In this document: positions 1 to 60,000 of the stretch, piece by piece
Position numbering within the stretch: the stretch's first letter is position 1
How the letters are laid out: every line of letters starts with the position of its first letter
NCBI GenBank assembly: GCA_914767715.1
Contig: OU612072.1
Location: 5,272,001 to 5,332,000, forward strand
Direction of reading: 5' to 3'
DNA: 60,000 nucleotides
From: Membranipora membranacea
Taxonomy: Eukaryota; Bryozoa; Gymnolaemata; Cheilostomatida; Membraniporidae
The notes under the pieces: model-generated
What the model was told of the DNA's origin: nothing
Databases searched by the model: none
What the model saw: the letters and a program-made list of their open reading frames with translations, nothing else
Position numbers and translations under genes: made by a program

Positions 1-3000
1 ACCGCTACACAATCATATGAAAGCACAAGTGTCCTGTTCATTGCAATTCATATTAGTATCGCTTATCACATATGGCGGAAAATGGTCAACACGAGGGAAG
101 TTGGGCCCCGCTGGAAGGGCTGAGGCCCTCTTTGCGCGTTCAGTGGATCATAAACTTTTTTAGAACATTGTGGTCTTGCTTCAAACAAAAGGTGATCAAT
201 GTCAAATTTCAGCCACTTTTGTGACTTCACATATCCTCTCTGAGCTAGTGAGCTTCCGATATTTAGATCGCAGCATTGTTGGTCTTTCCACGTCATCGGA
301 TAATATTCTACTCAACTTTCAATCATAGAGCAATGTCACAGCAATAATTAAACTTAGTCTTTTTAATAGTAAAAGGTCTCTCTACATTAGCACTATGACA
401 AAAACAATCTGCCACTGCCACTACTGAGCTGGTAGCTACACTACATAACGCACCGACCCAAGCATGCAAGTCTTACAAATATAAAACATGTTTACCAGTT
501 CAGATGGAGTTCAAATGGCTATTCTACTCTTCTTTTATTCTACTAGCCAGCAAGCAATTTATTTGGTTTCATCAGTAAAGCAGCCTCGGATTTGAGGAAA
601 TAAACATGATAGGTTCCAAAATGAATATAGAGCATTTTTTTAAAACTAGTTTTAGAAATTTAAAAAATACAAAATATTCCCTCGTCCGCAGGTCTTTGAG
701 ATGCACATGACAAGCTGCATTGTTTGAGGTTTGTCAGTGGGGTTGCCTCAATTTGAAACAGATTAAAAAATAAGAACAGTCATGAAATGCGGTTTGATTA
801 GAAAAATGAACATTTAGTAAAAGACAAAATTGGATCTTAAGTTAAAAATGTTTTATATGTTGGAGTTGGCCTCCTCAGATTTGTAGCCCACCCCCTCCTG
901 ATATGTGAGTATGGTATAGCACACAGACACATATAGACAAATATCTATGAGCTTTCTTTGAACACTCGTTTGTTGTCCTGAGTGTCTCAACAACAACATA
1001 TTGATGTGCAGAGGTCAGTTGCCTTTCATTTCTCTGCCTTTGATCATTGTACAGTTGAGCTCTGAAACCCCCCAGCCTTCCAGACAACCCGCCTACAATC
1101 CTTTACTCACATATTGTTCTGTATAGTTGTAGATAGTGTGGGACATTGTGACATCATTCGAAGATCAAAGACCTATATTTGATGATTTGGAGAACAATGC
1201 TAATTCTGTTTAGAAGATCAGTCGACCCGACGATCTGGAGATAGCCATTTGCATTCTGAAGGAAGATCATGGAGCCAGTGATTTAGAATCACTGAAAGTT
1301 CAGGGGCATGGCTGGTGTTAATCAGTATAGCCGGCGTCCTATTCTTCAACAAATTATTTTACTCAAACTACATGTTAGCTTAGAATGCAAACGTCCTGAA
1401 TGATAATTTCTTAACCTGAGATAATTGGCCTTTCGTCTTGACTACTCCTTTATAAGACAATGCAAAGTTTAAACTTCATTATGATTAAACTAACATTTGA
1501 AAACTTAAAACATCTTCCAAATTGTGGCAACATCTAACTCGTGAATGCATTATGTGAAAAACATTAAAAAGTCATTATTATTCAAATTTCATCATTTAGG
1601 AGGTTAGCATTCTAGGGCAGCGTCTGTATGTGGCTTTCTATTACTCATCTTTGGGCTTTTTTTCTTTTAATCTAGACAAGAATTAGCCTGCAGGCTATCC
1701 ACTTTTATTCCTGTTAACAAGGATGCATCTCTGAAACTATTTATTATAAACAATCAAGTTTCTACGAAAGAAACTTGTTGCTCGCCAGGTTGGTCATTGA
1801 CTTGCCAAGGGTCAATACCACCTAAATGATTATAACAGATTTGCACAATAAGAGAGAAATAGATATTCTCAAACTTGTACAAAACTACCAGCTTCACTAT
1901 GATGTGGCAGCCATGATGCTTGGGCTTGATTGACCTGATTCTTTTCCCCCATATGTGATGAGCGATACTACTGATAAGCAATTGCAATTATCAGGACACC
2001 TTGTGCTTTCATATGTTTGTGTACCGGTTTTATTGTTGATGTATCTACAATAAAATTTCATCCCAAATAAAAAACAGTCGGTGAACTACATTGGTGTCAC
2101 CAACTGCATTGCGGCTTTGGCCTATCAAATCATGTTTCTCGTCCCTTAGTCAGTCAAGGGATTAATCTCAGGTTGGATTAAAAAAGCTGATTAAAATTTC
2201 ATGGTTTGTCTCTGCCCGGAGGCCCTCCATAATTTACAGCAGAGCCTAACTAGAGGCTTATTTTAATTTAACAAGGAAATTTTGTGCATTTACATGATGG
2301 AAAAGTTTTGAGATTGATGTTTATTGCGAAAGGATGTTGACATATCTATTGCAAAACTTGCTGGTAAACCTAATACTGTTAATTAGTCAAGACTGTCAAA
2401 GAGTGTCCGCAGTCCCAGCATACTTTATATATTTATTTATTTATTTATAGATTTTTGTATCCTGTTAATGATTTAGTTGATTTCATATACACCTTTTTTT
2501 TTATCTTGTCAGTTCAGTCTGAACACTCATATTCCATAACTCGTGTATGGAAGAGCAAAGTCTAATCAAATTTGGCCTAAAAGACCAAAGATTACACGCC
2601 TTTCCTAACCGTCTTGTGCCTTAATTCCTTCTATTTCTTCAGTAAATCAACTTGCTTTGACAATTCTAAGTCTCACTCTGATGGTCAAAGTATTGAGATC
2701 TATGTCCAAATATTTTTACATCACACACGTGTGTGGCCGATATCTGATGTTGTAACACAGTGCACAAAACACAGTCATGTACCAACCAACAAAATATTTG
2801 ATGAAGATGAAATAGATCAATCTTTTTCATCAAGAATAATTCCAACAAGCAGTTAAATCTTTTCTCTTGCGAGTACATAAAATTCTTCGACAAATCTGCA
2901 GCTAAGCGATTTGATTAAGAAGTTCTTAAATTCATTACCCGCAAAACTCTACAAATTGCCACTACGCTCAATCTGACCATCTATCTATGACATAATATAT

Positions 3001-3302
3001 CTCCTTGTCTGCCTGTTCTTACTTTGTAAGTATTCATCTGCCCATCTCTGGCTGACAAATTGTTTAAATTAAAACTATGATAAAAATACAGCTGCCAATG
3101 AAAAATAAAATCACAGATTTTCAAGTCAACTATAGCCACTATAGCCATCATTGATACGAGGAAATGAGCTTGTGGAATTCTGAGAAGGCTGTTGAGGAAA
3201 TGCTTACAACAATAAACTATGATGTTTAAATTGGTGGTTTTGCTGGGTATTTCTTGCAATATTTCGAAATTGAATCTCAGCCAACTTCCTTGTGGATAAT
3301 GG
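1..3302. other. Upstream region without a recognised gene
   Basis: No open frame here resembles a protein I know, and the short frames present (up to about 90 codons) have no splice-linked continuation that I could find. The stretch is AT-rich, with short poly-T runs and an ATTT-type simple repeat near 2430. It may hold distal regulatory DNA of the lectin gene that starts at 3376, but nothing in it can be named. Confidence 0.5.
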
Positions 3303-3310
3303 TATAAAAG
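3303..3310 (+). promoter_or_regulatory. TATA box of the lectin gene
   Basis: The sequence TATAAAAG lies 73 bases before the initiator ATG at 3376. A pyrimidine-rich initiator-like stretch with TCATTC sits about 30 bases downstream, near 3332, which predicts a 5' leader of only about 40 bases. This is a classical focused promoter, as is common for tissue-specific secreted proteins. The start site itself is inferred. Confidence 0.65.
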
Positions 3311-3375
3311 AATGAGTATAAGGTTTTTGTTTCATTCAACTCTCCACTTTTGTCATTCACTTACACATAAGAGAA

Positions 3376-4072
3376 ATGGGGATGATTGCGGTAGTCTGCC
3401 TTGCTTTACTCAGCCTTATGGATGGATGTAGGTATTCTGTTACAAGTATTGCTGGTTTATGTGTTGCTAAAGTTTGAGTTCAGTAGCTAATGATCAGTGG
3501 TCTAAATGGACTTTTTTTTCCCTTGTGGGTACTCTACTCTCTGGGTTGAAAATCGTTTTGAGAATTTTTTGCAATTTCTAGATTAAATTATGCAGAAATG
3601 TGGATATTTTATAGTATGGTTGACATCTGGTCAAAAGAGACAACTTCACACTGTTTTTGCACAGAATCCAGTGGGAACTGTGTTCTGAAAGTCCCCCCTC
3701 TCTATTTCTTTGTGGGAACTCAGTTCTCACCAGTTCCCACTCACACAGAACACTGCTAATGATGGGTGTGGATGAAGTTTTACATAGTTATGGTAGACAA
3801 AGTAGCGCACAATCAAATAGGAATATTTTACATAACCATCGATATTTTATCTTTCTCTAATTTCTTAATTTCAGCTTGCTGGGCATCAGCAGTAGACGGT
3901 GGATGTCAGTATGGCTGGTCTCTAACACCTGATGATACTTGTGTGAAACTTTTCTGGAACAGTGAAACCTGGAGCAATGCTAAAGCATCCTGCAGGTCAC
4001 ATGGTAGTGAGCTGGTTACTCTCCCAAACAGGAGAATGATAAACTATCTGGATGGTTTCCTGCTGAATTCCA
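3376..4072 (+). CDS. Exons 1-2: signal peptide and N-terminal half of the CTLD
   Basis: Exon 1 (3376-3427) encodes a hydrophobic leader, [17 protein letters not shown], and ends in phase 1 before a gtaggt donor. Exon 2 (3875-4072, 66 codons, phase 1 to 1) encodes the first half of a C-type lectin fold: the CQYGW / DDTC cysteine pair, the W..AKASC helix and the SELVTLPN / [10 protein letters not shown] helix 2. It then stops exactly where strand beta-2 (WIGG type) should begin. That strand appears only 8.3 kb later, at 12345. The downstream donor is gtaagt. Confidence 0.8.
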
Positions 4073-7000
4073 GTAAGTGTTACTTATATATTTCTGAATT
4101 ATTGTTATGGATGCACTAGAATGTTGTATCAGTAAAATTTCTTACACATTGGTTAGTCACAGGTTCAAAAGGATGCATTACAACAATGGTAACATTGGTA
4201 GCCTTGGCAAAGAACCTCCAACTCAAAGTTGGTAAGCCAGCGCAACAACTGAAATCTCAAAACTCACAAGAACGCCCACTATTCTTAATTCAGACGAGGT
4301 TACAAGCAAGGATACACCAAACGCGTATGATTATCAAACAATTCCAAACTTTGATCTTACGAACAAGAACTATGTGCAGTTCTCTGTGAAAGCTTGCAAT
4401 GATGCACATATTACTCTTCAGCCTACAACAACTGGCCTTACAAGGTAAGACCCAATATTGTGAAGTGGGATGATAATCAATATGTTCTAACATTAATTAT
4501 TGGTTGAGTTTAGATTTACACTCTGTGTCGGCAATGTCGTAATGTCGACTGAACCATTTTAATTGCAAATAGGTATAATAAACATTAAGTATAATCATGC
4601 TCCTATGTTGTGGTATCAGGGCTATAAAGGAATACTCGGGACATGGCAGAAAGAGCCAATGGTCTAAAGTTGTACTCGGATTGTTCCATACACTGACCAT
4701 AACGATGATCTCATAAATAGGATGGAATGAATTTTACAGCTTAAAGAAATTCAGTTTTGTGGCTGCCTTCTGTGTGAAATATGTGATTATCAACTTTTTG
4801 GTTTGAACTGGTTTCTTTTCAGAAACGCATACGAGATTGTCCTTGGAGGTTGGAGCAACACACAATCTGTGATCAGGGAGAGTTTCCAGGGAATAAACCA
4901 AGCTACAAAGCGTCAGAATGATGTCATCAGCTGCTCAGAAGAACGGTTAGACATCTATCTAAAAGAAATTTGTTATCTTTTCTGTAGAATCCCTTAGGAA
5001 TGTGATCTAAGAGCATGACACCGAGCAGTGGAAGTTTGGATTGTTAATTGTTGCGATTACCAATCCCTGTTTGGGATGATGAGGTATCGCTAAAATTTAG
5101 CGCACTTGCTATTTACTGCAAGGTGATTGTTGCCGCAGGATTCATTGGTCCCAGTCTCATTGCTTGTGTATTTTTATTGATTGTTCCAGTCCTCATCATT
5201 AAGAGCTTGACCACACTGTAAGCAGATCGACTCTGCGAAACAAGTTTCTGTGCACTGTAGCGACAGTGCCACAAACTGGCCCGTTTTTACTACAAACATT
5301 TTATCTACGAAAGCTAACTTTTTTCCAAGTGCGGGTGGGGTGACTTGGCATTTCGAAAACTCAAGCACATTTGAATTAGTTCAGTCGCTACAGTGCAAAG
5401 ATAACTAGCCTGAATTGATTGGTGCACATGCATAATCTGGATATAGAAGAGACATAATATGTTCAGCGCTCAATTCAATTTTGTTTACTGTAGCCTGTTT
5501 TGGATCTCATGGTCTGATGGTCAGATAAAAGTAGGAACCGGTGAGTTCTTCAACAATGGTCCTGTATTGTTAGAATATCAAGACTCCAACCCCCAAGATA
5601 TCAAGAGTATTGCAGTTTCTACTGGGTGGGGTGCCTCTGGAAGCTGGAAAGTCTATCACCACAATGGTGAGTTTTATCATTTTTGAGCAAGGGCAATCTC
5701 ATGGATTTCCTGAAAAAAAAAACACATATCAAATTTTGAACATCAGCATAGTGCTGAAAGTTCTTAACATACCATATTGTTTAGCATAAGTGATATATTG
5801 ATGTTTTCCTGACTAACCGAGAATTACAATAAATGTCATACACCTATATTCAGACCATTTGCCGTCTCAAATATGAAAAATAACCAGAACATCCTGCGTT
5901 TAAAATTCAGAACAGGTCTCAAGCAAGAATACACCAAACGCATACACTTATCAAACAATTCCAAACCTGGATCTGACTAACAAGAACTATGTGCGGTTCT
6001 CTGTGAAAGCTTGCAATGATGCCCATATTACTCTTCAGCCTTCAATAACTGGTCTCACAAGGTAAGTAACCAATCATAAGCAGTGGAATGATAATCAATA
6101 AGTGTTCAAACATTTAGTGTTTGAGTTCATAAAACAACGATATCAAATTAAGGATGGGAGGACTTCTGATGTACAAAGCAATGAAAGTTTGTCATCCCAT
6201 GAAAACTTATTTTTATGTAATTATTGTATCCTCATTGCTGATCCTCTAAAGTTAGTAGTGTAGCTCCCTTATGTATCCTTAAACTTAATTGTAAGTTAAT
6301 CTATCAGCTATTTAGTCCTAACCACTTAACATAGCAATTTTTCTCCCTTGATAATAACCTTGGAAAAGGTTTTGCAGCTCACCCTGGAATTCCATTCTTC
6401 TGACCAATCAGAAGTTGATTAGCTCAAGGTCATTAGGTTATACAAACCTTTCAATCTGAAATTCTAAAAGTGTTATACCAACTTTGGAAATTAGAATGGA
6501 AGTGAGAACGTACAAAAAGGTAAAATAAGGTGAGGAATTTCCCCAACACAAGAGCATACTTATTAACAAATAGGCATAATTAAAAGGAGCTAAATCTGTA
6601 TGTTCACGTCTGCGATCATAATTTGCCTCAGACTTCTCCCCAGTTGGTGTGGCGCCACTGCCAACCTAATAATAATCGCCCAATGACGTATTAGTCGTCC
6701 CCTCCCCGGGGGGGGGGGAGGTTTCCGACTATCATTGAGATACCAATTGTGATAAAAAAAATACACTTTTTTTTGCTGCCTTCCAAGTGAAATATGCGAT
6801 TACTTATGTTTTATTTGAATTTTTTTAATTTCAGAAACGCTTATGAAATTGTCCTTGGAGGTTGGAGCAACACACAATCTGTGATCAGGGAGAGTTTCCA
6901 GGGAACAAACCAAGCTACAAAACGTCAGAATGGTGTCGTCAGCTGCTCAGAAGAACGGTTAGACATTTATCCAAAAAGATTTATCTATTGTTTCTGTAAT

Positions 7001-10000
7001 AACCCTTAGAGTTTTATCTGAGGACATGATTCCAGCAGTAAATGGCAGGCTTGCTCATTAGCTCTGTGTTCTAACCAATTTTTGGGATGATGAGGTGCCG
7101 CTATCATTAAGTGCACTTGCTATTTGCTGCCAGGTGATTGGTGTCGCAGGATTCATTGATCAAAGTCCCGCTGAGTGAGCATTTTGATTGATTGCTCCAG
7201 CCCTTATCAGCCTGAGTTATATTGTATGTATATCTACCTGATGCTTAGCTCCTCTTTATGATGGCCATGTAACCATCGTTTTTGCTCTGATTAGCTGTTG
7301 GCTCTCTTTCCCACCAACGGTCACTCAGATTGGAGCCATCACATTGGCTATGATGATGATGCTGTCCCTAAGATTCAATAGATAGTTGACACAACATGTG
7401 CCATAAGAGTATGATGTATTAAGTGATTGCATCTAGACTCTGTGCACCTACCCAAATTGTTGTATTTTTAGAGTGGGAGACGCAAGATGCCAGACAACCC
7501 TGTCGAGGGCTCAATTTATAAAACCGAAACATTGCAATTAAATAAATTCTATTGCATAATTGAAAAGAAAACAATCAATTTTTTCATCATTTCAATCTTT
7601 CCCTTTCTTAAGAACTAACAAAGTCTTGCAATATTAAAAATGTCGGTTATTGCTATGCGGTTTTGTAATTATCAACATGATAAGAAGCTTGTGAAATTGC
7701 GATCACAACGGCATGTGAGCTGAAATCCCGCAAATTGATTTTAGAATTTGACACATTTGCAAAGAGATTTTGTAATTTATTCATTTGTTTTGATTTCCTT
7801 ACTGTAGCCTGTTTTGGATTTCGTGGTCTGGTGGTAAGATACGAGTAGGAACAGGTGGCTCCCCCAACAGTGGTAGCGTACTGTTAGAGTACCAAGACTC
7901 CACTCCTCAAGAGATCAAGAGTGTTGCAGTTTCTACTGGTTGGGGTGCCTCTGGGAGCTGGAGTGTATATAACCATTTTGGTGAGTTTAACCTTATGGCC
8001 GATTATGTCATTCCCCATTCGCGTACCTTGAGAGTGATTTCATGGAGTTACAGAATATATCTCAAGTCAATAACAGCATATATGAGCCTGCTTGTATCGC
8101 TCGTGGAATTTCAGTTTAAAGCTGTATAGTAGAGTGTTGAAAGTTGTTAGCACGCCCTATTGTTTAGCGTATACACATATTGAGTATGACAATATGTGTA
8201 TACCCATTATTCAGACCATCTCCTCTATACTGTCTGAATTATAAAACAATAACAATAAGACCTCATGTTTATTCTTCAGATCAGTTCGTGAGCAAGAATA
8301 CACCAAACGCATACGATTATCAAACAATTCCAAACCTGGATCTAACTAACAAGAACTCTGTGCAGTTCTCGGTGAAAGCTTGCAATGATGCCCATATTAC
8401 TCTTCAGCCTACAATAACTGGACTCACAAGGTAAGTATCCAATCATAAGCAGTGGGATGATAATCAAAAATTATTTAAACATTTAGTGTGTAGTGGCAGA
8501 AGCGTAAACTTATTAGTCTTGTCTGAAGGCATGTCCTTCATCAACAAGCATCACTTTCCACAGTGTAATCAGTTGAGACTTACGAATACGATGAAATAGT
8601 AAAAACTAAACCACAGCTGCCGTTACATAATGTTTTTAGCTCAGAGTTTTATAATTAACCTGTGAGGGCGCTATATTAGCCAAGCTAGCACTTTATCAGC
8701 AGTTTAAATTTCCATAAATTGACCATAAAAATGATCTCATAATTATTAGGATGGAGGGAGTTCCATAGTACAAAAAAATACAGCGATGAGTGTTTGCCTT
8801 TGGTGCAAAAATGTTACTATTAATGCTGTGTTTGAATTTCCTTTTTTTCAGAAACGCGTATGAAATTGTCCTTGGAGGCTGGAGCAACACACAATCTGTG
8901 ATCAGGGAGAGTTTCCAGGGAACAAACCAAGCTACAAAACGTCAGAATGGTGTCATCAGCTGCTCAGAAGAACGGTTAGACATTAATTCAATGAGATAAT
9001 CTCTATGGTTTCAGTAAATAACCCTTAGAATGTGATCTGAGTGTATGGCTGCGAGCATTGAATGGCAGGCTTGCTCATTAGATTAGCAAGTCTGTTTTGG
9101 GACGATGAAGTGGCGATACCAGTCAAAATATTTTCTATTTGCTGCCAGGTGATTGGTGCCGCAAGATTCATTGGTCGTAATAAGTTTACACTTCTGCCAC
9201 TACACACTGTCCATTAAACAGGCAGAAATTAATATAAATTACCAAAATTCTTTCCCAAACTGAGTTTTCTATGGTGCAGATTATGAATCAAAAATCTTGT
9301 TAATTCTATTATAAGTGATTTTTAAGATGACCCTCTTTCCAGCTCCTTTTTCCTATGCGGCGTGGGTTAAAAGTAGCAAATTGGAGAGAGGACAACTCCA
9401 AATAGAGGCTCAAATAAGAGCTCAGAAAACTTGCTATTGGTAGAGAGGAAGATATCATTGACCTACAACCATTTCGAGGGCTAAAATCATCAACACCCAG
9501 AAATTGCAAATAAATCTTTCCTTTCCTTAATAAGTAACTAAGTCTTGCATTATTGTAGATGACAGTTATCAGCATAAAGAGAATAATATTGTGTAATTGC
9601 AATCCCAACGGCATTTGAACTGAAATCCCACAAATCGCCTTTAGAATTTGACACATATGCAAAGAAATTTACATGAGATGACATTTTGTAATTTATTCAT
9701 TTGTTTTGATTTCCTTACTGTAGCCTGTTTTGGATTTCGTGGTCTAGTGGTAAAATACGAGTAGGAACCGGTGGCTCCCCCAACAGTGGTAGCGTACTGT
9801 TAGAGTACCAAGACTCCACTCCTCAAGAGATCAAGAGTGTTGCAGTGTCTACTGGTTGGGGTGCCTCTGGGAGCTGGAGTGTTTATAACCATATTGGTGA
9901 GTTAAATCTTATTACCTACCATGTCAATCCCAATTCCCATACCTTAAGATTAATTTCATGGAGTTCCTGAATATATCAAGTCAATAACAGCATATTTGAG

Positions 10001-12562
10001 CCTGTTTGTATCGCTTTTGAATCTCAGTTTAAAGCTGTATAGTAGAGTGTTGAAAGTTGTTAGCACGCCCTATTGTTTAGCGTATACATATATGGAGTAC
10101 GACAATATGCCATACCCATTATTCAGACCATCTCCTCTATACTGTCTGAATTATAAAAAATTAACAAGAACACCTAATGTTTATTCTTCAGATCAGTTCG
10201 TGAGCAAGAATACACCAAACGCATACGATTATCAAACAATTCCAAACCTGGATCTGACTAACAAGAACTATGTGCAGTTCTCTGTGAAAGCTTGCAATGA
10301 TGCCCATATTACTCTTCAGCCTACAATAACTGGTCTCACAAGGTAAGTATCCAATCATAAGCAGTGGGATGATAATCAATAAGCGCTGAGCCATTTAGTG
10401 TGTAGTGGCAGACGCGTTAAGTTGTTATTGTTAACAGTAGCAGACAACCCTGTCACCACTTAATACGAATCAAGATGCAATTCACTATCACCAGTAAGCA
10501 ACATACTCATTAATAAAATTTCAAGGCATAATCTCTGGCTCGGTACCACAGGGCAGCCAGCAGCCCCTCAACCTCATTGCCTAAATAAACTGAATTAAAT
10601 TGAGAAGCTATGTTTTGTTTATAATCTCAAAGAAAATGCTTAATGTGTATTAAGATTGACACTAACAAAAGATAACTGCTTCAATTCTAGAAACCAATTC
10701 TTTTATATATCATTTTTTTCATCAATGATATATTTATTTTGAGAGTATGGGTATTCCTGTTTCTGAGAAAAAATGGTGGAAGAAAGTTTGCTAATTTAGT
10801 ATTTATAACATGCAAATTTAGAAGGAGTACATCATTACGCATCAAATTTCAAAATATAACTTTTGTGGTTGTCTGTTACTTTATGTGCAGCCGTATGTCT
10901 TGACTGATGGCATGTATGCCAGTATCAAGCTCAGTTTTTAAAGTGTCATTCATGGAATCTGTTGAGACCTACGAATCAAATAAAATTGCAACAACTTAAC
11001 CACAGCTGTCACTACATAGTGAGTGTGTTCAGAATTTTATGATTGAACCCTAACAGAGTTTGCTTCGTTTTAGAAACGCATATGAAATTGTCCTTGGATT
11101 CTTAACTGAAGGCATGTCCTTCATCAACAAGCATCAATTACCACAGTGTAATCAGTTGAGACTTACGAATACAATAAGATAGTAAAAACTAAACCACAGC
11201 TGCCGTTACATAACGTTTTTAGCTCAGAGTTTTATAATTAACCTGTGAGGGCGCTATATAAGCCAAACTAGCACTTTATCAGCAGTTTAGATTTCCATAA
11301 ATTGACCATAAAAATGATTTTATAATTATTAGGATGGAGGGAGTTCCATAGTACAAAAAAATACAGCGATGAGTGTTTGCCTTTGGTGCAAAAATGTTAC
11401 TATTAATGCTGTGTTTGAATTTCTTTTTTTTCAGAAACGCGTATGAAATTGTCCTTGGAGGCTGGAGCAACACACAATCTGTGATCAGGGAGAGTTTCCA
11501 GGGAACAAACAGAGCTACAAAACGTCAAAATGGTGTCGTCAGCTGCTCAGAAGAACGGTTAGCATTAATTCAATTAACTTTTTCTGCGCACGACACCAAG
11601 CAGTGAATGGGGGCTTGCTTATCAGGGCTATCAAGTAGCCAGTGCTTAAGATGATAAGACTATACTGTGACTATAAAAAGGTCATTTGCCTGTCAAATTA
11701 TTTTGTGGTTCAAAAGTCATAGATGTGAATGTACAGGATATAATTTTTTTTTCTGTAGCCTGTTTTGGATCTCTTGGTCTGGTGGTAAGATACGAGTAGA
11801 AACCGGTGCATACCCTAATAGTGGTAGTGTATTGTTAGAGTACCGAGACTCCACCCCTCAGCAGATCAAGAGTGTTGCGGTTTCTACCGGTTGGGGCGCC
11901 TCTGGGAGCTGGAAAGTCTACAACCAGGACAGTAAGGTTTATCCCATTATAGATCATCCCGATGACAATCCCAATTCCCAAACCTTTAGAGCAATTTCAA
12001 GGATTTCCAAAAGTTGCAGTCACAGAAGAGAGAAATCAGTTTTTAAAAAACTTTCCGATGTCCTCAACATCGGTTCTCAATGTTGAGAACTGATAAAAAC
12101 ACAACACTGAGGCTACTTGTTGTGTGTAACTGACCACCATGAAAATTAGATCCAAAATCATTCATTTGCCTGCATTTTTGGTCCCTCCTGTGCATACTGG
12201 AACGCCACCAACCTTGGAAGAGGGCAAACTTGAGCTGCTCCTATCAATTTAATTATCTCATCCAATCGCTTGACAGTGTTGTCCTACACTACCTAATTGA
12301 CAATAATTTACACTTCAACGCATACAACATTATTTATCTTGCAGACGCCCTCTATCAGCATTTCTGGATCGGAGGTAAGAAACAGTCAGGCATATGGAGG
12401 TGGGACGGTGTTAGTCAGGCAAACATAGCAGTGAGTGACTGGCATTCAGGCGAACCTAACGATGCTGGAGGAAATGAAGACTGTATAGAAGTGATCGGAG
12501 GAGATTGGAATGATGTGCCATGTGCAGACCCTCGCCGCTTTATATGTGAAAAGAGAGCTTAA
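3376..12562 (+). CDS. Secreted C-type lectin interrupted by four FAMeT-type modules
   Basis: Predicted secreted lectin of 751 residues in 15 coding exons: 3376-3427, 3875-4072, 4294-4444, 4823-4945, 5494-5666, 5911-6061, 6835-6957, 7808-7980, 8280-8430, 8852-8974, 9724-9896, 10192-10342, 11435-11557, 11759-11931 and 12345-12562. The sum is 2,256 bases, exactly 752 codons with the stop, and all introns are GT-AG. Order: signal peptide (about residues 1-18), N-terminal half of a C-type lectin domain (to about 83), four modules of 149 residues matching the Farnesoic acid O-methyltransferase-like domain (Pfam Methyltransf_FA; despite the name, a binding-type domain found in secreted invertebrate proteins), then the C-terminal half of the lectin domain. 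EPN and WND motifs predict calcium-dependent, mannose-type sugar binding. A role in recognition or immunity is inferred. Whether one transcript carries all exons is not proven. Confidence 0.8.
4294..5666 (+). CDS. FAMeT module 1 (three exons)
   Basis: Exons 4294-4444 (151 bp), 4823-4945 (123 bp) and 5494-5666 (173 bp) form a 447-bp, 149-residue unit in phase 1 to 1. Hallmarks of the Methyltransf_FA family are [12 protein letters not shown] in the first exon, [18 protein letters not shown] in the second, and [16 protein letters not shown] plus [11 protein letters not shown] in the third. It is the most diverged of the four copies, for example [16 protein letters not shown] where the others have SGGKIRV or close variants. 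No S-adenosylmethionine-binding motif is seen, so methyltransferase activity is not implied. Confidence 0.8.
5070..5205 (+). repeat. SINE-like copy in module 1, second intron
   Basis: A block beginning TTTGGGATGATGAGG, with TAGCGCACTTGCTATT and GTTCCAGTC, resembles the tRNA-derived SINE at 33619. It occupies the same place (between second and third exons) as the blocks in modules 2 and 3, so it was probably inserted before the modules duplicated. The box B region is degraded. Confidence 0.55.
5911..7980 (+). CDS. FAMeT module 2 (three exons)
   Basis: Exons 5911-6061, 6835-6957 and 7808-7980 have exactly the same lengths and phases (151/123/173 bp) as module 1. The [31 protein letters not shown] and [10 protein letters not shown] signatures are all present. 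One coding difference from its sisters is an R in NYVRFSVKA, where the other copies have Q. The second exon ends at a weak gttaga donor, as in all copies. Confidence 0.8.
7081..7212 (+). repeat. SINE-like copy in module 2, second intron
   Basis: This block is equivalent to the one in module 1: GGGATGATGAGGTGCCGC, then CTTGCTATTTGCTGCCAGG, a degraded box B (CAAAGTCCCGC) and the tail GATTGCTCCAGCCC. It has orthologous placement within the repeated module. Confidence 0.55.
8280..9896 (+). CDS. FAMeT module 3 (three exons)
   Basis: Exons 8280-8430, 8852-8974 and 9724-9896 repeat the 151/123/173 pattern. Third exons of modules 2 and 3 are almost identical in DNA, including the residues [20 protein letters not shown], and so are the introns on both sides. 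This points to recent duplication or gene conversion. The module lies in frame with its neighbours (phase 1 boundaries). Confidence 0.8.
9093..9180 (+). repeat. Truncated SINE-like copy in module 3, second intron
   Basis: The 5' half of the same SINE is recognisable (GGGACGATGAAGTGGCG, then CTATTTGCTGCCAGG). The 3' half is missing. In module 4 the corresponding intron (11558-11758) has lost the element apart from flanking words. Confidence 0.5.
10192..11931 (+). CDS. FAMeT module 4 (three exons)
   Basis: Exons 10192-10342, 11435-11557 and 11759-11931 again measure 151/123/173 bp. The first intron is about 670 bp longer than in module 3 because it contains a duplicated intron segment and a truncated second-exon relic at 11074. 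The second exon carries [13 protein letters not shown] instead of [13 protein letters not shown], and the third ends in KVYNQD before the phase 1 junction with the CTLD C-terminal exon. Confidence 0.8.
11074..11097 (+). pseudogene. Truncated relic of a FAMeT second exon
   Basis: After a normal tttag acceptor the first 24 bases match the start of the module's second exon (NAYEIVLG). The match then breaks off and runs directly into intron sequence that also occurs near 8520 in module 3. The remaining 99 bases of the exon and its donor are missing. It reads as a breakpoint of unequal exchange that destroyed a further module. It could not be spliced as a normal exon. Confidence 0.75.
12345..12562 (+). 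CDS. Last exon: C-terminal half of the CTLD
   Basis: The exon starts in phase 1 after a tcttgcag acceptor and ends with TAA at 12560-12562. It encodes beta-2 ([17 protein letters not shown]), the long loop with the EPN sugar and calcium motif ([13 protein letters not shown]), WND (GDWNDVPC) and the closing FICEK strand. It contains CTLD cysteines C3, C4 and C2, whose partners on the N side include KASC in exon 2. By itself this exon is only about 72 residues, too short to fold as a lectin without exon 2. Confidence 0.85.
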
Positions 12563-12661
12563 TTGACTGTCATGGAAAGCTTGATTACTTGTGCTATAAC
12601 ATTTTGATAAACTCAAAAGTTTGATAACATTTGTTTCTCGATTTCCATTGAAAAAAATAGT

Positions 12662-12667
12662 AATAAA
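12662..12667 (+). promoter_or_regulatory. Polyadenylation signal of the lectin gene
   Basis: AATAAA lies 100 bases after the stop codon in an AT-rich 3' region, a normal distance for a short 3' UTR. The cleavage site is not determined. Confidence 0.5.
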
Positions 12668-14185
12668 TACTAATATTACCGAAAAGTGTTATTTGGTTGA
12701 ATTATTAGTGCAGCAAAACACAGGAAAACAACTCTCCCAGCTTTTATGGATCAGTCTCTAATAATACTCAAATAGTATTGGAGGTTCGTAACAAAACTCT
12801 AGGTCTACGTTTGTTAGTTTTATGCTTTCTTACCGCTGGTACTACAGCCTACTGCCTGACTTTGATATGATGAGAAATTAACTGTGCGGGACAATTGAGG
12901 CAATGCAGCCCTGAGAAAGGCCTTGTTTTTATTATTTAGGTTAGAATTTTGTTTATTTATCATTTGGTTATGTAAAGGGTTATTGAATCCAGGTGTTTCT
13001 TTGATCAGTAATATCCTGGGCGAAACTATATTTATTTGTTTGAACCATGAAGTTTTTCCCGGTCTGAGAATGTGCCTAGCAGAAACGCAGTCTTGGCAGA
13101 TACCTGTAGAGCATGATTCTTAAGGAAAAAAACAAGACAAATCTAACAGCAAAGAAGTATGATTGGTGGAAGCAATATCATTCAGGGTCCCTCAGAAACT
13201 AGAATGCCTGTGATCCTGAAAAGGAAACCCAAACGGTGTGTGATAATGCAAATGTATTGTATGGATGTCTCGTTCCACTATATATCTTTTTAAATATTTC
13301 TATTCCACCATAATTGAACATACAAGCTACAGCTATTAATCTCACTGCATCAACAAAATCACTGATAATAATAGAGGTTATTTGTCTGGACAGCACTATC
13401 TTTGAGGACACATCATATTTGTCGTCAAAAATAGTGATGCTTCGGAAAGTGTCAGACTTTTGAATAGTATACTCTTTACTAAATAACTAAATAGATTGTG
13501 TGTCTTTTAATATATTTATTTATTATTTTTGGTGCAATATTTTATAAGTTTTTACCCAGAGCACATTACACAAACATTTTATTTCTCAGTGAATGAGATG
13601 AATACAATGACATACATACATACATACATGCATTATGGCCACATCACCTCTCATTCAAGAGAACGGGCCATTCTGAAAAGTATAACCTAAAAAACTCTCT
13701 TAAATATGATTATTTCTAATGATTAAACTTGTGGCTTTTTGCCAAAAATCATCATAATGCCAAAATTAGCTTTGTAAACTAAGCTCTGAGGCTTCCAATT
13801 TTTTAATGTCCCAAGGTTGGAGTTGTATGTCCAGATTAAATAGGCTGATCGTTTGTTTTGATTTTGTCAAGTAAATTGTGATATGCAATATCAGCCAATG
13901 AAGTGACTCAACTGATCAAACCAACCAATGAAAGCCCTAATTGTCTGAGTGGTGAACCCGCTTTAATCGTTTCTTCATAAATGAAAGGAAATATTTTTTT
14001 CATGAGGGACATTAAAATGGGATGTGATCAGCCTATGACTGCTTGAGATTCTGACAGTCCGACCAAGAGCATGTCCAATATTTACTAACATCATACTTCC
14101 ACATTCTCTGCCTCAACTGCTATGAAGAAATTAGAATATAACTAGGTCACACTGGCAAAATAAATCTATCTACAGGGAGTCATGG
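12668..14185. other. Intergenic DNA, nothing recognised
   Basis: Short frames only, none with a recognisable product. A CATA microsatellite of about five units lies near 13613-13630. Otherwise I see nothing that can be annotated. Confidence 0.5.
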
Positions 14186-14192
14186 GCCTGGT

Positions 14193-14271
14193 GTAGTTGG
14201 TGCAAGTCCAGCGGTCTGCGGTCAAGGCGTTCGACCACTGGGGCACTCGACCACTGGACTTGAACCAACTA
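14193..14271. repeat. Near-perfect inverted repeat with tRNA-like words
   Basis: Arms 14193-14211 and 14253-14271 match at 18 of 19 positions as reverse complements (GTAGTTGGTGCAAGTCCAG against CTGGACTTGAACCAACTAC). The 41-base loop contains a short direct repeat, TCGACCACTGG, twice. Words such as CAGCGGTCTG and GTCAAGGCGTTCGA recall tRNA/SINE A-box DNA, but no complete tRNA can be folded by eye. Confidence 0.5.
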
Positions 14272-15044
14272 CGCAAAGGCTGTGCAGGGATAAGAGTGCC
14301 ATTATTAATTAATCTATAATTACTATGAATGGCCGGATTCACTGCCTCATTTGGCTTGCTTGCATGTAGACTGGCTGAGTTTGGTGCTAACCTTACCCAA
14401 AAGCATTGAATCGATGAACAATCTGTTGTACATTAAGGTGCATATGATAGAGTAGCCTTGCCCTTAGTCCAAGGGTTCTCATTCATAAATAGTATAATGT
14501 ATTTTATACTGGCCTTTGTTGTAAGGCTATGTGTTTCATCCCATCGATAGCCATTAGTTTCATTCTCAAACAGTATGCTTTGTCAGCACTGTTGTGGTTG
14601 TCATAGCAGAAAATTCTGGAGATATTCTACCCAGCGGGCAAATAGTTGTCTAAACTGAGTTGGAAAGAGGTTACCGGAAGAGGCTGAACACTGTTGCCAA
14701 TAGTATGCCATATGGACCAGTGGAAGAGGTTGCCAAAAAGGGATTTTTAGCAACCTCTTCAAGAAGTTTAATAGAGGTTTTATATCCTTCTCAGGGAAGG
14801 ATATATCAGGGATATTATTAACTGTCTCTATCCAATATTATCCGATATTAAGATTATATCGTTAAATTATTTGTTATATTTATTTATTTTATAAAATTAC
14901 CTAGAAGGCCTGTGGGAGAGGGAGTAAGAGGTACTAGCTGAGTGCCCAGCGGGCACATTGTATGCGGCAACATGTTTCCAATGTCGCAATTGGATTGTTT
15001 CTGTGTTGCATGGTACACGTTTAACATTCAATATCTTGTAGATG

Positions 15045-15553
15045 CATAAATGGTGCATACAACGCCACACAGTTTTTTCCAATATGGTAACTGCGCAGTA
15101 ACTACAGCTACTTTACTCGAGAGTAATTTGCAAGAATACTGGCATCATATGTGATAAAATGCTTTGCCATTTGTTTGCTAACACTCTGTGTGGCTCCAAA
15201 TTGTGTGCAATTCTATTTTGCACTGTTTTATTCCATTTTCTTAAAATCAAATCTGGTCTCTAGACCGCATGGGAATGATGCGTTTATGACCACGTAGAGG
15301 CATAAATGGTGCATACAAAGCAACACAGTTTTTTGCAATATGGTAACTGCGCAGTAACTACAGCTACTTTACTAGAGAGTAATTTGCAAGAATACTGGCA
15401 TCATATGGGAAAAAAATGCTTTGCAATTTGTTTGCTAACACTCTGTGTGGCTCCAAATTGTGTGCAATTCTATTTTGCACTGTTGTAATCCATTTTCTTA
15501 AAATCAAATCTAGTCTCTAAACTGCATGGGAACGATGCGTTCATGACTGCGTA
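15045..15553. repeat. 256-bp tandem duplication
   Basis: The segment starting CATAAATGGTGCATACAA at 15045 is repeated from 15301 with only scattered substitutions. Both copies include ACTGCGCAGTAACTACAGC, GCAAGAATACTGGCATCAT and CTCTGTGTGGCTCC. No coding potential is shared by the two copies. It is a young local duplication of unknown origin. Confidence 0.75.
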
Positions 15554-16629
15554 GCTGTTGAATTTGTATACATTACTTGTATTTATCTCCCCTGGTAAGC
15601 TGCTAACGTTTGGTAAGCCCTTGTGACAACACAACAGTGCAATAGAATTATTTAAATAAACCATTATTCAATAACTTTGAAACATTAATACATGTCAGTA
15701 TTTTGAAATTGGTTAATAAATAGCCAGGGTTTAGATTACCTGCTTCAAGCACCACTTAATGTTCTTTGCGAATAAAGTTGAACCAGATTGTATTCGTGAT
15801 AAGATTCAAGAGTTACACTGCGAATGACTCAGGGACTTACCCTACACTAGTGGAAGTCCAATGGTCTAATGGGCCTACTACTCAACATCCACAGTGGACT
15901 GAATCACTATGAGTAAAACACCCTCTTAAATGTTAATTGATAGTAAATCTAATAAATTGTAATTAAAATGAAATATATACTGAGGTATGATATATTGTGT
16001 ATAAATTTGCTGTCAAGAAAACGCATGGTTACTATATATACAAGCCTCTAGTTAGATGTGTAGCAGAGGCAGTTTATATATCGTAACAATATCTACTAAA
16101 ATGCACCATTCCAACATATAATAGCGTGACAGATTGCCACATTAGGCAGACGTAGTTCAGCCTCTAAGGTAAACATCTTTTCAACATAGTTTAGATACAG
16201 TTGTGCCGGCTGGGTGGGGTCTGTAGTGTGCTTCTGCCTTGCTAAGAGCATTTAGCATTTGGTATTTAGATACCTAGCAAGAATAATTGATTAATATTTT
16301 AACAAATGTATCACTTCCTGACCACCACTTGTTGTGTTGCGTATTAAGTGGTGCCAGAAGCAATTGATTCAATCAATGGCCACGTCTTATTTGCCTATTT
16401 CACATTTCTTGGATGTGATACTGGTTCACAGGAATTATTTGAGGATGCTCATGTCTTATTTGATTACTTGGTGTCTGGATGTAAAGCATTCTCAAAAACA
16501 AGCACTTCGCTAGGGGAGACAAATGCTACATTGGTCTGCAAATTACATCGACCTCACCATGACAACCATTTTTACACTCAGCCTAGACCTCTAGGATTGG
16601 TACTGCAGTAAATTTGTACCATCGAAACC

Positions 16630-18119
16630 CAGGGCTCTCAACCTGGGAGGATTCGAAACCTGAGTTTTGATATTAGCATGTCATATAGTGGTATTTTAAA
16701 GGTGTAAAACACCCTGAGCATAAACAGCTGAGGGTACGCCTGAGATGGCACAGAAATATTGTCGGGTGAAACCCCTGATATTTGAAGATTATGTCCAAAG
16801 AATAGCTGGCAAAGCAAGTCAAAGGATGTATGTTGTTAAAAAAATGTTGCATCTAAGTTCAAAGCCATTAGCTTTCATGATGTTCAAAGGTTTTGTAGTT
16901 TCCCTCTTGATATACTGTCTGCCTGTTTTGCACATGAGCATATGTACCATAGACAAGAAATTACTAAGGAAAGTTTTTAATGTTGCCAAGAATTTGAGGC
17001 TTGACGTAGGCGACCTCGATATTATTGTGCTGTTTTGCTGATGAGCATCACATCAAACACAATTTTTTTAGAGCGATGCCCTCAAATGCAAGTTCCATAC
17101 TCTAGCAACAAGCTCCTTTATTGACAAAGTATATGCATCCTTTTCTCGCAACATTTCATGTTTGTGATAGCAAGTAAATCAATAAAAACCTAGAGCATTT
17201 CTTGTAAACATAAAATCGTAAACAATTTTAGATTTGATCCAGATGAACCAATTCATATGGACTAACCAAGGCCGTCGCCACAGGCGAAAATGTATCCCCA
17301 TGATGTTAAAATATGATGGTTGTAGAAATATTCATTTAAAGGCTGACGAGTCGAGGCGCCATGGTAGAAAGCCATAATCAATGTAATTTGATGCTATTGA
17401 AATCATTGCCTGGATTTATCCGGTTCACCTGCAAAATCACTTTTTTAACATGTCTAAACTTCTATTTAGACATAAAAATCTATTTCGCAAATCACCGGGA
17501 TTGGCAGTTCAATAAGAGCATAGCTTATCACAAATGAAATAAAATACCTACAACAAATACCACACATTATTCTCATGCAAAAGTTTGATGTTATCTTTAT
17601 TATTCATCTCAGTGGGGGTCTGGGTGTAATGTGTCGATATTCTATAACGCTTAGAAACCATTGTTTTTAAACAATTTTATTAAGTGTTTCATAAATAGAA
17701 TTTATTATTATTAGTGTATTCAAATTAGAGACTAGATTCATTCAATCATGTCAAGTTCGTTACAAGCTAAATTTAAAAAGCATTCTCAAATGCTAATTGG
17801 AATTTAGCCATATCGATTTCAAATAAATGACTTGAATAGGCAGCGCAGTGAGAGTATTTATAAACTTTGGTATTATTAGTTTAGGCAGTGCAGTATTATT
17901 TACATAGCTTATCACAACTAGAATCTAATACCTGATCATTCATTAATAATATGGCATAAATTATTGTAAGGCAACATTTAGCATTGTTTATATATTATTC
18001 ATCTCTGCCAACGAGCAAAATCTGAGTTTTTAGCTTACATTCTCAAATCCCCTGAGTAGCCTGAGTTGAACCCAAAAATCTGAGTAACTCGGGCTAAACC
18101 TGAGTGGTTGAGAGCCCTG
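16630..18119. mobile_element. Non-autonomous hAT-like DNA transposon, 1,490 bp
   Basis: The two ends are perfect 14-bp inverted repeats, CAGGGCTCTCAACC, which fit the hAT-family terminal consensus. Subterminal CCTGAG / CTCAGG words also mirror each other. The element is flanked by an 8-bp duplication, TCGAAACC before and TCGAAAAC after (7 of 8 match), the length expected of hAT insertions. No transposase frame is present. A retroelement-like fragment lies inside the left half. Confidence 0.75.
16745..17041 (+). pseudogene. LINE reverse-transcriptase C-terminal fragment
   Basis: A 98-codon open frame has a LINE-type C-terminal (thumb) pattern: a KASQRMYVVKKM segment, then KGFVVSLLIYCLPVLHMS and LLRKVFNVAKNL. 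This follows the arrangement seen after the polymerase core of non-LTR retrotransposons. No catalytic motif is included and both ends are unsupported, so it is a fragment nested in the hAT-like element. The assignment is by pattern only. Confidence 0.45.
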
Positions 18120-18539
18120 TCGAAAACAATGGGGAGTAAACTGTTCTCATGCTGGAGCCATACTAATAGATGGTAAATACATTAATATTTGAGTGTTGGC
18201 TATGTGTTGTCAGTCCAGAAAGGTTATTTCTGCAACCGCCAATGGCAAGAAAATAGAGTATAAAAGCAGAAACATCTACAACCAATTATATCTGTTGCTG
18301 GGAAATTGGGATATCTGGCTCCCTCTGGCATACCTATCAAAGACAGGTGATGTCAGAGGATATTGGCCAACAATAAAGCTGCCCATTGGCAACCTCTACA
18401 AAAGGTTGCTGGCTAAATTTTGCCGGCTGGGTACATTCTATGTGTCAATATACCGTTGTCAAATTGGCATCAGTTTGGCGTCCAACTTTATGTTGATATC
18501 TAGTCTAGAGCCTACAAAAATTTATGCAGTTCTAAATGA

Positions 18540-19262
18540 GCAATAAAAACCGTCGTTGGCGGCATTGTTGTTACATACAATACAGCATTGTTGTTAAATA
18601 CAATACAGAATTGTTATACAGCCAATATCGTTGAAAATCCTTTGTTGGATCAGACTAAGTGCCTAAACTATATCTAGCATGCAACATGGGCTGCACCAAC
18701 AAACCCTCTACTATGACTTTCTCATAAAACTGGCTATTGGCCACATAGAATCATAATATCTTTGCACCAAAATGGGCTGCACTTACAAACCCCCTTCTAT
18801 GATTTTTTCATAAAACTTGCTACTGCCCATACAGAACTAGAAATTTTCTGTAATTTTTGTATTTTATACTCATATTTTTTGCGACAAGCTATAGCAGTAC
18901 TGCCTTGTGCAATAGGTTGGCCAATGTATTCATTGACACATCAAAAAATTTATCCTGGTCTTACTAAGCTCTAAAATCCATCGCTGGCGATTGGTGTTGT
19001 GAAATGTGTGGCAGGTGTTGTACGGGACATGTCTTACAGCACTCAAGACCTTTAAAGCATTGTTATTTGTGCTGTAGGGGCCGCATGACTGCCGCAGGAC
19101 ATGCCCCTTACAGCATATGCCACAACATCTCAGCACACCCGAGTGTTGGATTGGACTAAGTTTGTAAAGTCACATGCAACATAGGCTGCACCAACAAACG
19201 CGTTACCATGATTCTTTCATAAAACTAGCTACTGCCCATTACAGAACTGGAATTTTTCTGTA
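18540..19262. repeat. Diverged repeats containing a GGCTGCAC block
   Basis: Blocks at about 18677, 18767 and 19171 share GGGCTGCAC..ACAAAC, TATGA.TTT.TCATAAAAC and ACTGCCCAT.ACAGAAC. The first and third also share upstream words (GTTGGAT..GACTAAGT), about 500 bases apart. This is probably an old tandem repeat or transposon remains, with no coding content. Confidence 0.45.
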
Positions 19263-19895
19263 ATACACCTTGATATTGGCTGTTTGGCGGGCTAGGAGGT
19301 ATAGTTTGTGAAAGCCAATACATAGCGACTCCAATGACACATGGTGTGACACTTGAAAATGTGGTGGTAGATAACAGTCCAAGAAATTTGGGATCCTATC
19401 TGAAAATCTTGCAAATATTTTGACACGGTTCATCAATTAGGGAAATTTCCATCCATCCTATCGACAGTCCACTCACTCAAAATTCTTAATTTAACAAGAT
19501 GTTTGCATTCCTAAAGGTCAGCCTTCACACTAGAAGAGTGTAGTGATGTGTTGTGCTACCAGTTTTAGCCTCTCTCTCTCTCCCTCTGAAGTAGTATTGT
19601 GCTACCAGCACTACTTCCTTGCAAGCATAAGAATCTATGATCATGCAGATTTTAGCTGCCAGTGATCCGATGTAACCCAAATACATCAAGTACAATTCAT
19701 ACAACTGGTTATATCCTCACACACCTGGAATCTTCTTTGAGGAGTACAAAAAAATCAAATCAACTAATTTGTTAATGTGATTTATTGTTCGATCGACTTT
19801 ATACGGTTGCTGAGAGAGAAATGGATCACTATATGATGTACGAATTTGATATATGTAGGCCTATGTATGTAAAATTGTGTCGCTTATCTTGCAGC

Positions 19896-22141
19896 ATGGC
19901 TGAATCTCAAAGCGATTATGTCTCAGCTATTGTAAGCACCATGAACTTTGCCGCTATTAAACATAAAAATCAGAAAAGGAAAGATCCGGAAGGGACGCCC
20001 TATATAAACCATCCGATAGGTGAGTGGCCCATATTTATTTACTGTGTTGTATGATATTGTGTTAAGCTCAGATGAGTTTACTTTGGTTATAGGCAAAATA
20101 CATTGGACCATGGGTATTGTGATATGAACTTAATTATTGAAAACCATGCATGCACCTAGAAGACAATACACATCATAAGAGAAGATGTCAGACAAATAGA
20201 AAAAATTAAAGTTACCATCAGTTCTAAGAGGAAGTCTTGATGTGCATAATCATACACCATATCCATAAAAGATATTGTTTGATAGTTTGAAAGCTTCAAG
20301 TCATAGGCCAAATGGGCGGAGCAAGAATAAATGTTTGACGATATATGAATATGAATTATCCTACTATTTATATGCCTTTTACAGGTGTAGCTCATATCCT
20401 CACAGATGAAGCTGGAATAACCGATGTTCATGTAATTCAGGTAAACATATCAAACTTACTTCGATCACTAAATTCTCACCGGAGAGTTATAAGCTTAACC
20501 TAAGCAAATAATTCAGAATAGAAACTTTGGTCATTCAATCGCAATAATCTGCTAGCAGATCTGGAAAATTTCTGGGATCAATTTAAGCAATGGGATCAGT
20601 GGCTTCTTGTTGATAGAATGACACACGAATAGCGAAATCGGACATCTCCCTCAACCAGTAAGCTCAAATCAAATATGTGAAAGACAAATCCAAAATTTTC
20701 AGTCTTGACAGGGCTACATAGGGAAATGTAAACTTAAAGAAATTCCTTTCTTTTTTACATGAACCCTCTACTGTGTTTACAGACAGCCTTATTACATGAC
20801 ACAGTCGAGGACACAGAGACAACGATAGAGGAGCTGACTGTAACTTTCGGCGAAACAGTTGCAGGTGAGACAATAGTCAATTATAGTAGAATATTTACTT
20901 AGATCATATTGTGTCCAGAAACTTAAGGTCAAGCAACATATTTAAGGATATATATTTAAATATCAATGTTGAATATATATATAATAATATATATTCAACA
21001 TTGGTATTAAGGGGGTTGATATTTATTTACATATATCCGTAAATATGTTGCTTGACCTTAATATCAATGTTGAATATATATATATCAATAGAAACCATTG
21101 ACAGAAAGATTTTAACACCAGCTCAACGCGGCGGACAGGGGAAAACCTAAAAATTTCATTTGTGCACACTAAAAATGATGTTGGAGTTGTAATTAATTGT
21201 CTGGTTGGAAATGATGGTTATAATATACACATTTCATTGCTATTCAGTGAGAAAATGCGTATATTAGTTAATTGTATGTCTGCCAAGTGATGATTGTTTG
21301 CCCATGGAAGCAGTGTCTTTTGTATTTGTAAACATTACGGAAGTGCAGCCAATCTTGAAGTAACTGTTTTGTTCACGTTCACTATGATTATTTTTTGATA
21401 ATATAAATTATTGACAACTCTAGCTAATATACCTATGGATGACGCATGTTGTCTTTTCTTCAGGTCTCGTTGCTGAATTATCAGACGATAAAAATTTAGC
21501 TAAAGCCGAGAGAAAGCAGGCGCAGATAGACCATGCTCCACACGCGAGCCACAAAGCTAAACTGGTGAAACTAGCCGATAAACTATACAATCTCCGCGAC
21601 CTCAACAGATGTACCCCTCATGGTTGGGGTGAGGAAAGGTAATTATCGCGTTCAGTTAGGTTTAAGGATCAGTGCATTCAATCATTATCCCCAAAGCACC
21701 AACATAAGGTTCTCTTACATAACAATTGCCCACCCTCCCCCTTTACAGATGACCTTGAACTTATTGGTATTCTTCCCAAAAAGTGACCGAGAATAAATGA
21801 TTGATACAATTTAACGCTTAACTGTTTGTGATATCAACTCACTTCAGCTTCCCAAAGTGCAGCCATCTTTATCGTGCGAAAAAACCTCCCGGCTTCACTG
21901 CCACAACTGGGACTTGGTCAATGTTAGCAAATTACACAAAAGCAGCAGGCATTCATGTCGAGGCACTTTCAGGCATGTCGAGGCATCTTCCCAATGTTTC
22001 ATTGCTGTTTTATTATCTTTTAGGGTACAAGAGTACTTTATCTGGGCACTGAAGGTTGTGAATGGATTGAGAGGGACCAACCAGAATCTAGAAGCAATGC
22101 TAGATGATTTGTTTACAAAGAGAGGCCTTACTTGTGACTGA
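19896..22141 (+). CDS. HDDC3: MESH1 / HDDC3, HD-family (p)ppGpp and NADPH hydrolase
   Basis: Metazoan SpoT homolog 1, a small manganese-dependent hydrolase that removes the 3' pyrophosphate of (p)ppGpp and acts on NADPH in animals. Exons: 19896-20019, 20385-20440, 20783-20864, 21464-21638 and 22024-22141. They total 555 bases, encoding 184 residues; the human protein is 179. All catalytic landmarks are present: H39 in PYINHP, H65-D66 and E69-D70 in LLHDTVEDT, D126 and N130 in KLADKLYNLRD. The conserved tail VQEYF..A..VV.GLRGTN..LE is also present. I chose the ATG at 19896 because the next residues begin the conserved helix and the length fits. A pyrimidine-AG just before it could be the end of a 5' UTR intron. 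Its 3' end converges with ARID4. Confidence 0.92.
20924..21060. mobile_element. 137-bp foldback element in MESH1 intron 3
   Basis: Arms 20924-20953 and 21031-21060 match at 29 of 30 positions as reverse complements (TAAGGTCAAGCAACATATTT). A second nested inverted pair, TCAATGTTGAATATATA with its complement, lies inside, and one arm of it is repeated just downstream. It looks like a small MITE or foldback element with no coding content. Confidence 0.7.
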
Positions 22142-22293
22142 TTGCCTCTCTATTTGACGGCATGAGAACTTATTTTGCAGTGCACACTCAGGGTTCAGTT
22201 TGAGACACTTTAAACTACTGCTGCCTCGCAGGCAAATTTGTGCTCATTGAATTCAGTGTAGTTCCAAGATAACTAATTAAGGCTCAGAATTAT

Positions 22294-22479
22294 CACCTAA
22301 TGGGCAAATATTTTGCACAAACTGATCTTCAAAATAAGGTTTTAAATTAGCGCCTAGTTGCACTAGGTAATGACCTCAAAAATGTCCACTAGTAAGCTGG
22401 TAACCTCATTACGAGGATAATTAATTTCATACCCTGATTTTGCAGATTACTCTGTGCAAATTATTTGTACATTAGGTGA
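22294..22479. mobile_element. MITE family A, copy 1
   Basis: Imperfect inverted ends start CACCTAATGGGCAAAT and finish ACATTAGGTG, enclosing AT-rich DNA with TAATTTCATACCCTGATTTT. The copy near 33806 shares the ends, this internal block and roughly 80 bases of DNA beyond the right end (GGCAGCAGTGGT), so the true element may be longer than the part bounded here. Confidence 0.65.
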
Positions 22480-23557
22480 CCATGCTGAGATTGCAGTTTT
22501 GAGCAATACAGAATTCAATAAGCACACATGTGACTGTGTGGCAGCAGTGGTGGTACATTAAAGTCAGTATGCCAGGTTTAATCCTCACATCGTCATCGAC
22601 GATAGTCGATATTTGTACAAAACAAAGTAGTTCTTAGATACGTGGGTGGCAGTACAGGCTATATGAGCTTCTTTTTTTTAAGCTTTAAACTGACAACCTG
22701 ACCCAATCTGTTTTAGTGTAATATGTATTTATTCAAAAGATAATGTGCCTTTTGGTTATCAGTCATAACTTTGATATAAATTTAAATATCATTTTATTTC
22801 TCGGTTTGTAAAGAATTTCTCATATATACAAATCTTGTTCGATATTAATATGGCCTGTATAAGCTGTGCTATCACGTCTAATTAAAAAAAATTGGAAAAA
22901 ATATCTAATGGTTGCAATGTCTCTACGTCAGCCAAACGACATATAAGCTTAATTTCCCCTGTGTCAAGTCATGTTGCATCATTGCCACCAAAAATGGTGG
23001 CCACAAATTCTTCTGTGAAATAAATGTCCGCCAACTCAATCTGTGGGTTGTACTGTAGGCAGTTTAAAATGATTTAATATCATAGAGCTATATACATATC
23101 ATATTCTCCTTCACCTGACAGCTTCCACCTGTAACAAAATAGATCAGTAAGAGAGTTAGTTGTGAAACCTGATACAGAGTAGATGTAACCACAGTGTATT
23201 TTCACAGCCTAATTAGATTGTAAGGGCAGGGCAGACAATTCAATCGTTTTGGTCTCCAAACACTGATTAGAATTTTGTTTAAACACATTGTGACTCAAAG
23301 TAGTTTAACAATAGGGTAATATATAATACCAGAACAAAGGATTGGATGGTCATTGTTATAATATGAGTACATTGTTGGGCGTCATGACTTTTTGACATAA
23401 AGCAAACTTAATGTCCCCGATGAGAAACAATCATACCTCATCAGCTAAGAAAGCAAAGACTTAATATGCCAATGAACACCTAATGTACATTCATATTTCA
23501 CCTTTAGTACCTGTTATATACACACACGTACAGCAGCCTCTCTTTGACCTCTGACCT
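22480..23557. other. Intergenic DNA between convergent MESH1 and ARID4
   Basis: This region contains the two 3' UTRs in tail-to-tail arrangement. AATAAA on the plus strand near 23019 and TTTATT (its reverse) near 22727 could serve the two genes and would make overlapping 3' ends. The assignment is uncertain. No other gene is seen. Confidence 0.4.
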
Positions 23558-23739
23558 TCAGTAGTAGTTGCTGCTCGTATTATGCGGATGCTCTCTATCA
23601 CGCTGACGTACACGTTTACGTTTTCTCTCTATACTGGCCAGGTTAGACTTGACATCGCTATACAAACTTCTTATCTCAGCCAACATGTCTACCAGATAAG
23701 TGATCCTCTGTTCCTGATCAACTATCTTTGACAGCTCTT
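23558..23739 (-). CDS. ARID4: ARID4 last exon: C-terminal basic coiled coil
   Basis: It reads [20 protein letters not shown] then [15 protein letters not shown] and ends at TGA (23560-23558). The [16 protein letters not shown] pattern is the conserved C-terminal end of ARID4 proteins. Vertebrates continue with a Ser-rich tail. Here the protein stops 10 residues after the RDRE block. Confidence 0.85.
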
Positions 23740-26700
23740 CTATATAACATTAACATTCATCATTATGATTATTATATGTTTTTATTGAGGGTTTCATATA
23801 TATGTAAGTATGTTATAAGCAATATTTAATAAATACTAATAAATAAATAATTTAATATATAGAAGTAAAATATTTAAATAAATAAAATAAATATTTGATA
23901 AATACCAATTAAATAAATACCGATTAAATAACATATCAAAATTTGTAGCTATGTGATTAGTTCACCATCATACAGAGTTGTCCAATTACTTGGTAATGAC
24001 TTTATTCGGGGAAGGGTGGATCCCTCCCAACCTCCCTGTTTAGATTTATTTTGATAAGATTTGCCTGCACTTTGGGTGGCTAATATTGACGGCGGCTCAA
24101 AGTCCATTGGGAGCAGCTCAAAATGCAAGCAACTTGGATAATACATAATCTAGTAATGAAAGGAAGTTGGCACCTAAAGTGATCGAGACTAACATCTTCA
24201 ACAAATGATAGCTTGAAAATCCGGTACTTTGATGGCTAACTATATAATTCTAGGCCTAATCTCACCTAGGCTATAAAGCGAATTGTCTTTTTTTCTGCAT
24301 TAGTAATTATTTGAGCCAATCACAGACTTGTAATGATGTATCCCATAATGCACCTACCTAAAATCTTGAAGTTATGTTTAGGTGGACGCGGTTGTTTAGG
24401 AGCAGCTGATGTATTTCTCACAGGTTTATTAGGAGAGGAAGCAGTGCTGTTTATCTGAGATACCTCGTTATCAGGGTGAGAAACAGCGTCATCAGCGGCC
24501 TCTGCAGCGCCCTCTAAACCTGAGAATGATAAATAAACCATCACATTTCAAAAGTTAAATGGCTGCATGATGGAAGAAGGTTGAAAGTAGTGATATTCAC
24601 TACCTAATCAGTCTCACATACACTCAATCTGTCTTATTTAGTGACATGAAAAAATGCTTCAAAGGTTAAATCTCACGTCAAATCATATCATCTTCTGACT
24701 GGCCAATAGTAACATTTTATGGAACCCGGTGTATATCGAAGTTCTATGAAATTATTAATTTGGTATTAACAAAAACTCACTGCACCTTTATGGCCTTTTA
24801 TCGTTCACTGGTAGTTATTTAAGCATAAAATTTGACTGTCTGGACATTGCCTATGACATTGAAGTCTGGCCCCAAGACATCAAGATTTGCTTTTACTATA
24901 AAATGTAGTTGATTATGTTTGCACGATTTATTTGCATCTCAACTGACAACAATGGCATCCTGACCATTCCTTGACTGAATATACATAATCTTGCAAGATT
25001 GTCAGTAGAACAGTATACAGTATACAGTATACAGTATACAGACAATTTAAAGACTGTGACAAGTAACATCATCATGCAGGGAATGAGAGTTACCTTCCCT
25101 TAAGGGAGGCACTCTTTCCAACATCAATAGTTCATACCCAGAAGAGCATTGAAATTTTTCATCATGAGAAACTGCCTGACTATAAGACGCGTTGGTCTTT
25201 GGGTAGTCTTTAAATCTCCAAATATTACATACCAGAACATCGGATAAATGATCACAAAAATAAAAGAAAACCATACCTGAGTGTCTTGGTCTGGGTGATC
25301 GTTTAGCCTGCTGTCTCCTAGCTGAAGTTCTAGGTTTGACTCTAGGGTCGGGCTTACTACTGCTAGCCTGCTCCGATAACATGGACAGATTAGAGTCCGA
25401 TATCTACAAGGACAGAATTTGATGGATATCGAATAAATAGGCTAAGAGGAGGACTCTATCCACCGGAGTTTGTTCTTACAAACCTTGTGTATTCAGGCAT
25501 ACTTTTATTCATTTTGTGTGCTCATTTGAAGAAAGGAGGCATTCTCAGCTTTACGGTTTAAGCCAAACTAAATTTTTGACTGACCCCACATCAGCAACTA
25601 AAAGTTACAGCTAGGTTAACTCTACTTGCAGTTTGGCAACTGTTCATCAGCAAGTATTCCATAAGTAAGATATTCATTTGAACAAAGAAACTCACTGTAG
25701 TGTTACTAGCTTGTTGCTCGACTGTAGCATTTTTACTGGCAGGCTGGCTAGTGGTGCTAGTTGTCTGATAGTCTGAGTTTGAGCTCTGTCCTGAATCTGG
25801 TCTACTACTATCATCAGTGTGCGTTGGTGACCTGCTGCCCTTGTTCTCAGACTTTTTACCCATCAAAGGAGGTAGCTGCATATTGTCACACTCATCGTCG
25901 GAGGACTAAAATTATTTCATTTTATTACGTTAATATACATGCACTATTTTATTTGGCAGACAGTATGATCCTGGACGGGTGTTTTCAATAATGCCATCAG
26001 TATACTTTACATAACATTCACCAACCCAGGACATGATATCAACATTCCCACAATGCAATGTTGACCTTGACTCCTCAATATGATTAGGTCATTCTCCATA
26101 TGATATCATAGGCCTTTTTATTTCACTGGATATTCATGCAAACTTCACAAAGGGAATAGAACCCCGATCTTGGTGATACTTGATGGTATCAGGAGCTTGT
26201 CATCACAATCAGATACTGAATTGTTGAATATTGAATGTTATTCTATCTAACCAGTAGTTGATGGAAAAAGATGTAAAGAAGAAACCATAACTCCGAATCA
26301 CAGTGATAAATATAATCTCCCCCAGATAAATATGCTTACCTGTTGTTTAGTTTGTTCAGCATCAGTAGGTTTATTAGCCTGGGGTTTCTTGTGTTTGAGT
26401 GGTTCTATCTTCACAAAGGCCTCCTCACAGGCTACAGATTCTGACGAGTCATCTTTCTCAATCTAGAAAAATAGAATTAATTGATGGCTTAAAATGTGAT
26501 ATCCGTGGTCACCTCAGTTCAGAGTCAGTCTGACATTTGTTTGTCGATGATCAAGTTACAAGATCAATAAATCACAATGAATAATGTAATAAAAGAGTAA
26601 AGTATTCGCAGAAGGAAAAAATTGTCATTTTCAACAGGCTTGAAATTGATTTTTTTATAGCTAGGTTATATTTATTTTGAACTGAACTTTATTTAACACC

Positions 26701-29700
26701 AATCAATGCAAGAAGCAAACAAGACCATGTGAAAACAACAACAAAAAAGAACTCTTTATTTAATACATACCGTTATGTAGTGCTAGCTAACATTAAGCCA
26801 CCCCACAATCTAGCTAACATTAACTCATCTGTGGAAGGGTCGAGTATACTATTTACCTTTTTACGTTTAGTAGGAGGAGGAGGAGAAGTATCTGTATTAC
26901 TCTCATCACTCTCAGCAGGTTCTGGTGACATCACAGTGTCATGCTCTAATATGACATCATCAATATTTGTTGTGATGTCACCACCAGCTACACTATCGAT
27001 GATGTCATTCATTCTATTCCTTACATCAGGTGTCATTGTTCCAGGCATCGCAGGCTGTATGGTGGGTGGCTGAATTAAAAATTCGGAAGTTAATTGCATG
27101 AAAATTACCAAATCAAGGAAAATGGAAACAATTGCCTCATAGGATTATCCAATAGCTAACGGAGGGAAATACCAAAAATCTAGATCAAGTTTGATCCATT
27201 TTGCCCGCAGTCCGGTCATCCCCATTCTACTGGTGAGCCGCGGCTCAAACTCTAAATGCAGGCAAACTGGATCATGCTCGATCTACCAAAAACCTATCAT
27301 TCAATGCAACTATGTCAGCAATAACAAGCAAATGTCCACCATGCAGAGGGCTAATCTAGGTCATCTTATGACCCAATTATCTCGGTCCCTTTATGAGGCT
27401 CCATATAGGCCAACCAATCATAGCTCATATCTTAGATCAATTATCCAATCACAGCTCACAACTCAAATTGCTTAAACCCAAAGACCAATGCAAGTTATCG
27501 TCATGCAAATCAGACATAACTTTATCATAATCAACTGCCGGACTATAACATGCATTGGTCTTTTGGTAGTCTTTAAGGTCAGTCTCTAACCTCTTCAGTG
27601 ACTGTGTCATCTATAACTCTCTTTGCTCGTTTACTTGGTGGACCCGCGTCACAAGCCGTCGCCGCTGCTGCTGATGTACTACTACTTTGAGTTAGCGAGC
27701 TAGTAGCGCTGACACTAGTGGTAGTACTAGCTGTGTGTTTACTTGTCTGTCTGCGGGCCGTACGCCGAGGTGTCCTCTCGTTACTGGCAGTGGATGTATC
27801 ATCCCCAGCAGCCTCTGCTAGTGAGAGAAAGGAAAGGATTATCACAACACAGAGAAAATTGCAATGAATCTTGTCAACTGTTTTACTTGTTGCTTGTGCC
27901 AAAAGTCAAAATCAAGCTTGATGTCCCTTTTAATGAAATAAGCAATACATGCATGTCAGTTGTAGTTTTTGAAGAAAGAAAACTGTTGATGGCAGTGATC
28001 TCTCTGTTAATAGCATTGAGAAAATCACTATGAAGGAAGTGCATATGTCAGCCGACGTGTGCTCAGGCAGAACAAGCTTGTTACTCAGTCAAAAGTTACA
28101 TAATGATATGGTCTCACATCACTGTTCAACTGTTATTAATTTCAATAATGTTTCTTTTTCCTCCTATAATGATATGTAGTTGCCCTTTCTTTTTTTCTTA
28201 TATGGTTCACATTCACACATAAACCTATAAATACTCTTTATATGTATATGTATGTATTTCTATGTCTATGAGGTCACATTTTAACACTAACCTTGCTCCA
28301 TAGCAGGTGTTGCAGCCCTAACTTCACTTTTAGCCTCAGTATCCTGCACACTTTCAGCTGTAGAAGTCGGGTCGGTATCAGTAGCCCCGATGGGCTTACC
28401 TGATGTCTCAACGTCATCTCCACCCACACTGTACTCCTCTTCCGTTGTTTCGTCTTCTGTGAAAATTTGTAGGATCGGAAATGTATGATTCTATCAGAAT
28501 GTCTCTAGCTATGAAATCACTGTTGGTATTAACAAATTGTGTCCTTAAAATTGTCATCTCATCAAACAATTCAGACAAGGAAAATTGGTCGCTAAGCCAA
28601 ATTTCAATGCATTCTGAAGTCACTTAATTCAGAATTTGCTGGTCGCGATAGGATTTAATTGAGTTGAGTGAACAGTAAAAATAATATTAATATTAAAATG
28701 ATAGTAGACCATTACTATATAAAAGAATTGAGTAATAATCTCATGTCAAATATAAGTATGCCAGCTCAGTATCAGATCACTCATCATTCCTCACCTGGTT
28801 CTTGTTTTATATCTGTCTCAGCTATTGAGCCTCTTTTCGCTCTTTGTTTTCTGTCTGTAAAAGAAACGTATAATTATGTCAAACATTTATCTTGGGATAG
28901 TGTAAACTAAGAGGCCGACTCTTTTCTCCAAAGATGGGCAAAGATGTTACACCAGTATACACATGACAAGACTGAATTGATGATTATTATGTCAAGAAGA
29001 TGATTGCTTTCTAGTATTTGACCAGCGTAGCCTGAAGACAAGTGCCGGCTACACACTGAGGTCAAGAGTACTGTGACTAGATTACTGCTTAATTTTTAAT
29101 TTTAACCAAGTCCTAGCTTAGTGCTTCTTCTGAAAATTGAAATAAAGATCACTGTTGACAACTGCGCTGAAAGATGATATTATGAACTATATCGATTTTT
29201 TATCTCTTCATCAACAAAATTGCTCTGTATTAGTCACAAGTAAAGTTTGTGACTTGATGAGTTATGTATATCATCTCAACACTAAACAACAATTGCAACC
29301 TCTGTTGACACTTAATAAGCCATTTATATACACATCAGCCCTCTGAGGATCATCTGCACGCCTCTCTGCACTCAGAGGTGGCAATCACTGATCAGACAGA
29401 CCACTGTCGCTGCTGTCCACACTGACACCGAGGCTGCACTATTGGCATGTGTAACTCATCAGAGTCAATAAAATTTGACTACCTAACAGGTACCCGCCCC
29501 AATCAATGAAATCTGCCTTGGGTCATCACAAGCTGAGCGATTTAATTCACTCTCTATCTATCAGAGACATACTTATGTAATATTATATCACATGATCAGT
29601 GCGACTCCTGTCAGTAATATGGTCATACTTAAAGATATATTTTCATGGATTAGGGGAACCTTATCGAACCCAGAACAAGCATATTATGGCAATTTATGTG

Positions 29701-32700
29701 CGATTGCTGGAAACAATTTCTCATCTTTGATTGGTTTAAAGTTAAGTAATGCTACAGCCGACTCCACATAAACATTTGTCAAGCAGCTTGCCTGAGTTTT
29801 TAAAGGTTGTTACCGGGACATCAGTCAATGCATAATGGTAAAGCTGCCAGAATTTTAGCTAGATCCAATTACTGACACAAAGTTGTATACTGATGTAATT
29901 TCTCGACGAATAGCCATACTGTGTAATTTACCACTAATCCATGAATTCATTATCAATGGTTATACTATAAAAACCCTTACTAGGAAGTCCAGATGATAGA
30001 GATGAGTCTGTAGACTTAGACCTCGTAGGTCTGAGTGGCAGACTGATGTCACTTATAGATGACCGAGTCGTACGATTCTGTACAGATCCTGGTGTCACTG
30101 CCGTCACTGCTGCTGCTGTCGGCGTTACGACGGTGCTCGAGTTTGACTTAGATTTACTAAAAAAAAAAGAGATAACGTTTTTTTCGGACATTTCGAATTT
30201 TGACAGGAGACTATGGATATCCATAGTCTCTGTTCTGGCTCAATTTTTACATAATTTTTCATTTATTGTCAAAGCACAGGCATTTGAGTTTTTCCCAGAG
30301 ACTGTAAGCATGAGAAATTATAATGATTTACCTGGCTTGTACAGGTTTGCTGATATTTGGTGTGACTTTAGGGACCACAGCGACAGTAGCTGTGGAGGAG
30401 GAGCTCTGCTGAGGTTCTGGTGTTCTACTTCCTGTAGAGGAGGCGGAGTTAAGGGACTGAGCTGTGATTGGTGCTTTCTTCTTGCCCCGCCCACCAGGCA
30501 AATAACCCTGTGAGAAAATTTTATACAATTCAACACGTCGTAACTGTAAAGGGTGCATGAACTTCTCACACACATGAAAATATATACAAATATATGTTAT
30601 GAGAAGTCAGTATCATTGATCACTATTATAAATCAGTAGTGGTAGTAAATTTATCATATGAAACCAGAACCCTTGCATCATATCATTCTAAAAATATGCC
30701 ACCATCGGCAATTTGATGCGTTTAATAGGATAACTGAAAAAGTTTGCCTTCTGCGTTTTGAAAGTTTGGTTGCGACTTGATTAAAGGTGCAGCTTATTGT
30801 CTAGACCAAAAGGTCAGGCCTTTAGTTAGATGTATGGATGGAGGGTAAAGACTTTAATTTACCTCCTTATATATTTCCATCATCTTTTTCTCATGTTTAC
30901 CGGCTGGTCCCACTATTCTATCTGTGGATATCTTCTCATCATATCTGAAAAAAATGATTTATAATTCAGAAAATAAACTGTGAGAATTTAGAGTAATTTA
31001 TCAACGACCCTGCAGTCAAGGCGATACTGTCAGACTGAGCCCAGAGCGTGCGTAGCGCAGCAATCATCTCACCACAATCTGAGAACTTCTAAAACTAGAC
31101 ACACAGCAGGCAGTTGAACTGAATAAAGCTGCTAGAATTTAAATATATTAGAGGGGCAAGTACTAGAGTCAAGTTTAGCCAGTTTAAGGGACATTATGTT
31201 AAGATGGGAATTAATACCAAGTTACAAGTAAAGGTTTGAGTCCCACTGGCGGAGCGCACCTGATTAATTGTTTCAGCCACCTGCACCCTCGGATGACAGT
31301 AAACGAAAGGATATACATACCTGACATTCCACCCAGCGTAGTGTACGCTGTATATACAATGTTTGTTCTCGTCTACTGTGACCTCCATGACCTTAGCGTC
31401 ATAGATTTTAATATTCCTCGCTCGACCGTAGCGTACTTTAAGTTTAGTCCCAGGTGGATACTCTACTTCTACACTAACTGTTGAGCATTCTTCATCAGAA
31501 ACAGACTCATCTTCACTGAAATAATATTTAAAATAAAATAATTCTATTGAAGTGGATGGTGTGTGTTTAGATTGGTACTACCTGGTAATCAAGTAAATCG
31601 ACAAAGATCTGCTCAACTTTTAAAGTGAAATTTTATTGTAGGAATAGTAGAGCTCACTTAACACAACACAATTGGTAAAACATTTTAGTTTCGTATTTGA
31701 AAATTACTTGTGTGTATTTTGTAAAATTTTGCCTCTTTCTTGTTCAAGCAATAATGGTAATTAGATCTGAACTGAACACCGCCCCTCAAACACTCTCATA
31801 CTCAGATGTGAGCAGCACAAGCTAAGGAAATCATGTATAATCCTTATATCAGCCACCTTAGCTGGTATTTACTTCACAGCTAGTACAGTTATAAGTACAA
31901 TAAGAATCGAACAGATAACATCGTAGATAAATCTATACAACTAGCGGTTATTACTTACACTTTCATGTCGACCTCCTCTACTGGCTTTGGAGTAGATTTC
32001 TTAGCTGAACCAGGTCTACTTCCAGAAGATGGGACGGGCGAGGCGGACTTACGCCCTGTCCCTGAAGGAAGAACTGGGGTTTTCTCAGGTTCTGAGTCTA
32101 AGTCAAGCTTGGCAGATTTCTCGACCTTGATGTTGGCCTTGGATGCGGCTGATCCAGGACGCCCCCTAGAAGCTGGAACAAGGAAATAAAACACAACGAT
32201 TTAATTTGTTACACATTTGCACGAGTCCAAGAAAGATTTCTGAATTTTCAGGGCTTGGAGATGATTAATTGATCAAAACTGGTTTACTTCCAAACATGGA
32301 GTCCACATATAAAGAAGAATCAAAAGATCACCTTGAGGATTGTTGTTCTATCCTGATAACAGCACCACCTAACCCCTGATGCTGACACTCCTAAAAGCTA
32401 CTTATGATACACAAGACTAACCTCTGGCCCCGGCAGCAGGACTGCTGGGTGGTTTGGGACTGTCAGTTCTACCCCCACCTTTCTTTGCTGAGTCTTTACT
32501 ATCCAGAGGCTTAGTTGATGAGGAAGCCTGCCTGCTGGGTGTGCGGCGTAACACTTCTTCGCTGGACGAAGAACTCGCTGTCTCTGATTTCACTGTAGCT
32601 GCAGCACTAGAGGCTGGAGTAGATGATTTAGCTGTTGAGATAGAAAACTATATCAATAGGAATTCGGATGTTTTTCCTAAAATGGATTCCTAATAAATTG

Positions 32701-35700
32701 AGCTAATCAGGTTGTTCATAGAGTGACCTGAGAAGAGAAATTGGTTCACATGTCAAAAGGTCAGCTCTTTCAACTCACTAGCTCTACAAATCAAAAGTTT
32801 TGCGATATTTTATGTAGATCTCTCCTGCATCACAAATGATTCTTCTTTCAGTTAACATACAAGAACACAGTTAATAGCCTATAAAAGAACATTGTTAATA
32901 TACGAGAGCACATTTAATATACAAGAGCACAGTTAGTATACAAGAGCACAGTTAATATACAAGAGCACAGTTAATATACAAGAGCACAGTTAATATACAA
33001 GAGCACAGTTAATATACAAGAGCACAGCTAATATACAAGAGCACAGTTAATATACAAGAGCACAGTTAATATACAAGAGCACAGTTAATATACAAGAACA
33101 CAGTTAATATACAAGAACACCATTAATATACATGAATGTAGTTTCACTCAACTTCGTACATTTCAATGTTTTACCCAAAATTTGATGAGGAAGATAAAGC
33201 AGCTTACCTGATGTGGACGATGCACTGGAGGCAGCAGCTGAGGCAGCAGTCGAGGAGGATCTCTTATCTTTATCAGAACTGGCAGGAGATTCCTTACTTT
33301 CTTTCTTTGCGCTGGCCGAACTCTAAAATTATCAGAATCATGTCAATTAAGGCAACAAAACATCGATTTCAGATCATATTTCGATCAACGAATCCATCGA
33401 TTTCCGACCGTTGCAGTTAGTACATGGCAGATGTATCTTTGGGACCAAAGACAAAGTCAACAATCATGATTCAATTAGAAGAACGAAGAACAGTCATATA
33501 TCGATATTTTAATGGGAATAAGGTTTTTGTCCCTACTTTCCCATAATATGATGAGAGAACACAACTCCGAGTAGTGAATAGCGGGCCATCTAATTAGTGC
33601 CATCGACCCATTCTTTTTGGGGATGGTGAGATGGCGCAATCGGTTAGCGCGCTTGCTATTCACTGCCAGGCGATTAGTGTCGCAGGAGCTGTGGGTTTGA
33701 GTCCCACTGGGGGAGCTTTCATTGTTGATTGTTCCAGCCCCCAGCACCCTTGGGTGTATACCTCTCCAAGTACAATGAATCTGAGAATCTTAAATCTCGA
33801 AATTATAACCTAATGGGCAAATAATTTGCACAAACTGATCTTCAAATGCAGGGCACTGGGGTCATTATTGTGAACTAGTAAGCGCTAACTATGTCATAGC
33901 TAGATAATTAATTTCATACCCTGATTTTGACATTCAGTTTGTGCAAATTTTTCGCCCATTAGGTGACAATGCTGAGATTGCTGCCTCATATCCTTAGTTT
34001 TGAGCTATACAATATTCACTGAGCGTACATTTGGCTGTGTGGCAGCAGTGGTTTAAGCCATTACTCTGCAATATCTTAGCCTGGTCACATACCCTGCTCT
34101 CCTTCTCTCCTGCAGCTGGTGTGGATGCTGCCGACGTTGCGCCGGCACTGCTGCTGTGTAGATGTAGAGCCTCTCGGTCTCGAGGTGGCAGCACGTTACG
34201 TCCTCCCGCTGTCGGGCGTCGGCTCTGAGAGCGAGGTCCCTCAAACATGTGTGTGTCTCCCATCTTACGGTGGAACTCCTCATATGCCACCAAGTATCTG
34301 GATATAGGAAAGGAAATATTCAAGAGAACAAACTTAAGCATTCATATCAACATCTGATAGTAGTAAGGTTATAACAATAAGGTTTGACGCTTTTAATTTA
34401 TCAACTTCTCGCTTTTGAATCAATCTTGTCATAGTAATGTAAAGAAAATCAGAATAATATTGGAGGGTCAGTATGTCTAGGACAGCAGCGGGTAGGCCAA
34501 TCCTGACAATGAGACAGAAGATAAGACAAACATCTTTGCTTAGCAAAAGCATTATTAGTGGTCACTGTGGTTGCTCGTCACAATGAGATGAACACTGGGG
34601 GGGGGGGGGGGGAAAGAACCAACTGAGTGATAATTTTGAGCAATGTGATAGCGCTAACTTTCTCTAGTAAAGCATCGCTCATTCTAATTGAAAGACCCCC
34701 TGATTAACTCAGGGATGTTCTCTTGTGTTCGACAGATATCCAGAGTGTCAAATGTAACACATTCTTACCTTCTGTAGAGGAGTTTCATTTCTGTGCCGGC
34801 AGATATTCCTGCGAATCCAAGTCTGTTAGCGACGTCCTTCCATTTACCTGGTAATAAACAAGAACTGAGCAAACTAGGTCCATGTCAAGCACTGAACATT
34901 TACTGTCATTATTTTGATGCCGTGACAGTTGTCCAATGCGACATCCTCTACCACAGGAAAATATCTATGGTAATTGGCCCATAACAAAAACCATGATGTC
35001 AATAAAAATATTACTAAAAAAATTGAGTACAGTTGATTTTTCTAAATGTAAACTACGAAGACAAGGACAACCCAAATGAATAGGACAGAAGTTCATAGTC
35101 CCTTTGGCTGGCGGTCCCAAGTACAACGTGATGTATTTGCTTTCCGTTCAAACACCAGTAGAATAGGAACAACAATAACACCGGCAAATTGTATCAATCA
35201 TAAGCTATATTAGATCAAGGTTAATACTGGGACTTTGATGAGCAGACAACTCCGTAATAACGACTGAAAAAGCGCCCTAGTATACACATAACTCATACAT
35301 ACACAACACTCAACACATACACTGATCAAGGTCAATATTTTGAATCAATATCCGGGTGCGAGCGTTTCGGTGCGTTTTCAGAACGAAACATTCGAACAAC
35401 CTTCCGGCGCCATTCAAAAAATGACAAAGTTTGATTTATCATTTGCAACAGATACATCCAGTGTGAAATACAGTGTTGCGAACGTTTTCAATCTGAATGA
35501 CTGGAGGAAACTTATGTCTCACACTTACCAATAGCCGACACTTTAGTGAAGCCTCCGTATTTTCTAACTTTTCTATACAGTTTAGATAAATTCACATCCC
35601 TATTGTAGAGCTGGGCTGGTTTGTTAATCGGAGTACTTCTATCATCCATAAACTTATAGAGCTGAGCTATGAACATGTCACTCTTTTCCTCCTCTTCCCC

Positions 35701-38700
35701 ATCACTAGACTAAAAAACCAGAGGCAGCAATATGTTATTGTAAATTACCCACTGCTCAATGGTTTGTTGCTCAGGATGATTATCACAGTTCAATTGTTGA
35801 GGGTGTTTATTTATCCACCACACTTGCCAGAGGGAACAAAGAAAAGGATGGAGCAAAGCAATGCATCGTGGGAAGTATTATAGTGAAAGAGGGAACACAA
35901 TTACAAATATTGAAACATAAAAACTATCATGTTCAGCATGTTTGTGATGGATGTTAGCAAGAGATTGTGACACAATGGTGCAATCAGTAAGAAAACTTGG
36001 GGAACAAGGCTGACAAAATTTTGAGCGGAATTTCAAACGCCAATATGCGGGTAACCGTCTCAAGGACAGTATCCAGAACGGAATATCTTATGTGAGATTG
36101 GAGTGTAGATAACCAAGATATTACCCTAATACAGGGGAAGCAGTTATTGCAGTCGGTATTCTTGTTGGATTGTGAAACGGAGTTAGGGTTGTTTAGGCGT
36201 TCAATTGCTTCTATAAGGAAGTAGTAGGCTAAGGAAAACAATGATAATACACAGTAACAATGTCTCTTGAATGTTTAAAAAGCCGTATTATACTCAGTAC
36301 GAATGATTTGTGATATTCATATGACCTGCCGGTGCTACTTACACTATCCGTATCACTGCTCTGAGCTGACCCACTGACAGCGCTAGAGGCTGCCGAGGAT
36401 TGTTTACTTTGTTGTGATGACGTGACGCCGCCGCTGACAGCAGCTGCTGCCTGTGAGGGAGGAGAGGTACCCAGTATCTCCTCTCTCTTCCATGAGCTGG
36501 GTAACTCCTTAGTGTTTAGGTACTTCTGAGCTTTATCCACAGCTGTCAGTAAATCAAACGGAAATCATGTGACAGCTATTATTGTTTTGCTTTATACCAG
36601 TCTCAAAGAAAAGTATTTACCAAGTTTATGCATAAAGATCAGTTCAGCAAATATTTTTGCCTGAGTGCAAATTGGACCAACAAGGAGCCTTGTACAACCA
36701 AAATGTCAAATATGGTGATATTGTTGAGCTAAACTAGCATCGTGAACAAAATAAAATTATTTTGAAAAAAGCATCTTGATAGTGGTATCTGTCTTTGACA
36801 AGCTAACAACACATATTTTATCCAAGCTTTAATGGTTTCATGAGATAGTCTTCAGATAGTCTGTAGCATTTTACTAGCATCCTCACTACATACACTATAG
36901 AGATTTCTTCTTCAGGGATTCTCCAGAGGTGATAACTCATAGGTAAATCTACTCTACTGTATTATAATATACACTTTATTGCTATTCTGTGCCCCTTTCC
37001 GGACCAATGAGAATATGCTTACATTAATTATTGAGATCAACTCATCTAATAAGCACACCCTTGCACAAGGTAAGGATGAGCAAGCTGGGGTTATGTAAGA
37101 AGAGCTCACCTCCATTAGCAGCACTGGTAGTGATTGGAATTCGAGCCTGCAACTCTCAAATTGAGAAGCTCAATATCTAACACTACACCACCCTGCCACC
37201 TGTATAATATAACTACTGACTGGACTTACCTTGTCGGGTCAGCTTATCATCAGAGTAGTTTTTGACGCACTCCTTACTGAATTCTTTCACTTGTTTCTCA
37301 GGCAGCGTAGAGCTACAGGAGAAGAAGCATATTAGTATTGAGACAATGAGTCACATAAACATTGTATGTCTATGTCTGTTTACACTCCAACAACAAGAAA
37401 CAGTCAGGTAAACAGGTGACAGAGAAGAAGAACATAGTCTGTCCTCCTTAATCAATCATTTATAGTATGTTAATACCCATAGAGAAAGGTAAACATTTTT
37501 AATTAGACATTTGGTATAGGAAATGAAATCAACTCTCGATATGCCTTTGGCAGACAAGTTGCAAAATGATTCAAGGACACACTGCTGATTTGTTGCAGCG
37601 CATATACCCTGTTCGTGAAAAGCATAATGATAATCTCTCTGATTTTCCTGCAACTGAAAACAGGTTGGCCCAGTTATTGCAGCCTGATGAATGATAATAC
37701 ATCTTATTGTAACCTATCTAGCCTATTTTTGACATGTCTGTAGAAGGTTGGACTCACATTTTACCATCCTTGAATGACTTGACCATAACTATAGCCTTAT
37801 GTTTCATGTCTATCTCATGGTTGCTGGGCTTCATCACCAAACCAGGACACCATCGCTTCCTGTCTCCTATCTCCAGAGATACAACCTGTCAGTAACGCAA
37901 ATCATTACATTAACATAAATACGACTGTATGGCAAAGAGGTTTGGCGTGGGATGAAGGAGAGTTCTCGCAAAGCCAACCATCAAGAAAACGGCTGGGATA
38001 TAGATGGGAGGCAGTTATGGAAATATAACAGCTCATTTGACCAAGATCATGATATACATATAATATATATATATAAGTATATTATCTTATTTCTCTCAAG
38101 GGAAGTGAGTCTGTCAGTAAAGCTGATCAGAATTAGAATAAAAACTACATTAAATTGTTTACTATCACTGTTAGCTTGACATTAAAACCAAGGTAAGTGT
38201 AAGGCGGGATAATAATAAAGGTTTTTCTGGCCTATATGATGAAATTCTGTCTCTCATGACACAGGGACAAACACATGTGTATTTCACATTACATATAACA
38301 TAGTTTATGTTGCACATAATATGAAGTTTATGTAATATACAGCATACATAACATACAATATTCATAATATACTGTTTACATAATATACAGTATACATAAT
38401 ATACAATATACGTAATAAACAGTATACATAATATACAGTATACATGATATACAATATACGTAATAAACAGTATACATAATATACAGTATACATAATATAC
38501 AGTATACATGATATACAATATACGTAATAAACAGTATAAATAATATACAGCATACATGATATACAATATACGTAATAAACAGTATACATAATATACAGTA
38601 TACATGATATACAATATACGTAATAAACAGTATACATAATATACAGTATACATGATATACAATATACGTAATAAACAGTATACATAATATACAGTATACG

Positions 38701-41700
38701 TAATATACAGTATACATAATATACAGTATACATAATATACAGTATACATGATATACAATATACGTAATAAACAGTATAAATAATATACAGCATACATGAT
38801 ATACAATATACGTAATAAACAGTATACATAATATACAGTATACATGATATACAATATACGTAATAAACAGTATACATAATATACAGTATACATGATATAC
38901 AGTATACATAATATACAGTATACATAATATACAGTATACATGATATACAATATACGTAATATACAGTATACATAATATACAGTATACATGATATACAATA
39001 TACGTAATAAACAGTATACATAATATACAGTATACATAATATACAGTATACATGATATACAATATACGTAATAAACAGTATAAATAATATACAGCATACA
39101 TGATATACAATATACGTAATAAACAGTATACATAATATACAGTATACGTAATATACAGTATACATAATATACAGTATACGTAATAAACAGTATAAATAAT
39201 ATACAGCATACATGATATACAATATACGTAATAAACAGTATACATAATATACAGTATACGTAATATACAGTATACATAATATACAGTATACATAATATAC
39301 AGTATACATGATATACAATATACGTAATAAACAGTATAAATAATATACAGCATACATGATATACAATATACGTAATAAACAGTATACATAATATACAGTA
39401 TACATGATATACAATATACGTAATAAACAGTATACATAATATACAGTATACATGATATACAGTATACATAATATACAGTATACATAATATACAGTATACA
39501 TGATATACAATATACGTAATATACAGTATACATAATATACAGTATACATAATATACAGTATACATAATATACAATATACGTAATAAACAGTATACATAAT
39601 ATACAGCATACATGATATAAGTGAGCTAGGTGTATATCTGTTACCTTGCCGACGAGATCTACATTAGATCTGGATCCTCGAGGTGATATCCTACGAGACG
39701 ATGTGCTCGCTGTCTCACTACCATCATCGCTATCATCTGACTCACCACCTCTACATTAACAATAATAGAATATCAAATAATATATTACTTCATTTTGTAA
39801 CACTGTAATAACAACTATATAGTTTTTAAGATTTGATTTTAAATATGTCTTGACTGGTTTGACTGTGGTGGAATGAGTCAATCACTTTTGAACTGAGATA
39901 TGGGAGCCTACTCTAGAGTCATAATACATATATATATATATATATATACATATGGGGATATTTACAATACATTTTATGTTGAAGTTTGGATTATACAAGA
40001 AATGTTTAGGGTATTTCCTCTGATGGGTATCAGAAGAACTGAAACACACAAAATGAACAAACATCAAATTACCAGATTCATTCTTGCCAATTATTCGATA
40101 ATCCCAATACCTTTTGAGGCAAGTAACTCCGCCAGGAGCTTCTCAACCAAAAACTGAATAACAGATACCTATAACATCTCATAAACCCAAAATACAAACT
40201 TACATGACCATAACGTCGTATCTGGGACTGCTATGCATGCCGGTCCTACGTCGCCTGCTGTGAGGCTTCAGTATGTTGACAGGTGTACTAAAGTGCTCCG
40301 GATTAGTAAGGGGTAACCTGTCGAGGGTGTCACTCTCCATAAAGTGCTTGTCACCCTTCAGACATATCTGTGTTCTCTTCAGCGTGGCAATATCACCGTC
40401 ATCAAATACTACAACCAGAGAAAGGCACTAATGACAACAACAAGACCAAAACACAAGATATTTAAGCCGATGAAAGCTTCCAATACAAGTGGTTGAAATC
40501 ACAAGTCACAAGAATGTGGAGATCGTTTAATGCAAAACGCTCAAACTTAAAGACTACCCAAAACCGATGCGTGTTATAATCAGGCAGTTACTTATGGGAT
40601 GCATTTTTTCCACCATCTGTAATTCATACCAAGAAAGCATTGATTTTGCTACCATACGAATCTGACATAACTTTATCATAAGTAACTGCCTGACTATAAC
40701 AGGCATGGGTAGTATTTAAGCCCATCTCTAACACAGGTTGATTTAAATATCAACTTACCCACAGTGTACACACTGCTGTCAATAATTCTAGAGATATTTC
40801 CATCTATGAGCTGTCCCGAATCAGGCTGTCTAATTTTGACAAGAGCTCCAATCTACAATCATCGATTACAAAATATTCAAACATTATAACTGCAAACTTG
40901 TAAAGACATGATCCTACAGATTTAGCTAACCATACTCAGACTCAACATTTAGATGTGTAGGTACTATTTTAATGATAGTATATACAATATAGTACCTTTT
41001 TAGTACCTTCTTATCTCAACTTTCAATGAAACTGGGCCATAAGTTGTTAACGAACCTTATAGCAGTTTACTAAATTAGACTGAGAGCTCCAGAATGATAC
41101 CAAAAACTTGATTCCTTCACAATCACTTTAAAAGAATTAGAGTAGATAATATTAATCATGGCACTTCTAAACCCTGGCAATTGTTATACAGTTCAATAGG
41201 TACTTTATACCTTGAGCTCTCCTTGCACAGAGTCGTCTGTCACACTAATCTGAGGCCCTCCATCCTTAGGTGAAACCTACCAAGCAAAAATAAATTATTA
41301 AATTTAACCACTACTGTGAACACTACGCCTATTAATACACAGTACACATCAAGTGAATATAACACTCAGTGTGATATGTTTGTTTGGTTTGAAATATAGC
41401 ATAATTTTTCATGATACTGACGCCGATCAGCAGTACTAGTCCTTGAGGGACATAGATTAGTGGAAAAAATTTTCTCAAGGTTCAATATTGAGAACTCTGT
41501 GTGTAGGTGTAGTCAACACCCATTTTGGTTCAGCCCACATGAAATCATGGTGCTGACGACAATTTGACAAAATTTTGGTGAAATGAGATGATATTTGAGT
41601 TAGTTTACCGGTCTGAATCTTGGTGATGATTAAGAGCACTGAAAAAACACATTTGGGGCCATTGTCAGCTCTTTTGATGGTTTTGGTATACTTTAAGGTC

Positions 41701-42215
41701 ACTTTGTCAAGGTTGCTTGACTCTGCCTGGATGTCTTCTTTGGTTAGGCCTACTATGTAGGCTACATGGTAACATAGCTGCGTCTTACCTTGCATTTCAC
41801 AGTCTTGTTACATTTCTTTATTTTAGCCTCACAGAAAGCTCCTTTATACTTAGCACTCACTTCTGTTCCAACCGTTAAGAATGGTGGATCAGCACTCTGA
41901 AAAGGGCAAGATAATAAGAGGATAAGAATGGATAAACCTAACGGAGATACATGTAGTTAGGTTTATCATACCTATGACAGGAAAAGAGTCAACACCAATG
42001 GTGACGTGATCTTGTATATCTAGCCTAGAATTGTTACTGTAACTAAGCTTACAATACCTACACATATTGTAGGCTAAAGCAGCTGACTACAGGGAGACTG
42101 AGGAGAGAGTGAGTGACAGTGTTTTGACTGTGAGTTAACTAAAAGTAAGGATTGCGATTCTGCAAACTTAGAACAGGCAACATAGGGATGTACATAAATT
42201 GTTTGATCTTACCAT
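23558..42215 (-). CDS. ARID4: ARID4-like chromatin protein (RBBP1 family)
   Basis: Nuclear subunit expected in the SIN3-HDAC repressor complex. Minus-strand exons in transcription order: 42215-42213, 41896-41789, 41276-41211, 40852-40759, 40408-40204, 39750-39645, 37885-37758, 37312-37230, 36542-36343, 35709-35529, 34847-34769, 34297-34093, 33322-33208, 32631-32422, 32172-31959, 31515-31321, 30944-30863, 30507-30332, 30156-29981, 28854-28795, 28456-28292, 27817-27591, 27069-26857, 26462-26340, 25905-25696, 25403-25277, 24519-24358, 23739-23558. The sum is 4,095 bases, 1,364 residues; vertebrate ARID4A/B are about 1,260-1,310. Phases agree at every junction. Domains: N-terminal Tudor (about 5-130), RBB1NT/PWWP-like (about 190-300), ARID (about 335-440), chromo-barrel (about 685-745), Ser/Thr-rich acidic tail, C-terminal basic coiled coil. 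Invertebrates usually have one ARID4, so A versus B does not apply. The first, ATG-only exon is the least certain. Confidence 0.9.
24358..28456 (-). CDS. ARID4: ARID4 exons 21-27: acidic, Ser/Thr-rich tail
   Basis: Seven exons of low-complexity sequence contain a bipartite-like basic patch (SKRAKR in exon 22, TKRKKVN at the exon 23 border). Exon 24 contains VACEE next to VKIEP. This corresponds to the repression region of RBBP1 in vertebrates, which contains an LxCxE RB-binding motif and sumoylated lysines. Vertebrate sequences are poorly conserved here, so only composition and short motifs support the match. Confidence 0.7.
25011..25041. repeat. Heptamer microsatellite
   Basis: Four and a half copies of CAGTATA lie in an ARID4 intron. 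The word CAGTATAC is also the core of the 16-bp satellite 13 kb away in the same gene, which may or may not be coincidence. Confidence 0.8.
25121..25214. mobile_element. MITE family B, partial copy 2
   Basis: Shares AACTGCCTGACTATAA and GGTAGTCTTTAA with the better copy at 40545. Only the right half is clear. Confidence 0.55.
27183..27283. mobile_element. MITE family C, copy 1
   Basis: A palindromic element of about 100 bp. Its ends are GATCAAGTTTGATCCA and TGGATCATGCTCGATC, with a central palindrome GTGAGCCGCGGCTCA. A copy in the opposite orientation occurs at 48298. Confidence 0.65.
27478..27577. mobile_element. MITE family B, partial copy 3, abutting an ARID4 splice donor
   Basis: Shares GACATAACTTTATCATAA, GGACTATAACATGCATTGG and GGTAGTCTTTAAGG with the 40545 copy. 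The element ends within about 10 bases of the exon 22 donor (gttaga at 27590-27585). Confidence 0.6.
28795..28854 (-). CDS. ARID4: ARID4 exon 20: 60-bp small exon
   Basis: This exon is flanked by a ttttacag acceptor and a gtgagg donor, phase 1 to 1. It encodes about 20 residues with RKQRAKRGS and IKQEPE, and no stop occurs in the required frame. It links exon 19 (ending GLP) to exon 21 (starting EDETTEEE). Symmetric phase means it could be skipped without losing frame. Confidence 0.7.
30863..31515 (-). CDS. ARID4: ARID4 exons 16-17: chromo-barrel domain
   Basis: [20 protein letters not shown], then [18 protein letters not shown], matches the MSL3/MRG15-type chromo-barrel (Tudor-knot) of ARID4, which binds methylated histone tails. 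The splice within NVR|YDE uses phase 2. The second aromatic position usually written YDEW is K here (YDEKI). The exon 16 donor directly abuts a truncated SINE. Confidence 0.88.
31232..31320 (+). repeat. 3' part of a tRNA-derived SINE, touching the exon 16 donor
   Basis: It starts at a box B word (GGTTTGAGTCCCACTGGCGG), identical in its first 17 bases to the SINE at 33619, and continues with the GTTTCAGCCACCTGCACCCTC tail. Its right end reaches the acatac that is the reverse of the ARID4 exon 16 donor. Confidence 0.65.
32850..33133. repeat. 19-bp minisatellite, about 15 units
   Basis: Tandem copies of a unit containing ATACAAGAGCACAGTTAAT lie in the ARID4 intron between exons 13 and 14. Outer copies at both ends are diverged and the central nine or so are nearly identical. 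Confidence 0.88.
33619..33790 (+). repeat. tRNA-derived SINE, near complete
   Basis: The polymerase III boxes are clear: box A TGGCGCAATCGGTTAGCGCG and box B GGGTTTGAGTCCC, 50 bases apart, followed by a non-tRNA body (GTTGATTGTTCCAGCCCC, AGCACCCTTGGG). It is the reference copy for the related fragments at 5070, 7081, 9093 and 31232. It is not a functional tRNA, since the acceptor stem does not close. Confidence 0.75.
33806..33966. mobile_element. MITE family A, copy 2
   Basis: Inverted ends of about 30 bases begin ACCTAATGGGCAAAT on the left and close CCCATTAGGTGAC on the right. The inner part of both arms reads TTTGCACAAACTGA and its complement TCAGTTTGTGCAAA. It lies immediately after the SINE at 33619 in an ARID4 intron. 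Confidence 0.7.
34093..35709 (-). CDS. ARID4: ARID4 exons 10-12: ARID DNA-binding domain
   Basis: The helices read [46 protein letters not shown] and [17 protein letters not shown], the standard ARID order, split over three exons. The acidic GEEEEKSD start is typical of the family. The ARID is about 100 residues and complete. It is followed by a Ser/Ala-rich basic linker. Confidence 0.9.
34597..34612 (+). repeat. Run of 16 G
   Basis: An uninterrupted G16 lies in the ARID4 intron between exons 11 and 12. It could form G-quadruplex structures and is a likely site of length polymorphism or assembly error. Confidence 0.9.
37118..37203 (-). repeat. tRNA-derived SINE fragment
   Basis: On the minus strand it carries a box A-like GTGGTGTAGTGTTAGATA and a box B-like GGCTCGAATTCC at tRNA spacing. 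It lies in an ARID4 intron. The stems do not close, so it is not called as a tRNA gene. Confidence 0.55.
37230..37885 (-). CDS. ARID4: ARID4 exons 7-8: RBB1NT / PWWP-like segment
   Basis: [20 protein letters not shown] followed by [20 protein letters not shown] corresponds to the segment between the Tudor and ARID domains of RBBP1 (Pfam RBB1NT). The preceding intron, between exons 6 and 7, is the 1.76-kb one that holds the 16-bp satellite. Confidence 0.75.
38335..39617. repeat. 16-bp satellite array, about 80 units, with 48-bp higher-order units
   Basis: The array is made of variants of AGTATACATAATATAC. The commonest order is three types in a row (ATAATATAC, ATGATATAC and CGTAATAAAC endings), giving a 48-bp higher-order unit. 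A variant triplet with AGTATAAATAATATAC and AGCATACATGATATAC recurs several times. Because 16 is not a multiple of 3 and no unit carries a minus-strand stop, all three minus frames stay open for hundreds of codons. These frames are not genes. Confidence 0.9.
39645..42215 (-). CDS. ARID4: ARID4 exons 1-6: N-terminal Tudor region
   Basis: Exon 2 (41896-41789) has [21 protein letters not shown], the family's N-terminal signature. Exons 4-5 give [20 protein letters not shown] and the strongly conserved [15 protein letters not shown]. This is the Tudor region of RBBP1 proteins, which binds nucleic acid and histones. The proposed first exon is just ATG (42215-42213) before a gtaaga donor, giving a start MSADPPFL, close in length to vertebrate N-termini. 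Exon 6 is a Ser/Asp-rich linker ending NVDLVGK. Confidence 0.8.
40545..40722. mobile_element. MITE family B, best copy
   Basis: Long imperfect inverted ends of about 45 bases. The left runs CTTAAAGACTACCC to CAGGCAGTTACTTA. The right runs TAAGTAACTGCCTG to GGGTAGTATTTAAG. No coding content. Partial copies lie at 25121 and 27478, all within ARID4 introns. Confidence 0.7.
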
Positions 42216-43561
42216 TGCATATTATAATGTTCTGTATTGACATATAATTATCTTGGAGATGGTTCATTCAACTGGGTAAAATTATCTTGATCCCTAAAGT
42301 ACCTCTTAATTTTTTCTCCAAAAATTACTTTTTGAATGGTAGACAACTTGACTACCTCCTTCTCCAAAGGTTTGTTTACAAAAAATATGCAACACGTGCT
42401 AAACAGTATCAACATGTGTAATTAATTAATATTCTGCCGCAGATCAACACTAAAAAGGCGTTCACTTCCGGGTTTTCCTTGATCACAAAAAAGTCTATTA
42501 CTGAATTATTGTCACAAGTGAGTATTAAACTTCACTAGAGTTGGTCTCTTTTGACCTCAATGTATTTAACTTGTTAAGCTAGGTTGAGGTATAGTAGTGA
42601 TTCAACATCTTTGTTTCACATATTCTCAAAGGCCACTTTATGCAGTTGTCCTATGACAGAATTCATTGGGCTGGTACTAACTAACTAAGCACTAGACAAT
42701 GTTGTGGCTTTGATTGGTAGTGGTATATAGTCAATGTTACAGCATGGGCCCCTAGGACTAGCATGCCCGCCCTATGTCCAGCATCAACCACCTATATATT
42801 GGCAAAGTAAAGGCATGTAAGTCCCAGGGGCCAATGAATTTCAGGTACCTAGTTGTACCAAATGATGTGACTTGGAAGTCTTTGTTGATAAATCCATGGC
42901 ACATAGCCTGATATAGCAGTCGGTGTATCACTTGCCTGCTTGTTCGCAAGGAATCCTCACTCAGATCGCTGGATTTTCATATTTTGTAATATCTCGCAGT
43001 TATCAAAGGGTACTTTATGAAAAGTACTTGTGTCATAATCTAGTATTGGTTTTTACCACGAACTCAACATATAAGAGGCAAATGATTGGCTAGGTAACAA
43101 ACGTCACAAGTAACATGACATATAGTCTCATCAGTCGGACTTTGGCTCTCCGTCTCATCATTACTCGGAGAAGCGATGACCGAAAGTGCATCCCATAGCA
43201 GGAGAGAAGTGAAGCATTCCAATGGGTTTGAAGACATTGGATCTTTGACTTTGAAATATGTAGTAACTTTGGCATACCTTGGGCATAAATGTCTATTGAT
43301 GGCCCATATCCCGAACGTCCATAGACTTCAAAACTGGGGAGAGGGAAGAAAGAAACTATAGATATTAAGCTTTAATTGGTCGAGTGGGTTCACTCAAAAC
43401 TCAATCTTATAGGGAGGTAAGACTTACCTTTGCTGTCTGCGGTCCTTACTTTTACATACAGGTAATGTAAATACAAGTTTCTTATCTTTTAGGTCATCTT
43501 ATCAACGAACAAAAGAAGCGAGAGGTCCAAATCTAAACATTCGTAAAGCCACTCTTTTCTC
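42216..43561. promoter_or_regulatory. Shared head-to-head promoter region of ARID4 and GMF
   Basis: The proposed start codons of the two genes face away from each other 1.35 kb apart. No TATA box is obvious on either side. Another minus-strand donor (gtaagt near 43424) could belong to a non-coding 5' exon of ARID4, but the preceding frame has a stop. Transcription starts are not determined. Confidence 0.4.
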
Positions 43562-46500
43562 ATGGTGAGTTCATGCTCTTTTAATACATCTAGTCCACAG
43601 TCTGATATTTTATATTCCCTGAATGCATGTAAAACTCACGTCAATTTATAGTCTCGATACCGTTTGAGAAACCTTGATGTTACTTGGGTTTTTTGGTTCC
43701 GGTATCAGTACGGGTCTACGGACTGGATCCTGATGGGGCACAGTAGCATTTGAGGTCCGATGCTCTTCCTGACACCACCGTGATCCACCGGGAATTGAAC
43801 ACGGGACCTCTCAATTGAAAGACCCATACCTTACCCATTGCACCACGGCCGCTCCCTTTACCCCGAATGCATATATATATATTATCATCATCTGTGTAAA
43901 CCTCGCCATATGTCATTTGATAGTTCCAACCGCCATTTTAACACTAACTTAATTGTTTTTGAGGGAATATTGTTGATGATTGGTCTGCTTTCGATCCATT
44001 AGGCTCAAAATGTGCAGATCTGTGAGATTGATCCAGAATTGAAAGAGAAACTGAAGGAGTTCAGATTCAGAAAAGCTCAGAATAATGCTGCAATTATTAG
44101 TAAGTAGTAACTCCATTAAATATTTTTCTTTTACATTCAGTTTCCGGTGAGACTGATGTTAGCTTAATTTGAAACTTGAGTTATTTTACAGCTTTCCTTA
44201 GTATTGAGATAGTGTTATTAACATTATTACATAATGTTTGCACATTTCTAGCTTCTTTCCCACACCTACTGGCTGATTTGATTGACAACACTGGATTTTA
44301 TAAAATTTCAACTAACTATTATGTCACTCTCCCTGGTCCACAAAAACTGTGAATCTGATTCTAAAGGCTTTTTCAATGGCATGTCTGTGTATAATTAGCT
44401 AAATGGGAAAAATACATCAACTCTGGGATCAGTTAGACTTTACGTTCCCTCATAGTTTTAATTTTTATTATGCATCATAAGTGATCATGCTTGTTTGATT
44501 GCCATCAGTTCTTCGCATGCTTCTGTTACGGTAACTACATTAGCATGTTTCTCTGTGAATTCTTGAAAACTGTGTTATTTCATGTTTTCAAACTTGCCAT
44601 AGCTTTTGTCTCTATATATTCCCAAAAAGAAAATCAGAACCAGATATCTTGTCTTTCTCTGTTACAGTGAAGATAAACCCGAAAACACTTACAGTTTCAG
44701 TAGATGAAGAATTGGAGGTAAGCAACGCATTCATTTATTTATTACATTTATGCTATATATCGGCTCTATCTAACCATTCCCTCTATTCTTTCCTGAAAAT
44801 GTCAATAAAATTGTAAATATGTAAAGCTAGCTGTTGGTAAAATCATGTCTTTGGTGTGGTCATAGTGTAAGTTTGAAGATAAGTGGTTAAACTAAAAAAA
44901 AGGCACAAAAAACATTACTAGACATATCAAGGGTCAAATAACAAAACCCCTGTTGCAACACAAAAGGCCACTTCTGTGATTTGTTGTAAATACTATCACA
45001 GGTAATGATCTTTTCAAAGATCAATTAAACCGAATGAACATCGCTGACGAGTCATCCTGTCCTAAACGGGGTGCGATATCGGATTCAAATATTCACATTG
45101 TTTTTGACTGCCCAAATAACTCAAAAATTAGAATGAATACACTCAAAATATCTACATATCAAAAAATTAAAACACAACTTTGCATTAAGGTGATGGATCT
45201 GGCTGACTTTATAAAATTGTCTGACAGATTCACTACCAATATATGTTAAATCGAATTTGTCCGGGGCCTCTGAATACGATCGGTGCCATATATTGCCTGT
45301 ATTCTGTCTGATATTTTCCATCGTCTATCTGAGTCCCCCTCATAAGACAAGACAAGGCTGTATCTCAACATTCCCTCTATACATTCCTGAAAATGTCAAT
45401 TAACTTGAAAATATGTGTAGCTAGCTGTTATGCAGATCATGTTTCTGGTGTGGCCATAGTTTAAGTCTACATGGCCACCAACCCTTGCTGCACCAGGAGT
45501 AATGCTCAGGTTTTTTAACTCAATTAGTTTTCCTTTCACTCTTTTTTCCCTTTTATTCTGTCCTTGATACATTTACTTTATCAGGATTGTGATTTGGAGG
45601 AAGTCAGAGAGAATCTCTCTGAACACCAGCCTCGATACTTAGTATACAGCTTCAAACAGGATCACGGGGACGGTAGAATATCATATCCAATGTGCTTTGT
45701 CTTTGTGAGCCCTGAAGGTGAGTTAACTGCCTATATAAAGAAAAATGACTATATAGACTTAACCCTCTTCTTCCATGACACTGCTGCAAGTCTTGTAGCG
45801 AAGTCGGTGACTATACGTTTTAACCATACAGTTGTTTTGGGTAGTTGTCCTTCCATTGATATTATGAAGATAACTCTTAATTAGTGTCAGCATGGATGCC
45901 AAATAGCAAACAGTAGGTAATGAGTTTACATATGTGTTAAACCTTCTTTAAATCTTCCTTTCTTTACTAGAGTATTAGCCTCCCTTTCTTTGAAGCAATA
46001 TTGAAAGAAATAGTGATTTACTTGTATTTTGTCAGGTTCTAAGGCTGAGTTGCATATGATGTACGCTGGCAGTAAAACATTTCTGGTGTCAGAAACTGGA
46101 ATGACTAAGGTATGTTAACTCTTGAATTAAGCGACCAGGTTAATCAATGTTTCTAGATAGGATACGCGAGTAACTTTATGAATCGACAGTCTCAAAAGTA
46201 GGGACAGTATGGGACATCTAAACTCAAATGGAGTCTTGAACCCCATAACTTTCACCTTATTGGCTAATAGTTTCCAGAAACTGATTATCAAAAAAAGGAT
46301 GAAATCAAGGGATTTACTAGTTAAATATAATGACATTGGCACTCAGTTCGTTGCTTTCATTTCATGATTTGGCAATCAGTTTCTTAAAATTATTAGCCCA
46401 TTAGGTGACAATTCTGTGGTTTAAGCCCGTATAATTTAACATATAGCTTTGTAGAATTCACTTCGAACACCTCATCATAACTGGCAGCAGTAGTTTTCTT

Positions 46501-47742
46501 GCAGTTGAGATTTTAGCTCTGTGAGATGTCAGGTGGTATAATCATTGCAAAACTAACCAAAACATACAGAACATTAGTGCCACAAAAATCAAAGGTTCGG
46601 GTGTGTTGATATTCACCCGAGTCGTCAAGTCTCCAAGGCCCTACAGCTGTCTCACAACGTCTTAACTCGTCTTAAGACTACTCTGAAATGTGTCAAGACC
46701 GCCCCACAAATCCCCAAGACTGTCTTACAATGTCTCACGGCAGCCTCACAATATGTCGTATGAGCTTTCACGCACGCTTTTCCCGTCGCTAGCACTGATC
46801 AAGGTGTCCTCTAAGTACTGATGAACAAATTTTAATGATACACTCTGTCCACCTTGTTCGAACTAACATCAAGGTTCCAGAGTATATGTGGTGTAATAAG
46901 AGATGCAATGGAAGACTAGATCATTAATCTCTTACTGTGTTAAGTTTATGATTGATTGGGGTCAGCAAATGTTGGTTGGTTTATTTTGTCAGACACATTA
47001 TGTATGCTGGGAGATTTGGGTGTTTATACCGTTGCATGGGCAGGGGCCAAAGAATACAAAAATCTGAGTTAAATAAAGTCAGATGGATGATAGCAGATTG
47101 ATGAAAAAATATCTTGTTAAGTCAAAATCAAATGTTTGAAGAAGGAAGGAAGTCTTTACCCCAGTCAGTTCTGTATTGAAGGATTCGATATTTGCCTGAG
47201 GGGAGTTTCTGAAGAAACCGAAACCATCATTGCAATTCGTTTATATGTCGGTCATTGTGATTTTGTAAGAACTGGCACCAGTATTGTTGCACTCGTAATA
47301 TTTCATATGCAAACATGGTAATATAAACACTCATGCTTGAGTTCTCCAGTAAATATTGAAATTAGCAGACCACATTTAAATATTCATGAACCGTAGGTAG
47401 CGATGTAGAAGGTTGCTGTTTATAAACACTGTTTTTTAAATGATAAGCATATGTGAAAGTAGTGTGTCAGCTGTTATATGTGCACCAGCCTGACAAGCTT
47501 TGTTGGTGGGAGGGGCACCAACAAAGCTTGTCAAGACTGGTACATTTTGGTAATCAATATAACCATTAATTGGAATTTCCTGTTATCTCATACTATAAAC
47601 TGTGAAGTTTCTAAATCAATTTTAACATTTCAATTTCTCTGATGTAGATATTTGAATTTCTCTGCTGTAGGTATTCGAGCTGCGGTCTTTAGAAGAGCTG
47701 ACAGATGAATGGCTTCTAGAGAAATTAAAAAGATTATACTAG
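43562..47742 (+). CDS. GMF: Glia maturation factor (ADF-H family)
   Basis: GMF is a small cytoplasmic ADF-homology protein that binds Arp2/3 complex and debranches actin networks. Exons: 43562-43564 (the ATG alone), 44003-44099, 44668-44717, 45585-45717, 46036-46109 and 47671-47742. The total of 429 bases gives 142 residues, the same as human GMF-beta. Signature segments: KLKEFRFRKAQNNAAIIMKI, QPRYLVYSFKQDHGDGRISY, MMYAGSKTFLVSETGMTK, VFELRSLEELTDEWLLEKL. The intron directly after the initiator ATG is the arrangement also known in ADF/cofilin genes and supports this start. No residue essential to the family looks lost. It runs divergently from ARID4. Confidence 0.93.
43716..43862 (-). repeat. 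tRNA-derived SINE in GMF intron 1
   Basis: On the minus strand there is a box A-like GTGGTGCAATGGGTAAGG and a box B-like GTGTTCAATTCCCGG at tRNA spacing, followed by a body with ATCACGGTGGTGTCAGGAAG. The sequence differs from the 33619 family, so it is a separate SINE family. Confidence 0.65.
45034..45250 (+). pseudogene. Possible LINE 3'-end fragment in GMF intron 3
   Basis: A 71-codon frame contains SSCPKRGAISDSNIHIVFDC, resembling the Cys/His motif (CxxC...H...C) at the C terminus of many LINE open reading frames, with the second cysteine replaced by R. It is short and isolated, so the assignment is tentative. Confidence 0.35.
46252..46409. mobile_element. MITE family A, copy 3 (diverged)
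   Basis: The ends TCACCTTATTGGCTAATAG and TATTAGCCCATTAGGTGA are inverted with GAAACTGA / TCAGTTTC just inside them. This matches the family A ends but differs in the inner arm. It lies in GMF intron 5. Confidence 0.55.
47491..47533. repeat. Perfect 18-bp hairpin in GMF intron 5
   Basis: Arms 47491-47508 (TGACAAGCTTTGTTGGTG) and 47516-47533 are exact reverse complements with a 7-base purine loop. Pairing continues imperfectly outward. It could form a stable stem in the pre-mRNA. Confidence 0.85.
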
Positions 47743-48250
47743 CTCTCAGCCAATCAAATCGATCGAGACATTGCTGCAGCTTTATTAGCGTATCAGGTGT
47801 ACCAAAGTGAATACAGCATAGAAAGGCTGCACAGTGAGTAGGATCCAAGTTTGCCAACCAGGATTTGTATAGTGCAGCTTGCAATTCGCTTGAACAACAC
47901 GCTTACAAAGTTTATTGCTTTAGTATGACTGATATGTAGGTTCTTTGCCAGTGCTTGTGATCTCAAGTTATTGTGGATGATACTGGCGATGCTGTAGCTC
48001 TTGGATATGCTGTGCTCGATTTGGTTTTCGGAAAATATCCATATTAAATTCTTTGTTAATACCATTTTTTTCTCATATAACGTATTACCATGAAATCATT
48101 TCAACCCAGCACCAAACGTCATCGACTATATAATTTGTAAGTTAGTACAATGTTGAACTAATTTTTGTGAATTAAAATGATCAAAGTTGAGTATTTATTC
48201 TCACTGTAGCAAATTTTGCACTTGAACATTTTTTGATTAACACATTTGAC

Positions 48251-48256
48251 AATAAA
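48251..48256 (+). promoter_or_regulatory. GMF: Candidate polyadenylation signal of GMF
   Basis: AATAAA lies about 510 bases after the GMF stop codon in AT-rich DNA. An ATTAAA near 48045 is an alternative. Confidence 0.35.
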
Positions 48257-48297
48257 TATGAGATAATTATATAACATCATTTTTATTGAGGAGTTCT

Positions 48298-48405
48298 GGA
48301 TCAAGCATGATCCGATTTGCCTGCATTTAGGATTTGAGCCACCGATGGCTCACCAGTAAAATTGGAATGACCGGATTGCTGGCAATTTGGATCAAACTTG
48401 TTCTA
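48298..48405. mobile_element. MITE family C, copy 2 (inverted relative to copy 1)
   Basis: Reads GGATCAAGCATGATCC to TTTGGATCAAACTTG, the reverse orientation of the element at 27183, with the central GAGCCACCGATGGCTCA palindrome retained. Confidence 0.65.
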
Positions 48406-49396
48406 GGGTAGTTCCCTCTCATTTGTCTCATGGCAGCAATCCCACTTTGACCCTTTTTGATTCAATTCATGCACTTGCAGTTGAAGTTACCCTTCTGCTA
48501 GTTACCAGATTTCCCAAGGACTAATAACCAATGATTGGAGAAGAGTTTATCTAAACAGAAATTTTGTCCGCTGCACCATGACTTTTCAACATTTGTCCCA
48601 GTCCGAGAAGAAAGAAGTCTTAATTATCTTTAGTCCCATATCCATGTCATCAAATAGGCCCTAAAATATGAAACGACAACCACAAGTACAATGGTGCCTC
48701 TTGTCTGCTAACAAATCTAAGAACCTATTACCCTATCACTAACTTAGCTCCTCACTTCTCTACAGTCAGTTTATCAGCTGATCACAAAGTTCAATTTAAG
48801 CCATCCTCTGTCTGAGGGCCGAAATTCCGAATCGTGCAACTTTTCAAATATGAGATGTGGAATTCATCAAAGTATGTAATATGACTGATGGTACTGTAGA
48901 TAACCCACAGTTCTTGTGACTATTTGTGAATGCTCTCATGTAAAGGTCTGACCTTGGCTGACAGCTGAAGCCTATCAGCCAAATATAGAATCAGTTCCTG
49001 AGATTGTTTGTTTGCCAACAAACTGACAGCCTTGTCGGATTTCAGCATTATTTGTTTGGATTTTAAATAAGTCTAGACATATGAGTTGCTGGTGAGAAGA
49101 TTATACTAAGAATTTTCGACAGTCATGAATTTGCAGGCTGCTGGGGGGATATTTTCAAAAGTGTCTCTACAATTCTGGTAATTTTCCAACAGCATTAACA
49201 TTAGGATCGAGTTTTACAACGGAATTGCGATAATGCAGTATAAGAAATCAACATGCTCCCATGAAATTGTGTTTCCAATTTCCATTACTTACATATGGCC
49301 CAATATCCTGTTCCAGTCAGTTTCAGTCTGTGAATGAAAAATTGATATATTGGTCCAAATAGCAGCAATATTTTCCTAACATTCTGTTTTCTCTTA

Positions 49397-49473
49397 ACTA
49401 GTCTAAAACTAGTCTAAAACTAGCCTTAAACTAGCCTGAAACTAGCCTGAAACTAGCCTTAAACTAGCCTCGT
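49397..49473. repeat. 11-bp tandem repeat, seven units
   Basis: Units of ACTAGTCTAAA grade into ACTAGCCTTAA and ACTAGCCTGAA. The array is followed by a short hairpin (GTCACGGGCTA with TAGCCGCGTGAC). Confidence 0.85.
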
Positions 49474-49587
49474 CACGGGCTACAATAAATAGCCGCGTGA
49501 CAAGGCTAGAATAGTCATTGATCTAATTCTATGATGTTTGTACAACTAAGTTCCCACCTTCACCATCAACTAGAATAAGAAAACACC

Positions 49588-49740
49588 AGGAGTAGGAGAT
49601 GGCTCTGTTGTTTGGAGCGCCATTCCTTTAGCATGCAAGTTTTGAAGATCTTGGGTTTGAATTCCACTGCAGTTCATCCAATGCTGGGGTTTGGTTGGTC
49701 CCCAGATATGCTCCGACCTGCCTGCAAGCAGAGGCGTAGA
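49588..49740 (+). repeat. tRNA-derived SINE
   Basis: Box A-like TGGCTCTGTTGTTTGGAGCG and box B-like GGGTTTGAATTCC are present, with an unrelated body downstream containing GCAAGCAGAGGCGTAGAT. It is a third SINE type in the window and not a functional tRNA. Confidence 0.55.
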
Positions 49741-50123
49741 TATTGCTGCCTCTCCACTAAGGTAACTTATGTTTTGCCATCCATTCTCCAGGATGTGGCG
49801 TGTGATAAGGCACCTGATTTTGATCAACCATTTAATAAATCAACCTAGGAAGAATTGAGTTCACGTACAGTCTACACATTTCATCAAATCATAGACCTAT
49901 CATATTCAGATCATGTGATTTTTCATTTTGCGTATTTTAATTCTTGGGATGTAGCCTTACTTTCTCATTTTTGTAAGCTTACCACTTTCCTACATCGTTT
50001 TTTTTAGAATGTTTGAATGAAATTTTATTTTTTGAGTTGAAGATATTTTAGCACTTTCATAACTACCACATCATCATCAAAAGTGAGTGCATTTTGGGAA
50101 AGAAACTTGCTCAAGTGTATACC

Positions 50124-50755
50124 TTAAAGACTTTGTTTGAGGCTGCTCTTTTGTATCACATCTTATTCTCCATATTTTATTCTATCATGTGAGCGATTTT
50201 CAGCTTTAGAATCCAAATATTGAGGAAGTATGGCCTCTCAAACTTCCAGGGTGATTGCCTTCAATCGGCATTGGGGATAAGCCGGATGTTTCCCCTGGGG
50301 TATGTCACAACTATAGACATGTGGCATAGACATTATGAGTTATTAGTTAATACACTAGTAATCACACAGATAAGATGATGATCAAAATTCAGACCTGGAT
50401 GGGAATGGAACCCGGGTCCCAATACCTATAGGCAACGACACTACCATCACGCCACTTGGGCCAACTAGGTTAGCTAGTAGGCAATATAGCTCAGTATTAG
50501 CGTCGCCTGCAAAGCCATTTGGACCTGGGTTCGAGACCGTTACAGATTTGAACATTTTGATCATCAATATTAGCGACGTACCCTAGGGATTGCCGGCTGA
50601 TTCTTACTGCCGATAAATTGCCATCACCTTGGAAGTTTGAGAGGCCATAACTTCCTCAATATTTGGATTAAAGCTGAAAATCGCTCACACATGATAAAAT
50701 AAAATATGGAGAATAAGATGTGATACAAAAGAGCAGCCTCAAACAAAGTCTTTAA
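50124..50755. mobile_element. Two head-to-head tRNA-SINEs forming a 630-bp inverted repeat
   Basis: The arms 50124-50285 and 50590-50755 are reverse complements with few differences (TTTGTTTGAGGCTGCTCTTT and its complement). Between them lie two tRNA-like heads pointing outward. On the minus strand (50466-50385) are GTGGCGTGATGGTAGTGTCG and GGGTTCCATTCCC. On the plus strand (50472-50548) are TAGCTCAGTATTAGCG and GGGTTCGAGACC. Both heads are followed by TTTTGATCATCA. These are two members of one SINE family placed head to head. Confidence 0.75.
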
Positions 50756-51066
50756 TCGTTGGTGAGGTTTAGCTCTTATAATATAGGTTTTTTCTCCAAG
50801 GTAATGGTAAGGTAGTGGAGCGTTTCTATTGGCTAAGATCAAACTGTCACTGTTTCAGTTTCTGGTAGCTTGCTGCACACATACGATTAGGAGGTCTTTC
50901 ATGGTCTCACCTCTACGATGCATTCTAATCTCCGATTTGTCATAAACAGGGCAAACGCCTTGGTACCTGAGTTTTTTTATATCCCTTTGCCATAAAAAAC
51001 AAGGAAAAAACTTTACTGTTGCTTTATTATAGTGGAAGGGAATCGCATTGTAAGGAAACGTTGTAT

Positions 51067-51121
51067 GGGGTTGATCTGGGGTTGATCTGGGGTTGATCTG
51101 GGGTTGATCTGGGGTTGATCT
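51067..51121. repeat. 11-bp tandem repeat, five identical units
   Basis: Five perfect copies of GGGGTTGATCT. The perfection suggests a young or length-variable array. Confidence 0.92.
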
Positions 51122-51619
51122 GGATGCCTGTTGATTGAATTCATCATCTTTGTTTTGCATCTAGTATAGTTTGGTGGCGGTGATCAATTTAAAGTCTTGT
51201 GTGGATTTCCATAAAGTTGACACTTTTTTACCTGAGGACTGACTGAGTACCGCCTACAAGGGTTACGCTCTAAATTCCCTGAGAAATGGCTACTCTTCTT
51301 TTGAATGACAGCATTTGAGATATCTAATTGGACCTTGAGGAAAGCTTCTATCAGATCCTAACAGTAAGCCTCATAATGCTCGGCAGCCAAAATATATATA
51401 GAGGTGTAAGAATTGTACGTTTTACCTGCTGTAATAACCCTTGTCAATTCGAATTGTTGATCTTCAATCTTCGCAGTTATCCGCAGATATTATTCCTGTA
51501 CATGGACCCTGGACCAGTTTAACCAAATCCCTCCCCTTTGCATGTCTAAACTGCAAGATAGATGCGTTTATCTGTGAAAAATTGTCCAATCGTAACATCG
51601 CTTTGATGTGACATTGGCA

Positions 51620-51627
51620 TATATAAG
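51620..51627 (+). promoter_or_regulatory. TATA box of the NHL-propeller gene
   Basis: TATATAAG lies 83 bases before the ATG at 51703, predicting a start near 51650 and a leader of about 50 bases. The layout matches that of the lectin promoter. Confidence 0.55.
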
Positions 51628-51702
51628 GAGAGATTTCTAATTGAAAGCCAATTTGAGCTTGGGTGGCACTACATTCAGCCAAAGAGCTGCATCCATTAAA
51701 CC

Positions 51703-54700
51703 ATGAGCCAACAAGACTTTGCAATCATTAGAATGTTGTCTGGATACTTGGTAAGTACATCGGAAAAATACTATCACAAATATAACCTATGGTTTTTTAT
51801 ACATTTATTTATTTATTTCTTCTTCCAAATTCGCCCAAACATTAAAAAATAAAAATTTGAGGTGAGACATAGATGGCCCAGCTAGCGAAAAAAACAGAAA
51901 ACATAGAAAATTATCATGTCTTCATTAATTGTTATAACTGTTAAAAGAACTCTTCATTACTGTTAGCTATTGTCTTTATTATTTAATTTATTATCTTTTT
52001 GTGACCCAAATAACTCAATAAATTATCGTTAAACAATTATGGCACCCTACCCCTAGCCTCTCACAGCCCCCATTCTTGCAAAAAGAAGTAACTGAAATGG
52101 TGCCTTTTAGATAGCCTAACAAAATCACCCAACATTACCCCCACCTTCCAAAACCACTTTGTAATTTTGTAATGTTGATCAAATTGTTTGTCAAGTTGAA
52201 CTTATATTAAACAATTAAAACCAATTAAATATCAATTTAAATAAATTAAATAATTTTTAATCAAAAAAGAGAATCTTTCTCTCTGTGTCCATAGAATACT
52301 TTATCTCTTCCATTTTTTGTATGGGCTGTTTTAGCTCCACATTTTTTTTCAAACAAAATAGTTTCCTACTCTCAATCAGTGACATGAAGACTGTATATAA
52401 CGGAGCACTCAGTCTGTTGTTATTTTTGACAATGCTTTCTGAGATTCTTATATGCGGTGGTGATTTATGTTTCAGTTTGTGTTTGTACTACTCAGTGGCT
52501 TACAGAGTGTACATGCCGACGGGTCTCACATCAGTAACGTTACCTCAAAATACAAGTGAGTATATACACTCTTGTTATCAGCCTGATGTGAAAGGGTCCT
52601 ATATCAGAAAACAGAAAATATTACACATTCTCTTAGCCATTGGTCAGTCGACAATTCAACAAACAAGTTTGTTACGTTGCTGACCTTGATGACAGCTAGA
52701 ATCGGCGTCACAGTGATCATATGATATACTATTGCATGTGAATATATGATTTGTAAAGAAGCTTGAGAACCAACAGAATGAAATAGGCAGACCCCAACGT
52801 TTGTTTCTTAAAATAGGGGGGAGGGGGTACACATGAGGTACTAAGACTAAATTTACTCTAACAATAAGGGATACACATACTGATAAAAAATTTATCTTGA
52901 TGTCAGTGTGAGTTGAAAATTATGGTGCATCACACTTTTTGTGGCCATTGGTAATAGGACCCATGAAAATTTTATGACGTATGTTTTCTTGATTAAAAAA
53001 ATAAGAGACTCATGAGAGGCCTAAAAATCTAAAATATTGCACTGCATCTGACTTAATTCACACATGTATGGTATGATTCAAAATATGACAAACAAAATCA
53101 TTTTATACGAGCAAATAACCTGTTTAAATTAGTTACGGGTCTTTAGCTTAAAAGTAGTGGATTTTGTGTCATCGTTTATCTGCAATGAAAAAGCAAAAAA
53201 ATACCAGGTATCTATATTATTCTGTATTATACCTATCACCATTAAAAACAGCACACACCTACTATCTGATACCTTTACAAGTACATATTTCTTTGTTTGC
53301 TTAATTTTAAAATCCCTCTCTAGAGATGTTTACATAAAACAAAAAAAATTACTGGGTGCATAAAATTGCTTAAAAGAAATCCCCATTGAATAAGGTAAAA
53401 TCAAAAAGAAAATAAATAAATGAATATATAAAAATCAATACTAGCTGACACGTGGTAAAAGTTAGGTCAATTTTATAAATGTAAAGAATATAGCATTTTT
53501 TTATTGTAGGCATATTCCTGAACATGCAATGGTATCAACGTTTATTGAGACTGATGGGCAAGTGTTTCATATGGAACCAGATCTCTACATCCCGGGCAAT
53601 GTTATCTACACCGATCACTGTGCTCTCAAAACAACAGACGGCATCACATCATCAATTGTATCCGGCTATGCAACGTGCTACAACCATAAATGGGCGGGGG
53701 ACATAACGCGCTTTTGGCATCTCACAGGGTTCCGTCAAATATCCCCCTCAAAAGTGGTTGTTGTCGACTATCTCAAACACTGCTTGAAATTAATTGATCG
53801 TGTGACATTGCGAGTTTCTCGATATGCGGGAGTTTGTGATTCTGGTGGATACGCGGAGGGTACATCAGATGCTCAGTTTGACCTTCCGTACAGCGTAGTA
53901 AACGACATCAAAAACCCTGATATGCTGCTTGTAACTGATACAAATAATGGGGCTGTTCGTCATGTTACCATCTTAACCAGCGCTCTTGCCTCTGTTACTA
54001 ATTTTGTCATCAATCTCGAAAAACCTCAGGGAATAACCCAGCACCCAGTCACAGGGAATATGTTTGTAACCGATGAAAACGGAAGTAAAATATGGAAAAT
54101 ATTATACTCAAATCAAACAGCATATTATTTCTCGGGGGGAACAACTGGATATCGAGATTGTGAAATCTTAGATAGTTATTTCAATCGTGCCCGCGAGTTA
54201 ATCTTCATAAGCGACAATGACCTGCTGGTGGCGGATAGTTTAAATCATAGGCTCAGAGTTTTACATTCGCAAAACTCCCATGTTTCCTCGCTGTGTACGG
54301 GAAATGACGGCCACGTCGATGGTGGCAAGGCCACCTGCACACTCTTCTACCCCCGAGCCCTGATGGTTCTCAATGATACTCTCTATGTTGGTGAAATACG
54401 GCGTATCCGAATGGTTCGTGGTAAGTTGAGTGTCCTGCATTATCCCTTGCTGTTATTTTGATCTTGCACGTTGCAAGTTGATGCGCAACATACACAATTC
54501 AACAGTGTCAATGAATGAGAATTTTCTAAAATTCTGTTAGATGGCATAAAAGATTGGGCTGGGGCTGCCTTTTATGACAGCAACAGTGATGGCATCTAAA
54601 AGTTTACTGTTTTAGTTGTCCTGTCTCGTCACGTGTGAGCATTACTCCTTTAAAAAGAAAATACTTATTTTCTTGCAGCTTTATTTCAATGGAGAACTGT

Positions 54701-56546
54701 GTTCTCAAGGCGGAATACAGACAAGATTGGCGGATCAACTTTTCACTTTGCCTTACCAGTCATTAACCATGCCAGTCAAAGCATATTGTCAGTCATACAA
54801 AAAAAGAGATCACACATTTAACACGATGCATGAAGGCACTCATTCCAATTGATCTGTTTCTCATTTCTTTGTTAAATCTTCCAGATAAAAGATTACGCGC
54901 CTGCTCAGCTAACAAAGTTCCCATAGTTACCTCTGAGGGCACTGGTCTGGCAGAGTTAAACCTCTTACCGTTAGCAGCAGGCATAGAGAAAATTCAGCTG
55001 CCTCCCGGGACATATCCGTTTACTATCAACTCAGATATAGTAAACTGCACGGTCGATGTCAAAGTGATCGGTGAGTGTCACACCAAATTATCCGTAGAAA
55101 ACCTATCTCATATTTTTGATATCTTGGTCTTTCGATGTTTAGTCTTGGACCCAGGTATTGTCATCATCTCATCTTTGATGAGAAGAGAGTTTTCCCCTCT
55201 TGAGCACAGGTTCTGGGAACTATTGTGCTCATGCAAAGTCCTATAGCAATACCCCCTGGAATCCAAACTCTCTCTGTTTACAGAACATCATGTAAGGAGG
55301 AGATTATACTTTGAGTCAGAGTACAGTTTGAGGAGCTGTGAGGCTGATGCTGGGGACCTGTCTAAATCATCTGACATCTACACCACAGCAAAGCATAGGC
55401 AACTCTCAGATGTCTGCCAGGGAGGTGAGAAATATACACTGTACTTGTTTGCAATTTCATCAATGTTCATCTCGTGTCTGGAAGCTGTGTAAACTCTCAA
55501 TCAATAGACAGCAACACCTTGATAAAAAACTATGCAGTATTAGAAGTTGAAAATATGAGGTAGGGAAGACCATCCCCTTGCATACCCCCTAAATTCTAAC
55601 ACTGTAACTATGCCTTGCAGCAGTAAGCACAGCTGTAAGTCTACCCAATGTGTGACAAACAAATTAATCTGGAAAATATTTATAATGGCTGTCAATTTCA
55701 GATTGTAATGGAGGGAGGAGAGAAGATATCCTCCTAAAATGTGAGAATGCCACACTGACCATTAGTTGGCCGACTAATCTGGTGTATAACGGCAGTGTTA
55801 TAAATGTACCAGCCCGTCTGAACCGGAGACTTAATGAGAGAATTGAGGCTATAGGAGCTGCGTTTCATCTTGTCATTCTCACACACAACAATCCGTAAGT
55901 TATATTTGATAAAAGTTTATGCGGAAAAGAAGACATATTGTGAGAAAAGTATTATGAGCACTCAGCCGTGGCTGGTAGTGAGGTCCCCTTGTAATAAAGC
56001 CACTGTATCCCAAACATCGATATATTTGTTTACTGAGCAGTAATGATATCTTTGCTTATTTGATCGCTAGTTGTATGCAGTCAGGTATATAGTGTCAGTA
56101 AAAAATAAATTGTAAAAATAATCAAACTTACATATTATTGACAATCAGAATAATAACTACATCAATTACATAAATAATAAAAATCATATGGGTTAACGCC
56201 ATCGGTCTAATCAAAATGATTTCTCGGTATGTGAATGTAGTAGACAGTTAGATCATATTAATTTTCAGAGATTATGATAAATCAGCCCATTATTAGGTCT
56301 GGTAACGGCACATCGAACGATTGATTTTATTCATGTTCAAGCTGTGAGAAGTATTCCCATCTCTATCACTGTTCTTCTTATTTTGTATTTGTATTTGTGT
56401 ATTTATGTATATCTGTTTTCTTTTCCAACAGAGTTGTGTATCCTGACATTACTAGTAATGGAGGCTATGCCAAACCTGTGCTCTATAGTTTCTGCAATAC
56501 TGAAGGGTACAAATACAGTGATCTGAAAGATGCCTGTGAGAAATAA
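51703..56546 (+). CDS. Secreted NHL-type beta-propeller with an eight-cysteine C-terminal region
   Basis: Exons: 51703-51750, 52476-52555, 53510-54420, 54885-55070, 55284-55424, 55702-55894 and 56432-56546. Phases agree and the sum is 1,674 bases, 557 residues. Exons 1 and 2 join to give a signal peptide ending LLSGLQSVHA before DGSH. The large third exon encodes a beta-propeller with NHL-like strands: VVVVDYLKHCLKLI, LLVTDTNNGAVRHV, MFVTDENGSKIWKI, LLVADSLNHRLRVL and TLYVGEIRRIRMV. The last four exons (about 347-557) contain exactly two cysteines each and N-glycosylation sequons. I do not recognise this region. It is probably an extracellular or membrane-shed protein. The function is unknown. 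A different frame at 52384 also looks signal-like but does not connect in phase. Confidence 0.75.
54679..54826 (+). other. Possible additional exon of the NHL gene, unresolved
   Basis: After a good tcttgcag acceptor the frame required by exon 3 (phase 1) stays open for about 49 codons (FQWRTVFSRRN, GGSTFHFALPVINHA) before a stop. I cannot find a convincing donor: the only phase-compatible one is a weak gtcaaa. Exon 3 joins exon 54885 in phase without it, so this may be an alternative exon, a decayed exon or chance. Confidence 0.25.
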
Positions 56547-57434
56547 CTGCTTGAGGACCAACTTTATTTAATTTGAATTTCAACCAACCGCATCACAGTT
56601 TTGTTAGTTCTTGCAAATAAGATGTTGTAACTGACGACCTGGCAAAGGACAATCGTCATTATTAGTCTAAAGAGAGCATTGATTTGCATCCTTAGGACAC
56701 ATATCTGTTGTGTGTTATCTTTTGAAATGAAAATGAGTTTCAATTGCTTTATCAGCATTGGTTAATCTGAACCTAATATTTCAACATTTTATTTTTATGG
56801 TAACTATAAACCCGAGGTATGATAGGAGGACGTTGTAAGCTTTGCGAGACTGGAGTACGATTTTATTAAGTTTATATATTATATTATGTACATGAAGTAA
56901 TCGTTATTGAGTCGAAATGCATTTGAGTCTAAATGAAATCAGTGCTAACTGAATGTTTTTGAATCTTTATCCAATTTGCAATAATGTTTTCTTAAGTCCA
57001 ATTTTAAACCTTTATCAAATTTTTTTTTCAAGCACGCTTCATTTTTTTTAAGAATTTGTTCCACGTCACGTTTTATCCATTTTGCTTTGAATAAATGGTT
57101 GTGTTTCATAATGCCACCCGATGTCTTATGCATTCAGGAAAAAACTACTACAACATATTTCTGCGCTTTTATTTCAACTGACATTTCTAGGTTATTATCA
57201 AAAAATAAGTTGTCATTACATTTTGCTGCCGCTGTCAACTTTGCATCAATTCAGAAGCGGATGATAGGGCACTGTGATCTCAGCTCAGCTCTTGTCTGAG
57301 GATTTGCCCAAGTTTGGAGGGGTGCTGTTTGTCGTAATAATATAATGACAAAATAATATAACTGGAACAGAATTTGTAATGAGCCATGTAGGCTGTGTCA
57401 TTCATGATGATCGCCTATAAAATTAGAATGCCAC
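56547..57434. other. Intergenic DNA before the retroelement
   Basis: AT-rich, with no recognised product. The 5' boundary, leader and any long terminal repeat of the downstream retroelement were not found here by eye. Confidence 0.45.
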
Positions 57435-58170
57435 ATGCCTGCTGCACTCCGCTTGATTACGTGTTTGTGTAGATTATGCTCAAAGGGTCTGGACTTGCTC
57501 ATAATCTTTAGTGTCCCAAACAAAGTAGAGGATTCCACATTTGATGCTCTTGTTAACTTTCTGGATGAACATTTTAGAGCTGGAGTCAATGCGGTTTCGG
57601 AATCTCTTAGGTTTAACATGAGAAATCAATTGCCTAATGAATCTGTTTCAGATTATATTGAATATTGTAGCCTTATCAAAACTCAGCATAAATGTAGGGT
57701 TCGGTACAGGTAACGCTATATACCATTGTCTCCGTAATGAATTGATTTGTGGCCTGCATGTCAGCAACAATCAAATTCGTGAGGCACTGTTAAAAGAGGG
57801 TGATGCCTTAACATGGATTAATGCGAAATATATATCCATGACAATGAATGTGGCACAAAATAACCCTAACTCAGACAACAGCAAACCAGCAGCAAGCAGG
57901 TTTAATACTGGCATGGATAGAATGAGTCGTAGAAAACTTCATGATAATAGAGAAACGAGCATGAAATGTACACGCTGTGCTGGTCCCCACAAGGCTGACA
58001 ACTGTCCAAATAAACACGGTCATTTTGCTAAATATTGTAGAAATCGGACTGATGACGGTGGCAAAAGTGGTGACTTGAGTGCTGTAGAGATTGTATCCAC
58101 GACGGAAATCAATCTCACGGCTGATGTACGCAAACCGATCGATATACCAATGAAGGTTGAAGGTAAATAA
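57435..58170 (+). pseudogene. gag remnant with zinc knuckle
   Basis: A capsid-like segment (DEHFRAGVNAVSESLRFNMR) runs to about 57690, where the frame shifts. A second frame continues with LICGLHVSNNQIREALLKEG and a Cys-His knuckle CTRCAGPHKADNC (CX2CX3HX4C), and ends with TAA at 58168-58170. The fragment is inactive because of the frame break. Confidence 0.8.
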
Positions 58171-59230
58171 GTCAAATTACAATTGGATACGGGGTTGGAG
58201 TCTAATATCATCATAAGTGTACCAGTCAAAATTAGGTCATTGTAAGTTGTCTGTTCGCTCTGACTTGACAGTACATTATTATAGTGGCAATCCAGTTAAA
58301 AGTTTTAGGTGAGATTTCCGTTGATGTAGTTTATGCAGTCACATAAGTTGCCGCTTATTGCAGTACAGGGTAATGGTACAAGTTTGCTAAGTCGGAATTG
58401 GCTTTCTCACATACCGTAGAACTGGAATGAAATATTCTCGTACTAATAGTAGGTCAGGTCGAATCTTGTACTCTCAATGAGGTCTTCTCAAAGCATGCTC
58501 AGGTATTTCGTAGTGATTGCCTTGGTGAGATTAGAGGTTATGAGGCTTCTATAGAGTTGAACCTGATTGTACACCCATATTCTGTAAAGCTCGTCCAGTT
58601 CCGTGGATGTTTAGAGATAAGGTAGACGATGCTGATCTTGATAAAAAAGTCTCAGATGGTTCTCTCGTACCTGTTCAGAAGAGTAAATTGGCTTCACCAC
58701 TCGTATGTGTACCCAAGGATCAAGGCAAAAATGTAAGAGTATGCACTGACTACTCCATCTCGGTGAACAAGGCTATTGACGACAATGTTTATCCGCTACC
58801 ACTGCCAGATGATCTCTTCACAATGGTGAAAGGAGAAAAATTCTCCAAGATTGACCTTGCATCCGCCTACACACATTTAAAGGTAGACAAAAGCTCTCCG
58901 AAGATTCTCTCGATGAATACTCCTGAAGGGTTGTTAGTGCCTACCAGGTTGTTTGTTGTTTGGAGTGAAAGTAGAAAGTGTGCAGTTTCAGAAAGTCCTA
59001 GATCAGATTTTGTCAGGTATTCCTAACACATGTTGTTATATCAATGATATTCTAGTAACAGGTCCTAATAATCATGAGAGGTCCTAATGATCATGAGCAC
59101 TTGAAACTGCTAGATGAGGTTTTTGATCGCTTGGAAAAGCATGGTATCACAGTGAATAAACACAAAAGTTAGTTCATGCAGTTGTCGGTTCCATATCTTG
59201 GTCATGTTCTCATTAAATCTGGCATAGCAT
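58171..59230 (+). pseudogene. Protease and reverse transcriptase remnant
   Basis: Just after the gag stop, QLDTGLE resembles the aspartic protease active site (normally DTGA or DTGS). From about 58580 the RT frame shows NVRVCTDYSISVNKA, NVYPLPLPDD and KFSKIDLASAYTHLKV. The catalytic YxDD box is altered to YIND in another frame (near 59037), and in-frame stops follow near 59167 and 59230. It is clearly inactive. Confidence 0.8.
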
Positions 59231-59282
59231 AGACAGAGTAAAAGCTATTGAAGAAGCTAAGAATCCTAAGAAAGTCCAAGAT

Positions 59283-59700
59283 GTGCAGCAGTTCATGGGA
59301 ATGATCAACTATTATGGAAAATTCATTGAACAAGTTGCTACCAAAGCTGAGCTGTTGCATAATCTAACAAGTGATGGAGTCGACTTCGTTTGGACGAAAG
59401 AGTGCCAACAAGCATTCAACAATCTCAAGGAAGAGTTGTGCACCCAAACAGTACTCACCAGATTTGACGCTAGAAAACAGCTAGTGATGGCGTGTGATGC
59501 AAGTCCCTACGGCGTTGGAGCCATAATCTCACATAGAGGAGAAGATGGATCTGAAACACCGATAGCCTACTATGCCTCCAGAAGACTTTCAAATGCGGAT
59601 TCCAACTATGCTCAGACACACAGAGAAGCTCTGAGCATTGCAAGTATCTGATCGGTAATAAATTCATACTTTTCACACACCACAGCGTACTTCAGACAGT
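59283..59700 (+). pseudogene. RT connection and RNase H remnant
   Basis: QFMGMINYYGKFIEQVATKA and FVWTKECQQAFNNLKE form the RT thumb/connection. LVMACDASPYGVGAI and PIAYYASRRLSNADSNY form the RNase H core with its first aspartate. The frame is lost near 59640 and a few further residues (FILFTHHSVL) appear in another frame. Confidence 0.82.
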
Positions 59701-59820
59701 ATTCTGCCCTAATGCGGATAGTACTATAGAGACTTTAGCCAAAGAATGTTGTGAATGTCAAATGGTTGGTAATTCAACAGTCAACACCCAAAACTTCATT
59801 AATTTCAGTGTGAGAACAAG

Positions 59821-60000
59821 CTGTGGTTCAGGCTTCATGCTGATTTTGCTGAAAATGATAATCAGAATTATTTCATTGTGGTCGATAGTTATAGCAAATG
59901 GTTACATGTAGAGACTATGAGCAGTATTACTAGCACTAAGGCTATATTTTTGCTAAGACAATTATTCTCAACACATGATTTATGTGCGATAATGTATACA
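59821..60000 (+). pseudogene. Integrase core, partial
   Basis: A frame with LHADFAENDNQNYFIVVDSY then SKWLHVETMSSITSTKA matches the start of the retroviral-type integrase catalytic core, including its first aspartate. The zinc-binding N-terminal domain that should precede it is reduced to a short piece (AKECCECQMVGNS near 59737), implying a deletion. It continues past the window. Confidence 0.7.

Follow-up and report, generated by a model that had tools for sequence, protein, structure and literature searches.

On the forward strand of the window, by which we mean the whole 60,000-nt stretch of Membranipora membranacea DNA analyzed here, a gene at positions 3376-12562 comprises 15 exons, with GT..AG at every intron and a frame of 751 amino acids that runs through all of them, intact splice sites included, without a stop (Table 1). 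The predicted chain begins with a signal peptide, continues with the first half of a C-type lectin fold (CTLD) and four Methyltransf_FA (FAMeT) modules, and ends with the second half of the CTLD. Exon 1 is left, exon 2 entered and left, and the last exon entered in phase 1, while the three exons of each module run in phases 1-2, 2-2, and 2-1, giving phase 1 at both module ends. The preliminary description had read the 12 intervening exons as four complete modules within a single 751-residue frame, and this reading is borne out. A relic of an extra module exon is also present in the array, and a similar relic occurs in a three-module sister gene, L010.

Table 1. Features of the nested lectin gene, with positions in the window.
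Feature	Positions	Strand	Basis
Exon 1: start codon and predicted signal peptide, out phase 1	3376..3427	+	exon reading; hydropathy peak at residue 1
Exon 2: CTLD first half (beta-1, alpha-1, alpha-2), phase 1 to 1	3875..4072	+	exon reading, Pfam; secondary structure from P0079 model
Array-bearing region; in its place, module-free CTLD genes have one phase-1 alpha-2/beta-2 intron	4073..12344	+	comparison with module-free loci
FAMeT module 1: exons 4294-4444, 4823-4945, 5494-5666	4294..5666	+	exon reading, Pfam
FAMeT module 2: exons 5911-6061, 6835-6957, 7808-7980	5911..7980	+	exon reading, Pfam
FAMeT module 3: exons 8280-8430, 8852-8974, 9724-9896	8280..9896	+	exon reading, Pfam
FAMeT module 4: exons 10192-10342, 11435-11557, 11759-11931	10192..11931	+	exon reading, Pfam
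Relic: opening 25 bases of an extra exon b, with divergent sequence beyond them	11074..11098	+	window comparison
Exon 15: CTLD second half, beta-2 (WIGG, EPN, WND) to stop	12345..12562	+	exon reading, Pfam

The insert spans residues 84-679 of the chain (596 amino acids), and the array sits in a phase-1 intron at the boundary between helix alpha-2 and strand beta-2 of the CTLD. The usual variable place of C-type lectins is the long loop rather than this boundary. In Pfam scans of the full chain, Methyltransf_FA (PF12248) scored 413.2 bits in total over four stretches, and Lectin_C scored 56 bits over two stretches flanking the modules. When the two CTLD halves were joined directly (155 amino acids), they gave a single Lectin_C (PF00059) stretch of 74.3 bits covering profile positions 2-107 of 107. 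Ordinary C-type lectins, including selectins, the mannose receptor, and DC-SIGN, likewise match in sequence across the joined halves but, unlike the window gene, carry no inserted domain. Two other families above the Pfam cut-offs (Vps36 and UvrA_DNA-bind) and three below them (PH_TFIIH, T4_Y03C, and LEF-9) were discounted as by-products of the module repetition, with no stretch passing alone.

All six cysteines of a long-form CTLD are present, three on each side of the insert (C28, C40, C57, C726, C739, and C747), as had been described. The accompanying claim that conserved disulfides, in the plural, would bridge about 596 residues was too strong; under the standard CTLD pairing, C28-C40 and C726-C739 are local, so only one bond, C57-C747, would cross the insert. 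The CTLD also possesses the EPN, E, and WND residues, presumably those of its Ca2+/sugar site. Hidden intron exons completing two separate CTLDs had been named as one finding that would overturn the nested reading; the window was searched for further copies of either CTLD half and none was significant, hence no such exons are seen there.

Structural models of two one-module relatives, P0079 and P0138, predict a galectin/concanavalin-like fold for the module, a fold shared with galectins and concanavalin-like lectins. Foldseek comparison of these relatives, as opposed to the window chain itself, with galectins returned a probability of 1.00 and target-normalised TM values of up to 0.63 and 0.61. 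No galectin family was among the Pfam matches of the window chain at E up to 0.1, and the module is therefore described as galectin-like in fold only and is not classed as a galectin. A methyltransferase identity gained no support, none being seen in the sequence search of solved structures (match above E 1) or among the 50 fold matches listed per model. The second CTLD half is largely below pLDDT 50 in both models, and CTLD entries in their fold searches matched only with an rmsd above 20 A. The alignment used for modeling was built without ordinary CTLDs, whose first halves MAFFT misplaced. With modules of this predicted shape, the arrangement would place one lectin-like fold within another.

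Ten complete loci of the M. membranacea genome share the order of CTLD half, module(s), and CTLD half, and 11 loci in all carry one or more modules inside a CTLD: nine with one module, one (L010) with three, and the window locus with four. Across these 11 loci, splice sites fall at corresponding places with like phases. For one-module L015, some 11.5 kb of upstream sequence (L015 and L039 combined) yielded no CTLD first half, and L010 possesses an in-frame stop. Of the nine CTLD loci ranking next, eight are compatible with a phase-1 intron at alpha-2/beta-2 that contains no module. Moreover, P0079, on a 1180-base contig without a transcript label, matches the one-module neighbour L009 at 283/287 residues and reads unbroken through both CTLD/module junctions. 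What was first proposed from the window alone is right as to the nesting, the exons, and the site of insertion. Support now comes from paralogues with one, three, and four modules, from module-free loci whose intron at that site is compatible, and from relatives in which the chain continues unbroken.

The same order also occurs in P0079 and seven other complete relatives. Ten relatives were scanned intact and seven retested without the insert, leaving P0139 and the truncated sequences P0097 and P0143; in 7/7 of those retested, the split Lectin_C match became one complete match (the insert-removed query for P0140 started 32 residues late). The preliminary description had suggested looking for this order in other genomes, and the search yielded one-module relatives, the named ones bivalve. 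For example, LOC123547911 of Mercenaria mercenaria, LOC133202836 of Saccostrea echinata, LOC134250513 of S. cucullata, and LOC111136752 of Crassostrea virginica all have a FAMeT module inserted at the corresponding position of the CTLD; P0084, P0087, and P0141 were placed with bivalves by likeness. Unlike the window protein, the bivalve proteins have one module and incomplete sugar-site residues, and in the host tree their CTLDs are separated from those of the bryozoan. LOC118420950 of Branchiostoma floridae (P0029) also combines a CTLD and FAMeT in one secreted protein, but in proteins of this type the domains lie side by side and the CTLD is unbroken. The nested arrangement is not unique to the window gene, and databases contain unlabelled one-module relatives. 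In the open-licence literature, which leaves most subscription journals outside, no description of a CTLD interrupted by FAMeT was found, including in passages of PMC8194122, PMC6003135, and PMC9363628.

We consider it probable that the gene product is a secreted C-type lectin with four FAMeT modules accommodated within its fold, at the loop between helix alpha-2 and strand beta-2. A three-exon module would have entered the alpha-2/beta-2 intron by phase-1 exon shuffling, and modules would afterwards have been gained or lost through unequal exchange, given the compatible introns, the presence of the module in 11 loci, and the pair with three and four modules. The CTLD halves would fold together around the array, with the C57-C747 disulfide closing over it, as would be possible with a module of sandwich type whose two ends lie close together. 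The EPN/WND site may bind sugars with Ca2+ while the modules add contacts, and module number may set how far the protein reaches, or its valency, as a soluble recognition molecule of immunity, mucus, or matrix. A multivalent recognition molecule is plausible from the EPN...E...WND residues and the galectin-like predicted module fold. Sister genes that carry zero, one, or three copies point to a way in which the nested protein could have been assembled. One genome appears to keep the stages of nesting, from a host intron free of modules to introns with one module and with arrays of three and four, so that the origin of a discontinuous domain through exon shuffling can be tested directly. Should the fold prove correct, C-type lectins would accept very large inserts at the alpha-2/beta-2 loop, which could be of use in engineering. 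The galectin-like fold predicted for the module also indicates that secreted invertebrate proteins may be wrongly annotated because of the methyltransferase name.

How often the module was inserted is a further matter. A single ancient insertion before the bryozoan/mollusc split, with later loss in module-free CTLDs, is possible but doubtful. Bryozoans and bivalves have the insertion place and the module family in common, and the module tree is compatible with one nested clade (p-AU 0.198; 0.585 with L016 included). The host CTLD tree, however, rejects a nested-only clade (p-AU 0.010) and groups nested and module-free bryozoan rows together (97/97), in a sampling that contained no module-free bivalve CTLDs and module-free bryozoan rows selected by likeness to the window CTLD. 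Besides L016, the module tree included the 50 top-scoring first domains from non-nested proteins. L010 was omitted from both trees because of its stop, its modules being kept in the profile that chose the module-tree rows, and L015 was omitted from the host tree since no first half was found. P0144 and P0147 went into the module tree under the non-nested label; the tests treated them as nested because they resemble pieces of the bivalve proteins. Alternatively, the phase-1 alpha-2/beta-2 intron could be a recurrent docking site into which FAMeT was shuffled separately in bryozoan and bivalve CTLDs, and perhaps elsewhere, P0051 having a stretch that resembles F5/8 type C, with unequal exchange setting one, three, or four modules and yielding a nested lectin-in-lectin of adjustable valency; this we hold tentatively, at a little under an even chance.

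The modules might also be optional cassettes, the main product being a plain 155-residue CTLD of exon 2 and the last exon and the module forms minor splice variants. The phases permit any module number, including none, and the CTLD without modules matches Lectin_C over its full length. We judge this unlikely, as P0079 contains the module, 11/11 loci found have kept it, and the modules evolve under constraint, with naive dN/dS of 0.17-0.31 among those of the window and 0.06-0.24 between the window and L042, L011, and L009. It is decidedly unlikely that the array of four modules represents an unproductive or miscounted expansion and that the one-module neighbours encode the working proteins. The window locus and the neighbouring pair are about 98% alike over several kb, pointing to recent duplication, and one recent locus pair carries arrays of three and four modules, module 3 of the window gene having no counterpart in L010; this recency, the stop in L010, and the relic exon all speak for that reading. 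Against it stand the open frame and intact splice sites of the window gene and the low dN/dS among its modules, although much of the latter may predate the array's present form, and the genome paper, which also names RNA-seq data of the species (ERR6464929), reports a long-read assembly with haplotypic duplicates removed (PMC10290214). Finally, that two adjacent genes or two half CTLDs were misread as one is scarcely credible, since the window contains no further CTLD halves and the order is repeated in every complete locus and complete relative.

The 15 exons of the preliminary description were all recovered when the window gene was rebuilt from DNA, with GT..AG introns throughout and an open frame of 751 residues. 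The FAMeT array consists of four sets of three exons, sized 151, 123 and 173 bases, bordered by an exon 2 and a last exon that are both phase 1; with phases of 1-2-2-1, the modules are symmetric, so any number of them, present or absent, keeps the frame. A truncated additional exon b in the last intron of the array, with a similar one in the sister gene L010, marks an older exchange. Hydropathy is strongest at the N-terminus, and a scan of the chain found no further membrane-like stretch past it and no N-glycosylation sequon, consistent with a secreted, soluble protein.

In Pfam profile scans, Lectin_C matches the full chain in two pieces (56 bits), and removal of the 596 inserted residues yields a single match to positions 2-107 of 107, with 74.3 bits. 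The score likewise rose upon insert removal in all seven relatives tested (P0079, 62.0 to 73.3 bits; P0084, 61.2 to 74.8; P0087, 46.3 to 59.1; P0101, 49.1 to 62.2; P0138, 66.9 to 71.5; P0140, 52.8 to 61.1; P0141, 43.1 to 58.3). When the window protein is aligned to L-selectin, the halves join just after helix alpha-2 and before the WIG strand; in a model of P0079, a helix occupies residues 70-81 and the module strands begin at 85. All six CTLD cysteines are present, as previously described, but the idea that several disulfides bridge the insert is too strong, as C57-C747 alone would span it under the standard pairing. Each FAMeT module has two cysteines of its own (118 and 171 in module 1), and the matching positions are invariant in 11 aligned nested proteins, where the rows cover them.

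AlphaFold2 models were made for the one-module relatives P0079 (pLDDT 71.6, pTM 0.67) and P0138 (pLDDT 67.6, pTM 0.55). Both show beta-1, alpha-1 and alpha-2, followed by an all-beta module that is for the most part confident and then by the later CTLD strands, with a pLDDT mostly below 50 in the second CTLD half. Galectins and concanavalin-like lectins or glucanases dominate the 50 PDB matches listed per model (among them galectin LEC-6, E 4.1e-5, and galectin-9, target TM 0.63), which supports a galectin/concanavalin-like fold class for the modeled module. The same lists also hold viral spike domains for one model, and fructofuranosidases and a phage baseplate protein for the other. CTLD entries were matched with a probability of 0.75-0.90 but an rmsd above 20 A, so pairing of the two CTLD halves is not evident in these models.

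Three protein searches returned 164 distinct proteins, 14 of which list both Pfam families (Lectin_C and Methyltransf_FA). Eight are complete, nested one-module proteins (P0079, P0084, P0087, P0101, P0138, P0139, P0140 and P0141), and three more (P0097, P0142 and P0143) otherwise fit this kind, with the first half wholly or partly absent. All nested proteins with a species name are from bivalves. P0029 and P0104 are not nested, as their two domains adjoin, and P0051 is of a different kind. P0079, a whole one-module chain of 304 residues, is 89% identical to a two-module query over 49% of its length and matches the neighboring locus L009 at 283 of 287 residues. It is encoded on a 1180-base contig, whereas the L009 exons, from first CTLD half to stop, spread over 2337 bases; the contig cannot accommodate that gene's introns and most probably represents a spliced transcript.

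The genome searched comprises 339 Mb in 18 contigs; the paper on the Membranipora membranacea genome gives 21 scaffolds (PMC10290214). The best 11 matches of the second CTLD half all lie on chromosome 8 (C8), each preceded by a module, and each of these loci has same-phase GT/AG sites at, or at most 15 bases from, the expected exon ends. Between the pair L009/L010 and the pair L011/window, likeness is 97.7% across 6.9 kb and 98.3% across 4.5 kb. The three L010 modules pair with window modules 1, 2 and 4 (98.6, 99.3 and 98.2% of bases), so the two genes differ by the gain or loss of a single entire module. L014 and L015 (8.93 and 8.94 Mb) are identical in module and second-half residues (225 aa).

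Coordinates of the window gene, related loci and other features
Feature	Position	Strand	Modules	Remark
Exon 1	window 3376-3427	+		rebuilt from DNA
Exon 2	window 3875-4072	+		rebuilt from DNA
Truncated exon b	window 11074-11098
Last exon	window 12345-12562	+		rebuilt from DNA
Window gene	C8 ~5.2 Mb cluster; window 3376-12562 (whole window = C8:5272001-5332000)	+	4
L009	C8 ~5.2 Mb	-	1
L010	C8 ~5.2 Mb; L010:495-7356 = C8:5223495-5230356	+	3	one in-frame stop, in module 1
L042	C8 ~5.2 Mb	-	1
L011	C8 ~5.2 Mb	-	1
L012	C8 ~8.9 Mb		1
L013	C8 ~8.9 Mb		1
L014 with L038	C8 ~8.9 Mb		1
L015	C8 ~8.9 Mb		1	first half not found in about 11.5 kb upstream
L044	C8 ~1.5 Mb		1
L045	C8 ~1.5 Mb		1
L016	L016:1693-4737 = C1:2626693-2629737			CTLD exons and module adjoining, without nesting
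MESH1/HDDC3-like exon	window 19776-20054	+		presumed, by eye
Repetitive stretch	window 38171-39755	-
GMF-like exon	window 45528-45884	+		presumed, by eye
NHL-repeat-like frame	window 53466-54461	+		presumed, by eye
Gypsy-type retrotransposon	window 57411-59911	+		presumed likeness; reading frames examined by eye

All but one of the nine CTLD loci that rank next (L029-L037) carry an exon for the first half upstream of that for the second, and their GT/AG sites are compatible with an intron of phase 1 at the equivalent position. L029, L030 and L032 were examined closely in longer regions (L046, L047 and L048), and the sites of the other five are candidates; L037 showed no first half within its 3 kb. 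A translated search (E up to 0.01) found no FAMeT in these loci. CTLD second halves abound genome-wide: the 337 candidates gave 150 scored matches, which suggests that this bryozoan has a large number of CTLD genes.

Trees of host and insert bear on whether modules entered CTLDs once or repeatedly. In the host tree, of 29 rows, the bryozoan CTLDs form one group, whether nested or free of modules (97/97), nested bivalve-like CTLDs are separate (97/97), and a single clade of all nested hosts is rejected (p-AU 0.010). In the tree of modules, of 75 rows, the nested ones from bryozoans join that of L016 (SH-aLRT 95), which could be their source or derivative. This tree does not reject a single nested clade (p 0.198), and one including the L016 module has a slightly higher likelihood (p 0.585). 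Separate insertions are favored by the host and left undecided by the insert. In P0051, a CTLD (residues about 590-850) is split at a corresponding place by an F5/8 type C-like stretch, whose match of 26.8 bits is below the 28.2 cut-off; its removal raises Lectin_C from 34.1 to 48.1 bits.

As plain counts on close paralogues, naive dN/dS is 0.17-0.31 among the four window modules and, for the window against L042, L011 and L009, 0.13-0.21 in the first half, 0.06-0.24 in the second half and 0.18-0.21 in module 4. Some pairs inside the other clusters reach 0.38-0.55, and L010 differs from the window by too few changes for judgement (0.47 in the last module). The EPN, E and WND residues, which would form a Ca2+-dependent, mannose-type sugar site, are kept in the window, P0079, L009, L011 and L013; L012 and L014 have QPN in place of EPN. 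Bivalve-like relatives show QPD, QPN, KPF, EPR or GPS, among other variants, or else keep EPN but lack WND, so the same manner of sugar binding may not apply to them. Published work describes the upregulation of FAMeT-domain genes in mussel tissue under repair, a Methyltransf_FA protein from the shell matrix of abalone (PMC8194122, PMC6003135), and the domain as part of CPAMD8 (PMC9363628). The best guess for the window protein is a putative soluble, multivalent recognition or matrix lectin.

Elsewhere in the window, the long repetitive stretch on the reverse strand is open in three frames, with repeats of 17 protein letters, and looks like a short tandem repeat.
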